NCBI GenBank assembly: GCA_016779605.1
Contig: JADHNH010000012.1
Location: forward strand, 1-53,484
DNA: 53,484 nt
Origin: Nevskia sp.
GTDB lineage: Bacteria > Pseudomonadota > Gammaproteobacteria > Nevskiales > Nevskiaceae
Direction: 5' to 3'
The position numbers and the translations under genes were made by a program. Of the stretch, positions 1 through 53,484 are shown one piece after another. Positions within the stretch are counted from its first letter, which is position 1, and every line of letters begins with the position of its first letter. The notes beneath the pieces were generated by a model. That model made no database searches and had not been told where the DNA came from. It worked only from the letters and a program-made list of their open reading frames with translations.

Positions 1-854
1 TCGTTGGCGACGTACAGGGGATCCAGTCCGAGGATCTCGCAGGCCCCGCGCACCGGCTCCGACACCGGGATGGCGGCCTGATCGAGGCGGATGCACAAGC
101 CCGCCGCCTGCGCGATCTCGACCAGCGCGGTGGCAAGACCGCCGCGGGTTGGATCGCGCAGGCAATGCAGCTCCACGCCGGAGCGGATCAGGCTGAGCAC
201 CGGCTCGGCCAGCGGCGCGCAGTCGCTTTCGATTTCCGTTTCGAAATCCAGCCCTTCGCGCGCGGCCATCACCGCGATGCCGTGGCGGCCGATGTCGCCG
301 CTGACGATCACCACGTCGCCGATGCGCACCTGCTGCGGCCCGATTGGCGACGGCGCGCAGACCCGGCCCACGCCCGAGGTGTTCACGTACAGGCCGTCGC
401 CGTGGCCGCGTTCGACCACCTTGGTGTCGCCGGTGACCAGGCGGACGCCGGCCGACCCGGCCGCGCGGCGCATCGACGCGAGCACCCGGCGCAGCGCGGC
501 GAGGGCGAAACCCTCTTCCAGCACCAGCGCCACGCTGAGAAACAGCGGTTCGGCGCCGCACATCGCCAGGTCGTTCACCGTGCCGTTGACCGCCAGCGAA
601 CCGATGTCGCCGCCGGGGAAGAACAGCGGCCGCACCACGTAGGAGTCGGTGGTGAAGGCCAGCCGCGCGCCGGCGATGTCGAACACCGCGCCGTCGTGCG
701 TCAGCTCCGCTGGCGCCGCCCCGAACGCCGGGCGGATCAGGTCTTCGAGCAGCCGGTGCGTGAGCAGCCCGCCGCCGCCATGCGCCAGCTCGATCGCCTC
801 GCCCGCGGTTGCCGGCAAGGGGCAGTTCAGCTCGATCGGCGTGTCCGCGCTCAT
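1..854 (-). CDS. hypE: HypE, hydrogenase maturation carbamoyl dehydratase (3' end beyond window)
   Basis: HypE dehydrates the thiocarbamoyl group placed on its C-terminal cysteine by HypF, producing the cyanide ligands of the [NiFe] active-site iron. The visible 284 residues begin [11 protein letters not shown] and contain the glycine-rich HGGGG segment near residue 26, the [12 protein letters not shown] stretch and the PTRGGL motif of the AIRS/PurM-like fold. The gene runs off the left edge, so the terminal PRxC tail that carries the substrate cannot be checked. The ATG overlaps the hypD stop as ATGA, implying translational coupling. It is the last visible gene of the hydrogenase operon. The family call is secure. 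Confidence 0.95.
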
Positions 855-1966
855 TGCCCGCCGCTCGCCGCCGGGCCTGCGCGCGGACGGCGGTAGCGGT
901 AATACGCGGCGCAGGCGCCTTCCGACGACACCATGGTGGCGCCCAGCGGATGCTCCGGCGTGCAGCGCGTGCCGAACGCCGCGCAGTCCGCCGGCTTGCT
1001 GTGACCGCGCAGGACTTCGCCGCCGATGCATTCGCCCGGCTGCTCCGGCGCCATCGCGATGCCGCCGAAACGCAGCAGGGCATCGTAGCGCGCAAATGCC
1101 GGCGCCAGCCCGAAGCCGCTGGCGGGAATCTCGCCCATGCCGCGCCAGTGCCACTGCCGCGTTACGAACACTCGCGCCAGCGCATCCTGTGCCGCGCGGT
1201 TGCCGTCGCGCCGCACCGAGCGGCTGTACGGGTTCTCCACTTCCGCGCGGCCCTGTTCGAGCTGGCGGATGCACAGCAGCAGGCCCTGCAGGATGTCCAG
1301 CGGCTCGAAGCCGGTGACGACGATGGGAATATGGTGCCGCTGCGCGATGGGTTCGTACTGGCGATAGCCCATCACGGTGCAGACGTGGCCCGCGGCCAGG
1401 AACCCCTGCACGCGCGTCGCCGCATCGGCCAGCAGCGCCTCGATCGCCGGCGGCACCAGCACGTGCGCAACCAGCAGCGAGAAATTCTCCAGCCCCTCGC
1501 GCTGCGCCTGCAGCACCGCCATGGCGCTGGCCGGCGCGGTGGTCTCGAAGCCGACCGCGAAGAACACCACCTCCCGCTGCGGCTGTGCGCGTGCAATGGC
1601 CAGCGCGTCCAGCGGCGAATAGACCATGCGCACGTCCGCGCCGCGCGCGCGCGCCGCCAGCAGACTGCCATGGTCGCCGGGCACGCGCAGCATGTCGCCG
1701 AACGAGCACAGGATCACCCCGGGACGGCCGGCGATCGCCGCGGCGGCGTCGATCACCGCGGCCGGGGTCACGCAGACCGGGCAGCCGGGGCCGTGCAGCA
1801 GGGTCACGCCGGCCGGCAGCATGCGATCGATGCCATGGCGCACGATCGAGTGCGTCTGCCCGCCGCAGATCTCCATGATGGTCCAGGGCCGCGTGGTGAT
1901 CCGCGCCATCGCCTCGGCGCAGCGGCGGGCCGCCGCCGGATCGCGGAATTCGTCGACGAATTTCAG
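851..1966 (-). CDS. hypD: HypD, hydrogenase Fe(CN)2CO assembly scaffold
   Basis: HypD is the [4Fe-4S] scaffold that, with HypC, carries iron while CN and CO ligands are added. The conserved core starts KFVDEFRDP and contains [18 protein letters not shown] and GFETTAP, all typical of the family. No ATG, GTG or TTG lies at the expected N-terminus; the first in-frame Met is about 23 residues inside the conserved domain. A CTG at 1966 overlaps the hypC stop as CTGA and has GGAGG seven bases upstream, giving 371 residues, close to the usual 370-380. I therefore annotate a CTG start, by inference. It is coupled to hypC upstream and hypE downstream. Confidence 0.93.
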
Positions 1967-2202
1967 GCGAAGTCCTCCGGGTTCAGCGAGTTCAGGTACG
2001 CCAGCGTGCGCTGTGCCTCGGCCTGGTCGATCACGGCGATGGCGAAGCCGGCGTGCACCAGCACATAGTCGCCGGGCACCGCCTCGGGAACGTACGCCAG
2101 GTTGACCCGCTTGACCAGGCCGGCAAACGCCACGCTGCCCTGGCGCATCAGCGGGTCCTCGCCGTCCGTGCTCAGCAGTTGTCCGGGTACGGCCAGGCAC
2201 AT
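1963..2202 (-). CDS. hypC: HypC/HybG-family hydrogenase chaperone
   Basis: This 79-residue protein begins MCLAVPGQ, the invariant HypC N-terminus whose Cys2 binds the Fe(CN)2CO moiety and the large subunit precursor. The mid-protein VHAGFAI segment holds the conserved histidine. HypC works with HypD on ligand assembly and then delivers iron to the large subunit. The start overlaps the hypF stop (ATGA) and its end overlaps the hypD start (CTGA), so hypF, hypC and hypD are tightly coupled. Length and motifs are entirely normal. Confidence 0.95.
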
Positions 2203-4529
2203 CAGGAACACTCCTCGCGCAGCGGCTGCGCATGATAGGCGGCCTGGCCCACCGCCAGACCGCCGTCGTTCGGCGGCACTTGCCGGTGCCAGGCCGGGGT
2301 GAAGCCGGCGGCGCGCAAGCGGGCGATAGCCTGCTCCGCCAGCCGCGCATTCTGGAAGCAGCCGCCGGTCAGCAGCACGCGGGCGATGCCGGCACGCTGG
2401 GCCACGGCGACGATCAGCTGCGCCAGTGCGTCTTGAAAGGCCGCGGCCAAGGGCTCCGCCGGCGCGCCCTGCCGCACGGCCGTCACCAGGGAGTCGAGCC
2501 AGGGCCGCCAGTCCACCAGCGCCACCGGACCAGGGAGCAGGTCCGGAACCGGGAGCTGCAGCCGCTCCGCGGCCGCGGAATCCTCCGCACGTCCGGCGGC
2601 GAATTCCACCGCCATGGCGGCCTCGCCCTCGAAGCTGGCCCGCTGGCACAGGCCGAGGATCGCCGCCACCGCGTCGAACAGCCGGCCGCTGCTGCTGCAC
2701 CAGGGCGCGTTCACGCCCCGGCGCAGCATCGTGCCGAGCACGCGCCGCTCCGCCGCCGAAAATGCCGCAATCGGCGCCAGGTCGCTCATGTCCAGTGCGG
2801 CATCGCCGAACACCGCGTGCAAGGCTCCGGCGGCGGCGCGGCGCGGCTCGCGCACCGCCTGCTCGCCGCCGGGCAGCCGGAACGGCAGCAGGCGCGCCAC
2901 CCGGCGGAACACGGCGCCGCTTACGGCCAGGCATTCGCTTCCCAGGATCAGCCCGTCGGCGCCGTAGCCGGTGCCGTCCCAGGCAATGCCCAGGACCGCA
3001 CCGTCGATCCGGTTGTCGACCATGCCGGCGAGCACGTGGGCCAGATGGTGCGGCACGCGCCGCACCGGGCGGCCGAGCTGGTGAGCATAGTGCGTGCTGT
3101 AGTAGCCGGGGTGCTCGTCGCAAGCCAGCGCAGGCGCCGGCTGCCGGTACAGCGCCGCGGTGTTGCCGACCGCGCGGGCGAAGGCTGCGCGCGTATCGAC
3201 GCCGTCGAGGTCGCCGATATGCGGGCCCAGCACGACGCGCCCGGCAAATCCGAGGGCCACCGCGTTCTTGCCCTGGCCGCCCAGCGCCAGCACCGGCGCG
3301 TCGGCAGGCGCATGCTCCAGCGCCAGCGGCGCAAAGCCGCGCGCGCTGCGCAGCACGGCGATGCGCCCCGCGATCAGCCGCACCACCGAATCGTCCACCG
3401 GATGCAGGATCGGGCGGTCGTGGTCCAGGAACAGGTCCGCCACGCTCCCCAGCCGGGCGGCGGCGTCGGGCCAGCCGGCGGCGATCGGCTCGCCGCTGCG
3501 GTTGCCGCTGGTCGCCACCAGCGGGAAGCCGCATTCGCGCAGCAGCAGGTGGTGCAGCGGCGTGCACGGCAGCATGATGCCGAGCAGCGGGTTGCCGGGC
3601 GCGACACCCGGCGCGATCGTCGCGGCGCCGGCGCGCGCCCGCAGCAGCACGACCGGCGCGGCCGCGCTGCACAGGCTGGCCGCTTCCGCGGCGCCGACCT
3701 GCGCCAGCGCCTGCGCCGCGGCGAGGTCCGCCGCCATCAGCGCGAACGGCTTGGCCGGCCGCCGCTTGCGCGCGCGCAGGCGCTGCACCGCGGCCTCGTT
3801 GCGGGCATCCGCCAGCAGCTGGAACCCGCCTAGGCCCTTGAGGGCGACCACCTGCCCGTCGCGCAGCGCGGCGACCGCCATGGCAAGCGCGGCGTGCCGC
3901 TGCGCCAGCACTGCGCCGGCGGCGTTGCGCAGCGCCAGCTGCGGGCCGCAATCGGGACAGGCGTTGGTTTCGGCGTGGAAGCGCCGCGAGGCGGGATCCT
4001 CGTATTCGCCCAGGCAGCGCCGGCACATCGGAAACTGCCGCATGACGGTGCGGTCGCGATCGTACGGCAGCGCTTCGAGGATGCTGTAGCGCGGCCCGCA
4101 GCGGACGCAGGTGGTGAAGGGATACCGGTAGCGGCGCTCCTGCGGGTCCATCACTTCGGCAACGCAGGCCTCGCAGGCGGCCAGGTCGGGCATCACGTGC
4201 GCCGGGCACTGGCCGTCGACGCTGCTGGCGACGATGTGGAACTGAGTGTCGCCGCTGCTCGGCAGCGCGCTCGTACGGCGCCGGTGGATCGCCGCCGGCG
4301 GCATCATCTCGGCGTCGAGCCGCGCCAGGAAGCGCGCCACCGCCGGCCCCGCCCCCTCGATTTCCAGCGATACGCCCTCGCCGGTGTTGCGCACGAATCC
4401 GCCCAGGCCCTCGCCCACCGCCAGGCGGTGCACGAACGGCCGGAAGCCGACGCCCTGCACCGCCCCCGACAGGTCCAGCCGCAGGCGCTGCGGCGGTGCC
4501 GGGCTTGCCGCCTGGCGTGGTTCAGGCAT
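2202..4529 (-). CDS. hypF: HypF carbamoyltransferase
   Basis: HypF makes thiocarboxamide on HypE from carbamoyl phosphate and ATP, the source of the cyanide ligands. The 775 residues show the expected order: an N-terminal acylphosphatase domain ([13 protein letters not shown] near residue 25), two zinc-finger-like CxxC pairs at about residues 120-200 ([29 protein letters not shown]), a YrdC-like domain with [11 protein letters not shown], and a Kae1-like C-terminal domain with HHLAHV and LTGGCFQN. Length is typical. It begins six bases after the hypA-like gene and its stop overlaps hypC. No hypB lies between hypA and hypF. Confidence 0.96.
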
Positions 4530-4535
4530 CGCGCA

Positions 4536-4814
4536 TCAGCCGGCCGGATCCGGCACCTCGAGATCGACGCTACGGATCACCACCTGCAGCGCCTGCGGAT
4601 GCGCGGTGTCGTCGGATGCCTCGATGTGCAGCGCCGCCCCTTGCGCCGCCGTGCCCTGCGCCTCCTCGTCGAAGTGCTCGCGGAAATGCACGGCAGAGAA
4701 CTGGCTCAGCGCGCCCAGCCACACCGTCACGCCGGACACCCGCTCGGCCCCGGCTTCCCGTGCGGCCGCCAGCAGGCGGCGCACGAGGTCCCGCACGATC
4801 CCGGATTCATGCAT
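4536..4814 (-). CDS. hypA: HypA-like nickel chaperone lacking the zinc-finger cysteines
   Basis: HypA delivers nickel to hydrogenase. The N-terminus MHES is the canonical nickel-binding start, and the following residues (RDLVRRLLAAAREAGAERV) and VWLGALSQFSAVHFREHF segment match the family. The protein is only 92 residues, against about 113-120, and contains no cysteine. The two CxxC pairs of the usual zinc loop are replaced by a short stretch around ASDDTAHPQ, after which the terminal beta strand (VVIRSVDLEV) resumes. The zinc loop therefore seems precisely deleted. The start overlaps the protease gene by eight bases. Context makes the HypA identity likely; full function is uncertain. Confidence 0.8.
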   Translation of the reverse strand: MHESGIVRDLVRRLLAAAREAGAERVSGVTVWLGALSQFSAVHFREHFDEEAQGTAAQGAALHIEASDDTAHPQALQVVIRSVDLEVPDPAG

Positions 4815-5307
4815 CGGCTGCCACCTCCATGCTCCCGCCGCACAGGCGGACGGCTTCGGCCGCCACCAGCTCCGTCACCCCTGCCACCGCTGCCGCCACC
4901 GCCGCGCTCAGCGCCGCGCCGCCGTCGAAGCGGCGGCCTTCGACGGCGAAGACGACGATGTCACGCGGTGCGGCTTGCAGCGCGCGCGCCAAGCCAATGG
5001 CGGCAGCCAGGCCCAGCCCGTGGCTCGACGTGCAGGCCGCTTCGGGCGGCAGCGCGCCGCTTGCCAGGTCCAGGCGCTGCACGGCCCCGGGCGATCCGGC
5101 GGGCGCGGCCGCGTCCACGCACACCAGGGCATCATAGCCGGCACATCCGTCGACCAGGGCGAGCAGGTCGCCGCTGCAGCTCACGAGATCCGCCCCCGGC
5201 GGCAGGCGGCCGGCCAGACCGGCGGCGACCGCCGCGCCGACGCCGTCGTCGCCGCGGTCCGGGTTGCCGACGCAGGCCACCAGCACGCGCCGCGCCGCGG
5301 CGCTCAT
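4807..5307 (-). CDS. [NiFe]-hydrogenase large-subunit maturation protease (HycI/HybD family)
   Basis: This 166-residue endopeptidase should clip the C-terminal tail from the large subunit after nickel insertion. The N-terminal [11 protein letters not shown] motif is the family signature, with an acidic nickel-sensing residue; a second acidic stretch ([10 protein letters not shown]) and the conserved [12 protein letters not shown] follow. The ATG overlaps the stop of the large-subunit gene (ATGA), which fits processing of that subunit. It ends overlapping the hypA-like gene. The exact subfamily name cannot be fixed from sequence alone. Confidence 0.92.
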
Positions 5308-6593
5308 GCGCGGTGGATCGACAGCTTGAGGAAGTGCGCCGCGCACGATATGCACGGATCGTAGTTGCGGATGCAGCGCTCGCAACGGTCGCGGATCGTC
5401 TCGTCCGATTGGTCCAGCACCGCCGTCGCCACCGCAGCCAGGTCGGCCTCGATGCTCGGCTGGTTCTGCGAAGTCGGCGGCACGATCCGCGCCCGCACGA
5501 TGCTGCCCTCGGCGTCGAGGTCGTAGCGATGCCAGCAGATGCCGCGCGGCGCCTCGGTGCAGCCGAAGCCGGAACCCGCCCGCGGCGGCGCGGCCACCGC
5601 GGCGTAATCCGGCGGCTCGTACGCGGCGATCAGGCGCAGCGCCTCGTCCACCGCGTAGACGATCTCCAGCGCGCGCACCACGATGCTGCGGAACGGGTTC
5701 CGGCACACCGGTCCCAGCCCGGCCTCGGCCGCCAGCGCCCGCACCGCTGCCGGCAGCCGCTCGAAATTCAGCGCGTAGCGCGCCAGCGGCCCCACCAGGT
5801 AGGCGCCGCGCCGCCTAACCACGGCATGCAAGGCGGTGGAATGCGCCACGTGGCGCTCCTCGAACTCGCTGTCGAAGTCCGCGATGTCGATGTCGATGCC
5901 GCGGCTCGACACCAGGCGGCCTTCGTTGAACGGGTATTCGCCGGCATGGCGCAGGCCGACGAACTCGTAGTCGCGCTCGCAGTCGGGGAACGTAAACCCC
6001 GCCACCCAGCGCACCAGGGCGACCGCGTGTTCGCGCACCCGCTCCAGCGACCCGGCCACCGGCGCCAGCTCGGCGCGGGTCGGCAGGCGGTGGAATCCGC
6101 CCACCTTGACGTTGACCGGATGGATCTCGCGCCCGCCGAGCAGGCGCATCAGCTCGTTGCCGGCCTTTTTCAGAGCCAGGCCGTTGCGCACCATGTCGCC
6201 GTGCTCGCGCGCCATCTGGATGGCGTCCGCAAACCCGAGGAAGTCCGGCGCATGCAGCATCACCACGTGCAGGGCATGGCTCTCGATCCACTCGCCGCAA
6301 TAGATCAGCCGGCGCAGCGCACGTAGCTGGCCTTCGACGCGCACGCCGAAGGCGTTCTCGATGGCGTGCACCGCGCCCATCTGGTAGGCGATCGGGCAGA
6401 TGCCGCAGATGCGCGAGACGATATCGGGCGTCTCGGCGTAGCCGCGGCCGCGCAGCAGCGCCTCGAACAGGCGCGGCGGCTCGAAAATGTTGAGCTGCGC
6501 CGAGGCGACGCGGCCGCCGTCGATGCGCAGCTCCAGCGCCCCCTCGCCCTCCACCCGCGTCAGGTATTCAACCCGGATCGTCTTGGTCGTCAT
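5304..6593 (-). CDS. hydA: Group 3b [NiFe]-hydrogenase alpha (large, catalytic) subunit
   Basis: This 429-residue subunit carries the NiFe(CN)2CO site. The proximal motif [11 protein letters not shown] gives Cys63 and Cys66, with Tyr70 where many groups have His; the distal motif [10 protein letters not shown] gives Cys414 and Cys417. Nine residues follow His420, forming the tail probably removed by the adjacent protease. Similarity to sulfhydrogenase and NADP-linked enzymes, and the beta-gamma-delta-alpha gene order, indicate group 3b: a cytoplasmic, NAD(P)H-coupled, bidirectional enzyme that may also reduce sulfur. The start overlaps the delta gene by 26 bases. Confidence 0.95.
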
Positions 6594-7359
6594 GCGCCTG
6601 GCTCTGTCGCAGGAACGGCTCGGCGGCCGCGTTGAACGTGCGGAATGCGCGCTGCACCTCGCGCGGCGCCGCGCCCAGCCGGCGCCATTGCCCGGCCAGC
6701 GCGGCTGTATTGGGCGTCTCCATCGGGCCGAAACAGCCGTAGCAGCCGCGCCGGAACGACGGGCAGATCGCGCCGCAGCCGGCGTGCGTCACCGGGCCCA
6801 GGCACGGCGTGCCCTGCACCATCACGCAGGTGATGCCGCGCCGCTTGCACTCGATGCAGACGCTGTGCGCGGCGATCGCCGGCTTGCGCCCGGCCAGCAG
6901 CGCCGAGATCACCTCCAGCAGCTGCGCCTTGTCCACCGGGCAGCCGCGCAGCTCGAAGTCCACCGCCACGTGCGCCGCGATCGGCGTGGAGGTAGCCAGG
7001 GTCGAGATGTATTGCGGCGAGGCATACACCGCGGCCACCATCTCGCCGATATCGCCGAAATTGCGCAGCGCCTGGATGCCGCCGGCGGTGGCGCAGGCGC
7101 CGATGGTCACCAGCAGGCGCGACTGCTGCCGCACCTTGACGATGCGCTCGGCGTCGTGCGCGGTGATGATCGAGCCCTCGACCAGGGAAATGTCGTACGG
7201 CCCTTCCTCGACGGCGCTGGACGCCTCCGGAAAGTTGGCGATGTGCACCGCCTCGGCCAGCGCCAGCAGCTCGTCCTCGCAGTCGAGGATCGACAGCTGG
7301 CAGCCGTCGCAGGAGGCGAATTTCCACACCGCCAGCCGGGGACGCGCGCGGCCGGCCAT
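6568..7359 (-). CDS. hydD: Group 3b [NiFe]-hydrogenase delta (small) subunit
   Basis: The 263-residue small subunit transfers electrons from the NiFe site through iron-sulfur clusters. Cys17 and Cys20 in SCDGCQLS, the GACATAGG segment and RGCPVDK form the proximal cluster region, and a C-terminal cysteine-rich part ([30 protein letters not shown]) supplies further clusters. There is no twin-arginine signal, which agrees with a soluble cytoplasmic enzyme. It begins one base after the gamma gene ends and overlaps the alpha gene. Confidence 0.95.
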
Positions 7360-7360
7360 C

Positions 7361-8260
7361 TCAGATCTCCCGTACCGCGAGCAGCCCGGCGATGCGGTCG
7401 TAGCGCATCACCGGCCCGTCCTTGCAGACGAAGGCCGGGCCGAACTGGCAATGGCCGCACAGGCCGATCGCACATTTCATGTTGCGCTCCATCGACAGGT
7501 GGATGCGCGACTGCGGCACGCCGGCGTCGCACAGGGCGCCGGCGGCGAAACGCATCATCACTTCCGGCCCGCACACCAGCGCATGGGTCTCGTGCGGGTC
7601 GAAGGCGGCGCGCCGGATCAGCGGCGTGACCACGCCGACGCTGCCGTGCCAGCTGGCGTCCGCGTGGTCCACCGTCACCATGACGTCCACGTCCAGGCGC
7701 GCGCGCCACCGCTCCAGCTCCTGGCGGAACAGCAGCTCGCGCGGATGGCGCGCGCCGAACAGGATGGCGACGCGGCCGTAGCGCTCGCGCCTGGCGAGGA
7801 GGTGGCGGATCGCCGGCCGCAGCGGCGCCAGGCCCAGGCCGCCGGCCACCACCACCACGTCCGCACCCTCGGCCGCGGCCAGCGGCCAGCCGCTGCCGAA
7901 GGGGCCGCGCACGCCGACCGCGGCACCCGGCTCCAGGCCGGCGAGCGCCGCGCTGACCGCGCCGACCTTGCGCACCGTGTGCAGGAAGCCCGCGCCGTCC
8001 TCGCTCGCCCCGCTGATGCTGATCGCGGTCTCGCCCACGCCGTGCCGGTACAGCATGTTGAACTGGCCCGGCGCGAACGCCGGCGCCGCGCCGGACTCCG
8101 GCTGCAATTCCAGGGTGACGGTGTCTCCGAGCTCGCGGCGCGCCTGCCGCACGCGGTAGACACGCGGCAGGAACGGATCGGCCGCCGCGGCTGCAGCGGC
8201 GATCCGCGCCATGTCCGCGATCTGTCCCGGAGCTGCGGCCGCGGCCTCAGCGGTTTCCAT
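7361..8260 (-). CDS. hydG: Group 3b hydrogenase gamma subunit (FAD/NAD(P)-binding reductase)
   Basis: This ferredoxin-NADP reductase-type protein links the hydrogenase to NAD(P)H. A flavin-binding beta barrel ([17 protein letters not shown]) is followed by a nucleotide-binding domain ([17 protein letters not shown]) and a C-terminal [2Fe-2S] loop ([14 protein letters not shown], then VCKDGP). The ATG at 8260 gives 299 residues and overlaps the end of the preceding gene by 14 bases; an ATG at 8290 would add ten residues and is less natural. It corresponds to the gamma subunit of the Pyrococcus sulfhydrogenases. Confidence 0.93.
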
Positions 8261-8705
8261 AGATATCCAGGATCTGCAGCTGGGTGGCATGCAGGCGCTG
8301 CACCAGGATCGGCACGAAGCGCTTCATCATTTCGTAACCCAGGTGGTGATCGGCCTCGCACTTGCCGCGCAGGCAGGCGGCGTCGATGCCGACCGCGCGC
8401 ACCAGGGTGGCCGCGCGCGCGTCATAGTTCCAGCGGTAAGGCGGCACCAGCCAGGACGCGCCGACGATCTCGCCTTCTCCCAGGGTCTCGAAAACCACCG
8501 GCGCGCGGCCCGGCTGGGCCAGTTCCAGCGCCACCCGGCCATGACGCAGGACAAAGAACTCGTCGGCGGAGCCCGATTCGCGGAACAGGTATTGCCCCGC
8601 GTCGAAGCGGTGGTTGCGCGCGCAGCCGGCGATCAGCGCGCGCAGCTCCGGCGACATGCCGGCGAAAAACGGGTGTCCGGCCAGCAGATCGTCAAGGCGT
8701 TCCAT
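8247..8705 (-). CDS. Stand-alone cyclic nucleotide-binding (Crp-like) domain protein
   Basis: A 152-residue protein consisting of one cNMP-binding domain: [13 protein letters not shown] at the N-terminus, the [22 protein letters not shown] beta-roll region (in short: GQYLF and [11 protein letters not shown]), the [10 protein letters not shown] position of the phosphate-binding cassette, and a terminal helix ending QILDIYGNR. There is no helix-turn-helix, so it is not a Crp/Fnr transcription factor. It overlaps both the beta (14 bases) and gamma (14 bases) genes, so it is translated with them, suggesting a role in enzyme control or assembly. The cassette lacks the usual RxS arginine-serine pair as far as I can see, so cAMP binding is not certain. 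Confidence 0.85.
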
Positions 8706-9852
8706 CTTGCCCCCTATTTGGCGCGGCCGCGGCGGTGCGCAGGGCCGCGGCTTCCTCGGTGATGTCGATGCCGACGGGGCACCAGGTGATGCAGCGGCCG
8801 CAGCCGACGCAGCCGGAGCTGCCGAACTGGTCGAACCAGCTGGACAGCTTGTGCGTGATCCACTGCCGGTAGCGCGAGCGCGTGCTCTGGCGCACGCTGC
8901 CGCCGTGCAGGTAGGAATGCTCGAGCGTGAAGCAGGAATCCCACTTGCGCACGCGCTCGGCGGAGGTGCCGGCCAGGTCGCTGTGATCCTCCACCGTCGT
9001 GCAGAAGCAGGTCGGGCACACCATGGTGCAGTTGCCGCAGCTCAGGCAGCGCTCGGCGACCTGGTCCCAGCGCGGATGCTCGGCGTTGCGCTGCAGCAGC
9101 TCGCGGATGCCGTCGGTGTCCATGGTGCGGCCCATCTGGCCGGCGGCGCGCGCCACCGCCGCGCGGGCGGCGGCAAGGTCCGCGTCGGTCGCGGCGCGAC
9201 GGTCGATCCCCTGCAGCATGGCGGTACCGGCTGCACTGCCGGCTTCCACCAGGAACCGGTGGCCGGCGTCGTCGAGCAGCTCGGTGAGCGCCAGGTCGAA
9301 GCCCGCCGTGGCTTGCGGGCCGCTGCCCATGGAAACGCAAAAACAGGTACCGCCGGCTTCGCCGCAGTTCACCGCCACGATGAACGCGTTGTGCCGGCGC
9401 GCCGCGTAGCCGACGTCTGGAAACGGCCCGCCGCAGAACACCTGGTCCTGGATCGCGATCGCGCGGATCTCGCAGGCGCGCACGCCGACGAAGGCATACC
9501 GTGTGGCATCCGGCTGCGGCGCGGTGACTTCCATGCGCTCGCCCTCCTGGCGCGTGCTCCACAGCGTCTCGACTGGCGGATGCAGGAAGCGCTTCCAGGA
9601 CTGCGGCCCCACCACGAAGCCGAACAGGGCCTGGTCGCCGCGGCGTTCCAGGCGATAGCGGCCGGCGTCCTGGCGATCGGTCCAGCCCGCCGGCAACTCG
9701 TCGACCTTGGCAATGCGGTCGTAGACTATGGCGCCGTCGCGCACGGCCGGCCCCAGCACCTCGTAGCCCGCCGCGCCGAGCGCGTCGAGCAGCTGCTGCA
9801 GCCCGGCACGCGCGATCACCGCAGCCTTGCCCGGGCCGGCCGGCTGCGTCAC
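8692..9852 (-). CDS. hydB: Group 3b hydrogenase beta (Fe-S) subunit
   Basis: This 386-residue electron-transfer subunit has two C-terminal ferredoxin-type clusters: [16 protein letters not shown] around residue 255 and [17 protein letters not shown] around residue 350. The N-terminal two thirds match the sulfhydrogenase beta subunit ([21 protein letters not shown]). The first possible start is a GTG at 9852, since an in-frame stop lies eight codons upstream; GGAG sits seven bases before it. It is the first large gene of the operon. Its product joins the gamma subunit to form the diaphorase half of the heterotetramer. Confidence 0.94.
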
Positions 9853-9949
9853 GCCGCCGCTCCGTGCAAACCTTCAAGCCTTCGCCCAGCCTTCTTGCTC
9901 ATGCATGGTTCCCGCAATCCGCGTCGGGGCGCGCCGCCGCGAGCCTGCG

Positions 9950-10120
9950 TCAGCGCGACTCATTGTAGGCATAATCCTTCGGCGGAATGCCGGGCCGCGA
10001 CGCATACGGCGGCGGCAGGCCAACGTACCGCGGCTGGCAAGCGCACACCGGACCAGTTACCGCCCCGGTGCCGTGCGCAAGGTCAATCGTCGGAGTCATG
10101 TCGCGGCGCGGGAGGCTCAT
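9950..10120 (-). CDS. Possible 56-residue leader ORF of the hydrogenase operon
   Basis: The long 5' leader of hydB contains an open frame starting MSLPRRDMTP, preceded by AGGA seven bases from the ATG. It encodes a short proline-rich product with a CAC cysteine pair near the middle and ends KDYAYNESR. It lies between the inferred FNR-type promoter and hydB, leaving about 97 bases before the hydB start. I do not recognise a family and there is no membrane segment. It may be a real small protein, a regulatory leader peptide or chance coding in high-GC DNA. Confidence 0.4.
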   Translation of the reverse strand: MSLPRRDMTPTIDLAHGTGAVTGPVCACQPRYVGLPPPYASRPGIPPKDYAYNESR

Positions 10121-10187
10121 CTCCGGTTCCTGTGCCTGGTATGAGTGTCGGCGCACCGCTCCGATCGGTTCGAAGTGGTGCGAACAC

Positions 10188-10229
10188 ATTGTTCACCCGA
10201 GCACGATTCGCCGTATTGACGCAAGTCAA
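10188..10229 (-). promoter_or_regulatory. FNR/ANR-type promoter of the hydrogenase operon
   Basis: TTGACGCAAGTCAA at 10216-10229 is a perfect inverted repeat (TTGAC-N4-GTCAA) of the FNR/ANR/DNR class. On the minus strand an AACAAT -10 element lies at 10193-10188, placing a start near 10181 with the box centred at -41.5, the class II position. No matching -10 is seen at that distance on the plus strand, so the box probably serves the hydrogenase operon. An imperfect operator GAACA-CAT-TGTTC (10182-10194) overlaps the -10. Confidence 0.6.
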
Positions 10230-10333
10230 GCGGTCACACTGGACGCCTTTTGCCTGCCGATCATGGCAAGCTGCGCGGATCAGTGGCGCCCCCGCGGCGG
10301 GGCGCAGCCGTGCCAGGTGCAAAAGGACAAGGA

Positions 10334-12637
10334 ATGAGCTTGCGTTGGGTTTGGGTGCCGGAAGCGAAACGCCGCGGCGGCAGTTCGGCCGCGGCGATGA
10401 TCCTGTTGCTTGCGGTGTCGCCGACCGCGTTCTGCGCCGCCGACAATCCGGCCGCCGTGTTCGAGCTGCCCGAAGTGAACGCGGTGGCCACCGCGCCGCT
10501 GCCCGGCATCGGCCTGCCCTTGCAGCAGGTGCCCGGCAACATCCAGACCCTGTCCGGCAAGCAGATCGGCGCGCAGCGTCCGCTCGACGCCACCGACCTG
10601 CTCAACCGCAACCTCGGCAGCGTCAACATCAACGACACCCAGGGCAGCCCGTTCCAGCCCGACGTGAACTTCCGCGGCTTCACCGCCTCGCCGGTGCTGG
10701 GCACCCCGCAAGGCCTGTCGGTGTTCGTCGACGGCGTCAGGGTCAACGAGGTGTTCGCCGACACCGTCAACTGGGACCTCATCCCGGAGTCCGCCATCGC
10801 CAACCTCACCCTGGTGCCGGCGGCAAACCCCGCGTTCGGGCTCGGCAGCATGGGCGGCGCCCTGGCGGTCAACACCAAGAGCGGCTTCCAGTTTCCCGGC
10901 ACCTCCGTATCGGCCTACGGCGGCTCGTTCGCACGGCGCGACCTGGAGTTCGAATCCGGCGGCCACGGCGAGCGGCTCGACTACTTCATCAGCGGCAACG
11001 CGTTCCAGGAATCCGGCTGGGCCGATCACAATCCAGGCAAGGTGCTGCAGTTCTTCGGCAAGACCGGCTACCAGGACGAGCGCACCGACCTGGACCTCAG
11101 CTACACCTACGCCGACACCCACCTGGGCGGCAACCAGACCATCCCGACCTCCTGGCTCGATACGCCCACACAGACCTACTCCTGGCCGGACTACCAGGAC
11201 GACCGCATGCATTTCGTCAACCTGAAAGCCAGCCATTACCTGGCCGACGACCTGCTGCTGGCCGGCGACGTGCACGAGCGCCTGGTCAACACCGGCATCT
11301 TCAACAGCAACGTCAACGACAATTTCGACCCGACCCTGCCGGTCGGCGCCGGCAACCAGCCCACCGGCAACGCCATCAACCACATCCAGCAGTCGCGCCC
11401 GGGCGGCTCGCTGCAGCTCAACTGGCTGCCGACCGTGGCCGGGCACAAGAACGACCTCACCGCCGGCCTGAACTACGAGTTCGGCGCCACCCGCTTCAGC
11501 CAGTACTACCAGGAAGCCGGCTCCAGCCGCGACACCGGATCGACCGCGCCGGCCACGCTGCAGGTGAAGCTCCATACCGCCACGCGCGACACCGGCGTCT
11601 ACCTCACCGACAACTTCCAGGTCGACCGCCGCACCTTCCTCACGCTGTCCGGTCGCTACGACGACGCCACCGAGGACCTCGAGGACCAGCTCGGCACCGC
11701 GCTCAACGGCCACCACCGCTTTGTCCGCTTCAATCCCGCCGCCGGCCTGACCTACAACCCGACGCCCAGGCTCACCGGCTACGTCTCCTACGGCGAAGGC
11801 ACCCGCGTGCCGACGCCGATCGAGCTCTCGTGCGCCGATCCGAACGCGCCGTGCAGCCTGCCCAACGGCTTTTCCGGCGACCCCGACCTGAAGCCGGTGG
11901 TGTCCAAGACCTGGGAAGCGGGTGTGCGCGGACGCTGGGGGCGCGGCACGTCATGGAACGCGTCGCTGTTCCGCACGCGCCTGCAGGACGACATCCAGTT
12001 CATCAGCAGCGGCGGCGGCTCCACCAGCGCCGGCTATTTCCGCAACGTCGGCAAGACCCGCCGGCAGGGCGCCGAGCTCGGCGCCGAAAGCACGCTCGGC
12101 CGCCTCAGCCTGTCGGCGCACTACAGCCTGGTGCTGGCGACGTTCGAGACGCCGCTGATCCTGAGCAGCCCGGACAACTCCAGCGCCGCGCCAATCACCT
12201 GCCCCGCCTGCGCCGACATACGGGTGATGCCCGGCAACCGCATCCCCGGCGTTCCGCGCCACAACTTCAAGCTGCGCGGCGAATACGCCTTCACCAAGGC
12301 GTTCTCCGTCGCGCTCGACGCGCAGGCACAGACCAGCCAGTTCGCGCGCGGCGACGAGAACAACCTGGACGTCAACGGCCCGGTGCCCGGCTATGTGCTG
12401 GTGAACGCCAACGCGCGCTACGACTTCGCCGGGCACTGGCGCTTGTTCGGCAAGATCGACAACCTGCTCGACAGCCGCTACTACACCTTCGGCCTGCTGA
12501 GCCAGGATGTGTTCACCGCGCCCGGCCGCACCTTCGACCCGACCGGCGCGAGCTGGCGGTCGGAGCAGTTCCGCACGGTCGGCACGCCGATCGGCGGCTG
12601 GCTGGGCGTCGAGTACGACTTCGGCGACAAGGGCTGA
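10334..12637 (+). CDS. TonB-dependent outer-membrane receptor
   Basis: A 767-residue TonB-dependent receptor for an unidentified ligand. After a signal peptide (MILLLAVSPTAFCAA, cleaved near the ADNPA stretch) comes a plug domain with QVPGNIQTLSGKQIG, FRGFTASPVLGTPQGLSVFV and the GSMGGALAVNTKSGF block, then a 22-strand barrel with terminal YDFGDKG. The ATG at 10334 has AAGGA just upstream. No periplasmic partner, TonB or transporter gene adjoins it, so substrate cannot be deduced. It is divergent from the hydrogenase operon and converges on the NYN gene 24 bases downstream. Confidence 0.92.
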   Translation: MSLRWVWVPEAKRRGGSSAAAMILLLAVSPTAFCAADNPAAVFELPEVNAVATAPLPGIGLPLQQVPGNIQTLSGKQIGAQRPLDATDLLNRNLGSVNINDTQGSPFQPDVNFRGFTASPVLGTPQGLSVFVDGVRVNEVFADTVNWDLIPESAIANLTLVPAANPAFGLGSMGGALAVNTKSGFQFPGTSVSAYGGSFARRDLEFESGGHGERLDYFISGNAFQESGWADHNPGKVLQFFGKTGYQDERTDLDLSYTYADTHLGGNQTIPTSWLDTPTQTYSWPDYQDDRMHFVNLKASHYLADDLLLAGDVHERLVNTGIFNSNVNDNFDPTLPVGAGNQPTGNAINHIQQSRPGGSLQLNWLPTVAGHKNDLTAGLNYEFGATRFSQYYQEAGSSRDTGSTAPATLQVKLHTATRDTGVYLTDNFQVDRRTFLTLSGRYDDATEDLEDQLGTALNGHHRFVRFNPAAGLTYNPTPRLTGYVSYGEGTRVPTPIELSCADPNAPCSLPNGFSGDPDLKPVVSKTWEAGVRGRWGRGTSWNASLFRTRLQDDIQFISSGGGSTSAGYFRNVGKTRRQGAELGAESTLGRLSLSAHYSLVLATFETPLILSSPDNSSAAPITCPACADIRVMPGNRIPGVPRHNFKLRGEYAFTKAFSVALDAQAQTSQFARGDENNLDVNGPVPGYVLVNANARYDFAGHWRLFGKIDNLLDSRYYTFGLLSQDVFTAPGRTFDPTGASWRSEQFRTVGTPIGGWLGVEYDFGDKG

Positions 12638-12661
12638 GCAGCTGCAGCCGGCGCAGGCGGC

Positions 12662-13498
12662 TCACTCGTCCCGCGGCAGCAGCCGCAGCAGGTAGTTGCC
12701 GGACTTCTCGTCGCGCTCGACGGCGAGCTGGCCGCTGCCCTGCGCCGCCTCCAGCAGCTCGCGGAAGCCGCCGAACCCGTAGGCGGACTCGTTGAAGTCG
12801 GGGCGGCGGCGCTTCAGCGCCTGCTTGGCCATCGACGCCCACAGCTTGTTCTCCTCGCCGCGCTCGGCGGTGAGCGCTTCCACCGTTTCCACCAGCAGGT
12901 GCACCGCTTCCTGCCGGCGCGCGTCCTCCGCGCTGGCCGGCGGCGCGGGCTTCGCCTGCGGCTTGCCCGGCGAAGTGCGCGCCTCGGCCTTGCGCGCGGC
13001 GCGGCGCTTCTTCTGCTCCTGCTGCTGCACCAGGTCGTCGTAGAAAATGAACTCGTCGCAGTTGGCGGTGAGCAGGTCCGAGGTCGACTTGCGCACGCCG
13101 ACGCCGATCACCACCTTGTCGTTCTCGCGCAGCTTGGACACCAGCGGCGAGAAGTCCGAGTCGCCCGAAATGATCACGAAGGTGTCGACGTGCGCCTTGG
13201 TGTAGCACAGGTCCAGCGCATCGACGACCATGCGGATGTCCGCCGAGTTCTTGCCCGACTGGCGCACGTGGGGAATCTCGATCAGCTCGAACGAGGCCTC
13301 GTGCATGCCCTTCTTGAACTCCTTGTAGCGCTCCCAGTCGCAATACGCTTTCTTGACCACGATGTTGCCTTTCAGCAGCAGGCGTTCCAGCACCTTGCCG
13401 ATGTCGAAGCGCGGGTAGTTCGCCTCCTGCACGCCCAGCGCGACGTTCTCGAAGTCGCAGAAAAGCGCCATGTTCTGGATTTCGGCAGGAGAAGCCAT
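12662..13498 (-). CDS. NYN-domain (PIN-like) putative RNase with C-terminal LOTUS/OST-HTH-like domain
   Basis: The 278-residue protein starts with a NYN domain: FCDFENVALG supplies the first acidic residue, NSADIRMVVDAL the middle one, and ISGDSDFSPLV the third, the metal-binding set of PIN-like nucleases. A charged, Pro/Ala-rich linker (around residues 170-195) leads to a C-terminal LOTUS/OST-HTH-like module (ENKLWASMAKQALKRRRPDF, then GFGGFRELLE). Such proteins resemble LabA/MARF1-type RNA-binding nucleases. The ATG at 13498 has GGAG five bases upstream. It stands alone and converges on the TonB receptor gene. Confidence 0.85.
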   Translation of the reverse strand: MASPAEIQNMALFCDFENVALGVQEANYPRFDIGKVLERLLLKGNIVVKKAYCDWERYKEFKKGMHEASFELIEIPHVRQSGKNSADIRMVVDALDLCYTKAHVDTFVIISGDSDFSPLVSKLRENDKVVIGVGVRKSTSDLLTANCDEFIFYDDLVQQQEQKKRRAARKAEARTSPGKPQAKPAPPASAEDARRQEAVHLLVETVEALTAERGEENKLWASMAKQALKRRRPDFNESAYGFGGFRELLEAAQGSGQLAVERDEKSGNYLLRLLPRDE

Positions 13499-13590
13499 CG
13501 AAGCTCCGGTTGGGAAGTGGTGGATTGCACAGCTTAAGGCATGCCCTGCGCCGGCGTATCGCGCTTGCGGCGGCCGCCCCTGCAAGACTA

Positions 13591-14511
13591 TTACCGATAC
13601 CGCAGCGCCAGCATTTCGTGCTGCGGCCCCAGCTCGACCGTCAGGTCCGCACGCCGCGGCAGCACCTCCAGCGCATGCCGCGTCAGCCGCTCGTAGTGCT
13701 GGACGAAGCGCCGCAGCTGCGCCGCGTCCATGCCGCCGATCGCGGCGCCACCCGGCGCAGCGCCGGCCGCGGCTTCCGCCACGTTCTGCGCCTCCTGCCG
13801 GGTGCGCCAGCGCAGGATCGAGGCGAAATCAGGCGCCCGCAGGAACAACAGCCGGTCGACCAGGGCAAACAGCCGTGCGTAGGCCCCGGCGAGCTGGTCG
13901 TTGACGTAGCGCCGCCAGCGCCCGTCGGCGTCCTCCAATGCTTCAAGCTCGTTCACCGGCGCGCGCAGCTGCGCTTCGGCCTGCGGCGGCGTGCCGACGC
14001 ACCAGCCTTCGAACAGGACCAGGTCCACCGGCACCGCGATTTCCGTCCAGCCGCTTGCCGGCGCGCGGTCGTCGGCGGCCTTGACGAATTTCGGAATCCG
14101 CACCGGGCCGCCTGCGGCGTCCAGGCCGCGCAGCTGCCGCAGGATGGTGCCGGCCAGCGCCACATCGTGCGTCCCCGGCACGCCGCGGGTGCGCAGCAAC
14201 GGGTGCACCTGTGCGGCCAGGCGCTCGCGCTCCGCCCGCGGCAGGTAAAGGTCGTCCAGCGACAGCACCACGGCGCACAGGCCGTAGCGGCCCGCCAGCG
14301 CCTCGCGCAGGCGGCCGGCCAGGGTGGTCTTGCCGGTGCCCTGCGCGCCGTTGATGCCGACGACCGGCACGGACCCCGGGTGCGCCAATCCGGCGATCCA
14401 CCGGGCGATCGCCGTGATGTCCCGATTCTCCGCCGCCGCTGCGGTCAAGCCTGCGCCCGGCGCGGCGGGAACGCCGGAAGCCCCTCCTGCAGCCGTTCGT
14501 GCCGCCTGCAT
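13591..14511 (-). CDS. D-glycerate 3-kinase-like P-loop kinase (PRK/uridine kinase family)
   Basis: A 306-residue kinase with the Walker A motif GAQGTGKTTLAG, the VVLSLDDLYLPRAER block and LVLFEGWCVGTPP, which together match the plant-type/YggC-like D-glycerate 3-kinase branch of the phosphoribulokinase/uridine kinase superfamily. The ATG at 14511 lies inside the end of the upstream stress-protein gene (67-base overlap); a TTG at 14448, forming TTGA with that stop, is an alternative that would drop 21 poorly conserved residues. Substrate is inferred from the family only. It is the last gene of the putative low-oxygen group. Confidence 0.78.
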   Translation of the reverse strand: MQAARTAAGGASGVPAAPGAGLTAAAAENRDITAIARWIAGLAHPGSVPVVGINGAQGTGKTTLAGRLREALAGRYGLCAVVLSLDDLYLPRAERERLAAQVHPLLRTRGVPGTHDVALAGTILRQLRGLDAAGGPVRIPKFVKAADDRAPASGWTEIAVPVDLVLFEGWCVGTPPQAEAQLRAPVNELEALEDADGRWRRYVNDQLAGAYARLFALVDRLLFLRAPDFASILRWRTRQEAQNVAEAAAGAAPGGAAIGGMDAAQLRRFVQHYERLTRHALEVLPRRADLTVELGPQHEMLALRYR

Positions 14512-15452
14512 AGCTGCGCCAAGTCGAATTTCTCCTGCACCAGTTCCAGGGTGCCGGCCGGCTTGACCAGCATCAGGTCCACGGCCGCCTCCTGCATCAG
14601 GGTTTCCGCCGTGCTGCCGAGCAGCAGGCGATCCCAGGCGTCGCGATAGGCCGAGCCCAGCACCAGCAGGCCGATGCCGCGGTTCGCCACGAATTCCGCC
14701 AGTACCGCCGCCGGGGCTCCCGCCAGCCGGTGCCGGCATTCCGGCGGCACCTCGCGGAAATCCATGAACTCCGTGAACGCCGCCAGGTGCGCGGCCTCGG
14801 CCTCCTCGAACATCCGGCCGACCGGCGAAAACGTGTGGCGGTGCGGGGCGAGGAACGGCACCACCGAGACTACCTCGAGCTGCGCCTCCAGGCACTCCGC
14901 CAGGCCCAGCGCCTCGTGCAGGATCCGTGCGTTCAGTCCGTCGGCCTGCGCCGGCTCGGCCAGCACGTCCACCGCCGCCGCGATACGTTGCGGTCGCGGG
15001 TGCTCCCCGGCTTGGACGAACAGCGTGCTGCACGGCAGCAGGCGCATGAGCTTCCAGTCCAGCGGCGTGAACACGGTCCGCCGCAGCAACGATTCGCGAT
15101 GGCTGTCCTTCACCACCAGCTGCGCCCCGGTCGCCAATGCCTTGGCGATGACCGCCTCGTGCGCAAGCGGAGCCCACACGACATCGCATTGCACGGCCAG
15201 GCCGCGCAGCAAGTCGCCGGATGCCAGCTCGCCGAGCTTTTCCTGCTGCTCGCGCACCAGGTCGTTGCGCGCGTGGCCGGCGATCGCCCCACCGGCCCGG
15301 GCTGCAGCAAAGTCCACCGCATCGTCGTACTCGAAGATGCACAGGTGCAGGGTGCCGGCGCCGGCACGGGCGAGCTGCGCCGCCCGGCGCAGCGCAGGGG
15401 TAACCTGTGCCCCGGCGGGCACCACGGTCAGAATCGGGTCATAGCGGCTCAT
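14445..15452 (-). CDS. Universal stress protein with two UspA domains (UspE-like)
   Basis: The 335-residue protein contains two tandem UspA folds. Domain 1 covers roughly residues 1-150 (MSRYDPILTVV, then LVVKDSHRES). Domain 2 covers about 155-310 and has the nucleotide-binding-like end LLVLGSAYRDAWDRLLLGSTAETLM, with GSTAE being typical. Tandem Usp proteins act in stress and anaerobic survival. It follows the AI-2E-family permease by 76 bases and overlaps the kinase, so the three are probably cotranscribed from the FNR-type promoter at about 16640. Confidence 0.9.
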   Translation of the reverse strand: MSRYDPILTVVPAGAQVTPALRRAAQLARAGAGTLHLCIFEYDDAVDFAAARAGGAIAGHARNDLVREQQEKLGELASGDLLRGLAVQCDVVWAPLAHEAVIAKALATGAQLVVKDSHRESLLRRTVFTPLDWKLMRLLPCSTLFVQAGEHPRPQRIAAAVDVLAEPAQADGLNARILHEALGLAECLEAQLEVVSVVPFLAPHRHTFSPVGRMFEEAEAAHLAAFTEFMDFREVPPECRHRLAGAPAAVLAEFVANRGIGLLVLGSAYRDAWDRLLLGSTAETLMQEAAVDLMLVKPAGTLELVQEKFDLAQLCRRHERLQEGLPAFPPRRAQA

Positions 15453-15528
15453 CGTCGGCCTCCGGATGCGTACGGCAAAGGCTAGCTCAATTCCGCCGCC
15501 TGCCTCGGGCCGGGGCCTGGGCCTGGCC

Positions 15529-16605
15529 TCACGGCCAGCTGCGCCGCTCGCCCAGCACGCCCTCGATGTAGAGCGTCTGCACGCCCACCAGCAGCAGGAT
15601 GGTCAGGGGCGCGGCCAGCAGCACGCCGACCGCTCCGAGCAGGGTGCCGAAAATCGCGGCGGCGAAGATCGTAAGGGCCGGCGGCAGCCTGACCGTCTCG
15701 TTCTGCACCAGAGGCGTGATCACGTCGCCCTCGACCACGTGGACACCGGCGTAGAGCAATGCCGTGTAGAGCGCCAGCCAAGGGCTTTGCGTCAGCGCCA
15801 TGAGCACCGCAGGGCCGGCCGCGGCCAGCGGCCCCACGTAGGGCACGAACGCGAACGTGCCGGAGATCAGCCCGAGCGCCAGCGGCGCACTCACGCCCAG
15901 CGCCCACAGCCCCAGCGAGCTGAGCAGCCCGACGGCCAGCATGGTCAGGCACTGCCCGACCAGCCAGCGCTGCAGGGTCTCGCCGGCGAAATCCAGTATC
16001 TCCGCTGCGCGCGCGCGCAGCCGCGGCGGCACGAGCTGCAGCACTGCACCCCGATAGCGCTGGGGCTGCATGGCGAAATACACGCCGGCCGCGACCATGA
16101 CCACCGCGTAGGCGGCGCCGCGCAGGGTCGCGGTGAAGAAAGCGCCGATATGGCTGGCCAGGGCGCCGGTGGCGTTCGGCAGGTTCACGCCCTGCACCTG
16201 GCCCAGCAGCCAGTGGCCCAGGGGGCCGCGCGCCAGCGCCCGCTCGAGGTCTGCAAGCGTCTGCGGCAGGCGTTCGACGAGGATATCGAACTGGGCGTCG
16301 ATGTTCGCGCCGAACAGCCAGGCGACAGCGGCAAATGCGCCGGACAGCAGCAGCACCACCGGCACCACCGCCCATTGTTCGCCGATCGGCACGGCACGGC
16401 TCAGCAGGCGGGCCAATCCGCGCAAGGCGATCGACAGGACCACCGCACCCAGCGCAACCGTGAGAATCCCGGCCAGCCTCCAGGTCAGCAGCGCCACGGC
16501 GGCCGCCACGACCAGCAGCAGTCCTTGCCCGGCCAGGGTTTTCCGGGCTGCCGCGCCCCGCGCGTCCGGCGCGCGATCCGCACCGGATGATTCGTCGTTG
16601 GCCAT
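15529..16605 (-). CDS. AI-2E-family transporter (PerM/YdiK-like membrane protein)
   Basis: This 358-residue inner-membrane protein has about eight hydrophobic segments: a paired pair at the N-terminus (GLLLVVAAAVALLTW, ILTVALGAVVLSIAL), an extracytoplasmic stretch, and a C-terminal block with GTFAFVPYVGPLAAAGPAVLMAL and FGTLLGAVGVLLAAPLTILLL, both signatures of the family. Members include TqsA and possible ion exporters, so the name does not prove autoinducer transport. An FNR-type box lies 70-80 bases upstream of the start. It leads the Usp and kinase genes. Confidence 0.88.
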   Translation of the reverse strand: MANDESSGADRAPDARGAAARKTLAGQGLLLVVAAAVALLTWRLAGILTVALGAVVLSIALRGLARLLSRAVPIGEQWAVVPVVLLLSGAFAAVAWLFGANIDAQFDILVERLPQTLADLERALARGPLGHWLLGQVQGVNLPNATGALASHIGAFFTATLRGAAYAVVMVAAGVYFAMQPQRYRGAVLQLVPPRLRARAAEILDFAGETLQRWLVGQCLTMLAVGLLSSLGLWALGVSAPLALGLISGTFAFVPYVGPLAAAGPAVLMALTQSPWLALYTALLYAGVHVVEGDVITPLVQNETVRLPPALTIFAAAIFGTLLGAVGVLLAAPLTILLLVGVQTLYIEGVLGERRSWP

Positions 16606-16643
16606 TGCTTCATCCGCCTGCGTGCATGGCTGAGCCGGCAGCC

Positions 16644-16686
16644 ATCATGCCGCCGGGCCGGCGTCGCGGGCCTTGATCTGCGTCAA
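16644..16686 (-). promoter_or_regulatory. FNR/ANR-type promoter upstream of the AI-2E transporter gene
   Basis: TTGATCTGCGTCAA at 16673-16686 is a TTGAT-N4-GTCAA FNR-like box that overlaps the stop codon of the ATPase gene. On the minus strand CATGAT (16649-16644) is a good -10, placing the box centre within one base of -41.5 from the inferred start near 16638. The leader to the ATG at 16605 would be about 33 bases. Confidence 0.6.
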
Positions 16687-19283
16687 ACCTGGCCGGCGCG
16701 CGGGGCGGCCGTGCCATCGTCCGCACTCGCCGCCTGCGCCAGCGGCGACAGCAAGGGCTTGAGCGCCTCCAGCACCAGCAGCAACGCCGTGCTTGCGCCC
16801 AGGCTGATTCCCAGGTCGTCCCAGTGCAGCGTGCCGAAGCCGAACAGGTGCTTGAGGAACGGGGTGTAGAGCACCGCGCCCAGAAGCACGACCAGCGCGG
16901 CCAGCATCCGCCACAGGATCGGGTTGGGCTGCCGCAAGGCTTCCAGCAGCGAACCGCCGAAATTGCGGTTGACGAAGATCAGCGCAACGTTGGTCAGCAC
17001 CAGCGAGACGAAGCTGATCGCGCGGGCGTCGGGGTCCGGCATCTGCGCTCTACGCAGCGCGGCGTGGAAGCCGAGCACGAGGCAGGTGGTCAAGACGCCC
17101 TGCAGCAGGCTCCACAGGATCAGTTTTCGCGAGAAAAGGGGCTCGTCCGGCTTCCGCGGAGGCCTGCGCATGACATTGGCTTCCGCCGGCTCGGCCTCGA
17201 ACACCACCGAGCAGACCGGGTCGATGACGAACTCGAGGAACACGATGTGCACCGGCCCGAGGATCATCGGCCAGCCGAACAGCAGCGGCAGCAGGGCCAG
17301 GCCGGCGATCGGCACGTGCACCGCCAGGATGTAGGCCATGGCCTTGCGGATGTTGTCGTAGATCCGGCGTCCGAGACGGATCGCCGCGACGATCGAGCCG
17401 AATTCGTCGTCGAGCAGCACGATGGAGGAGGCTTCGCGCGCCACGTCGGTGCCACGGCCGCCCATGGCGACGCCGATGTGCGCGGCCCGCAGCGAGGGCG
17501 CGTCGTTCACGCCGTCGCCGGTCATCGCCACCACCTCGCCGGCGGCCTTGAGCGCCTCGACGATGCGCAGCTTGTGCCTGGGCATGACCCGGGCGCAGAC
17601 GCTGACACCTTCGATGCGGTCCCGCAGCTGGCGTTCGTCCAGCCCGTCGATCTCGGCGCCGCTCAGGGTGGTGCCGGCACCGTCGAGCCCGGCCTGCGCG
17701 GCGATGGCGCGCGCCGTCGCCGGGTAGTCCCCGGTGACCATGATCACGCGGATACCGGCGGCGCGGCAGTCGTCGATCGCATGCGGCACCGTCGCGCGCA
17801 CCGGGTCCGCCAGTCCGATCAGGCCCAGGAAGCGGAAGTCGAATGCGTCCTGCCGCTCCGGCCAGGTGTCGCCGTCGAAACGGGCCTCCGCCACGCCGAG
17901 GACACGCAGGCCGCGCCTGGCCATGTCGTCCAGCCGCGCGCGCAAGTCCACCCGCTCGGCCTCCGGCAACCGGCACAGTCCGGCGATCGCCTCGGGCGCA
18001 CCCTTGCTCGCCACGATGTAACCCGCCTCGGCGCCCAGCTTCCAGGCCTGCGACATCGCCATCAGCTCCGGCGACAGGCCATATTCGCGCACCAGCTCGG
18101 CTGCCTCGCCCGCATCGCCGCCGGCTTCGAGCAGGGCTTTCTCCATCGGATCGGTGGCGTGCGGCGCGCAGGCCAGCGCCCCGCAACGGGCCAGCCGCCC
18201 GACGGCCGGCGCCATCGGCTGCCCCGATGCCATGACGTGGCTCGCGCCCTGCGTCTGCAGCTCCGCCACCGACATGCGGTTCACGGTCAGGGTGCCGGTC
18301 TTGTCAGTGCACAGCACCGTCGCAGCGCCGAGCGCTTCGACACTCGCCGCGCGCCGCACCAGCACGTTGCGCTGCGCGATGCGCCGCGCGCCCAGCGCCA
18401 GGAACACGGTCAGCACGAGCGGAAATTCCTCCGGCAGCAGCGACATCGCCAGGGCGATGCCCGCCAGCAGGCCTTGCAGCCAGGCGCCGCCGGACAGGCC
18501 GTAGAACAGCACCACGGCCGCACTCGTGCCGAGACCGAACACGGCGAAGATGCGCACCAGGCGCTGGAGTTGGATGGACAGCGGGGTCGCCTCTTCGGCT
18601 ACCTCGCTCAGCAGCACGCCGATCTTGCCGATCTCGCTGCGGCCGCCCGTCGCGCGCACCTGCGCGATGCCGCGGCCGCGTACCACCAGCGTGCCCGAAA
18701 ACACGTAAGGCAGGCCGTCGCCGCCCGGATGCGGTGCCTCGCCCAGGTCCGCGGCCGCCGCTTTGGTCACCGGCACCGACTCCCCCGTCAACAGGGATTC
18801 GTCGGCGGCCAGGTCCAGCGCGGAAACCACCAGCGCATCGGCCGGCACGCGATCGCCCTCCGACAGCAGGACGATATCGCCGCGCACCACTTCGCGTCCC
18901 GGGATGCGCCGCTGCGTGCCGTCGCGGATCACCAGTGCGCGCGGGCTGCTCAGGTCGCGCAGCGCTTCCAGCGCCCGTTCGGTGCGCGATTGCTGCAGCA
19001 CCGTGATGGTCACCGACACGGTTGCGAACGCCAGCAGGAGCAGCGCCTCGCCGAGGTCGCCGATCGCCAGGTAAACCACGCCAGCGGCCACCAGCAGGCG
19101 GAACATCGGCTCGCGGAATACGTCGCGGATCACCCTGGCCAGCGACCGCGCCTGCTGGCGCGGCAGCTCGTTGTAGCCCTCCAGGTGCAGCCGCCGCTGC
19201 GCCTCGGGCTCGGACAGCCCGAGGAGCGGTGCGGCGCCTGCGGCTCGGTCCGCGGTTAATGCGCCGGCTTGGGGCTCGGTCAT
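16683..19283 (-). CDS. P-type cation-transporting ATPase (P2-like)
   Basis: An 866-residue E1-E2 ATPase of the calcium/cation P2-like branch. In order: cation ATPase N-terminal domain (GLSEPEAQRRL), actuator loop TGES near residue 166, transmembrane segment 4 with PEEFP near residue 284, the phosphorylation site DKTGTLT with Asp at about 327, the hinge TGDGVNDAPSLR and C-terminal transmembrane segments. PEEFP replaces the PEGLP/PEALP of classic calcium pumps, so ion specificity is open. The ATG at 19283 follows the cytochrome gene by four bases; a GTG at 19301 is an alternative start. Homologous pumps belong to oxygen-limited regulons in pseudomonads, by recollection. Confidence 0.9.
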   Translation of the reverse strand: MTEPQAGALTADRAAGAAPLLGLSEPEAQRRLHLEGYNELPRQQARSLARVIRDVFREPMFRLLVAAGVVYLAIGDLGEALLLLAFATVSVTITVLQQSRTERALEALRDLSSPRALVIRDGTQRRIPGREVVRGDIVLLSEGDRVPADALVVSALDLAADESLLTGESVPVTKAAAADLGEAPHPGGDGLPYVFSGTLVVRGRGIAQVRATGGRSEIGKIGVLLSEVAEEATPLSIQLQRLVRIFAVFGLGTSAAVVLFYGLSGGAWLQGLLAGIALAMSLLPEEFPLVLTVFLALGARRIAQRNVLVRRAASVEALGAATVLCTDKTGTLTVNRMSVAELQTQGASHVMASGQPMAPAVGRLARCGALACAPHATDPMEKALLEAGGDAGEAAELVREYGLSPELMAMSQAWKLGAEAGYIVASKGAPEAIAGLCRLPEAERVDLRARLDDMARRGLRVLGVAEARFDGDTWPERQDAFDFRFLGLIGLADPVRATVPHAIDDCRAAGIRVIMVTGDYPATARAIAAQAGLDGAGTTLSGAEIDGLDERQLRDRIEGVSVCARVMPRHKLRIVEALKAAGEVVAMTGDGVNDAPSLRAAHIGVAMGGRGTDVAREASSIVLLDDEFGSIVAAIRLGRRIYDNIRKAMAYILAVHVPIAGLALLPLLFGWPMILGPVHIVFLEFVIDPVCSVVFEAEPAEANVMRRPPRKPDEPLFSRKLILWSLLQGVLTTCLVLGFHAALRRAQMPDPDARAISFVSLVLTNVALIFVNRNFGGSLLEALRQPNPILWRMLAALVVLLGAVLYTPFLKHLFGFGTLHWDDLGISLGASTALLLVLEALKPLLSPLAQAASADDGTAAPRAGQV

Positions 19284-19287
19284 GCCG

Positions 19288-19977
19288 CTAGGCGTCGCCA
19301 CCCTGGCCGCGCATCGCGCCTGGCTTGCCGGGGAATCGCAGCTTGCGGCCGGTGATCATCGCGCGCGGAAGGTTCTCGCGGTGGATCAGGCTGCCGGCGA
19401 TCACGCCCGCCAGGTGCAGCACCACCAGCCCGAGCGTGAGGTTGGCGAAAAAGCCGTGCAGCTCCTCGTACGCGCTTTCGGCCTCTTTTTCACCCGCTTC
19501 GCCCTCGGCGTCCTTCGCCTTCGCGCCTTCGGCCGCGACTGCCGGCACCGTCGTTCCCGCCGCCGGTGCATGACCCAGCCAGGCGGCCAGCGGCCCCTCG
19601 TTCTCGGAATCCGCCTGCACTACAAAGCCGGTCACCACGGTCGCCGCCAGGCACACCAGCAGGGCCACGATCATGGCGCCGCCGGCGGGATTGTGCCCCA
19701 GGTAGTGCGCCGGCTTGCCGCGGAACAGGCTCGACAGGTAGCCGAACACCTCGACAGGCCCGCGGACAAAATCGCTGAACCGGGCGTAACGCGAGCCGAT
19801 GAAGCCCCAGATCACGCGCGCCACCACGTAGGCGCCCACCCAGTAACCGGCGGCGATATGCGCATCCTCGAAGTCTTCGGCGGTGAAATAGGCCACCAGG
19901 AATGCCGCTGCCAGGGTCCAGTGGCCGATCCGTACGAATGAATCCCAGACACGGACTTGTTCTTTATTGTCTTCCAT
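19288..19977 (-). CDS. Cytochrome b561-type (Ni/Fe-hydrogenase b-subunit-like) membrane protein
   Basis: This 229-residue membrane protein has four predicted helices: RIGHWTLAAAFLVAYF, HIAAGYWVGAYVVARVIWGFI, GGAMIVALLVCLAATVVTGFVV and LTLGLVVLHLAGVIAG. Conserved histidines in helices 1, 2 and 4 suit heme b ligation. A charged insert rich in Lys, Glu and Ala (about residues 148-168) separates helices 3 and 4. The ATG at 19977 has GGAG eight bases upstream; a longer frame reading back into the promoter is rejected. It leads the ATPase gene and is preceded by a perfect FNR-type box. A role in anaerobic electron transfer is inferred. Confidence 0.85.
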   Translation of the reverse strand: MEDNKEQVRVWDSFVRIGHWTLAAAFLVAYFTAEDFEDAHIAAGYWVGAYVVARVIWGFIGSRYARFSDFVRGPVEVFGYLSSLFRGKPAHYLGHNPAGGAMIVALLVCLAATVVTGFVVQADSENEGPLAAWLGHAPAAGTTVPAVAAEGAKAKDAEGEAGEKEAESAYEELHGFFANLTLGLVVLHLAGVIAGSLIHRENLPRAMITGRKLRFPGKPGAMRGQGGDA

Positions 19978-20002
19978 GTGGTTCGCTCCAGTTGACCATT
20001 GT

Positions 20003-20044
20003 AGGTTATCCCTGTCGCCAGGCCCCGGCATTGATGCGGATCAA
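20003..20044 (-). promoter_or_regulatory. FNR/ANR-type promoter of the cytochrome b561-ATPase pair
   Basis: TTGATGCGGATCAA at 20031-20044 is a perfect consensus FNR box (TTGAT-N4-ATCAA). On the minus strand TAACCT at 20008-20003 fits a -10 with the box centred at -41.5 from a start near 19996, leaving a 19-base leader containing GGAG. Confidence 0.7.
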
Positions 20045-20162
20045 GTCGCTCCGCCGCCGGCCTGCAATGGCGGACGACGCCCGCAGAAAGCCGGCGATCC
20101 GCGCCACTGCCGTTCCAGGCCGCATCGACCGTGTCAGGCAATCGTCATACGCCGGGCCCATG

Positions 20163-20204
20163 ATGACCCAGATCAATGATGCCGGTCCTTCGTTTCCATA
20201 GGGT
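20163..20204 (+). promoter_or_regulatory. FNR/ANR-type promoter of the pyruvate-kinase-like gene
   Basis: ATGACCCAGATCAA at 20163-20176 matches the FNR consensus with two departures in the left half-site and a perfect ATCAA right half. TAGGGT at 20199-20204 is a plausible plus-strand -10 exactly at class II spacing (start near 20211). The leader would be about 125 bases. The 358-base intergenic region 19978-20335 thus carries two divergent candidate boxes and no other gene that I can see. Confidence 0.5.
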
Positions 20205-20335
20205 AGCTGCCGGATCGAACGCAACGGAATGACCATGCCCAGCGGCCGTTTTTGCGGACTCCTCCTGCGCCATGCCTTGTCGCGGTGGCGCCCCGGGCCC
20301 GCATTCACGCCGTCGATTGCCGCCGGCCGCCCTGC

Positions 20336-22240
20336 ATGAACAACAAGGCGCTCGCCGAAACCGCCGCAGCAGACTCCCGGCGCCGCGAATACGAAGCGCT
20401 GGCCGCCGAGCTGGAGCGGCTGCGGGCCGACATGCAGGCGCTCGCCCAGCATGCCGCGCCGCAGCTTGCGGCCGCCGATCCCGCCTACCGCAGCAGCGCC
20501 TGCAACTTGCTGCATTACGTCGCACTGCGCAAGCACGACCTGCGCAGCCTGCAGGAACGCCTGGCGCGCCTGGGCCTGTCGTCGCTCGGGCGCGCCGAAT
20601 CGCACGTGGCCGCCACCGTCGACGCCATGCTGGGCACGGTTGCCGCGGCGCTCGGCCGGCCGGCGGCGGAGTCGGCCTGTGCGGTGGGCTTCGACGAAGG
20701 CCACCGGCTGCTGCGCGCCCACACCGAGGAACTGCTGGGCGCGGGCCCTGCCCGCCGCAATACCCGCATCATGGTCACCATGCCGCGCGAGAGCGCGGAC
20801 GACTACTCGCTGGTGCACGACCTGCTGCGGCGCGGCATGGATTGCATGCGCATCAACTGCGCGCACGACGACCCCGAGGTCTGGCAGCGCATGATCGACA
20901 ACCTGCGCCGCGCCGAGTGCGCCGTGCAACGGCCTTGCAAGTTGCTCATGGACCTCGGCGGGCCCAAGCTGCGCACCGGGCCGGTGCAGCCCGGCCCGGC
21001 CGTGCTCAAGCTGCGGCCGCGGCGCGATGCGCTGGGCCGGGTGCTCGCACCGTGCCGGATCTGGCTGACGGCGGCCGGCGGCGGCACGGCGCCGCCGGCA
21101 GCGGCCGACGCGGTGGTGCCGGTGGCCTCGTCCGACTGGCTTGCCGGCCTGCGCAAGGGCGACGAACTCGAGTTCATCGACGCCCGCGGCGCGGCGCGGC
21201 ACTGGCAGGTCACCGGAGAGGCGCCCGGCGGCTGCTTCTGCCAGAGCGAGCGCACCTGTTACCTGGTGCCGCGCATCGCCCTGCGGCGGCACGGCCCCAA
21301 GCGCCGCGGCAAGGCGCAGAACTCGACCGTCGCAGACCTGCCGCGGCAGGAAAGCTTCATCCTGCTGCACCAGGGCGACCGCCTGCTGCTGAGCCGCGGC
21401 GAAGCCCCCGGCCGCCCTGCCCGGCTGGACCGCCGCGGCCGCGTGCTGCGGCCCGCGTCGATCGGCTGCCTGCCGCCGGAATGCATCGACGACGTGCGCG
21501 CCGGCGAGCCGATCTGGTTCGACGACGGCCGCATCGGCGGCATCATCGAGCAGGTCGCCGACGGCACCGCCGCGGTGCGCATCACGCATGCGCCGGAGCG
21601 CGGCGCCAAGCTGCGCGGCGGCAAGGGCATCAACCTGCCGCTCAGCCGGCTGCGCATGCCCGCCTTCACCGAAAAGGATCGCGCCGACCTGCCCTTCGTC
21701 GCCGAGCACGCCGACATGGTCGGCCTGTCCTTCGTCGACCGCGTCGAGGACGTCGAGCACCTGCAGGCCGAGATCGACCGCCTCGGCGGCCGGCGGCCGG
21801 CCATCGTCCTGAAGATCGAGACACGGCGTGCCTTCCAGCACCTGCCGGAGCTGCTGCTGGCGGCGATGCGCCGGAGCCGCTGCGGGGTGATGATCGCGCG
21901 CGGCGACCTCGCGGTGGAATGCGGCTTCGAACGGCTCGCCGAGGTGCAGGAGGAAGTGTTGTGGTTGTGCGAAGCGGCGCACGTCCCGGCAATCTGGGCC
22001 ACCCAGGTGCTGGAGAGCCTGGCCAAGGAAGGTCTGCCCTCGCGCGCCGAGATCACCGACGCCGCCATGGGCCACCGCGCCGAGTGCGTGATGCTCAACA
22101 AGGGCCCGCACATCGTCGAAGCGGTGGGTGCGCTGGACGACATCCTGCGGCGCATGCAGGGCCACCAGAACAAGAAGACCGCGCGCCTGCGCCCGCTGCA
22201 CCTGGCGATGGATTTTTCCGTCGAGCATCCGCCGGCCTGA
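20336..22240 (+). CDS. Divergent pyruvate-kinase-like protein with long N-terminal extension
   Basis: Of 634 residues, the first 130 or so form a helical extension with no recognised domain, then the pyruvate kinase barrel begins at RIMVTMPRESADDY (usual CTIGPAS position) and GMDCMRINCAHDD. Further matches are LLMDLGGPKLRTGPV, LTEKD-like FTEKDRADLPF, VGLSFVDRVEDV, VLKIETRRAF, GVMIARGDLAVE and ATQVLESLAKEGLPSRAE. The usual MLSGETA is replaced by MLNKGPH, and the protein ends near there, so the C-terminal allosteric domain is missing. Family membership is clear; true pyruvate kinase activity is not certain. It converges on the acetoacetate-decarboxylase-like gene. Confidence 0.8.
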   Translation: MNNKALAETAAADSRRREYEALAAELERLRADMQALAQHAAPQLAAADPAYRSSACNLLHYVALRKHDLRSLQERLARLGLSSLGRAESHVAATVDAMLGTVAAALGRPAAESACAVGFDEGHRLLRAHTEELLGAGPARRNTRIMVTMPRESADDYSLVHDLLRRGMDCMRINCAHDDPEVWQRMIDNLRRAECAVQRPCKLLMDLGGPKLRTGPVQPGPAVLKLRPRRDALGRVLAPCRIWLTAAGGGTAPPAAADAVVPVASSDWLAGLRKGDELEFIDARGAARHWQVTGEAPGGCFCQSERTCYLVPRIALRRHGPKRRGKAQNSTVADLPRQESFILLHQGDRLLLSRGEAPGRPARLDRRGRVLRPASIGCLPPECIDDVRAGEPIWFDDGRIGGIIEQVADGTAAVRITHAPERGAKLRGGKGINLPLSRLRMPAFTEKDRADLPFVAEHADMVGLSFVDRVEDVEHLQAEIDRLGGRRPAIVLKIETRRAFQHLPELLLAAMRRSRCGVMIARGDLAVECGFERLAEVQEEVLWLCEAAHVPAIWATQVLESLAKEGLPSRAEITDAAMGHRAECVMLNKGPHIVEAVGALDDILRRMQGHQNKKTARLRPLHLAMDFSVEHPPA

Positions 22241-22267
22241 TGCCGGCGCGCGGAACTTGCCGGCGCT

Positions 22268-22954
22268 TCAAACCCGCGCTGCTTCGATCCGCGCCACCGG
22301 AAACACCATGCGGAAATCGGTGACATTCAGCGCCAGCACCGGCTCGCCGCGCGCGAGATCCGGGAAATAGCGGGCATCGAAGCGCCAGCGCAGTACGCGG
22401 GCCAGGCGCACGTGGCCGCGCGCCGAGGGAGCGTAGGTGTAGACGCGCCCGTCGTACCATTGCGACAGCGTGCGCAGCGGCCGCGGCACCCAGTGAGCGG
22501 GCACCGGCAACCGCGGCCCGCGAGCTTGCAGCTCCAGCTCGGCGAAAATGGTGCCGTCCGGCGCGGCGACGGTCACCCGATCCACGCCGTCCGGGCCGGC
22601 GGCGAAATCGAAGTCGGCGCGATCCTTGGGGATGCCCCAGTTGTTCCGTCCGTTGACCACCGAAGCCCAGGTCGACACGAAGATGCGCGAGATCGACAGG
22701 TCGCGGCGCCCGCCGATGCCCAGCCTTCCCGGGATGTACAGCAACTCGCGGTAGGGCCCGACCTCGGACGCCGCATAGTCGACGAACATGGCGTAGGCCA
22801 GGCGGCTGCGTCCCAGCCGCGGGCAGCCGGCGGGCAGGAAGCTGCCTTGCTGCAGCACCTCGTGCGGCAGCCGCACCACGAATACGTAGCCCTGGCCGGT
22901 GAGAGTCCATGGTGCCGGCACCGGCGGCACCCCCGCGGGAAGAGACTGGTTCAC
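22268..22954 (-). CDS. Acetoacetate decarboxylase-family protein
   Basis: A 228-residue protein of the acetoacetate decarboxylase fold. NNWGIPKDRADFDF places a lysine where the Schiff-base lysine of the family lies (usual WGFPKK context). Upstream sequence (FVDYAASEVGPYRELLYIPG) matches the family strand-loop region. The adjacent acyl-CoA dehydrogenase gene ends up 13 bases away and is cotranscribed, so a role in catabolism of a keto acid or acyl intermediate is likely. Members of this family also include dehydratases and hydrolases, so decarboxylation is inferred. Confidence 0.8.
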   Translation of the reverse strand: MNQSLPAGVPPVPAPWTLTGQGYVFVVRLPHEVLQQGSFLPAGCPRLGRSRLAYAMFVDYAASEVGPYRELLYIPGRLGIGGRRDLSISRIFVSTWASVVNGRNNWGIPKDRADFDFAAGPDGVDRVTVAAPDGTIFAELELQARGPRLPVPAHWVPRPLRTLSQWYDGRVYTYAPSARGHVRLARVLRWRFDARYFPDLARGEPVLALNVTDFRMVFPVARIEAARV

Positions 22955-22967
22955 GTGCCCGCCCGCT

Positions 22968-24242
22968 TCAGCCTTCCATCGCCTCCCCGTACAGGTCCAG
23001 CGCGCGCGCCTTCTGCTCGTAGCCGATGTAGCTGGGGAACATCCCCGCGGCCGGCTTGAACTCGGCCAGCACCTCGCGCGCCACCGTCACCTTGTGCACT
23101 TCGGTGGGGCCGTCCGCCAGGCCGACATGGAACGAGTTGACCAGCCAGTCGGAAAACGGCATCTCGTTGGACAGGCCGAGCGAGCCGTGCACCTGCAGCG
23201 CGCGCGCGGCGATGTCGTGCAGCACCTGCGGCATGACCGCCTTCACCGCGGCGATGTTCTTGCGCACCATCTTGTAGTCGTGGTGGCGGTCGATCAGCCA
23301 GGCCGTCTCCAGCACCAGGAGGCGGAACTGGCGCAGCTGGATCCAGCTGTCGGCGATCTTCTCCTGCACCATCTGCTTGCGCGCGAGCTGCTCGCCCTGG
23401 GTGAAGCGCGACAGCGCGCGCTCGCACATCATCTCGAAGGCGCGCCGCGCCTGCGCCACCGTGCGCATGGCGTGGTGCATGCGGCCGCCGCCCAGGCGCG
23501 TCTGCGCCACCACGAAGGCGTCGCCGCGGCTGCCCAGCATGTTCTCCAGCGGCACCCGCACATTGGTCCAGCGCATGTGCGCGTGCGTCGCCTCCGGCTC
23601 GCCATGGAAACCGTGGTTGCGCACGATCTCGATGCCGGGCGTATCCGCCGGCACGATGAACATCGACATGCGGCGGTAGCGCGCCGCATCCGGGTCGGTC
23701 ACCGCCATCAAAATGAAGAAGCTGGCGAAGCGCGCGTTGGAGGCAAACCACTTCTCGCCGTTGATCACCCAGGCATCGCCGTCCTGCACCGCCGAGGTGG
23801 TGAACACCGTCGGGTCCGCGCCGCCCTGCGGCTCGGTCATGGCGAAGCAGGACACGATCTCGTTGGCCAGCAGCGGCTCCAGGAAGCGGCGCTTCTGCCC
23901 GGGCGTGCCGTAATGCGCCAGGATCTCGGCGTTGCCGGTATCCGGCGCCTGCGCGCCGAACACGATCGGCCCGAAGCGCGAGCGGCCGAACAGCTCATTC
24001 ATCAGGGCCAGCTTGACCTGGCCGTAGCCCTTGCCGCCGAGTTCCGGCCCCAGGTGGCAGGCCCACAGCCCGCGCTCGCGCACCTTGGCCTGCAGCGGCC
24101 GCACCAGGCGCACGAAGTTCGGCGCGCGGATGTCCCACTGGCTGCCGAGCAGGTGGTCCAGCGGCTCCACTTCCTCGCGCACGAAGCGGTCGATCCAGTC
24201 GAGCTGCACCTGGAACTCGGGGTCGGTCTCAAACTGCCACAT
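22968..24242 (-). CDS. Acyl-CoA dehydrogenase family protein
   Basis: A 424-residue flavoprotein of the acyl-CoA dehydrogenase superfamily. Visible are FAMTEPQGGADPT (FAD-binding middle domain), WVINGEKWFASNA, RVPLENMLG, and in the C-terminal helical domain LARKQMVQEKIADS, RALQVHGSLGLSNEMP and ADGPTEVHKVTVAREVL. Length and layout are closest to the long medium/branched-chain types. The ATG at 24242 has GGAGG seven bases upstream. It is followed by the acetoacetate-decarboxylase-like gene on the same transcript. The substrate is not deducible. Confidence 0.9.
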   Translation of the reverse strand: MWQFETDPEFQVQLDWIDRFVREEVEPLDHLLGSQWDIRAPNFVRLVRPLQAKVRERGLWACHLGPELGGKGYGQVKLALMNELFGRSRFGPIVFGAQAPDTGNAEILAHYGTPGQKRRFLEPLLANEIVSCFAMTEPQGGADPTVFTTSAVQDGDAWVINGEKWFASNARFASFFILMAVTDPDAARYRRMSMFIVPADTPGIEIVRNHGFHGEPEATHAHMRWTNVRVPLENMLGSRGDAFVVAQTRLGGGRMHHAMRTVAQARRAFEMMCERALSRFTQGEQLARKQMVQEKIADSWIQLRQFRLLVLETAWLIDRHHDYKMVRKNIAAVKAVMPQVLHDIAARALQVHGSLGLSNEMPFSDWLVNSFHVGLADGPTEVHKVTVAREVLAEFKPAAGMFPSYIGYEQKARALDLYGEAMEG

Positions 24243-24314
24243 CGCATTGCCTCCGGTAGGTATCGCCACAACCGCCGTGCGCCAACTTGTTGCCCAGGAA
24301 CGCGGCGGTCTCTT

Positions 24315-24374
24315 CCCTCACCCCACCGCCCGCTCCGCGGGTGGTTCCCCCCTCTCCCGCGGAGCGGGTGAGGG
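24315..24374. repeat. Long palindromic element (dispersed hairpin type)
   Basis: CCCGCTCCGCGGG (24329-24341) pairs with CCCGCGGAGCGGG (24356-24368), and an outer stem CCCTCACC (24315-24322) pairs with GGTGAGGG (24367-24374). The form resembles the dispersed GC hairpins common in Xanthomonadaceae genomes. The 291-base gap 24243-24533 holds this and three more hairpins and no gene. Confidence 0.75.
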
Positions 24375-24384
24375 GGCGCGTTTA

Positions 24385-24407
24385 GGCGATGACTCGATGT
24401 CATCGCC
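24385..24407. repeat. Inverted repeat, 9-bp arms and 5-base loop
   Basis: GGCGATGAC at 24385-24393 and GTCATCGCC at 24399-24407 form a perfect hairpin between the two flanking minus-strand genes. It could be a structural terminator or part of a repeat island. Confidence 0.7.
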
Positions 24408-24420
24408 TGCGGCCCCGAAC

Positions 24421-24442
24421 GCCCGGCCATGGATGGCCGGGC
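24421..24442. repeat. Inverted repeat, 10-bp arms
   Basis: GCCCGGCCAT at 24421-24430 faces ATGGCCGGGC at 24433-24442 across two bases. A near-perfect palindrome in the same hairpin island. Confidence 0.7.
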
Positions 24443-24506
24443 CGGGTGTTCCGGCAACCGCATTGTCTCGCCAGGGACGGCCAAACTGAACATACAAGGG
24501 ACGGCC

Positions 24507-24527
24507 CCCGGCGGCAAAGCCGCCGGG
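24507..24527 (-). terminator. Hairpin immediately downstream of the sulfurtransferase gene
   Basis: CCCGGCGGC (24507-24515), AAA loop, GCCGCCGGG (24519-24527) make a perfect 9-bp stem seven bases past the sulfurtransferase stop. No U-tract follows on the minus strand, so it may stabilise the transcript end rather than terminate alone. Confidence 0.5.
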
Positions 24528-24533
24528 ATCGCA

Positions 24534-25409
24534 TCAACCGCGCTCGATCGGCAGGGCCGCGTCCGGCGCCCACTCGCCCATCGAGCCGTCGTAAAGCGTC
24601 AGGTCGTCGTAACCCAGCTGGTGCAGCAGGAACAGGTCCACGGTGGCCGAAATGCCGCCGCCGCAGTAGGCGATGACGTGCTTGTCCGGGGTGATCCCCG
24701 CCGCGGCGAATTTGGCGGCGGCATCGTCCAGCGTGGTCAGCGCCTTGCTCTGCGGGTCGATCAGGCTCGCCGCCGGCACGTTCACGCTGCCCGGTATGCG
24801 GCCGGGTCGACCGTAGCGGCTCGGCTCCTCGCCCTTGTGGAACTGCGGACCGAGGGCGTTGACCGTCACCGTGCCCGGCGCGCCGATGGCGGCGAGCACT
24901 TCCCGCTTGCCGACGAAGCGGCCCGGCAGCGGCCGCGCCCGCAACACCGCCGGCGGATAGCCGCGGGCCGGGCCGCTCTCCACCGGCCGGCCTTCGGCGC
25001 GCCACTTGTCGAGCCCGCCGTCGAGCACCGCCGCGCGCTCGAAGCCCAGCGACTTGAGCATCCACCAGAACCGCGTCGCCCACATCATGTGGCCGACGCT
25101 GTACAGCACCACCCGCATGCCCTCGCCGATGCCGTGGCGGCCGAACGCCGCCTCCAGCTGCGCCGTTGCCGGCATCATGAAGCGCAGCCGCGTGCCCGCG
25201 TCGGAGAATTCGCCCTGCAGGTCCAGGAAATCCGCGCCGGGAATATGCGCCGCGGCGAAGCCTTCGCGCGCCGGCACCGTCTCGTAGGGGAAGTCGCTGC
25301 CCGGCGGCGCCGGGTTGAGCAGGGTGGTGCAGTCGTAGACGCGCAGATCGGCGCGCCCCAACTCGCGCGCCAGCGCTTCGGTACTGATCAAGGCATCGGG
25401 CTCTCGCAT
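24534..25409 (-). CDS. Sulfurtransferase (two-domain rhodanese/mercaptopyruvate type)
   Basis: A 291-residue tandem-rhodanese protein. The N-terminal inactive domain shows YDCTTLLNPA and HIPGADFLDL; the C-terminal domain carries the catalytic cysteine in AYCGGGISATVDLFLL, a CxGGxxA loop resembling the thiosulfate/3-mercaptopyruvate sulfurtransferase CGGGISA type. Such enzymes move sulfane sulfur to thiophilic acceptors such as cyanide or proteins. The start at 25409 is the first Met of the conserved block. It is a single-gene unit followed by a hairpin. Confidence 0.9.
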   Translation of the reverse strand: MREPDALISTEALARELGRADLRVYDCTTLLNPAPPGSDFPYETVPAREGFAAAHIPGADFLDLQGEFSDAGTRLRFMMPATAQLEAAFGRHGIGEGMRVVLYSVGHMMWATRFWWMLKSLGFERAAVLDGGLDKWRAEGRPVESGPARGYPPAVLRARPLPGRFVGKREVLAAIGAPGTVTVNALGPQFHKGEEPSRYGRPGRIPGSVNVPAASLIDPQSKALTTLDDAAAKFAAAGITPDKHVIAYCGGGISATVDLFLLHQLGYDDLTLYDGSMGEWAPDAALPIERG

Positions 25410-25680
25410 GGCAGTCCTCCGGCCGCAGTTTTACCGCAGTATGCATCATGCCGGCAGGTGGCGGCGCAGCCGCCCGCCGCTGCGCCGATCGCGGCATGAG
25501 GCCCGGTCGCAGCCGGTCCGGGGGTAAACTGGGTGTAAAACGTGTGTAAAGCCGCCGGGCATGTATAGCCGCCGTTGGCTAAGCTGTGTACGTTGCGCAC
25601 ACGCAGGCTCGTGTGACTAAAAAACTCGGCCGTCGCGCCGATGTCGTATCTCTAGGAAACACGCTGGGGAGGATCGAGGA

Positions 25681-25797
25681 ATGGCCGAACGTATGCGCGG
25701 CGCAGACGGCGCGCGCTTCAAGGCACGCCATGTCTGGGCGCTGTGGGCCTTTGCCGCTGGGCTGATCGCGGGGGCGCTGCTGGCCAACCTGTTTTGA
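25681..25797 (+). CDS. 38-residue single-span membrane protein
   Basis: The frame begins MAERMRGADGARFKARHV and then contains one hydrophobic segment (WALWAFAAGLIAGALLANLF, C-terminal end), ending at TGA. GGGGAGG lies about 9 bases before the ATG and AGGA directly before it, a strong ribosome-binding context. A positively charged N-terminus (Arg/Lys-rich) before the helix predicts an inside N-terminus. It is preceded by 271 bases of noncoding DNA after the divergent sulfurtransferase gene and stands alone. No family is recognised. Confidence 0.65.
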   Translation: MAERMRGADGARFKARHVWALWAFAAGLIAGALLANLF

Positions 25798-25824
25798 ACG
25801 CGAACGGCGCTCCAGGGTTTCGTT

Positions 25825-25848
25825 TTCGGCTTCGGCTTCGGCTTCGGC
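25825..25848. repeat. TTCGGC hexamer repeat (4 copies)
   Basis: Four consecutive TTCGGC units just after the small membrane-protein gene and before the M48 peptidase end. Short microsatellite without other features. Confidence 0.7.
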
Positions 25849-25886
25849 GTCCGCGGCGGCCTTGCGCAGCGGCAAAAATCGCCGCG

Positions 25887-26930
25887 CTACGGCCGGCCGG
25901 CCCGCGCAGCGGAGGCGGCGCGCAGGCGCGCAATGCGCTCCGCCGTGGGCGGGTGCGAGGACAGGTAGCTGCCCGGCTGCGACTTGTGCGTCCCGCCAGC
26001 CTTGTCGCGGGCCGCCACCATCCGTTCCAGCAGGTCGGCGAGGTGCGCGGGGGCAATGCCGTTCGCCTGCAGCACCCGCGCGGCGTAATCGTCGGCCTGG
26101 CTTTCGAACTCTCGCGAATAGCGCGTCTCCAGCAACGCCGTGGGCAGCGCCGCCAGCAGGCTTGAAATGTCGCCGAACCATGCGGTCATCGCCATGCCGA
26201 CGAAAGAGCCCTGCAGCAGCATGCGCATGCCGTGCCGGTAATGCACGTGGCCGGCTTCGTGCGCCAGCACACCGAGGATCTCGTCGTCGTTGGCGGCCAA
26301 GGCAACCAGCTGGTCGAGCAGGATCACGCGGCCGTCGGGCAAGGCAAACGCGTTGGGGCCGATCTTCGGGCTGGAGCGGAATTCGACCAGCACCGCGCCG
26401 GCCGGCGCTCCGGAACCGTCGTCGGCCTGCCGCAGGGCCGCGAAGCGGGCGGCCAAGGCGGCGCGCCGCGGCGCCTCCAGCTGCGACGGCTTGAGCACCG
26501 ACTGGTCCAGCGCGGCCATGGCCGAGTCGCTGATCCGCCGCGCCACCGAAGGCGGCAGGTCGCGTGCGATCAGCTCGGCCGCCGCCGGTGCCAGCCAGAC
26601 ATAGGCCACCACGGCCGCCGCCAGCGTCGCCAGCAATGCGGCCAGGGCTGCGCGCCAGCTCCGTTCCAGGCGCTCCACCCAGTCCAGGCGGTGCCCGGCC
26701 GCGTCCAGCGCCGGCTCCAGCGCCGCATGGTCGCGCACCTCGCAGAAGGCGCCGTCGGCAAAGCGCAGCACGCGCGGTGCGTTGCCCAGGCGCTCGGACA
26801 CCTTCACCGCCGCGCGCGGTTCGCAGCGCAGCACCCCCTCGCCTTCCACCCGCACCTCGTCGCCGGCGATGCTCAGCCGCACGTCGTGGCGCCGCGCGCT
26901 GCGGCCGTCGAAATAGATCGCCGGAATCAC
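25887..26930 (-). CDS. M48-family membrane metallopeptidase
   Basis: A 347-residue zinc peptidase. Residues 1-90 form a N-terminal domain of the type in DUF-containing M48 proteins, a hydrophobic segment follows at about 93-115, and the zinc motif HEAGH is at 224-228. The third ligand region is EFESQADDYA downstream, typical of M48. Related proteases degrade misfolded membrane or envelope proteins. The start lies 28 bases after the DUF898 gene stop, and the pair presumably forms an envelope-related operon with the DUF898 (YjgN-like) protein. Confidence 0.9.
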   Translation of the reverse strand: MIPAIYFDGRSARRHDVRLSIAGDEVRVEGEGVLRCEPRAAVKVSERLGNAPRVLRFADGAFCEVRDHAALEPALDAAGHRLDWVERLERSWRAALAALLATLAAAVVAYVWLAPAAAELIARDLPPSVARRISDSAMAALDQSVLKPSQLEAPRRAALAARFAALRQADDGSGAPAGAVLVEFRSSPKIGPNAFALPDGRVILLDQLVALAANDDEILGVLAHEAGHVHYRHGMRMLLQGSFVGMAMTAWFGDISSLLAALPTALLETRYSREFESQADDYAARVLQANGIAPAHLADLLERMVAARDKAGGTHKSQPGSYLSSHPPTAERIARLRAASAARAGRP

Positions 26931-26958
26931 CGGACGAACTCCGGCGGCAAGCGCCGCC

Positions 26959-28020
26959 TCAGAACGAAATGTCGATGTCGAACAGGTCCGCCGTTTCCTC
27001 GCCCGCGGCGCCGACCTCCTGTTCCTGGCTGGCGACGAAGTCGTCGAGCGAGCCGGCCGGCACCAGGGTCATGCATTCAGCCTTGTAGCGCATCAGGCGC
27101 ACCATGGCCCAAGGATAGTAAAAGCCCAGGGTCAGCAGGGTGAACAGCCAGTTGCCGAAATAGATGACGAACAGCGGCCACACCGACAGGCGGTACTCGA
27201 AACGGTGTTCGCCCAGCCGCGTGCCGTTCCAGATCAGGTTTTGCAGGCGGGCGTTGAAAAAGGCGCTGTAGAGCAGGAACAGCGTGATCACGACGAACAT
27301 GAACGCCGCGGTGGCCAGCGCCGGCGGCGGTGCCTTGGCCAGCGCCTTGAGCCCGCCGGAGCCGCCGAGCGTGACCGAAATGAAGATCGCAATCCCCGCG
27401 ATGGCGGCAATCAGCAGCAGCCAGGCCTGCACGTAGATCGCATAGAACGCGCCGGCCCGCGGGGCGAAGCTGAACGCAGCCTGGCCGAAGCGCGCCTCGC
27501 CGTGCTGGTAGCGCTTCAGCTTCCAGTGGAAATACGGCGCGGCCAGCCCCAGCGTGACGATGGTCAGCAGGTAGCCGAACAGGAAGGTGACGTAGGCCTG
27601 CCCGACCGAGCCGTGGAAGCTGAAGCGCAAGCCGCGGTAGCTGCTGTTGTGCAGGCGGAACCGCATGGAATTGCGCAGCAGCACCGGCAGCACCGCCGCC
27701 AGCAGCACCAGCACGGCTACGCCGAACAGCGTCGACACACGGAACCCGAACTTGTACAGCAGCAGCAGCACCAGGGCGACGATGCGCCCCTTGAGGATCG
27801 TCAGCGGCTGCCCCCAGTACTCGAACGACGATCCGTCCAGCTCGGTGTTGCGGTACATGTACTGCAGCCGCCGCACCTTGGCCCAGGCTCCGTAGATCCC
27901 CAGCGTGACGATCGTCAGCGCGAGATTGACGATCCAGATGCGGAAATAATCGCCGCCGGTGCCGTGAAAGCGCACGGGCTGCGGCGGCGGCTGCAACGGC
28001 TGCGTCGCACTGAAGTCCAC
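26959..28020 (-). CDS. DUF898 (YjgN-family) multi-span membrane protein
   Basis: A 353-residue membrane protein of DUF898. The QPVRFHGTGGDYFRIWIVNLALTIVTLGIYGAWAK opening (in short: VRFHG, FRIW and LGIYGAWAK) is the family signature and recurs weakly in the second half (YFGNWLFTLLTLGFYYPWA), suggesting an internal duplication. About eight to nine helices. No ATG is available near the conserved start; GTG at 28020 with a run of six G residues seven bases upstream is chosen. It precedes the M48 peptidase gene. Function of the family is unknown. Confidence 0.85.
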   Translation of the reverse strand: MDFSATQPLQPPPQPVRFHGTGGDYFRIWIVNLALTIVTLGIYGAWAKVRRLQYMYRNTELDGSSFEYWGQPLTILKGRIVALVLLLLYKFGFRVSTLFGVAVLVLLAAVLPVLLRNSMRFRLHNSSYRGLRFSFHGSVGQAYVTFLFGYLLTIVTLGLAAPYFHWKLKRYQHGEARFGQAAFSFAPRAGAFYAIYVQAWLLLIAAIAGIAIFISVTLGGSGGLKALAKAPPPALATAAFMFVVITLFLLYSAFFNARLQNLIWNGTRLGEHRFEYRLSVWPLFVIYFGNWLFTLLTLGFYYPWAMVRLMRYKAECMTLVPAGSLDDFVASQEQEVGAAGEETADLFDIDISF

Positions 28021-28147
28021 ATCGCCCCCCAAGCCGCCGAGTTGCGGCGCGGTATTAGGAATTTTTTGATCGAAGCCGACTCCCTGCCCGCACGATAGCT
28101 CATTTGCCTCGGACGGGGCCAGCGCAGTCGCGCGCGACCGGCAGGCT

Positions 28148-29266
28148 TCAGGACAACGACACCCCCAGCGCCGCGCCGATGCCGTAGGTAAGCCCCGCCG
28201 CGGCGCAGCCGAACAGCGCCTGCCGCGCGGCGGAAAACCAGGGGCCGCGGCCGTTGAACAGCGAGGTGAGCACGCCGACCATGCACAGCGCCGCGCCGCT
28301 GGCGGCCACGCTGGCGCCGATCGCCCAGGCGCCGTGCAGCCAGAAGAACGGCGCGATCGGAAAAACCGCACCCGCGGAGAACAGGGCGAACGAAGTGGCG
28401 GCCGCGCTCCAGGCATTGCCGCCGAGTTCGGCCGGGTCGATCCCCAGCTCCTCGCGCGCCAGGGTGTCGAGCGCACCCTTCTTGTCCTTCATCAGCTCGG
28501 CAGCCACCCGCTGCGCATCGGCCTTGGGCAGGCCCTTGGCCTGGAAGATCAGCGCCAGCTCGTTCTGCTCGGCCTGCGGGGTCTGCTCCAGCTCCTCGGC
28601 CTCCTTGCCGATCTGGGTCTGCGCCAGCTCCCGCGCATTGGTGACCGACAGCCATTCGCCCAGCGCCATCGAGCAGGCGCCCGCCGCCAGGCCGGCCAGG
28701 CCGGTCAGCAGGATCGCGCGGCTGCCGGTGCCGGCGCCGGCCACGCCCATGATCAGGCAGAAGGTGGACACCAGGCCGTCGTTGGCGCCGAGCACGGCGG
28801 CACGCAGGTTGTTGCCCGAGCCGCCGCGGTGCCAGGGCTCGGCCCGGCCGATCGCCGCGCCGGCGGAAATGCCACCGGTGCTGGCGGCCACCGCCTGCAC
28901 CACCGCGGCATGGCCGCGCTCCTCGGCCGAGATGGCCTGGGCGTCGCTCTGGCCGGCGTACTTGTCGCGGTCGGCGAATTCTGCGGCGGCGATGGTGGGC
29001 AGCACGAAGCGCGGCCCAAAGCGCCGCGCCAGCCGCGCCAGCAGGCGCGTGCGGAACGCCGGCACGAACGACGGCTCGCTGACGCCGGCCGCCGCTAGCT
29101 TGTCGCGCCAGATCTGCGCATGCGCGGCCTCGGCCTGCGACAGCTGCAGGAACAGGTCCCTGCGCACCGGATCGGCCTCCGCCGCCGCCAATGCCGCGTA
29201 CATTGCCGCGCCGTTGAGCTCGTCGGCGAGATTGTCCTGGTAGCGCCTGGAATCCGTGCTGTTCAT
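28148..29266 (-). CDS. MbfA-like fusion: ferritin-like domain plus VIT1/CCC1 transporter
   Basis: In this 372-residue protein the first 150 residues form a rubrerythrin/ferritin-like four-helix domain (DELNGAAMYAALAAAE, LSQAEAAHAQIW, EERGHAA), and the rest is a VIT1/CCC1 iron-manganese transporter with GANDGLVSTFCLIMGVAGA, GACSMALGEWLSV and C-terminal helices. This is the layout of MbfA, an iron exporter linked to hydrogen peroxide resistance in rhizobia. ATG at 29266; divergent from an MDR reductase gene across 125 bases. An Irr or Fur binding site was not found. Confidence 0.88.
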   Translation of the reverse strand: MNSTDSRRYQDNLADELNGAAMYAALAAAEADPVRRDLFLQLSQAEAAHAQIWRDKLAAAGVSEPSFVPAFRTRLLARLARRFGPRFVLPTIAAAEFADRDKYAGQSDAQAISAEERGHAAVVQAVAASTGGISAGAAIGRAEPWHRGGSGNNLRAAVLGANDGLVSTFCLIMGVAGAGTGSRAILLTGLAGLAAGACSMALGEWLSVTNARELAQTQIGKEAEELEQTPQAEQNELALIFQAKGLPKADAQRVAAELMKDKKGALDTLAREELGIDPAELGGNAWSAAATSFALFSAGAVFPIAPFFWLHGAWAIGASVAASGAALCMVGVLTSLFNGRGPWFSAARQALFGCAAAGLTYGIGAALGVSLS

Positions 29267-29391
29267 GCCGGCCCCCGCCGTCCGCGTTGCGTGGGCCGAG
29301 CATGCACAAACGGCGGCGTGGTGCACAATACCGCGTGGCCGCCGCCGCTCCGCACCGGCCGCCGCACCCCATCATTCGAGGAGACCGCGAC

Positions 29392-30399
29392 ATGAGCGCC
29401 AGCACCAACCGGCAGTGGATCCTGGCCAGCCGCCCCACCGCGATGGTCGGCCCCGAGCACTTCACCCTGCGCCAGGCCGCGGTGCCGGAGCCGGCCGCGG
29501 GCGAGGTGCTGGTGCGCCAGCACGTCATTTCGGTGGACCCCGCCAACCGCGCCTGGATGATGCCGATGCCGACCTACAAGGCGCCGGTCAACCCCGGCGA
29601 CGTCATGCACGGCTTCGCCCTGGGCGAGGTGCTGCGCTCCAACGACCCCGGCTTCAAGCCCGGCGACCTGGTCGAAGGCATGATGGGCTGGCAGGAATAC
29701 GCGGCAATGCCGGCGCGCGAGCTCACCCGGCGCAACCCGGCGTATTCGCACGAAATGCTGCTCAGCCTGCTCGGCATCACCGGCCTGACCGCCTACTACG
29801 GCCTGCTCGACGTCGGCACGCCCAAGGCCGGCGAGACCGTTGTGGTCTCCGCCGCCGCCGGCGCGGTCGGCAGCATCGTCGGCCAGATCGCCCGGATCAA
29901 GGGCTGCCGCGTGGTCGGCACCGCCGGCGGCGCCGACAAGTGCCAGTGGCTGAAACAGGAGCTCGGCTTCGACGAGGCGCTCGACTACCGCAGCGGCGAC
30001 ATGCGCAAGGCGCTGGCGCAGGCCTGCCCCAAGGGCATCGACGTGTATTTCGACAATACCGGCGGCGACGTGCTGCAGGCGGCCCTGTTGTCGATGCGGG
30101 TCAAGGGCCGCATCGTCTGCTGCGGCGCGGTCTCGCAGTACAACGCCGGCCAGCCGGCGCCCGGCCCGGTGGGCGTGCCCGCCCTGCTGGTGACCAAGCG
30201 CCTGCGCATGGAAGGCTTCATCGTCATGGACTTCTTCGCCACCCGCGACAAGGCCGAAGCCGAGCTGCACCAGTGGTACCGCGAAGGCAAGATCAAGTCG
30301 CCGGTGGAAGTGGTCAAGGGTTTCGAAAACACCCCGGCGGCGATGATCCGCCTGTTCCAGGGCGACCACCGCGGCAAGCTGCTGGTGGATGTGCGGTAA
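29392..30399 (+). CDS. NADP-dependent MDR oxidoreductase (CurA/alkenal reductase-like)
   Basis: A 335-residue zinc-independent medium-chain reductase. It has the RQWILASRPT start, PGDVMHGFALGEV, LLSLLGITGLTAYYGLL, and the NADPH-binding motif SAAAGAVGSIVGQIAR followed by VVGTAGGADKC, as in leukotriene B4 12-hydroxydehydrogenase or bacterial CurA enzymes that reduce activated double bonds. No zinc-ligand cysteine cluster is present. GAGGAG lies eight bases before the ATG. It is divergent from the MbfA-like gene, and the following intergenic region is packed with repeats. Confidence 0.9.
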   Translation: MSASTNRQWILASRPTAMVGPEHFTLRQAAVPEPAAGEVLVRQHVISVDPANRAWMMPMPTYKAPVNPGDVMHGFALGEVLRSNDPGFKPGDLVEGMMGWQEYAAMPARELTRRNPAYSHEMLLSLLGITGLTAYYGLLDVGTPKAGETVVVSAAAGAVGSIVGQIARIKGCRVVGTAGGADKCQWLKQELGFDEALDYRSGDMRKALAQACPKGIDVYFDNTGGDVLQAALLSMRVKGRIVCCGAVSQYNAGQPAPGPVGVPALLVTKRLRMEGFIVMDFFATRDKAEAELHQWYREGKIKSPVEVVKGFENTPAAMIRLFQGDHRGKLLVDVR

Positions 30400-30421
30400 G
30401 GACGGGAATCGGGACTGCCTC

Positions 30422-30561
30422 GCGAATCGCGAATCGGGAATCGGGAATCGGGAATCGGGAATCGGGAATCGGGAATCGGGAATCGGGAATCGGGAATCGG
30501 GAATCGGGAATCGGGAATCGGGAATCGGGAATCGGGAATCGGGAATCGGGAATCGGGAATC
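30422..30561. repeat. 7-bp tandem array, 18 GGGAATC copies plus two GCGAATC units
   Basis: Two GCGAATC units (30422-30435) are followed by exactly 18 perfect GGGAATC units (30436-30561). Perfect copies suggest recent slippage. A shorter inverted counterpart lies at 30741-30786. Such arrays are a known feature of Xanthomonadaceae intergenic DNA. It lies between two convergent genes. Confidence 0.95.
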
Positions 30562-30643
30562 GCAAAAGGCTCGGTTGGCCCGCGACACCTGTCAAGCAGG
30601 TTTCAGGGCAGCGCCCGCACTAACACCACAGCGCATCTCAGGC

Positions 30644-30730
30644 TGTCATTCCGAGCGGAGCGAGGAATCTGGCCGAACCACTTTCGCCGGAAGCGTCCCG
30701 GCCAGATTCCTCGCTCCGCTCGGAATGACA
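30644..30730. repeat. Palindromic element, perfect 31-bp inverted repeat (copy 1)
   Basis: Arms 30644-30674 and 30700-30730 are perfect inverted repeats (starting TGTCATTCCGAGCGGAGCGA, ending with its reverse complement), separated by 25 bases. A degenerate relative lies at 37338-37393. The element has no coding capacity and no transposase, so it looks like a MITE- or REP-like mobile palindrome or a bidirectional terminator. It sits between convergent transcription units. Confidence 0.9.
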
Positions 30731-30740
30731 GGGCTTTTTC

Positions 30741-30786
30741 GATTCCCGATTCCCGATTCCCGATTCCCGCGGCAGTCCCGATTCCC
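30741..30786. repeat. Inverted counterpart of the GGGAATC array
   Basis: Four GATTCCC units at 30741-30768 and one at 30780-30786, separated by GCGGCAGTCCC. With the array at 30422-30561 it brackets the 31-bp palindrome, so RNA across the whole block could fold back on itself. Confidence 0.9.
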
Positions 30787-30791
30787 GTTCT

Positions 30792-31685
30792 TCAAAGCGC
30801 GCGGATGCTGTTCACGCCGGTCTGCGCCGGATTCGCCCGCACCCACTGCTCCAGCGGATTGGCCTGCTTCCAGCCGGCGGCGTATTCGCCCAGGGTGCCG
30901 AAGTGCACGCCGCGCTGGTCCGCCATGTGTCGAATCAGGCGCTCCAACATGGTGATGCGGTGGCCGCGGGCGATGAACTCGGGGTGCAGGGTCAGGTTGA
31001 AGAAGCCGCCGGGGCAGTTCTTCAGGGCGTAGTCGAAATCGCCCTGCCAGATCTCCTCCACCTGCGAGGGCGCGGCGTAGCCCTGGTTGAAGCCGAGCAC
31101 GAACTCGAACGCGGGAAAGTCGTCCAGCCCCCAGGTCACCGGCAGCTCCACCAGCTCGGTGATCTTGCCGAACTGGTAGGGCTCGTCCAGCGACCAGCGG
31201 TCGCCCTGGCGCAGGTAGTAGCCGTAGAAATCGTGCGCCATGCAGCTCGAGTCGTAGACGAAGCCGTATTCCAGCAACAGCTCCACCGACACCGGGCTCA
31301 AGTCCCAGGCCGGCGAACGGTAGCCTTGCGGCCGTACGCCGGCGGCGCGGTGCAGCGCCTCCAGGCCGCGGTCCAGCAGGCGCTTTTCGCCGGCGCGGTC
31401 GAAGCTGGCCGGGTTTTCGTGCACCCAGCCGTGGTGGCAGATCTCGTGGCCGGCGTCGCGGATCGCCTTGACCAGGTCCGGGAAGGCGCAGGCGGTATGG
31501 CCGGGTATGGCGAACGTGGCGGTCACGCCCAGCCGCTTGAGCAGCGGCAGCAGCCGCGGCACCGCCACCGCGGCGTACTCGCCGCGCGAGATCATGCTGG
31601 GATTGTTGGACTTCACCGAGCCGATCCAGGACGACATGGCGTCGAAGTCGAAGGTGATGCAGGCGGTCAAAACGGGCAATGCCAT
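30792..31685 (-). CDS. Polysaccharide deacetylase-family protein
   Basis: A 297-residue NodB-fold hydrolase. The catalytic aspartate pair is in ITFDFDAMSSW near residue 12, the metal histidines in CHHGWVHENP around residue 88, and the RSPAWDLSP block follows, as in cytoplasmic allantoinase-type (PuuE-like) deacetylases rather than secreted chitin deacetylases. There is no signal peptide. It starts 24 bases after the amidase stop, so amidase and deacetylase are probably coexpressed and may act in sequence on one nitrogen compound. Confidence 0.85.
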   Translation of the reverse strand: MALPVLTACITFDFDAMSSWIGSVKSNNPSMISRGEYAAVAVPRLLPLLKRLGVTATFAIPGHTACAFPDLVKAIRDAGHEICHHGWVHENPASFDRAGEKRLLDRGLEALHRAAGVRPQGYRSPAWDLSPVSVELLLEYGFVYDSSCMAHDFYGYYLRQGDRWSLDEPYQFGKITELVELPVTWGLDDFPAFEFVLGFNQGYAAPSQVEEIWQGDFDYALKNCPGGFFNLTLHPEFIARGHRITMLERLIRHMADQRGVHFGTLGEYAAGWKQANPLEQWVRANPAQTGVNSIRAL

Positions 31686-31709
31686 GGTCGTGCTCCTGCG
31701 AAGGGGAAA

Positions 31710-33137
31710 TCAGGCGGGCTGCAGCGCAGGCCGCCGTGCAGCCCAAGGCCGCGCCTGCTCGAGCTGCGCGGCCAGCCGGAACAGCTGGTCCTCGCGGCCG
31801 AAGCCGGCGACGAAATGCAGGCCGATCGGCAGGCCGCCGGCGCTTTGCGCCAGCGGCACCGACATGGCCGGCTGCCCGGTCACGTTGAACAGCGCCAGGA
31901 ACGGCGCGAACGAGCCCTTGTGGTCGAACCAGCCGTGCGTGGTCAGGCCCGGCGCGTTCTGGTTGTAGGTGCCCAGCGGCTGCGCCGGGCGCGAAGTGGT
32001 GGGCGTCAGCAGCACGTCGTATTGCGTGAAGAACGGCGCCACCGCCCGGCACACGCGGTTGAGCGCGCCCGGCACCCACAGCAGGTCCTTGGCCGAAAGC
32101 CCGCGGCCGTACTCGTAGGCCGAATAGGTCGCCGTCTCCAGCACGTCCAGCCCAGGCTTGCGGCCGGTGGCCTCGGCCAGCGCCTCCGTCCAGGTATAGA
32201 TGCCGGCGGCCCAGCCGCGGATGCAGGCTTCGCGGAATTCCTGGTAACTGAAGTTCGGTCCGGCCTCTTCCACCGTGTGGCCGAGCGCCTCGCACAGGCG
32301 CGCCGCGGCTTCGGTGGCAGCCACGCACTCCGTGTCGATGGGAGCACCGGAAAACGCGCGGGTGCTGTAGGCGATGCGCAGGCGGCCGGGCGCCTGCCGG
32401 ATCTCCTCGCGGTAGGACGCCGCCGGCCGGGCGATGGCATACGGGTCGCCGGGCGCCGGCCCTTCGATCAGGTCCAGCAGCGCGGCGGCGTCGCGCACGG
32501 TGCGCGTCAGCGCGTTTTCGATGCCCATGCCGAACAGCGCCTCGCCCATGTCCGGCGCCAGGCTCACGCGCCCGCGCGTGGGCTTCAGGCCAAACAGGCC
32601 GTTGCATGCCGCCGGGATGCGGATCGAGCCGGCGCCGTCGTTGGCGTGCGCCGCCGGCACGATGCCGGCCATCACCGCGGCGCCTGCCCCGCCGCTGGAA
32701 CCGCCGGCCATGCGCCCCAGGTCCCAGGGGTTGCGGGTCGGCCCGTTGGCCACCGGCTCGGTGGTGCAGCCGTGGCCGAATTCCGGAGTGTTGCTGCGCC
32801 CGATGCTGACCAGGCCGGCCCGCCGGAACCGCAGCATCAGCTCGGTGTCGGTCGGCGTGGTCACGCCCCGCGCCATGCGGCTGCCCATCTCGAGCTTGCC
32901 GCCGCCGCGGTGCACCAGGATGTCCTTGATCAGGAACGGCACGCCGTAGAGCGCGCCGTTGGCATCCACCCGGTCGAGCTCGTCCTCGAAGGTCTCCAGC
33001 ACCGCGTTGATGCGCGGGTTGAATGCCTCCACCGCCTGCAGCGCCAGCCCCATCAACTCGCGCGGCTGCACTTCCCGTCGCCGCACCAGCTCCGCCAGGG
33101 CGGTGGCATCCAGCGCCCGGTATTCTTCGAGATTCAA
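31710..33137 (-). CDS. Amidase (amidase-signature family)
   Basis: A 475-residue amidase-signature enzyme with the catalytic Lys in FLIKDI, the cis-Ser in GGSSGGAGAAV and the nucleophile Ser in DGAGSIRIPAACNGLFGLKPTRGR (in short GSIRIPA). A TTG at 33137 has GGAGG five bases upstream and gives an N-terminus (NLEEYRALDATALAEL) typical of the family; the only other start is an upstream GTG at 33209 with an unlikely extension. I therefore choose TTG. Substrate unknown; the adjacent deacetylase suggests a shared route. Confidence 0.85.
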   Translation of the reverse strand: MNLEEYRALDATALAELVRRREVQPRELMGLALQAVEAFNPRINAVLETFEDELDRVDANGALYGVPFLIKDILVHRGGGKLEMGSRMARGVTTPTDTELMLRFRRAGLVSIGRSNTPEFGHGCTTEPVANGPTRNPWDLGRMAGGSSGGAGAAVMAGIVPAAHANDGAGSIRIPAACNGLFGLKPTRGRVSLAPDMGEALFGMGIENALTRTVRDAAALLDLIEGPAPGDPYAIARPAASYREEIRQAPGRLRIAYSTRAFSGAPIDTECVAATEAAARLCEALGHTVEEAGPNFSYQEFREACIRGWAAGIYTWTEALAEATGRKPGLDVLETATYSAYEYGRGLSAKDLLWVPGALNRVCRAVAPFFTQYDVLLTPTTSRPAQPLGTYNQNAPGLTTHGWFDHKGSFAPFLALFNVTGQPAMSVPLAQSAGGLPIGLHFVAGFGREDQLFRLAAQLEQARPWAARRPALQPA

Positions 33138-33319
33138 TTCTTCCTCCGTCCCCAAGGCTGCGGTCCAGCCAAGACGGCTGCGTTGTAATTGTGCGAACGG
33201 CGCTTGCACGCCAATTGCTAGAGATGCTAAACGGTGTCGCCACCCGTTGAAAAGCTGGGCGCGCCGTTGCCGCGTCCGCTCTGGGCCGGGTTACAGGAAA
33301 GGCGTCCGATGAGGTGCAC

Positions 33320-33721
33320 ATGAAGACCGTTCCGTACCTTCTGCTCCCCTGCCTGCTGTTGGCCGCGCCAGCGCCGGCGCAGGATGTCCAGCCCGGCAGC
33401 TGGAACATCGAGATGGCGCTTGCCATCGGCGAGGAAAAGCCGCCGCCCAGCGCCACAACAATGTGCCTGAACAACCTCGACGAAATGGTCAACGCCGGCA
33501 GCGGCTGCGCGGCCCATACCACCTCGGCCAGCGGCGGCCATGTCGAAATGAGCCTGTCCTGCGACGTCAACGGCCTGAAGATGAACGGCACCGGCAGCCT
33601 CGCGGTGGCCCCTACCCGGGTCGACGGCACGCTCAACCTGACCATGCAGATGGCCGGCGACAATCCGGTGCCCTCGGTCACCACCTTGCATGCCGTGCGC
33701 CTCGGCGACTGCACGAAATGA
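33320..33721 (+). CDS. DUF3617-family secreted protein
   Basis: A 133-residue protein with a signal peptide (KTVPYLLLPCLLLAAPAPAQ, cleaved after AQ) and a mature part that opens DVQPGSWNIEM, typical of DUF3617. Four cysteines at about the middle and end (MCLNN, GCAAH, SCDVNG, GDCTK) suggest two disulfides. GAGG stands five bases before the ATG. The gene overlaps the following GNAT gene by four bases. Role unknown; likely periplasmic. Confidence 0.8.
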   Translation: MKTVPYLLLPCLLLAAPAPAQDVQPGSWNIEMALAIGEEKPPPSATTMCLNNLDEMVNAGSGCAAHTTSASGGHVEMSLSCDVNGLKMNGTGSLAVAPTRVDGTLNLTMQMAGDNPVPSVTTLHAVRLGDCTK

Positions 33722-34185
33722 TGCGCATCGCCCCTGGCGACCTGGCCGACCCGCGCATCGTCGCCTTGCTGGAGACCCACCTGCGCACCGCCCGGGCCGA
33801 GACCGCGCCCGGCAGCGCGCACGCCCTGGACCTCTCCGGCCTGCAGTCGCCGGACATCCGCTTGTGGGCGATCTGGCAGGGCGACACCCTCGCCGGCGTC
33901 GGTGCGCTCAAGCGGCTGTCGCCGGATCACGGCGAGGTGAAGTCCATGCACACCGCCCAGGGCCTGCGCCGCCAGGGCGCCGGCAACGCCATGCTGCGCC
34001 ACATCATCGCCGCCGCGCGCGCCGGCGGCCTGCGGCGCCTGAGCCTGGAGACCGGCTCCTGGGACTATTTCCGCCCAGCGCGCGCACTCTACGCGCGCCA
34101 CGGCTTCGCCGAATGCCCGCCCTTCGGGGACTACCTGCCCGACCCCAACAGCGTGTTCATGACGCTCGACCTGTCGGGCAGCTGA
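33718..34185 (+). CDS. GNAT-family N-acetyltransferase
   Basis: A 155-residue acetyltransferase. The acetyl-CoA binding loop is GLRRQGAGNAMLRHII (R/QxxGxG/A type), with upstream strands DTLAGVGALKRL and downstream LSLETGSWDYFRPARALYARHGF, the family C-terminal pattern. The start overlaps the DUF3617 stop as ATGATGA; either ATG (33718 or 33721) is possible. Substrate unknown. Confidence 0.88.
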   Translation: MMRIAPGDLADPRIVALLETHLRTARAETAPGSAHALDLSGLQSPDIRLWAIWQGDTLAGVGALKRLSPDHGEVKSMHTAQGLRRQGAGNAMLRHIIAAARAGGLRRLSLETGSWDYFRPARALYARHGFAECPPFGDYLPDPNSVFMTLDLSGS

Positions 34186-34209
34186 AGCGGGGGTATCGCG
34201 GCGGCGGCT

Positions 34210-35118
34210 TTAGCCCGCCGCCATGGCGCTGTCCTCCGCCACCGGGATGACCTCGTCGAAGCGCGCGTAGTCGATGTGCTCGTTGCCGTCCTCGTCGGTG
34301 TACAGCAGGTCCCGGTAGCGGTGGTTCCAGCGGATTTGCGCCCAGCCGTAGCGCACCCGCGCGATCAGCGATTGCGACGTGCTCTCGTCGATGCCGTGCA
34401 GGCTGAGCAGCAGCGCCACCTCGTCGCGCTGCAGGCTCTCGGCGGTCTGGCCATGCAGCGGCGAGCCGGGCTCGATCACATGCATGAGCACCCAGCCGAG
34501 CAGGAACAGCGGATGATCCTCGCGCACCAGCTTGAGGTCGTGGACGCGGCGCATCCAGCTGCCGTCCGAGCCGAGCTCGCGCCGCAGCAGGCGCAGGTTG
34601 GCATGGGCGTCGACGATGACGTTCTGGCGCGCGTTGGCGGCGCGGATCATCAGCAGGGTCTGCCCGTCCACCTCGCGCACCACCGCCCATTGGGCAAAGC
34701 GCACGCGCGCCCGCGGCCGCGAAAAGCGGCTGAACATGATGCCGGTCAGCAGCGCCACGCTCATCACGCCGAAGAAGATTTCCACGGTGGCGACGACATG
34801 CGCGTACAGGGACTGCGGGTGCATGTCGCCATAGCCGACCGTGGCCATGGTCTCCACGCTGAAGAAGAACGCGCCGGCGAAGCCCGCCGGGTTCTGGTTG
34901 GCGATCGCGCCGTCGCCGAGGCTGTAGATGGCGGCGAACAGCAGGTTCAGGCAGACGAAGCACAGGCCCAACACCGCGAACAGGGCGCCCCAGCTCATGG
35001 TCATGCTGTAGTGGTAGAGGTCGCGCAGGAACTGCCGACGCATGCCGTGCGAGATCACCACCGCGGTGTCGATCTGCAGCCTGCGGCCGCGATTATGGAG
35101 ATGACCCGGCATTTTCAT
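34210..35118 (-). CDS. Inward-rectifier-type potassium channel (KirBac-like)
   Basis: A 302-residue channel. Two transmembrane helices (SWGALFAVLGLCFVCLNLLF and VATVEIFFGVMSVALLTGIMF) flank the pore helix and selectivity filter TMATVGYGDMHP (TVGYG). The remaining C-terminal half is a soluble immunoglobulin-like cytoplasmic domain (RVHDLKLVREDHPLFLLGWVLMHVIEPGSPL), typical of Kir channels. The ATG at 35118 is chosen; an internal ATG at 35112 is also possible. It converges on the GNAT gene 24 bases away. Confidence 0.92.
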   Translation of the reverse strand: MKMPGHLHNRGRRLQIDTAVVISHGMRRQFLRDLYHYSMTMSWGALFAVLGLCFVCLNLLFAAIYSLGDGAIANQNPAGFAGAFFFSVETMATVGYGDMHPQSLYAHVVATVEIFFGVMSVALLTGIMFSRFSRPRARVRFAQWAVVREVDGQTLLMIRAANARQNVIVDAHANLRLLRRELGSDGSWMRRVHDLKLVREDHPLFLLGWVLMHVIEPGSPLHGQTAESLQRDEVALLLSLHGIDESTSQSLIARVRYGWAQIRWNHRYRDLLYTDEDGNEHIDYARFDEVIPVAEDSAMAAG

Positions 35119-35201
35119 CGGCTCAACGACGCTCCCCCGAGACGCCTGGCCGGACCGCCGGCGCCGCACCGGCGCCGAGGCGATACTGCCGGCTCGTCGA
35201 G

Positions 35202-36380
35202 CTAAACTGCGCCTGCGGCGCGCAGGACGTCAATGGCCGGGGTGTCCAGGCCCAGCTCGCGCAGGATCGCGTCGCTGTGCTGGCCGGGCGCGGGAACCGG
35301 CCCCAGGCGCAGCTCGAAGCCGTCCGGCAGGCCGGGCGGAACCGGCGCGGGAATCTTGCCGGCGGCGGTGTCCACCTCGGCCCAGCGGCCGCGCGCGCGC
35401 AGCTGCGGATGCTCCCACACCTCCTGCATGGTGTTGACGCGGCCGTTGGCGATCTGCGCCGCCTCCAGGCGCGCCACCACCTCGTCGGCGGTGAGCCCGG
35501 CAAAGCAGTCCAGGACCACCTTGCGCAATTCCTCGCGCGCCGCGTTGCGGGCGGCGTTGGAGGCGTAGCGCGGATCGCTGCCCAGCTCGGGGCGCCGCAG
35601 CACCTCGCGGCAGAACGACACCCACTCGCGCTCGTTCTGCACGCCCAGCATCACCGACCCGCCGTCGCCGCAGGCGAACGGGCCATAGGGGAAGATCGTC
35701 GCGTGGGCCGCGCCCACCCGTGGCGGCGGCGGCGCGCCGTCGTAGGTGTAATACAGCGGGCTGGTCATCCACTCGACCATGCTTTCCAGCATGGACACGT
35801 CGATACGGCAGCCGGCGCCGGTGCGGCCGCGTTGGATCAGCGCCGCCAGGATATTGGAATACGCGTACATGCCGGCGGCGATGTCGGCGATCGAGCAGGC
35901 CGCCTTGGCCGGCTCCGCGGCGGTGCCGGTGACCGACAGGAAGCCCGACTCGCTCTGGATCAGCAGGTCGTAGGCCTTCTTGTCCTGGTAGGGTCCGCCG
36001 GTGCCGTAACCCGAGATGTCGCAGACGATCAGGCGCGGGTGCTTTTCCTTCAGCGCCTCGTAGGACAGGCCGAGGCGCTGCGCGGCGCCGGGCACCAGGT
36101 TCTGCACCAGCACGTCGGCCTTGGCCACCAGCGCCTGCAGGATCGGACCGGCGCCGGCGTGCTTGATGTCGAGCGTCAGGCTCTCCTTGGAGCGGTTGGT
36201 CCAGACGAAGTGCGAGCACAGGCCCCTGACCCGGGTGTCGTAGGCGCGCGCGAAATCGCCGGCGCCGGGCCGCTCGATCTTGATGACGCGCGCACCCAGT
36301 TCGGCGAGCTGGCGCGTGCAGAACGGCGCGGCGATCGCCTGCTCCAGCGAAACCACGGTGATCCCGTCCAGCGGCAGCAT
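35202..36380 (-). CDS. CaiB/BaiF family CoA transferase
   Basis: A 392-residue family III CoA transferase. It has the start LPLDGITVVSLEQAIAAPFC, RVIKIERPGAGDFAR, NPYDVL-like KAYDLLIQSESGFLSVTG with the likely catalytic aspartate, and a C-terminal part for the interlocked dimer. CoA would move from one acyl-CoA to another acid. It follows the citryl-CoA lyase-like gene by 22 bases in the same operon, so it may activate a citrate-like or citramalate-like acid for that lyase. Chosen ATG at 36380 has GGGG upstream. Confidence 0.9.
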   Translation of the reverse strand: MLPLDGITVVSLEQAIAAPFCTRQLAELGARVIKIERPGAGDFARAYDTRVRGLCSHFVWTNRSKESLTLDIKHAGAGPILQALVAKADVLVQNLVPGAAQRLGLSYEALKEKHPRLIVCDISGYGTGGPYQDKKAYDLLIQSESGFLSVTGTAAEPAKAACSIADIAAGMYAYSNILAALIQRGRTGAGCRIDVSMLESMVEWMTSPLYYTYDGAPPPPRVGAAHATIFPYGPFACGDGGSVMLGVQNEREWVSFCREVLRRPELGSDPRYASNAARNAAREELRKVVLDCFAGLTADEVVARLEAAQIANGRVNTMQEVWEHPQLRARGRWAEVDTAAGKIPAPVPPGLPDGFELRLGPVPAPGQHSDAILRELGLDTPAIDVLRAAGAV

Positions 36381-36402
36381 CGGCGAACCCCGGGACGCGC
36401 GA

Positions 36403-37182
36403 TCAGGCGGATGCGGGCGGGGCTTTGCCGTCGTACTCCACGGCATGCGCCGCGGCTTCCCACATGGCGCGGCCGGCGGGCTTGTTCTGCTCCTCGTGCA
36501 GGTGGCCCACCAGGCCGATGCAGCGCGAGATCACCAGGAAGCCGCGCATGATCTTCAGCGGCACGCCGATCTCCAGGAACAGCGCGGCGATGGCGCCGGG
36601 CGCGTTGATCGTCATGTGGCGGCCCAGCGATTCGTCGAAGGCGCGGCTCAGCGCCTTCAGCGCCGCGACGTAGCGCCCGGACACGCCGTGCGCCTCCGCC
36701 ACCTTGAACAGGGCCGCCGGCCGCGGGTCGTCGGGCTTGTGGTGCGGCTGGCCGAAGCCGGGCAGCAGCTTCTTCTGCTCGCCGTGGCGCTGCACGATGG
36801 CGCGCGCGGCGGCCTCCAGGCCATCCGGATGCGACACCATTTCCACCAGCAGCGGCGCGGTCAGCTCCACCGTGCCGACGAACTGGTCGCCGACGCCGAG
36901 CAGGCCGGCGGCCACCGCGCCCTGCAGGGATTCCGGCGCACCCATGTAGGTGATGCGCGCGGCCACCACGCTCGGCGCGATGCCGTGATCGGCCAGCGCG
37001 ACGATGGCCGCCTCGACGATCGCCCGCTGCGCGGCGGTCGGCCGCGTGCCCAGGACGATCAGGTAGATGAAGTCGCCGAGCGAAACGCCGCCGATGAGGC
37101 TTTCGCACAGGTCTTCGCCGCGCACGAAGATCTGCTTCGTGTTGTAGGTGCAGATCGACGATGTCGCGTGCCGCTGTGTCAT
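36403..37182 (-). CDS. Citryl-CoA lyase-like protein (citrate synthase fold)
   Basis: A 259-residue short citrate synthase-superfamily protein, much shorter than true citrate synthase (about 430) and resembling citryl-CoA lyases. Motifs include SICTYNTKQIFVRGEDLCESLIGGVS, PGFGQPHHKPDDPR with the catalytic-type histidine, and FLEIGVPLKIMRGFLVISRCIGLVGHLHEE. It probably cleaves a citryl-CoA-like ester to an acyl-CoA and a keto acid. The ATG at 37182 has AAGG upstream. It precedes the CoA transferase gene. Confidence 0.82.
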   Translation of the reverse strand: MTQRHATSSICTYNTKQIFVRGEDLCESLIGGVSLGDFIYLIVLGTRPTAAQRAIVEAAIVALADHGIAPSVVAARITYMGAPESLQGAVAAGLLGVGDQFVGTVELTAPLLVEMVSHPDGLEAAARAIVQRHGEQKKLLPGFGQPHHKPDDPRPAALFKVAEAHGVSGRYVAALKALSRAFDESLGRHMTINAPGAIAALFLEIGVPLKIMRGFLVISRCIGLVGHLHEEQNKPAGRAMWEAAAHAVEYDGKAPPASA

Positions 37183-37337
37183 GGGGACCTTCTCCGGTGC
37201 CTGTGGAACCTGCGCAAGCCGGCAGGTTACAAGAAACGGCGGGCCTGCAAAACCGCGTTTCACGGTTTGAAACCAATCTGGCACGGTCAACCGCCGCCCG
37301 GCCTTCCCGGCCGGAGCATTCCAACTGAATTCGTGGT

Positions 37338-37393
37338 TGTCATCCTGAGCGCAGCGAAGGATCTGGCCAGATTCTTCGCTGCGCAGAATGACA
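37338..37393. repeat. Palindromic element, degenerate copy 2
   Basis: The left arm (TGTCATCCTGAGCGCAGCGA...) and right arm (...TCGCTGCGCAGAATGACA) form an imperfect hairpin of about 27 bp with no loop (CTGGCCAG at the centre). The arms match copy 1 at 30644-30730 at most positions. It lies directly downstream of paaK, so it may also work as a terminator. Confidence 0.85.
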
Positions 37394-37427
37394 AATCAAA
37401 TTTGTCTGCAACCAAACGACAATCGCG

Positions 37428-38747
37428 CTAAAGCGTTGCGCGCCGCCGGTCGATCACCCGCCGCGCCTTGCCCACCGAGCGCTCGAGCGTGCCGGGCGGG
37501 TTCACCAGCACCTTCACCGTCACGCCGATGTAGGACTTGACGTGGTGTTGCAGCGCCCGCGCCACCTCCCGCTGCCGCTCGGTCGACAGGCCGGCGGCGT
37601 CGCGGCCCAGCTCCACGCTCACCGCCACCTGGTCCAGGTTGCCCTCGCGCGTCACCTCGATCAGGTAGTGCGGCGCCAGCTCCGGCGCCTGCAGGATCAG
37701 CTCCTCCACCTGGGTCGGGTACATGTTGACGCCGCGGATGATCAGCATGTCGTCGGAGCGGCCGGTGATCTTGTCCATGCGCCGCATGCCGCGCGCGGTC
37801 GGCGGCAGCAGCCGGGTGAGGTCGCGGGTGCGGTAACGGATCACCGGCAGCGCCTGCTTGCTCAGTGAAGTGAACACCAGCTCGCCCGGGCTGCCGTCCG
37901 GCAGCACCGCGCCGGTCGCCGGGTCGACGATCTCCGGGTAGAAATGATCCTCCCAGATCACCGGGCCGTCCTTGGTCTCCACGCATTCGCAAGCCACGCC
38001 CGGCCCCATCACCTCGGACAGGCCGTAGATGTCCACCGCGTCGATGGCCGCGCCATTCTCGATCTCCGCGCGCATGGAGTTGGTCCAGGGCTCGGCGCCG
38101 AAGATGCCCACCGCCAGGCTGCTGGCGCGCGGATCGAGCCCCTGGCGGCGGAACTCCTCCACGATGTTGAGCATGTAGGAGGGCGTGACCATGATGATGT
38201 GCGGCTTGAAGTCGGCGATCAGCTGCACCTGTTTCTCGGTCTGGCCGCCGGACATCGGCACCACCGTGCAGCCGGCGCGCTCGGCGCCGTAATGCGCGCC
38301 CAGCCCGCCGGTGAACAGGCCGTAGCCGTAGGCGATGTGCACGATGTCGCCGGGGCGGCCGCCGGCGGCGCGGATGCTGCGCGCCACCAGGCCGGCCCAG
38401 GTGTCGATGTCCTGCGCGGTGTAGCCCACCACGGTCGGCTTGCCGGTAGTGCCGCTGGACGCGTGCAGGCGCACCACCTGTTCGCGCGGCACCGCGAACA
38501 GGCCGAAAGGATAATGGTCGCGCAGGTCCTGCTTGGTGGCGAAGGGGAAGCGCCCGAGGTCCGCCAGCTCCTTCAGGTCCCCCGGGTGCACGCCGGCCGC
38601 GTCGAAGCTGCGCCGGTAGTGCAGAACGTTGTCGTAGGCGTGGCGCAGCGACCAGCGCAGCCGCTGCAGCTGCAGCGCGGCCAGCTCGTCGCGGCTGGCG
38701 CGTTCGATCGGCTCCAGCGCCGGCGGGGCATGCTGACGTAGGGCCAT
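37428..38747 (-). CDS. paaK: Phenylacetate-CoA ligase
   Basis: PaaK makes phenylacetyl-CoA with ATP and CoA, the first step of the pathway. The 439 residues show HASSGTTGKPTVVGYT, the AMP-binding P-loop, near residue 95, GGLGAHYGAERAGCTVVPMSGG, DIYGLSEVMGPGVACEC, RTRDLTRLLP and the C-terminal catalytic lysine region (LERSVGKARRVIDRR). Length equals the family norm of about 437. It is the last gene of the paa operon; paaI ends four bases upstream. Confidence 0.96.
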   Translation of the reverse strand: MALRQHAPPALEPIERASRDELAALQLQRLRWSLRHAYDNVLHYRRSFDAAGVHPGDLKELADLGRFPFATKQDLRDHYPFGLFAVPREQVVRLHASSGTTGKPTVVGYTAQDIDTWAGLVARSIRAAGGRPGDIVHIAYGYGLFTGGLGAHYGAERAGCTVVPMSGGQTEKQVQLIADFKPHIIMVTPSYMLNIVEEFRRQGLDPRASSLAVGIFGAEPWTNSMRAEIENGAAIDAVDIYGLSEVMGPGVACECVETKDGPVIWEDHFYPEIVDPATGAVLPDGSPGELVFTSLSKQALPVIRYRTRDLTRLLPPTARGMRRMDKITGRSDDMLIIRGVNMYPTQVEELILQAPELAPHYLIEVTREGNLDQVAVSVELGRDAAGLSTERQREVARALQHHVKSYIGVTVKVLVNPPGTLERSVGKARRVIDRRRATL

Positions 38748-38751
38748 AGCT

Positions 38752-39228
38752 TCAGCTCCCGGCCTGCCCGGCCGCGGCATGCAGCGCGCCGGCGACCTCG
38801 CCCTTGAGCCGGTGCGACTTGCCGCGGAACAGCGCCACCGTCTCGCCATCCTGGTTGACGACCGAGACGTCGTAGACGCCGCTGCCGCGGCCGAGCACGC
38901 GCTCCACCGCCTCGGCCACCAGCCAGTCGCCGGGCCGGCCGGGCTTGAGGAAGTCCACCTGGCAGGCCGCCGCCACCGTGATCACGTTATGGCTGTTGCA
39001 GGCGAAGGCAAAGGCGCTGTCGGCCAGGGTGAAGATGATGCCGCCATGGCACATGCGCAGCCCGTTGAGCATCTCCTCGCGCACCTGCATGCGCAGGCGC
39101 GCGTAGCCCGGCCGCACCTCGTCGACCTTCATGCCGAGCCACTGCGAGGCGCGGTCCTGGGCGTACATGGTGGCGGCCACCGCCTCGGCGGTGGCCTGCG
39201 GGTCGGGCATGTTCTGAGCGTTAGTCAT
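38752..39228 (-). CDS. paaI: PaaI hydroxyphenylacetyl-CoA thioesterase
   Basis: A 158-residue hotdog thioesterase. It matches PaaI at LNGLRMCHGGIIFTLADSAFAFACNS, where the HGG loop and Asp are the substrate-binding and catalytic residues. PaaI hydrolyses stalled ring-hydroxylated CoA esters to free CoA. The ATG at 39228 is chosen; an upstream in-frame Met would read through the tandem array and add SPLASRL repeats, which I consider noncoding. The array ends seven bases before the start, leaving no purine-rich ribosome site. It is followed by paaK. Confidence 0.93.
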   Translation of the reverse strand: MTNAQNMPDPQATAEAVAATMYAQDRASQWLGMKVDEVRPGYARLRMQVREEMLNGLRMCHGGIIFTLADSAFAFACNSHNVITVAAACQVDFLKPGRPGDWLVAEAVERVLGRGSGVYDVSVVNQDGETVALFRGKSHRLKGEVAGALHAAAGQAGS

Positions 39229-39235
39229 TTTGTTC

Positions 39236-39319
39236 GAGAGGCGAGAGGCGAGAGGCGAGAGGCGAGAGGCGAGAGGCGAGAGGCGAGAGGCGAGAGGCGA
39301 GAGGCGAGAGGCGAGAGGC
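39236..39319. repeat. GAGAGGC tandem array (12 perfect copies) before paaI
   Basis: Twelve perfect 7-bp units lie between paaG and paaI, within the leader of paaI. Imperfect inverted units (GCCTCTC) lie at 39370-39390, so the transcript can fold. As minus-strand RNA the array is CU-rich. It replaces the expected ribosome-binding region, and copy number could alter paaI and paaK expression. Confidence 0.95.
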
Positions 39320-39324
39320 GAGAA

Positions 39325-39353
39325 AAGCATGCGCCGCTCTTAGATCGTGTCAA
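39325..39353 (-). promoter_or_regulatory. Possible internal promoter before paaI
   Basis: A perfect TTGACA (minus strand, 39353-39348) lies 17 bases from ATGCTT (39330-39325), a poor -10. Transcription would start near 39318 and the GAGAGGC array would form the leader. Only the -35 is convincing. Confidence 0.3.
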
Positions 39354-39402
39354 ACTTTTTTGCTTTTGCGCCTCTCCCCTCTCGCCTCTCCCCTCCCGTC
39401 CT

Positions 39403-40194
39403 CTAGCGTCCAGTAAAATTCGGCGCCCGCTTGGCCAGGAACGCGGCCACGCCCTCGCGGTAGTCTTCGCTGAATCCCAACTCGCGCATGTAGTCGCGCT
39501 CCAGGTCGACCTGCTGCTCGAAGCTGTTGGACGGGCTGGCGTAGATCGCCTGCTTGGTGCGCGCCAGGCCCTTGGTCGGCGCGACGGCCAGGCCCTTGAG
39601 CAGAGTCTCCACTTCCTGCTGGAACGCGGCGTCGTCGATGCACTTCCAGATCAGGCCCCAGGACTGCGCCTGCTCGGCGGAAAGCTTGTCGCCCAGCATC
39701 GCCAGGCCCATGGCCCGCGCGGTGCCGACCAGCCGCGGCAGGAAGTAGGTGCCGCCGGTGTCCGGGATCAGCCCCAGCTTGCAGAACGGCTCGATGAAGC
39801 TGGCCGACTTCGTCGCCACCACGATATCGGCCGCCAGCGCCAGATTGGCGCCGGCGCCCGCCGCAACGCCGTTGACCGCGCACACCACCGGCAGCGGCAG
39901 CGCCCGCAGGCTCTTGATCAGCGGCCCGTAGTAGTTCTCGATGGAATTGCCCAGGTCCACCGGCTTGCCGCCCGGCGCCACCGCGCGGTCGCCGAGGTCC
40001 TGTCCGGCACAGAAGCCGCGGCCGGCGCCGGTGAGCAGCAGCACGCGCACCGTGTCCGACTCGCGCACTTGCGCCAGGGCGTCGCGCAGCTCCTCGTGCA
40101 TCTTCACCGTGAAGCTGTTCAGCTTGTCCGGCCGGTTGAGCGTGATGCGCGCGATGCCGGCGTCGACGGAATACAGCAGGTTTTCGTAGCTCAT
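39403..40194 (-). CDS. paaG: PaaG 1,2-epoxyphenylacetyl-CoA isomerase
   Basis: A 263-residue enoyl-CoA hydratase/isomerase superfamily member that converts 1,2-epoxyphenylacetyl-CoA to the oxepin. NRPDKLNSFTVKMHEELRDAL, FCAGQDLGDRA (oxyanion hole), GVAAGAGANLALAADIVVA and SFIEPFCKLGLIPDTGGTYFLPR are the expected blocks. It overlaps the paaZ stop (ATGA). Position within the operon and the extended GLIPDTGGTYFLP block support PaaG over PaaF. Confidence 0.93.
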   Translation of the reverse strand: MSYENLLYSVDAGIARITLNRPDKLNSFTVKMHEELRDALAQVRESDTVRVLLLTGAGRGFCAGQDLGDRAVAPGGKPVDLGNSIENYYGPLIKSLRALPLPVVCAVNGVAAGAGANLALAADIVVATKSASFIEPFCKLGLIPDTGGTYFLPRLVGTARAMGLAMLGDKLSAEQAQSWGLIWKCIDDAAFQQEVETLLKGLAVAPTKGLARTKQAIYASPSNSFEQQVDLERDYMRELGFSEDYREGVAAFLAKRAPNFTGR

Positions 40195-42227
40195 TTCGCA
40201 CTCCCCTTGGCAACCATCGTCAGCACCTCGTACTGGGCCACGACCTTGCCGTCCTGGTTGACGACCGTCGTATCCCAGCGCACCTCGCCGTAATTCTCGG
40301 TGATGCGCGGGTTCTTCTGCTTGCAGGTGAGCGTCACCTGCAAGGTGTCGCCGGGGCGCACCGGCGTCATGAAGCGCAGGTTGTCCACGCCGTAGTTGGC
40401 CAGCACCGGTCCCGGGTTCGGCTCGACGAACAGCCCGGCGGCGATCGACACGATGTAATAACCGTGCGCCACGCGCCCGCCGAAGAACGGGTTGGCCTTG
40501 GCCGCGGCCTCGTCCATGTGGGCGTAGAAGATGTCGCCGGTGAAGCGGGCAAAGTGCTCGATGTCGTCCAGCGTGACGGTGCGCTTGCCGGTCACCACGG
40601 TGTCGCCCAGCTCCAGCTCTTCCAGGGTCTTGCGGAACGGGTGCACGTCCTGCCGGGTCGGTGCGCCGGGAATCCAGCGCTCGCCGATGCGCGTCAGGGT
40701 CTTGGGCGAGCCCTGCACCGCGGTGCGCTGCAGGTAGTGCATCACGCCGCGCACGCCGCCCAGCTCCTCGCCGCCACCGGCGCGTCCGGGGCCGCCGTGC
40801 ACCAGCACCGGCATCGGCGCGCCGTGGCCGGTGGACTCCCTGGCGCAGTCGCGGTTCACGATCAGCAGGCGGCCGTGGTACGAAGCCGCGCCGAACACCA
40901 GTTCGCGCGCGAACTCGTCGTCGGCGGTGAACACCGAGCCGACCAGGCTGCCCTCGCCGCGGCGCGCCAGCTCCACGGCGTCGGCCGCGCCGTCGTACGG
41001 CATGATGGTCGACACCGGCCCGAACGCCTCCACTTCGTGCACCACGGCAGCCGCCTTGGGATCGGCGCAATGCAGCAGCAGCGGCGGCAGGAACGCGCCC
41101 TTGCCGGCGTCGGCGCCGACCACGGCGAACCGCTCCGGGTCGCCGGACACGAGCTGCGCCGCCCCGGCGATGCGCCGCACGGCGCCCAGCACCTCGTCGC
41201 GCTGGCCGCGGCTGGCCAGCGCTCCCATGGTCACGCCCTCGGCCGCCGGGTCGCCCACCACCACCTTGGCCAGGCGCGCGCGCAGCGCCTCGATCAGCGG
41301 CGCCACCAGGGCGCGCGGGGCGATGGCGCGGCGGATGGCGGTGCACTTCTGGCCCGCCTTCACCGTCATCTCGCGCACGATCTCCTTCACGTACAGCTCG
41401 AACTCGGGCGAGTCCGGCGTGGCGTCCGGGCCCAGGATCGAGCAGTTCAGCGAGTCCGCCTCCATGGTGAAGCGCACCGCGTTGGCGACGATGGCCGGGT
41501 GCTGGCGCAGGCGCCGCCCGGTCGCCGCCGAGCCGGTGAAGGTGACCACGTCCTGGCAGCCGACGTGGTCCAGCAGGTCGCCGACGCCGCCGCAGACCAG
41601 CTGCAGCGCGCCTTCCGGGAACGCGCCGGACTCGATCATGCGGCGGAACATCAGCTCGGTCAGGTAGGCGGTCTGGCTGGCCGGCTTGACGATGGCCGGC
41701 ACGCCGGCGAGCAGGTTCACCGCCAGCTTCTCCAGCATGCCCCAGCACGGGAAGTTGAAGGCGTTGATGTGCACCGCCACGCCCTGCAGCGGCGTCAGGA
41801 TGTGCTGCGCCACGAAGGCGCCGGTCTTGCCCAGCACCTCGGGGTTGCCGTCGAGCACGAAGCCGGCGTTGGGCAGCTCGCGGCGGCCCTTGCCGGCGTA
41901 GCTGAGCAGCGTGCCGATGCCGCCCTCGATATCCACCCAGGAATCGGTGCGGGTGGCGCCGGTGGCCCGCGACAGCTCGTAGAACTCCTCCTTGCGCTCC
42001 TGCAGGTAGGCGGCCAGCGCCTTCAGGCGCATCGCGCGGTCGTGGAAGCCGAGCTTGCGCAGCGCCGGGCCGCCGACCTTGCGGCCGTAGTCCAGCATCG
42101 CGCCGAACTCAAGACCGGAGCTGTTCACCTCCGCCACCGGCGCACCGGTGACGGCGTGCAGCATCACCGCGCCCGCACCCTGTCCGGCCTGCCAGTGCCC
42201 GCAGGCGTAGCTGTTCAGCTTGTTCAT
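40191..42227 (-). CDS. paaZ: PaaZ bifunctional oxepin-CoA hydrolase/aldehyde dehydrogenase
   Basis: PaaZ opens oxepin-CoA and oxidises the resulting aldehyde. In the 678-residue protein the N-terminal aldehyde dehydrogenase domain (to about 520) has the catalytic Glu in VRFTMEADSLNCS and Cys in KAGQKCTAIRRA; the C-terminal MaoC-like hydratase domain (about 540-678) has ARFTGDIFYAHMDEAAAKANPFFGGRVAHGYY with the Asp-His pair. Length matches. It starts MNKLNSYACGHW at 42227; the stop overlaps paaG. Confidence 0.96.
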   Translation of the reverse strand: MNKLNSYACGHWQAGQGAGAVMLHAVTGAPVAEVNSSGLEFGAMLDYGRKVGGPALRKLGFHDRAMRLKALAAYLQERKEEFYELSRATGATRTDSWVDIEGGIGTLLSYAGKGRRELPNAGFVLDGNPEVLGKTGAFVAQHILTPLQGVAVHINAFNFPCWGMLEKLAVNLLAGVPAIVKPASQTAYLTELMFRRMIESGAFPEGALQLVCGGVGDLLDHVGCQDVVTFTGSAATGRRLRQHPAIVANAVRFTMEADSLNCSILGPDATPDSPEFELYVKEIVREMTVKAGQKCTAIRRAIAPRALVAPLIEALRARLAKVVVGDPAAEGVTMGALASRGQRDEVLGAVRRIAGAAQLVSGDPERFAVVGADAGKGAFLPPLLLHCADPKAAAVVHEVEAFGPVSTIMPYDGAADAVELARRGEGSLVGSVFTADDEFARELVFGAASYHGRLLIVNRDCARESTGHGAPMPVLVHGGPGRAGGGEELGGVRGVMHYLQRTAVQGSPKTLTRIGERWIPGAPTRQDVHPFRKTLEELELGDTVVTGKRTVTLDDIEHFARFTGDIFYAHMDEAAAKANPFFGGRVAHGYYIVSIAAGLFVEPNPGPVLANYGVDNLRFMTPVRPGDTLQVTLTCKQKNPRITENYGEVRWDTTVVNQDGKVVAQYEVLTMVAKGSAK

Positions 42228-42344
42228 GCCCAAAGCCCTTTGTCGTGCTGATGCCCTCTTCCGCCGCGGAAGAAAGCGGTTTTTCGGAGGCGGCACCCCG
42301 GCCGGGCCGCGCGGCGCCGGCCGGAAGGCACGCCAGACGGTCCC

Positions 42345-43421
42345 TCAGGTGTCCTGGTCGAAATCGATCACCAGCTCGTCGCTCACCGGAAAGCTCTGGC
42401 ACGCCAGGATGAAACCGCGCGCCACCTCGTAATCCTCCAGCGCATGGTTGGCGTCCATGTCCACCTCGCCCTTCACCAGCTTGCAGCGGCAGCTCGCGCA
42501 GACGCCGCCCTTGCAGGCGTACGGCAGCTCGATGCCCTGCTCCAGCGCGGCGTCGAGCAGGGTCGCGGTGTTCTTCGCCAGCCCGTACTCGCGCGCACGG
42601 CCGTCCATGATCGCGGTCACGCGTGCCTCGTGACTGCCCTTCACCGGCGCCGCCGCGCGCGTGCGCGCACCCTTGGGCAGGCCGCTGTCGAACAGCTCCA
42701 TCTTGATGCGGGCGCCGTCCACGCCGTGCGCGCGCAGGCTGGCCGAAACATCCTCCATCATCGAGCGCGGCCCGCAGATGTAGGCCACGTCGATCCCCGC
42801 CGCCGGCACCCAGTGCTCCAGCATCTGGTCGCACTTGGCGCGGTCGATGCGGCCGTTGAACAGCTCCACGTCCTGGTGCTCGCGCGACAGCACGAACACC
42901 AGGTTGAAGCGCGCCAGGTAACGGTCCTTGAGGTCTTCCAGTTCTTCCTTGAACAGCACGCTCGACGAGGCGCGGTTGCCGTAGACCAGGGTGAAGCGCG
43001 AATGCGGCTCGGCCGCCAGCGTGGTCTTGACGATCGACAGCACCGGGGTGATGCCGCTGCCGGCGGCGAAGGCCACGTGGTGGCGCGCCGCGGCCGGCTC
43101 CAGCGGCACGTTGAAGTGGCCGGCCGGCTCCATGCAGTCGACCACCTCGCCGGCCTTCAGGTGCGCGTGCGCCCAGTTGGAGAACGCGCCGTCGGCGACG
43201 CGCTTGATCGCCACCCGCAGCTGCTGTTCCTGCGCGCTGGCGCAGATCGAGTACGAGCGGCGGATCTCCTCGCCGCCGAGCCGGGTGCGCAGGGTCAGGT
43301 GCTGGCCCTGCACGTAGTGGAACGCCTCCGCGGCATCCGGCGGGCACTCGAAAGTCACCACCACGGCGTCCCGCGTCTCGGGCTGGACCTGGGCGATGCG
43401 CAATGCATGGAAACGGCTCAT
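42345..43421 (-). CDS. paaE: PaaE, reductase of the phenylacetyl-CoA epoxidase
   Basis: PaaE passes electrons from NADPH to the di-iron epoxidase PaaAC. A ferredoxin reductase module (RRSYSICA for FAD, GSGITPVLSIVKT for NADPH, YICGPRSMMEDV) is followed by a C-terminal plant-type [2Fe-2S] domain (CKGGVCASCRCKLVKGEV, LACQSFP). The 358-residue length is typical. It begins 10 bases downstream of paaD, and a 117-base gap without recognisable features separates it from paaZ. Confidence 0.96.
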   Translation of the reverse strand: MSRFHALRIAQVQPETRDAVVVTFECPPDAAEAFHYVQGQHLTLRTRLGGEEIRRSYSICASAQEQQLRVAIKRVADGAFSNWAHAHLKAGEVVDCMEPAGHFNVPLEPAAARHHVAFAAGSGITPVLSIVKTTLAAEPHSRFTLVYGNRASSSVLFKEELEDLKDRYLARFNLVFVLSREHQDVELFNGRIDRAKCDQMLEHWVPAAGIDVAYICGPRSMMEDVSASLRAHGVDGARIKMELFDSGLPKGARTRAAAPVKGSHEARVTAIMDGRAREYGLAKNTATLLDAALEQGIELPYACKGGVCASCRCKLVKGEVDMDANHALEDYEVARGFILACQSFPVSDELVIDFDQDT

Positions 43422-43431
43422 GTCGGGCTCG

Positions 43432-43998
43432 TCAATGCGGCTTGAAGTAATCGAAGGGTTCCAGGCACTGCTGGCAGCGGTACAGCGCCTTGCACGGCGT
43501 GGAGCCGAATTCGCTCACCAGCTGCGTCTGCGCCGAGTCGCAGCGCGGGCAGCGCACTTGCCGCGGCGCCGCGCGCCGCAGGATGCGGCTGGCGTCCACC
43601 GCCTGCTCCGCCGCCGCGCCGGCGCTGCAGGGATGCGGCGGGGCGATGCCGTAGGCCGCCAGCTTGCCGCGGCCGGCCGCGCTGATCCAGTCGGTGGTCC
43701 AGGCCGGCGACAGCTGCTGGCGCAGGCGCACGCTGCCGAGGCCATGCGCAGCCAGCATCTCGCGGATGCTGGCGGCGATCACCTCGGTCGCCGGGCAGCC
43801 CGAATAGGTCGGCGTGATGGTCACTTCCAGCTCGTCGCCGCCGGCGCCGGCCACCCAGCGCACGTTGCGGACGATGCCCAGGTCCACCAGCGAGATCGCC
43901 GGGATCTCCGGGTCCGGCACCTGCGCCAGCCAGTCCCAGACCTGCGCCGGCTCCGCCCGCGCCTGCTCTTCCACGGCGGCCATCGGCACCGCGCTCAC
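43432..43998 (-). CDS. paaD: PaaD, epoxidase Fe-S assembly-like protein
   Basis: A 188-residue PaaD protein, required for the epoxidase and related to the SufT/DUF59 family. QVPDPEIPAISLVDLGIV is the DUF59 signature, TPTYSGCPATEVI follows, and a C-terminal zinc-ribbon has CPRC near residue 150 and CKALYRCQQC. The GTG at 43998 overlaps the paaC stop (GTGA), matching the operon's style; ATG at 43983 is an alternative five residues shorter. Confidence 0.92.
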   Translation of the reverse strand: MSAVPMAAVEEQARAEPAQVWDWLAQVPDPEIPAISLVDLGIVRNVRWVAGAGGDELEVTITPTYSGCPATEVIAASIREMLAAHGLGSVRLRQQLSPAWTTDWISAAGRGKLAAYGIAPPHPCSAGAAAEQAVDASRILRRAAPRQVRCPRCDSAQTQLVSEFGSTPCKALYRCQQCLEPFDYFKPH

Positions 43999-44768
43999 CA
44001 GCGCGCACCGGGATAGGCGCGCTGCAGGAACTGCATTTCCGCCAGCAGGAAGCCCAGCTTCTCGGTATGCCGGCCCTGCTTGCCGCCGCTGTGCATCCAG
44101 GCCTCCGCCGGCGGCTGCTTGAGCGTCGCCTCGGCCAGCACCTCGCCGACGTAGTCCAGCCACGGCGCGCGCAGGCCCGCCGGATCGAACCCGGCGCCGG
44201 ACGCCGCCGCATCCCGGTCCAGCGCGTCGCCCTGGAACATCTCGCCCGTGTAGGGCCACAACTGCTCCAGCGCCGCCTGCATCATCGCGCGGCTCTTTTC
44301 CGTGCCGTCGCCCAGGCGCACCACCAGGTCGCTGCTGCGCCGCAGGTGGTAGGCCACCTCCTTCTGCGCCTTGGCGGCGATTTCGGCGACGCGCGGATCG
44401 GCGGAAGCGGCCAGCTCGCGCAGCGCCAGCGCGTGCCAGGCGTCGAACAGGAACTGGCGCATCAGCGTGTCGGCATAGCTGCCGTTGGGCTGCTCGACCA
44501 GCAGCAGGTTGCGGAACTCGCCGGCGTCGCGCAGAAATGCCAGCTCATCCTCGCTGCGGCCGGCCCCCGCACTGTCTAGCTCGCCGGCATAGGACAGCCA
44601 CAGCCGCGCCTGCCCGATCAGGTCCAGCGCGACATTGGTCAGCGCCATGTCCTCTTCCAGCGCCGGGCCCTTGCCGCACCACTCCGACAGGCGCTGCGAC
44701 AGCACCAGCGCGTTGTCGCCCAGGCGCAGGAGGTACTCGAAGGGCGCGGCAGGCTTGGCGGCGTCCAT
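43995..44768 (-). CDS. paaC: PaaC, structural subunit of the phenylacetyl-CoA epoxidase
   Basis: The 257-residue PaaC pairs with PaaA in the di-iron oxygenase but lacks the full metal set. It starts FEYLLRLGDNALVLSQRLSEWCGKGPALEEDMAL and has ALDLIGQARLWLSYAGELD and KAQKEVAYHLRRSSDLVVRLGDG, all diagnostic. It overlaps the paaB stop by one base. Confidence 0.95.
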   Translation of the reverse strand: MDAAKPAAPFEYLLRLGDNALVLSQRLSEWCGKGPALEEDMALTNVALDLIGQARLWLSYAGELDSAGAGRSEDELAFLRDAGEFRNLLLVEQPNGSYADTLMRQFLFDAWHALALRELAASADPRVAEIAAKAQKEVAYHLRRSSDLVVRLGDGTEKSRAMMQAALEQLWPYTGEMFQGDALDRDAAASGAGFDPAGLRAPWLDYVGEVLAEATLKQPPAEAWMHSGGKQGRHTEKLGFLLAEMQFLQRAYPGARW

Positions 44769-45052
44769 CAGATGTTCTTCACTTCTTCCGGCATCGGGAA
44801 GAAGGTCGGGTGGCGGTAGACCTTGCTGCGCGCCGGGTCGAACAGCGGCGCCTTGTCGCCCGGGCTGCTGGCGGTGATGTCGGCCGAGCGCACCACCCAG
44901 ATGCTCACGCCCTCGTTGCGCCGCGTGTAAACGTCGCGCGCGTTGTTGACCGCCATCTCCGCGTCCGGCGCGTGCAGGCTGCCGACGTGCTTGTGCGCCA
45001 GGCCGTGCTGGCTGCGGATGAAGACTTCCCACAGGGGCCATTCGCTGCTCAT
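44768..45052 (-). CDS. paaB: PaaB, small subunit of the phenylacetyl-CoA epoxidase
   Basis: A 94-residue PaaB, starting MSSEWPLWEVFIRSQHGL with HVGSLHAPDAEMAVNNARDVYTRR, the family core. It stabilises PaaAC interactions. The ATG at 45052 lies eight bases after GGAG; an earlier ATG at 45058 would sit only two bases from it. Confidence 0.95.
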   Translation of the reverse strand: MSSEWPLWEVFIRSQHGLAHKHVGSLHAPDAEMAVNNARDVYTRRNEGVSIWVVRSADITASSPGDKAPLFDPARSKVYRHPTFFPMPEEVKNI

Positions 45053-45072
45053 GGTCATTGCTCCGGTGCGGC

Positions 45073-46068
45073 TCAGGCCGCTTTTTGCGCCTGCGGCGCC
45101 TGGTGCTTGGCGGCGTGCGCGACAAGCGCCTCGCGGAACCAGGCGCCGTCCGCGGCCGCCTTCACGCGCGTGGCCAGGCGGTCGCGGTTGCAGGGGCCGT
45201 TGCCCTTGATCACTTCGAAGAACTCGTTCCAGTCCGGCTGGCCGAAATCGTAGTGGCCGCGCTGCGCGTTCCACTTCAGCGCCTGATCGGGTATGGACAG
45301 GCCCAGGTACTCGGCCTGCGGCACCGTCTGGTCCACGAAGCGCTGGCGCAGCTCGTCGTTGGAAAACAGCTTGATCTTCCACTGCGCCGACTGCGCGCTG
45401 TGCACCGACTGCTCGTCGGGCGGTCCGAACATCATCACCACCGGCCACCACCAGCGGTTCAGCGCGTCCTGTGCCATCGCCTTCTGCTCCGGCGTGCCGC
45501 GGCACAGCGCGATCATGATGTCGTAGCCCTGCCGCTGGTGGAACGACTCCTCCTTGCACACCCGCGTCATCGCCCGCGCATAGGGGCCAAACGAGCAGCG
45601 GCACAGCGGGATCTGGTTCATGATCGCCGCGCCATCCACCAGCCAGCCGATCGCGCCGATGTCGGCCCAGCTCAGCGTCGGGTAGTTGAAGATCGAGGAA
45701 TACTTGGCCTTGCCGGAATGCAGGTCGGCGAGCATCTGGTCGCGCGAGATGCCGAGCGTCTCGGCCGCGCTGTACAGATACAGGCCGTGGCCGGCCTCGT
45801 CCTGGATCTTCGCCAGCAGGATCGCCTTGCGCTTCAGCGTGGGCGCGCGCGTCACCCAGTTGCCCTCGGGCAGCTGGCCGACGATCTCCGAATGGGCGTG
45901 CTGGCTGATCTGGCGGATCAGGGTCTTGCGGTAGTGCTCCGGCATGAAATCCTTGGGCTCGATCTTCACGCCGCGGTCGATGCGCTCCTGGAAGGCACGC
46001 TCGTCCGCATCCATCTCCTCGGCGGCGCGCACCCGCTTGGCGCCGGTGTCGACCATTTGTGCGTACAT
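45073..46068 (-). CDS. paaA: PaaA, catalytic subunit of the phenylacetyl-CoA epoxidase
   Basis: PaaA binds the di-iron centre that epoxidises phenylacetyl-CoA. The 331 residues begin [13 protein letters not shown] and carry two carboxylate-histidine helices, [17 protein letters not shown] and [14 protein letters not shown]. [19 protein letters not shown] [12 protein letters not shown] lies between. GGAGG stands five bases before the ATG. It is the first gene of the paa operon and divergent from paaX. Confidence 0.96.
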
Positions 46069-46100
46069 GCGTGCCTCCTCCGGCACCAATCGGTCGCAGG

Positions 46101-46129
46101 ATTATTTGATACAATTTACAGAATGTCAA
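46101..46129 (-). promoter_or_regulatory. paaA operon promoter
   Basis: On the minus strand TTGACA (46129-46124) and AATAAT (46106-46101) are separated by exactly 17 bases, giving a start near 46094 and a 26-base leader. The surrounding sequence has an imperfect palindrome (TTGATACAATTTACAGAATGTCAA, ends TTGA/TCAA at 46106-46129), the likely PaaX operator relieved by phenylacetyl-CoA. Confidence 0.7.
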
Positions 46130-46198
46130 TGTGTTTTTTGTGTCATATTGCGAGCCGGTAGCGGAGCGCTTGGCCCCGCGCCGGGCAGGAACGCCATA

Positions 46199-47179
46199 AT
46201 GTGCGCCATGAACCCATCCGCGGCGGCCGCCGCCGGCGAAGCCGAGGCCCGCATCCCGCGCACCGCCGCGAGCGTGGCCGGCTGGATCCGCCGCTGCCTG
46301 CGCGAGGAGCAGCCGCGCTCCAAGTCCCTGATCGTCACCATCCTGGGCGACTCCATCGTTCCCTGCGGCTCGGCCATCTGGCTCGGCGACCTCATCGGCC
46401 TGCTGGAACCGTTCGGCGTCAACGAGCGCCTGGCGCGCACCAGCACCTCGCGCCTGGCCGAGGAAGGCTGGATCGAGGCGCGCCGCGACGGCCGCCGCAG
46501 CCGCTACGCGCTCACGCCTTCCGGCACTGCGCGCTTCGAGCACGCCTTCCAGCGCATTTACGCGCCGCCGCTGGAGCATTGGGACGGCATGTGGACGCAG
46601 GTCGTCCTGCTGCGGGAAGACACCGGCGCGCAGGACCGCGCGGACCTGCGGCGCGAGCTGCAATGGGAGGGTTACGGCCTGCTGGCGCCGGGCATCTTCC
46701 TTCATCCGGCCGCCAACCTGCCCGCCCTGGAGGAGATCCTCGATCGGCTCGAACTGCGCGGCCGCGCCGTGGTGCTGCAGGGCCGCGCCGCCGGCAGCCC
46801 GGATGCGCCCAACGCCGCCGCGCTGGCCGACCAGTGCTGGGCACTGGACGCCTGTGCGCAGGAGTACCGCCGCTTCCTCACCCGCTTCGAGCCGCTGCTG
46901 CGCCTGCTGGACGCTGGCGAAGCCCTATCGCCGGCCGACGCCTTCGTTGCGCAGACCCTGCTGATCCACGCCTTCCGCCGCGTCAGCCTGCACGACCCGC
47001 GCCTGCCCGCCCCCATGCTGCCATCGGACTGGCCCGGCCACGCCGCCTACCGCGTCTGCCGCGAGCTCTACCGTCGCACCGAGGCCGCCACCTGGCGCCA
47101 CCTTACCGCCCGCGTGAGCGGGCTCGCTGGGTCGCCCGGACTCGGGCTGGCCGTGTTCCAACATCGCTTCGAAGCCTGA
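46199..47179 (+). CDS. paaX: PaaX phenylacetyl-CoA-responsive repressor
   Basis: A 326-residue PaaX-family repressor. The N-terminal winged helix-turn-helix has SLIVTILGDSIVPCGSAIWLGDLI and NERLARTSTSRLAEEGWIEARRDGRRSRYALT; the middle and C-terminal PaaX domains continue with WDGMWTQVVLL and PAPMLPSDWPGHAAYRVC. It represses the paa genes until phenylacetyl-CoA binds. AGGA eight bases upstream favours ATG 46199 over 46208. Divergent from paaA across 130 bases. Confidence 0.95.
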   Translation: MCAMNPSAAAAAGEAEARIPRTAASVAGWIRRCLREEQPRSKSLIVTILGDSIVPCGSAIWLGDLIGLLEPFGVNERLARTSTSRLAEEGWIEARRDGRRSRYALTPSGTARFEHAFQRIYAPPLEHWDGMWTQVVLLREDTGAQDRADLRRELQWEGYGLLAPGIFLHPAANLPALEEILDRLELRGRAVVLQGRAAGSPDAPNAAALADQCWALDACAQEYRRFLTRFEPLLRLLDAGEALSPADAFVAQTLLIHAFRRVSLHDPRLPAPMLPSDWPGHAAYRVCRELYRRTEAATWRHLTARVSGLAGSPGLGLAVFQHRFEA

Positions 47180-47484
47180 TTCGCTGAGCCATCTCGATAC
47201 GAAGCAGCCCGAATAGGCTTCATTGATGCTTGCCCTGCGTCAGGCATTGACGGGCGTCGAATGTCTGGCCTGAATACCGGAATGCATCCGTAGGGCCCTG
47301 TGTTACCCAAACAGTGCCCTGCAGCCGTTTCTCTGCGCCTGACCCGAAGGTGCCGGCAGGCGAATATCCGCTTCGTGCCAGGAGCGGTCCTTCGACCTAG
47401 CAAATTCGCCGCCGGAAAGCTGCCAGATGAACGGTAGTTTCTGAGTTCAGACTACGAGTCGTGACCGTTCGCTTGCGTGACGAG
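47180..47484. other. Noncoding junction between paaX and the islet
   Basis: This 305-base stretch is lower in GC than the operon and contains no credible gene, tRNA or strong hairpin that I can see. It begins the segment whose far end carries a decayed paaX 3' fragment. Confidence 0.5.
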
Positions 47485-48081
47485 TTAGATACGTGACGCC
47501 TGCCACTCCTCTAACCACGTTGCGAAATCTGGATGCTCAGCACGTGCCTCTGCAACCACGGACAGGGGATTCTTGGGGACCGCGATGCCAAACGATGTTC
47601 GGAGCCATTGCCGGAATTCCGGCAATCTCTTGGCGGGCGGGTCTTGTTCAGAAACCTTCCCCCAACTTATCTCGAAACCTAGTTCATCCGCGCCTACGGC
47701 TAATAATGCTAGGAATTGCTTCAAATTCCCTGCAATTAGGCCGCAATCAGTTCCTTCAGAACCTAGAAATATTACTGGGGCGTTTTCAACAGTACGACCT
47801 GGATACACCCACAACCCATAGAGGGAGCCGTCCGGCCCATGGCCAAAGATGATGAATTGCTCCGCAGCTTTGCGGTCTCCTCCGAACCAATGCGCGGCAC
47901 CAAAGGGCCACTTGTCCAACTCGAAGTGACCGCTATACCACTCACGCTCTTTATTTTGAAAACGCAGCAGTTCTCCAAGTGGCGAGGGAATTGATACGCC
48001 AACAGGGAAATTGCGCCGGAACTCTTCCTCGGTCACTAAATCTCCTTCAGCAAAGGGTGGCCAAGCCAGTGTGCCCGCCAT
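47485..48081 (-). CDS. SMI1/KNR4 (SUKH)-like protein
   Basis: A 198-residue acidic protein resembling the SUKH superfamily: an N-terminal TEEEFRRNFPVGVSIPSPLGELLRF region, a central FIIFGHGPDGSLYGLW strand pair, and PVIFLGSEGTDCGLIAGNLKQFLALLA, the typical GxEG and FLxLLA ending. Such proteins are often immunity proteins against contact-dependent or polymorphic toxins, but no toxin gene is next to it. It is preceded by GAGGAG and lies in the lower-GC islet. Family membership is moderately sure. Confidence 0.6.
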   Translation of the reverse strand: MAGTLAWPPFAEGDLVTEEEFRRNFPVGVSIPSPLGELLRFQNKEREWYSGHFELDKWPFGAAHWFGGDRKAAEQFIIFGHGPDGSLYGLWVYPGRTVENAPVIFLGSEGTDCGLIAGNLKQFLALLAVGADELGFEISWGKVSEQDPPAKRLPEFRQWLRTSFGIAVPKNPLSVVAEARAEHPDFATWLEEWQASRI

Positions 48082-48171
48082 TGCTCCTCAAGCCAGTCGT
48101 TCACCGCTAGAAGCTCCGGGCCGTTATCGAAAGCGGGACAATCTCGACAGCAAGAGCCTGGTCAAACATAG

Positions 48172-48255
48172 CAAGAGTAGGGTGGGCAAAGCGTAGCGTG
48201 CCCACCGTGACTTCGATCCGCGTGGGCAAATGAAGCCTGCCCACCCTACCCTCGC
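48172..48255. repeat. Palindromic dispersed element
   Basis: GTAGGGTGGGCA (48177-48188) and its complement TGCCCACCCTAC (48238-48249) form the outer stem of a structure with internal TGCCCACC and GTGGGCA arms. The extended arms match at about 17 of 19 positions. It resembles a widely scattered bacterial GGTGGGC hairpin repeat. Confidence 0.7.
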
Positions 48256-48266
48256 TAGCAGCGGGC

Positions 48267-48623
48267 TTAAGTGAGATGTGCAAAAAGTCCGCGCGAAAAG
48301 AAATTCGCAAGGATTGCGGCAAACACAACGCCGATGAGGAGGATGATCCATCGCAAACGCAGCCAAGCGGGACGAAACGATGATAGCTGTGCGACCACAT
48401 CCACAACGTAGGCCGCGCAGTAAGCGACGTTGGCGAGTGTGGCGAGCACGAAGAGTAGCTGAATTCCATCACCGCTCAGAAATTGCCGAGATTCGGGCAG
48501 GTTCGTGAAATACACTGCGGCGACTACAGCGAGCAGTGCAAAGTTGTATAAAATCCGTCGCGGTTCCCAATACCGGATCGCATCCGATAGCGCGACCCGT
48601 GCGGTGACTTCTGTCATGCTCAT
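48267..48623 (-). CDS. Small membrane protein, function unknown
   Basis: A 118-residue protein with three hydrophobic spans: ILYNFALLAVVAAVYF, GIQLLFVLATLANVAYCAAYVVDVV and LRWIILLIGVVFAAILANFF. No family is recognised. GGAG lies four bases before the ATG at 48623 (a second ATG is two codons inside). It lies between the SUKH-like gene and a toxin-antitoxin module inside the islet. Confidence 0.6.
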   Translation of the reverse strand: MSMTEVTARVALSDAIRYWEPRRILYNFALLAVVAAVYFTNLPESRQFLSGDGIQLLFVLATLANVAYCAAYVVDVVAQLSSFRPAWLRLRWIILLIGVVFAAILANFFSRGLFAHLT

Positions 48624-48801
48624 GACGCTCCGTGCTCAGTCCGCCACCGAATTCGGGCTAGGTGATCGTTCGACGACGCTTCGCAGTTAACCCAGCTAAA
48701 GGCGGGCAGAATTAAAGTTAAAGGGGTCGATTGAAATAAACAACACCCTCTCACCTATAGCTGCGTCATAGGTCGTTCGGAACATCCATCCGTGCAATGC
48801 G

Positions 48802-49140
48802 TTAGACCTTAGGAAAATCGACCGATATTCGCCGGCGCCAGTAATTCGGCCGCCGCCGGTCATGAGCAAAGGCCAGCACCCATAGGGTGTCGCCGGTATC
48901 CAGGCAAACGACATGAAACGGGAATTTTCGCACCGGAAAGCTGCGCACCGGCAGGTGTGCAACACGCGGAATAGGAGCACCAGAACGCGGAAAGGCTTCG
49001 ATGTGACCAAGGGTAGTCTCTACCGCATGCAGAAATCGCAAACCCAGGCCGGGCAGGCGCGACTCGTACCACTCGATGGCCGCCCGCAGCTCTTGCGCTG
49101 CGTCATCCTCGATACGCAGCGGCTTGCGCCGCCTGCTCAC
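48802..49140 (-). CDS. parE: ParE/RelE-superfamily toxin
   Basis: A 112-residue RelE/ParE-type toxin: IEDDAAQELRAAIEWYESRLPGLGLRFLHAVETTLGHIEAFP and the terminal VWVLAFAHDRRRPNYWRRR (in short LAFAHDRR), which match ParE. The GTG start overlaps the antitoxin stop (GTGA), the usual antitoxin-first layout. It probably acts on gyrase or ribosomes, but the target is not proven. The antitoxin-toxin pair may maintain the islet. Confidence 0.8.
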   Translation of the reverse strand: MSRRRKPLRIEDDAAQELRAAIEWYESRLPGLGLRFLHAVETTLGHIEAFPRSGAPIPRVAHLPVRSFPVRKFPFHVVCLDTGDTLWVLAFAHDRRRPNYWRRRISVDFPKV

Positions 49141-49379
49141 CGTTTACTGAGGCGCGTTTCGAGCTCCTGCCGGAGTGTGGGCCAGCCCTTTCCGGAGGCT
49201 TGTCCGGCGAGCACGCGCTGCGCGCGCCGCTCGATTTCAGTGGCCCACGCCGCCTCGACCTCGGCGGCGGACTCAAGCGGCTCGTCCAGGCTGACGAGCA
49301 GTTCGGCAGCCACACTGGCCCTTTCATTCAAGGGCAGCCGAAGAGCTTCATCGAGCAGCTTTTGAGCGAGAGCGGTCAT
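49137..49379 (-). CDS. Addiction-module antitoxin (TIGR02574/ParD-like)
   Basis: An 80-residue antitoxin of the putative addiction-module component type, with LLDEALRLPLNERASVAAELLVSLDEP as the conserved helix pair and a Glu-rich C-terminus for toxin binding (EVEAAWATEIERRAQRVLAG). The start at 49379 is the second in-frame ATG. Its stop overlaps the toxin start, so the two are cotranslated. Confidence 0.8.
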   Translation of the reverse strand: MTALAQKLLDEALRLPLNERASVAAELLVSLDEPLESAAEVEAAWATEIERRAQRVLAGQASGKGWPTLRQELETRLSKR

Positions 49380-49557
49380 GATGAGGAGAATAGCACCACG
49401 CAAAGGAGCCGGACGACTGCGGACTGTCTCTACACTCCCGTTATCGCCAGTCTGCGAGAAGCCGGCTCAAGCAGCCAGTAATCTGGTGAACCAGCGCAAA
49501 GAATAGCGGCGCAGAATCCTTTAAACGTCAATAAGTTGGGTTAGTCTTTAAGCCTTG

Positions 49558-49602
49558 CCCGGGCTTGGGCTGGCCGTCTTTCAGAAACGCTTCGAAGCCT
49601 GA
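49558..49602 (+). pseudogene. Remnant of the paaX 3' end
   Basis: Bases 49558-49602 encode PGLGLAVFQKRFEA followed by TGA, matching the paaX C-terminus PGLGLAVFQHRFEA. The last 24 bases (cgcttcgaagcctgattcg region) are identical to the real paaX end at 47160-47185, and the differences upstream are mostly synonymous. No other paaX sequence lies beside it, so this is a truncated copy. Confidence 0.75.
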
Positions 49603-49615
49603 TTCGGGGAATCAA

Positions 49616-49672
49616 GGGCGGGCCGTGCCCGCCAGTTACTACGGATGAATACATGGCGGGCACGGCCCGCCC
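49616..49672. repeat. Inverted repeat, perfect 19-bp arms
   Basis: GGGCGGGCCGTGCCCGCCA (49616-49634) and its exact reverse complement (49654-49672) are separated by 19 bases. It lies downstream of the CoA transferase gene on its transcript and may act as terminator or a dispersed palindrome. Confidence 0.85.
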
Positions 49673-49718
49673 TACATCCTCGAGTTTCTACGATTCCCAA
49701 TTCCCGACTCCCGGCCTC

Positions 49719-50936
49719 TCAGAACTCCCCCTCGCACAACACCCCCGACTTGCTCCAGGCGTCGATCTGCGCGTCGGTCTTGCCGAGTAGCTCCTGCAGC
49801 ACCAAGCGGTTGTGCTCGCCCAGGCGCGGGGCGATGTAGTCGGGGTTGTGCGCCGGGTAGTCGGAGGTCTTGATCGGCATGCCGGGGATCTGGAAGGTGC
49901 CGGCATACGGGTCGTTCACGGTGCGCACGGTGCCGCGCTGCACGTGGTGCGGGTGCGTCACCGTCTGCTCCACGCTGAGCACCGGCGCGCAGGGGATGTC
50001 GTGGCGCTCCAGGGCAGCGACGGCGCTGTCGACGTCGGGAAACGTCGCCAGCCAGTTTTCGATGAGTTCGACGATGTGCTCGCGGCGCTCGCAGCGCACC
50101 TGGTCGGTGGCGTATTCCGGGTGATCGGCCAGCTCCGGCCGGCCCAGGGCCTTGGCCATGTCCTTCCAGTGATGCAGGTAGGCGATGATCACGATGCTGC
50201 CGCCGTTGGCGCGGAACACGCCGCAGGGGCTCACGTAGCTGAAATGCCGGCCGGTACGGGTGGGCTTGAACTGGCCGTTGCTGCCGCTGAACTGGTGCAC
50301 GCCGGCTTCGTGGTAGTGGTAGTAGCAGTCCAGCAGGGCGATATCCAGGAACTGGCCGCGCCCGGTGCGCGCGCGGTGCAGCAGCGCCGCCGCCACCGCG
50401 AACGCCGCGTGCGCGCCGGTGCTGACGTCGCCCAGGCCGACCAGCGGAATGTACGGCGGCTGGTCCTTCTCGCCGATCATCGAGGTCACGCCCGAATAGG
50501 CCTGGGCGATGGTGTCGTAGCCCGGCTTGCTCGACAGCGGCCCGGTCTGGCCCAGGGCCGAGATCGAGCACAGGATGATGTCTTTGCGCAGCTTCTTCAG
50601 GTCCTCGTAGGCCAGGCCCATCTTGGCCATCATGCCCGGGCGGAAATTTTCCACCACCACGTCGCAGTGCGGCACCAGCTCGCGCACCAGGCCAATGCCT
50701 TCGGCGGTGCGGAAATCCACGCACAGGCTCTTCTTGTTGAGGTGCTGCTGCACCATGTACAGGCTGCGGCCGTTGCGGATGCGTGAGACCGCGCGCGCCA
50801 TGTCGCCGTTCGGCGCGGATTCCACCTTGATCACGTCGGCGCCCATCTCGGCGAACAGGCGCGTGCAGGTGGGGCCAGCCAGCACGCGGCTCAGGTCGAG
50901 CACGCGGATGCCGGTCAGGAGATGTTCTTGCGGCAT
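49719..50936 (-). CDS. CaiB/BaiF family CoA transferase
   Basis: A 405-residue family III CoA transferase: LLTGIRVLDLSRVLAGPTCTRLFAEMGADVIKVE, NKKSLCVDFRT, KPGYDTIAQAYSGVTSMIG with the catalytic-type Asp, and GQFLDIALLDCYYHYHE. It differs clearly from the copy at 35202-36380. GGAG lies before the ATG. Together with the flavin monooxygenase and aldehyde dehydrogenase it suggests a catabolic locus for a CoA-activated substrate. Confidence 0.9.
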   Translation of the reverse strand: MPQEHLLTGIRVLDLSRVLAGPTCTRLFAEMGADVIKVESAPNGDMARAVSRIRNGRSLYMVQQHLNKKSLCVDFRTAEGIGLVRELVPHCDVVVENFRPGMMAKMGLAYEDLKKLRKDIILCSISALGQTGPLSSKPGYDTIAQAYSGVTSMIGEKDQPPYIPLVGLGDVSTGAHAAFAVAAALLHRARTGRGQFLDIALLDCYYHYHEAGVHQFSGSNGQFKPTRTGRHFSYVSPCGVFRANGGSIVIIAYLHHWKDMAKALGRPELADHPEYATDQVRCERREHIVELIENWLATFPDVDSAVAALERHDIPCAPVLSVEQTVTHPHHVQRGTVRTVNDPYAGTFQIPGMPIKTSDYPAHNPDYIAPRLGEHNRLVLQELLGKTDAQIDAWSKSGVLCEGEF

Positions 50937-51024
50937 GTCCGCTCCCGTGGATTTATAAGATGCGAGCGACGCCTCGGCCGCTCATTGCAGGCCGGCCCGG
51001 CTGCCGTGATCCTGAAGTAAAACT

Positions 51025-51053
51025 CCGGGCGCCGCGCCTGGCGCGGCGCCCGG
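51025..51053 (-). terminator. Rho-independent terminator of the LLM oxidoreductase gene
   Basis: CCGGGCGCCGCGC (51025-51037) pairs with GCGCGGCGCCCGG (51041-51053) across three bases; on the minus strand AGTTTTAC follows. Strong stem plus short U-run, 34 bases past the gene end. Confidence 0.8.
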
Positions 51054-51086
51054 TCACACCACCACCGTTAGGGTACAGGCAGCGCG

Positions 51087-52196
51087 TCAGGCAGCGCGCG
51101 CCTGCGCCGGCGCCTGCTGGTCCCAGCTGCGCAGCACCGGCATCACTTCCTTGGCGAACAGTTCCATGCCGCGCATCGCCACGTCCAGCGGGCAGCCGCC
51201 GAAGCGGAACGCCGTCAGCACGCCGTACGGACCCATGACCTTGAAGCGCTCCTCGAACTTGCGCAGCATCTGGTCGGGCGTGCCCCAGACCTGCTGCTCC
51301 ACGTAGGCCTTGACGATCGCGTCCTTGCCCATGCTGCGCATCGCCTCGGCCGCGGCCGCATAGGTCTTGTAGCCGGTCGAGCCGTCGAACTGCTCGCCCA
51401 GCATCTCGTAGTGGTTGAGCACCGAGATGCAGTAGTTGGCGCAGAACTGCTCGGCGTGCTCGCGGGCGCGCGCGGCGTTGGAATCGCACACGGTCATCTC
51501 GGTGAGCAGCACCGGCCGCGGCTCCTTGCCGTGGTAGCGGCGGAACGAGGCCTTGTAGCCGTCGATTTCCTGCTTCTGCACTTCCGGCGGCTTGTAGTTG
51601 AAGGCCATCATCTGCACGCCCAGCTTGGCGGCCTGCTCGGCCGAGTCCGGGCTCATCGCCACCTGGGTGACGCGGGTGTCGCGCCACTGGTTGTTCATCG
51701 GCACCGGGCGCAGCGGCGCCTTCGGCTGGCTGAAGAACTTGCCCTTGTGCTCCGGGAACCAGCCGGTTTCCAGCGCCTCGATGATCAGCGGCGCGGCCTC
51801 GTCGAAGCGCTCGCGCGACTCGTCCATCGCCACGCCCATCTGGCTGAACTCGCGGCGCGCCAGGCCGCGGCCCAGGCCCAGCAGCGCACGGCCGCCGGAC
51901 AACTGGTCCAGCAGCGCCGCCTTTTCCGCGATGCGCAGCGGCTGCAGGTTCCACGGCACGATCACCGCGCCGGTGGCCAGCTTCACCCGCTTGGTCAGCG
52001 CGGCCAGGTGGGCCAGGTAGACGAAGTTGTCCGGGCACAGCGAATAGTTTTCGAAGTGGTGCTCCACCACCCAGACATGGTCGTAGCCGAGCTTGTCGGC
52101 GGCCACGCCCAGCGCCAGCTCGTCGTGGTAGATCTGCGTGTCGGATATACCGGGATATCCGTAGGCCGGCATGATTTGAACGGTTCCGACTTCCAT
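51087..52196 (-). CDS. LLM-class (luciferase-like) flavin-dependent monooxygenase
   Basis: A 369-residue luciferase-like monooxygenase that uses reduced FMN and oxygen. It begins MEVGTVQIMPAYGYPG, with DHVWVVEHHF, KRVKLATGAVIVPWNLQPLRIAEKAALLDQLSGGRALLGLGRGLARREF and QMMAFNYKPPEV, all typical of the family. GAGGAG stands seven bases before the ATG at 52196. A candidate operator lies about 75 bases upstream. Substrate not deducible; neighbours suggest catabolic oxidation. Confidence 0.9.
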   Translation of the reverse strand: MEVGTVQIMPAYGYPGISDTQIYHDELALGVAADKLGYDHVWVVEHHFENYSLCPDNFVYLAHLAALTKRVKLATGAVIVPWNLQPLRIAEKAALLDQLSGGRALLGLGRGLARREFSQMGVAMDESRERFDEAAPLIIEALETGWFPEHKGKFFSQPKAPLRPVPMNNQWRDTRVTQVAMSPDSAEQAAKLGVQMMAFNYKPPEVQKQEIDGYKASFRRYHGKEPRPVLLTEMTVCDSNAARAREHAEQFCANYCISVLNHYEMLGEQFDGSTGYKTYAAAAEAMRSMGKDAIVKAYVEQQVWGTPDQMLRKFEERFKVMGPYGVLTAFRFGGCPLDVAMRGMELFAKEVMPVLRSWDQQAPAQARAA

Positions 52197-52271
52197 TGCG
52201 AGCTCCTCGAGGTGTTGGGGCGGGCCGGTCATGGCCGGCCCGTCGAAATGAAACGGCGTCAAGCGTAAATT

Positions 52272-52287
52272 TTATAGCTCACTATAA
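52272..52287. promoter_or_regulatory. Candidate operator palindrome upstream of LLM gene
   Basis: TTATAG-CTCA-CTATAA is a perfect 6-bp inverted repeat with a 4-base centre, in an unusually AT-rich stretch directly upstream of the LLM gene on the minus strand, overlapping TATAAA-like sequence. A regulator binding site is plausible; which family is not clear. Confidence 0.45.
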
Positions 52288-52347
52288 GGTATCCCAGTCG
52301 CCGGACGGGCGCAACGCGGCCGGGCCTTGCGGAGGCGGCGGGTGAAA

Positions 52348-52371
52348 GGGGCCGGCCTTGCGGCCGGCCCC
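52348..52371 (-). terminator. Hairpin terminator downstream of the aldehyde dehydrogenase gene
   Basis: GGGGCCGGCC (52348-52357), TTGC loop, GGCCGGCCCC (52362-52371) form a perfect 10-bp stem; the minus strand then has CTTTC. It lies about 40 bases past the aldehyde dehydrogenase stop. Confidence 0.65.
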
Positions 52372-52411
52372 GTCTGCCGCTGCTGCACCCTCCCCAAACC
52401 TGCGCGTGTCG

Positions 52412-53484
52412 CTAGAGCGCTTCGTTGATGACCTGCAGCTGAGTGAACTCCTCCAGGCCCTCCTGGGCGAATTCGACGCCGATGCCGGACTGCTTGGCGC
52501 CGCCGAACGGGATGGTCGGGCCGATGTCCTGGTGCTTGTTGATCCACACCGTGCCCGCCTCGAGGCGCGCGGCCAGGGCCCGCGCCTTGGCCGAGTCCTT
52601 GGCCCAGACCGAGCCGCCGAGGCCATACGTGGTGGCGTTGGCGCGGCGCAGCGCGTCTTCCGGGTCGCTGAACTTGATCAGCGGCAGCACCGGGCCGAAC
52701 TGCTCCTCGTCGACCAGGCGGTCGCCTTCCTTGGAATCGCGCACGATGGTCGGGCGGATGAAGAACCCCGGCGTGTCCTTGACCACGCCGCCGGCCACCA
52801 CCTGGCCTTTGGCCTGCGCGTCCTCGACCAGCGCCTTGACCTTGTCGTACTGCATGCGGTTCTGCAGCGGGCCCATCTGCGAGCCTTCCTTCAGGCCGTC
52901 GCCGACCACGGTGGCGTTGGCCAGCTTGGCCAGCTCCTGGCACAGCGGCTCGTACACTTTTTCGTGCACGTACAGGCGCTTGATCGCCAGGCACACCTGG
53001 CCGGCGTTGAAGAACGCGGCCATGAAGATGCTCGGGGCGATCTTCGCCGGGTCCACATCGTCCAGCACGATGGCGGCGTCGTTGCCGCCCAGCTCCAGGG
53101 TCACCCGCTTGAGCGTGGGCGCCGAGCTGGCCAGCACTTTCTTGCCGGTGCTGGTGGAGCCGGTGAAGGTCACCTTGCGCACGTCCGGGTGGCCGGTCAG
53201 CACGCCGCCGAGGTCGTTGGCGTCGGTGACGATGTTGAGCACGCCGGGCGGCAGGATGCCGGCGATCAGCTCGCCCATCTTCAGCGTGGTCAAGGGCGTG
53301 GTCGCGGCGGGCTTGAGCACCACCGTGTTGCCGGCCAGCAGCGCGGCCGGGTACTTGAAGCAGGTTTCCGCGATCGGGAAGTTCCACGGCGTGATCGCCG
53401 CCACCACGCCCAGCGGCACGCGATGCACCTCCACGCGCCGCTTCTTGCTCTCCTCGATCAGGTGCGGCTTCAGCTCCATTTTCG
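52412..53484 (-). CDS. NAD(P)-dependent aldehyde dehydrogenase (5' part beyond window)
   Basis: The visible 357 residues of an aldehyde dehydrogenase, normally about 480, so roughly 120 N-terminal residues lie outside. It has ITPWNFPIAE, VVLKPAATTPL, the Rossmann-turn FTGSTSTGKKV, the catalytic Glu in VTLELGGNDAAIV, the catalytic Cys in FFNAGQVCLAIKRLY and EQFGPVLPLI. PFGGAKQSGIGVEF near the end is typical. The frame runs through the right edge with no start visible. It is the first gene of this minus-strand group visible here. Confidence 0.93.
   Translation of the reverse strand, partial: KMELKPHLIEESKKRRVEVHRVPLGVVAAITPWNFPIAETCFKYPAALLAGNTVVLKPAATTPLTTLKMGELIAGILPPGVLNIVTDANDLGGVLTGHPDVRKVTFTGSTSTGKKVLASSAPTLKRVTLELGGNDAAIVLDDVDPAKIAPSIFMAAFFNAGQVCLAIKRLYVHEKVYEPLCQELAKLANATVVGDGLKEGSQMGPLQNRMQYDKVKALVEDAQAKGQVVAGGVVKDTPGFFIRPTIVRDSKEGDRLVDEEQFGPVLPLIKFSDPEDALRRANATTYGLGGSVWAKDSAKARALAARLEAGTVWINKHQDIGPTIPFGGAKQSGIGVEFAQEGLEEFTQLQVINEAL

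Follow-up and report, generated by a model that had tools for sequence, protein, structure and literature searches.

The window analysed here is a 53,484-nt stretch of Nevskia sp. DNA (contig JADHNH010000012.1, assembly GCA_016779605.1). It contains four FNR-type boxes with the pattern TTGAY-N4-RTCAA or one mismatch to it, each facing a gene or run of genes, as listed below.

4807-9852, minus strand: NiFe hydrogenase operon (Pfam; bounds by our own gene caller)
about 4807-5307, minus strand: hydrogenase maturation protease (Pfam)
5304-6593, minus strand: hydrogenase large subunit (Pfam)
6568-7359, minus strand: hydrogenase small subunit (Pfam)
7361-8260, minus strand: hydrogenase NAD-binding subunit (Pfam)
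8247-8705, minus strand: cNMP-binding protein of the hydrogenase operon (Pfam)
8692-9852, minus strand: hydrogenase FeS subunit (Pfam)
After the hydrogenase operon, down to 851: HypF and HypD genes
10188-10193, minus strand: predicted -10 AACAAT (gap 22 from the 10216 box, 5.4 bits; predicted start near 10181)
10216-10229, minus strand: FNR-type box TTGACttgcGTCAA (forward letters TTGACgcaaGTCAA), exact match, facing the hydrogenase operon
13591 to about 14440, minus strand: P-loop kinase-like protein (P-loop families, below cut-offs)
14445-15452, minus strand: double-Usp protein (Pfam)
15529-16605, minus strand: AI-2E-family permease (Pfam)
16644-16649, minus strand: predicted -10 CATGAT (gap 23 from the 16673 box, 3.7 bits; predicted start near 16637)
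16673-16686, minus strand: FNR-type box TTGACgcagATCAA (forward letters TTGATctgcGTCAA), exact match, facing the permease-Usp-kinase genes
16683-19283, minus strand: P-type cation ATPase (Pfam; bounds by our own gene caller)
19288-19977, minus strand: cytochrome b561 (Pfam; bounds by our own gene caller)
20003-20008, minus strand: predicted -10 TAACCT (gap 22 from the 20031 box, 4.8 bits; predicted start near 19996)
20031-20044, minus strand: FNR-type box TTGATccgcATCAA (forward letters TTGATgcggATCAA), exact match, facing the cytochrome b561-ATPase pair
20163-20176, plus strand: FNR-type box ATGACccagATCAA, one mismatch, facing the pyruvate kinase gene
20199-20204, plus strand: predicted -10 TAGGGT (gap 22 from the 20163 box, 3.1 bits; predicted start near 20211)
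20336-22240, plus strand: pyruvate kinase, PRK14725 type, 634 aa (NCBIfam NF011314, 804 bits vs cut-off 642)

Boxes and genes in the window

The earlier note on this DNA had read the same symmetry at all four sites; the boxes at 10216, 16673 and 20031 are exact, while that at 20163 has one mismatch. Its gene names agreed with Pfam except for the kinase, which has P-loop matches under the cut-offs. The hydrogenase is group-3b-like by inference, and NCBIfam sulfhydrogenase families match the operon proteins, every one below its curated cut-off. The pyruvate kinase is assigned by its NCBIfam match to the known NF011314 type. The box at 16673-16686 shares 4 bases with the 3′ end of the ATPase gene. 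The 10216 promoter is predicted on the hydrogenase side only, with a leader of ∼330 nt. A TonB receptor was rejected as a target of this box, the plus side having no -10 (best score at gap 22/23, -10.0). In the searched loci no convincing homologue was found of a 56-aa frame (9950-10120, minus strand) considered as a conserved leader peptide; the best match was 45% over 29 residues, E 0.09.

At each of the four boxes a -10-like hexamer lies at gap 22 or 23 on one side only, and the opposite side scores -6.9 or less at these gaps. Judged by these hexamers, the earlier placing of the boxes near -41.5 from a plausible -10 holds at all four, with predicted starts. All four boxes also have a pyrimidine-purine centre and C or G at position 6, features outside the criteria by which they had been picked.

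Eight matches with at most one mismatch were found in the window; 100 dinucleotide shuffles gave 1.33 on average and fewer than eight in every case. A composite score was the sum of two terms: a box matrix built from the 74 exact boxes that lie elsewhere in the genome, and a -10 term with our own approximate sigma-70 weights. Using this score, the four boxes outranked every other site in the window (28.2, 27.4, 26.7 and 20.9). The next entry (13.7) was 20031 again, read on its opposite strand; the first independent site after that scored 10.3. The one-mismatch matches at 14563, 16969, 30091 and 47247 were rejected as sites with scores of 10.3 or less. Forty dinucleotide shuffles gave scores up to 19.9, barely under the weakest box, and none reached the four. 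For the whole window, the three exact boxes do not stand out from the 1.0 expected from the genome average (Poisson 0.08); within the 10-kb stretch of the earlier note the Poisson value is 0.001, for a stretch picked after the fact.

The box set of the genome

A motif scan of the whole genome, proposed in the earlier note, found 77 exact boxes, whereas the reversed control pattern occurs 6 times. The four boxes form a minor portion of a much larger set, which is scattered across many contigs. The boxes and their placement outside genes are direct observations: 75 of the 77 are not wholly inside a called gene, in fetched flanks that are 81% coding according to our own gene caller. The central dinucleotide is pyrimidine-purine in 70 of the 77. 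The genome-wide -10 signal, taken from 96 site-gene pairs, peaks sharply at gap 22/23, which is the class II (-41.5) geometry. A -10 score of at least 2 bits was seen at these gaps in 49 of the 96 pairs, compared with 5.8% at control gaps 26-59. TAnnnT occurs at gap 22 in 19 pairs and at gap 23 in 6, against 0-3 at all other gaps from 0 to 69.

Among 60 scanned target genes, 49 matched a Pfam family at E 1e-6. Predicted targets include four Usp proteins, Hsp20, phosphoketolase, a PPDK_N protein, a globin, an RNR small chain, a second P-type cation ATPase and COX1, a heme-copper terminal oxidase. Eight genes match Usp (one below cut-off); four of them lie directly at a box and two more behind one in the same gene run. 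Others are oxygen-requiring or not obviously anaerobic: a fatty acid desaturase, luciferase-like monooxygenases, a type II secretion ATPase and an L,D-transpeptidase. The -10 scores are weak at some otherwise fitting targets (phosphoketolase 0.1, Hsp20 1.4 and globin 1.4 bits), and for 11 of the 77 boxes the nearest called gene start, if any, is more than 420 bp away.

Regulators and relatives

The lack of an FNR/ANR homologue would, according to the earlier note, have spoken against an FNR-type regulon; the genome encodes three FNR-type proteins. Each has CX2CX4C, which with the internal SQVC makes four cluster cysteines, and an ETVCR helix. One of them, when searched, had solved FNR regulators as best matches (E 1.7e-29), and FixK2 and DNR chains were also among its solved relatives. 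Relative to the E-x-x-S-R helix, Glu and Arg are kept and Ser is replaced by Cys in all three and in 12 of 13 proteins of the genus, the exception (L227) carrying ETVSR. The assembly, about 95% complete, has ten HTH_Crp_2 matches over the cut-off. The helix was inspected in nine (all except C134:35211), of which three are FNR-like, one is Crp-like (SREMAGR) and five are RREGV/RRSGV; none of these six has an FNR-type helix.

Copies of FNR-type proteins and box counts were compared among relatives. The two genomes with ∼70 boxes have three and two FNR-type proteins, and both have the hydrogenase and the pyruvate kinase. Genus mates with one FNR copy have 2-9 boxes. G001, an 86% complete genus mate, has 18 boxes, yet at a threshold of E 1e-30 it gave no FNR match. 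The Spearman coefficient was 0.56 (p 0.016) in the genus including our genome, 0.46 (p 0.06) without it and 0.60 (p 0.0015) in 25 genomes of the family. The tracking of box count by FNR copy number is suggestive only because kinship was ignored in all three values.

Only one genus mate (G009) has both the hydrogenase and the pyruvate kinase, with an exact box at each and -10-like hexamers at gap 23 (3.7 and 2.6 bits); at its pyruvate kinase box a stronger hexamer points the opposite way (6.1 bits, gap 21), and its hydrogenase FeS frame has one in-frame TGA. Solimonas flava has a one-mismatch box upstream of pyruvate kinase. Homologues of the pyruvate kinase do not share its box as a rule. It is missing from three of the five full-length ones in the family, and at the loci of other organisms an exact upstream box was found in 1 of 80 and a one-mismatch box only in 6 of 80, one of these inside the matched gene. 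General synteny was not seen around pyruvate kinase in a tblastn search of 80 loci with the window and regulon proteins, which gave three ATPases, one PPDK, one Usp and one partial phosphoketolase. No close permease orthologue for footprinting was found in 99 relatives (best E 5e-47, 32% identity).

A predicted low-oxygen regulon

The presence of regulators, the box excess and the class II -10 peak support the earlier reading of the sites as a candidate FNR-type regulon. We consider it very probable that the four sites are class II FNR-type promoters, switched by oxygen through FNR-like proteins and belonging to a regulon of several dozen promoters. A drop in oxygen would cause dimerisation of at least one of the three FNR-like proteins, for which we infer an oxygen-labile Fe-S cluster. 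The dimers would bind TTGAY-N-YR-N-RTCAA boxes centred near -41.5 and bring RNA polymerase to the hydrogenase, permease-Usp-kinase, cytochrome b561-ATPase and pyruvate kinase genes. Such oxygen-dependent expression may serve low-oxygen energy economy and stress survival.

Chance in GC-rich sequence is a negligible prospect. The pattern is short and even its reversed control occurs six times, but the genomic count of 77 already disfavours it, and the shuffles, 0 of 100 and 0 of 40 equalling the window, bear out the earlier view that a four-fold recurrence of the geometry is unlikely by chance. That only the three exact boxes function, 20163 being a chance one-mismatch match, is unlikely but deserves more weight. 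Its mismatch, weak -10, lowest composite score, predicted leader of about 125 nt and missing counterparts at three of five full-length family homologues favour this view. Against it, the site follows the consensus of the genome itself in its class II -10, its CA centre and the C at position 6, the boxes of G009 and Solimonas flava lie at the same gene, and the window's other four one-mismatch matches score far lower. FixK/DNR-type proteins share FNR-type boxes, and with FixK2 and DNR among the solved relatives, the boxes might be read by another Crp/FNR member with another signal (DNR/NnrR-type nitric oxide, or FixK-type). We regard this as improbable, since the other inspected helices are of other types: SREMAGR keeps E-x-x-x-R but with Arg and Gly as neighbours, as in Crp, whose helix reads another half-site, and a pattern check of five proteins without FNR features (L232, L233, L235, L236 and L237) found no CxxC cluster.

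In mycobacteria, the DosR dormancy regulon includes Usp, alpha-crystallin Hsp20, cation P-ATPase and hydrogenase. Its cargo is similar to that predicted here, but DosR is a two-component regulator with another binding site and the resemblance is one of output only. The box set resembles the ANR, Fnr and lxa low-oxygen responses of proteobacteria, among them the E. coli FNR regulon and that of the betaproteobacterium Herbaspirillum seropedicae. The gammaproteobacterial FNR/ANR regulons (E. coli FNR, PMC4505428; Pseudomonas Anr, PMC6588701) are alike in the box itself, in class II placement, in the four cluster cysteines and in a heme-copper oxidase target, whereas here there are three paralogues, CX2CX4C spacing, and predicted targets that include the group-3b-like hydrogenase and PRK14725 pyruvate kinase. 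Solved FNR has ETISR in place of ETVCR. The spacing is CX2CX5C in two homologues from elsewhere in the family, outside the genus, and in four from different families of the order; among the literature matches listed, none was recognised as treating a CX2CX4C FNR. H. seropedicae likewise has three Fnr proteins and Usp targets, its fnr1 promoter has a site centred at -42, and the Fnr3 motif favours C/G at position 6 followed by C/T at position 7, a preference shared by the boxes here; the word hydrogenase is absent from the main text of that study (PMC5934665). Burkholderia lxa and the triple FNR of Pseudomonas putida also have several cysteine-bearing FNR proteins, with Usp and heat-shock genes induced by low oxygen and FNR-box-like motifs at many induced genes (PMC4505428, PMC9733578, PMC6127331). 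The lxa genes form one 50-gene locus (PMC4505428), in contrast to the boxes spread over many contigs here. A search for papers that name Solimonas, Nevskia and FNR together found none. A search joining FNR, Usp, hydrogenase, phosphoketolase and low oxygen matched solely competitive exclusion in chicks.

A more tentative idea, which we hold to be rather doubtful, is that this genus has a variant FNR subfamily (CX2CX4C, ETVCR, boxes strongly preferring a pyrimidine-purine centre) whose copies have increased in number and which now controls a much enlarged low-oxygen regulon. On this view regulon size would have risen along with copy number, accessory genes being captured by box gain. Among close relatives, FNR copies range from zero to three and boxes from zero to about 70, which makes a natural series. 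The box set provides a map of the oxygen response in this bacterial group that can be tested, in which hydrogenase, pyruvate kinase and stress proteins would stand under one predicted oxygen switch.

FNR-type boxes in the window and across the genome

Direct reading of the sequence found the four boxes where the earlier note had placed them, at 10216, 16673, 20031 and 20163, facing the hydrogenase, permease-Usp-kinase, cytochrome b561-ATPase and pyruvate kinase genes, respectively. The first three match TTGAY-N4-RTCAA exactly, and the box at 20163 has one mismatch. All four have a pyrimidine-purine centre and C or G at position 6. The window contains 8 matches with at most one mismatch; shuffled sequences averaged 1.33, and none of 100 reached 8. 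The number of exact boxes, 3 against 1.0 expected from the genome average (probability 0.08), is not unusual; within the 10-kb stretch of the finding, which was picked after the fact, the probability is 0.001.

The class II spacing was also confirmed. When both sides were scored for −10 elements, each box had one −10-like hexamer, 22 or 23 bp away and on a single side (the plus side for 20163 and the minus side for the other three boxes). The window was scanned with a composite score that added a −10 term, based on our own approximate sigma-70 weights, to a matrix trained on the 74 exact boxes found elsewhere in the genome. The best four sites were the four boxes, the weakest scoring 20.9 and the next independent site 10.3. 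The maximum over 40 shuffles was 19.9, below the weakest box, which indicates, as had been claimed, that this geometry is unlikely to have arisen four times by chance.

In the genome (4.08 Mb, ∼95% complete), the motif scan proposed by the earlier note gave 77 exact boxes versus 6 for the reversed pattern. According to our simple codon-usage gene caller, 75 of the 77 are not wholly within a gene, the fetched flanks being 81% coding. The spacer centre is pyrimidine-purine in 70 of the 77; when the boxes are read on both strands, 120 of the 154 readings carry C or G at position 6. Eleven boxes had no called start within 420 bp, 2 of these lying inside genes, and the remaining 66 gave 96 site-gene pairs. 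TAnnnT was present at a gap of 22 bp in 19 pairs and at 23 bp in 6, and at each other gap from 0 to 69 in 0–3 pairs. Scores of at least 2 bits were obtained at gap 22/23 in 49 of 96 pairs versus 5.8% at control gaps of 26–59, and 46 of 66 sites reached this score in at least one direction. Class II geometry was thus recovered independently over the whole genome. Judged from sequence, the window boxes are a real group of predicted class II FNR-type promoters that belongs with this set of 77 exact boxes. By contig, C4 carries 11 of the 77 boxes, C13 6 and C30 5; one FNR gene and a PPDK_N protein are likewise on C13.

Genes at the boxes and predicted targets

Pfam supported most of the gene names proposed earlier: hydrogenase subunits and Hyp maturation genes, AI-2E permease, Usp, P-type cation ATPase, cytochrome b561, and a pyruvate kinase barrel in the pyruvate kinase-like gene, which also exceeds the cut-off of NF011314 (PRK14725). 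The name of the kinase was not supported in this way. The hydrogenase is nearest to the sulfhydrogenase families ShyA/HydA, yet under their curated cut-offs, and we infer that it belongs to group 3b. Three further features of the window, and two DUF2933 genes in extracted loci elsewhere, are as follows.

Window 13591 to ∼14440: kinase-like protein; P-loop family matches, all under curated cut-offs
Window 8247-8705, minus strand: cyclic-nucleotide-binding-domain protein of 152 aa within the hydrogenase operon; single Pfam match
Window 9950-10120, minus strand: open frame of 56 aa in the long leader from the 10216 promoter to the hydrogenase
L170:11144-11353: DUF2933 small protein behind a box; class II −10 of 4.7 bits
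L193:12158-12376: DUF2933 small protein behind a box; class II −10 of 4.8 bits

The 152-aa protein occurs at the same operon place in the relatives G057 (66% identity), G049 (64%) and G009 (35%). No convincing homologue of the 56-aa frame was found among the searched loci. The DUF2933 proteins are a possible unstudied low-oxygen family.

The target list, compiled from the better direction per site at any −10 score, comprises 67 genes, including 3 from the window. Pfam was run on 60 of the 64 outside it (the 4 shortest omitted), and 49 of the 60 had a family at E 1e-6. Targets suiting a low-oxygen or survival response include four Usp proteins, Hsp20, phosphoketolase, a PPDK_N protein, COX1, the RNR small chain, a bacterial globin, a second P-type cation ATPase, an ATP-synthase beta-like protein, HiPIP and a DksA-like protein; −10 scores are weak for phosphoketolase (0.1 bits), Hsp20 (1.4) and the globin (1.4). 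Fatty acid desaturase, luciferase-like monooxygenases, type II secretion ATPase, L,D-transpeptidase, a chitobiase-like protein and AdoMet synthetase have no obvious low-oxygen fit. The 11 Usp matches in the genome fall in 8 genes, one under cut-off. Four are directly at a box (C13, C30, C114, C143), two lie behind a box in the same gene run (the window's own and a second on C13), and two have no box (C70; a 969-aa frame on C106). If 150 of 3,700 genes are assumed to be box-controlled, both totals being estimates, the probability of box linkage for six of the eight is ∼1e-7.

FNR-like regulators and box numbers

The genome does encode FNR/ANR homologues, on which the earlier reading depended. 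Three of the four proteins matching the Pfam Crp family are FNR-like, with CxxCPVxxC, an internal SQVC cysteine and ETVCR; one of them, compared with solved structures, had FNR regulators as top matches (E 1.7e-29). The fourth is Crp-like (SREMAGR), keeping E-x-x-x-R and not the FNR neighbours. HTH_Crp_2 had 10 matches above cut-off; among the 9 whose helices were examined, the five beyond the Crp-family proteins have RREGV or RRSGV.

The cluster comparison comprised 23 rows, L219 and L228 being without a readable frame. CX2CX4C was found in 13 of 13 genus homologues at E 1e-30 or better (L002, L003 and L004 from this genome; L207-L227), and ETVCR in 12, L227 having ETVSR. The genus proteins thus mostly have Cys in the recognition helix, whereas FNR has Ser. 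Elsewhere in the family, outside this genus, G021 has CX2CX4C, G022 and G023 have CX2CX5C, and G018 lacks such a cluster; four homologues outside the family but within the order (G059, G060, G064, G070) combine CX2CX5C with ETVSR.

Boxes in the genus were counted with TTGAYNYRNRTCAA, and FNR-like proteins with an E-value cut-off of 1e-30. There are 70, 67 and 28 boxes in the genomes holding two or three such proteins, 2–9 in those with one, and 0–6 in those with none, with the exception of G001 (18); genomes scored as none may carry more distant FNR proteins. With kinship ignored, copies and boxes correlate (Spearman 0.56, p 0.016; 0.46, p 0.06 without this genome). G004, with two FNR copies and 28 boxes, lacks both the hydrogenase and a full-length pyruvate kinase.

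Known systems and conservation in relatives

The box set is of a known kind. FNR acts as an activator when bound at TTGATNNNNATCAA boxes (PMC4505428). P. putida has three FNR proteins per genome (PMC4505428), as does H. seropedicae (PMC5934665). In H. seropedicae, one promoter also has its box centred on −42, Usp genes are among the targets, and the Fnr3 motif shares with the boxes here a preference for C/G at position 6 and for C/T at position 7 (PMC5934665). The Burkholderia lxa locus encodes six Usp proteins together with an FNR protein and a heat-shock protein (PMC9733578, PMC6127331) and is missing from strain H111 (PMC3759415). In Nitrospira marina, a group 3b hydrogenase and Usp proteins go up under low oxygen (PMC8115632). 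The papers found that treat FNR binding sites and promoters along with group 3b hydrogenase apparently do not concern such a regulon. No paper naming Solimonas, Nevskia and FNR together was found in the literature searched, single-genus papers lying outside that scope.

Among 99 relatives, the pyruvate kinase is full length in 5, in two pieces of one frame in G097 and a fragment in G051; the hydrogenase FeS subunit reaches at least 48% identity in 4, and 36% in a fifth, G098. G009, probably a Nevskia, has the hydrogenase and pyruvate kinase on separate contigs, each with an exact box and a gap-23 −10-like hexamer (3.7 and 2.6 bits, respectively). Its pyruvate kinase box also has a stronger opposite-facing hexamer (6.1 bits, gap 21), and its FeS frame contains one TGA. 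At L133 2728 in G009, the hydrogenase and a Usp gene are arranged divergently around a single exact box, which has a −10-like hexamer facing each of the two. Upstream of the G057 hydrogenase, a two-mismatch box followed by TAGATT after 22 bp was seen by eye.

Upstream of pyruvate kinase, the box in G052 (probably Solimonas flava) carries one mismatch and its −10 is weak (1.4 bits), and G036, G049 and G057 have no box. Among 80 pyruvate kinase loci of other organisms, some holding little upstream sequence, one has an exact box upstream (the same Nevskia as G009) and six have one-mismatch matches alone; the 80 loci together contain 10 exact boxes versus 5 for the reversed pattern. The pyruvate kinase gene is widespread and, because boxes are rare at its loci elsewhere, its predicted control by FNR looks like a trait of this lineage.
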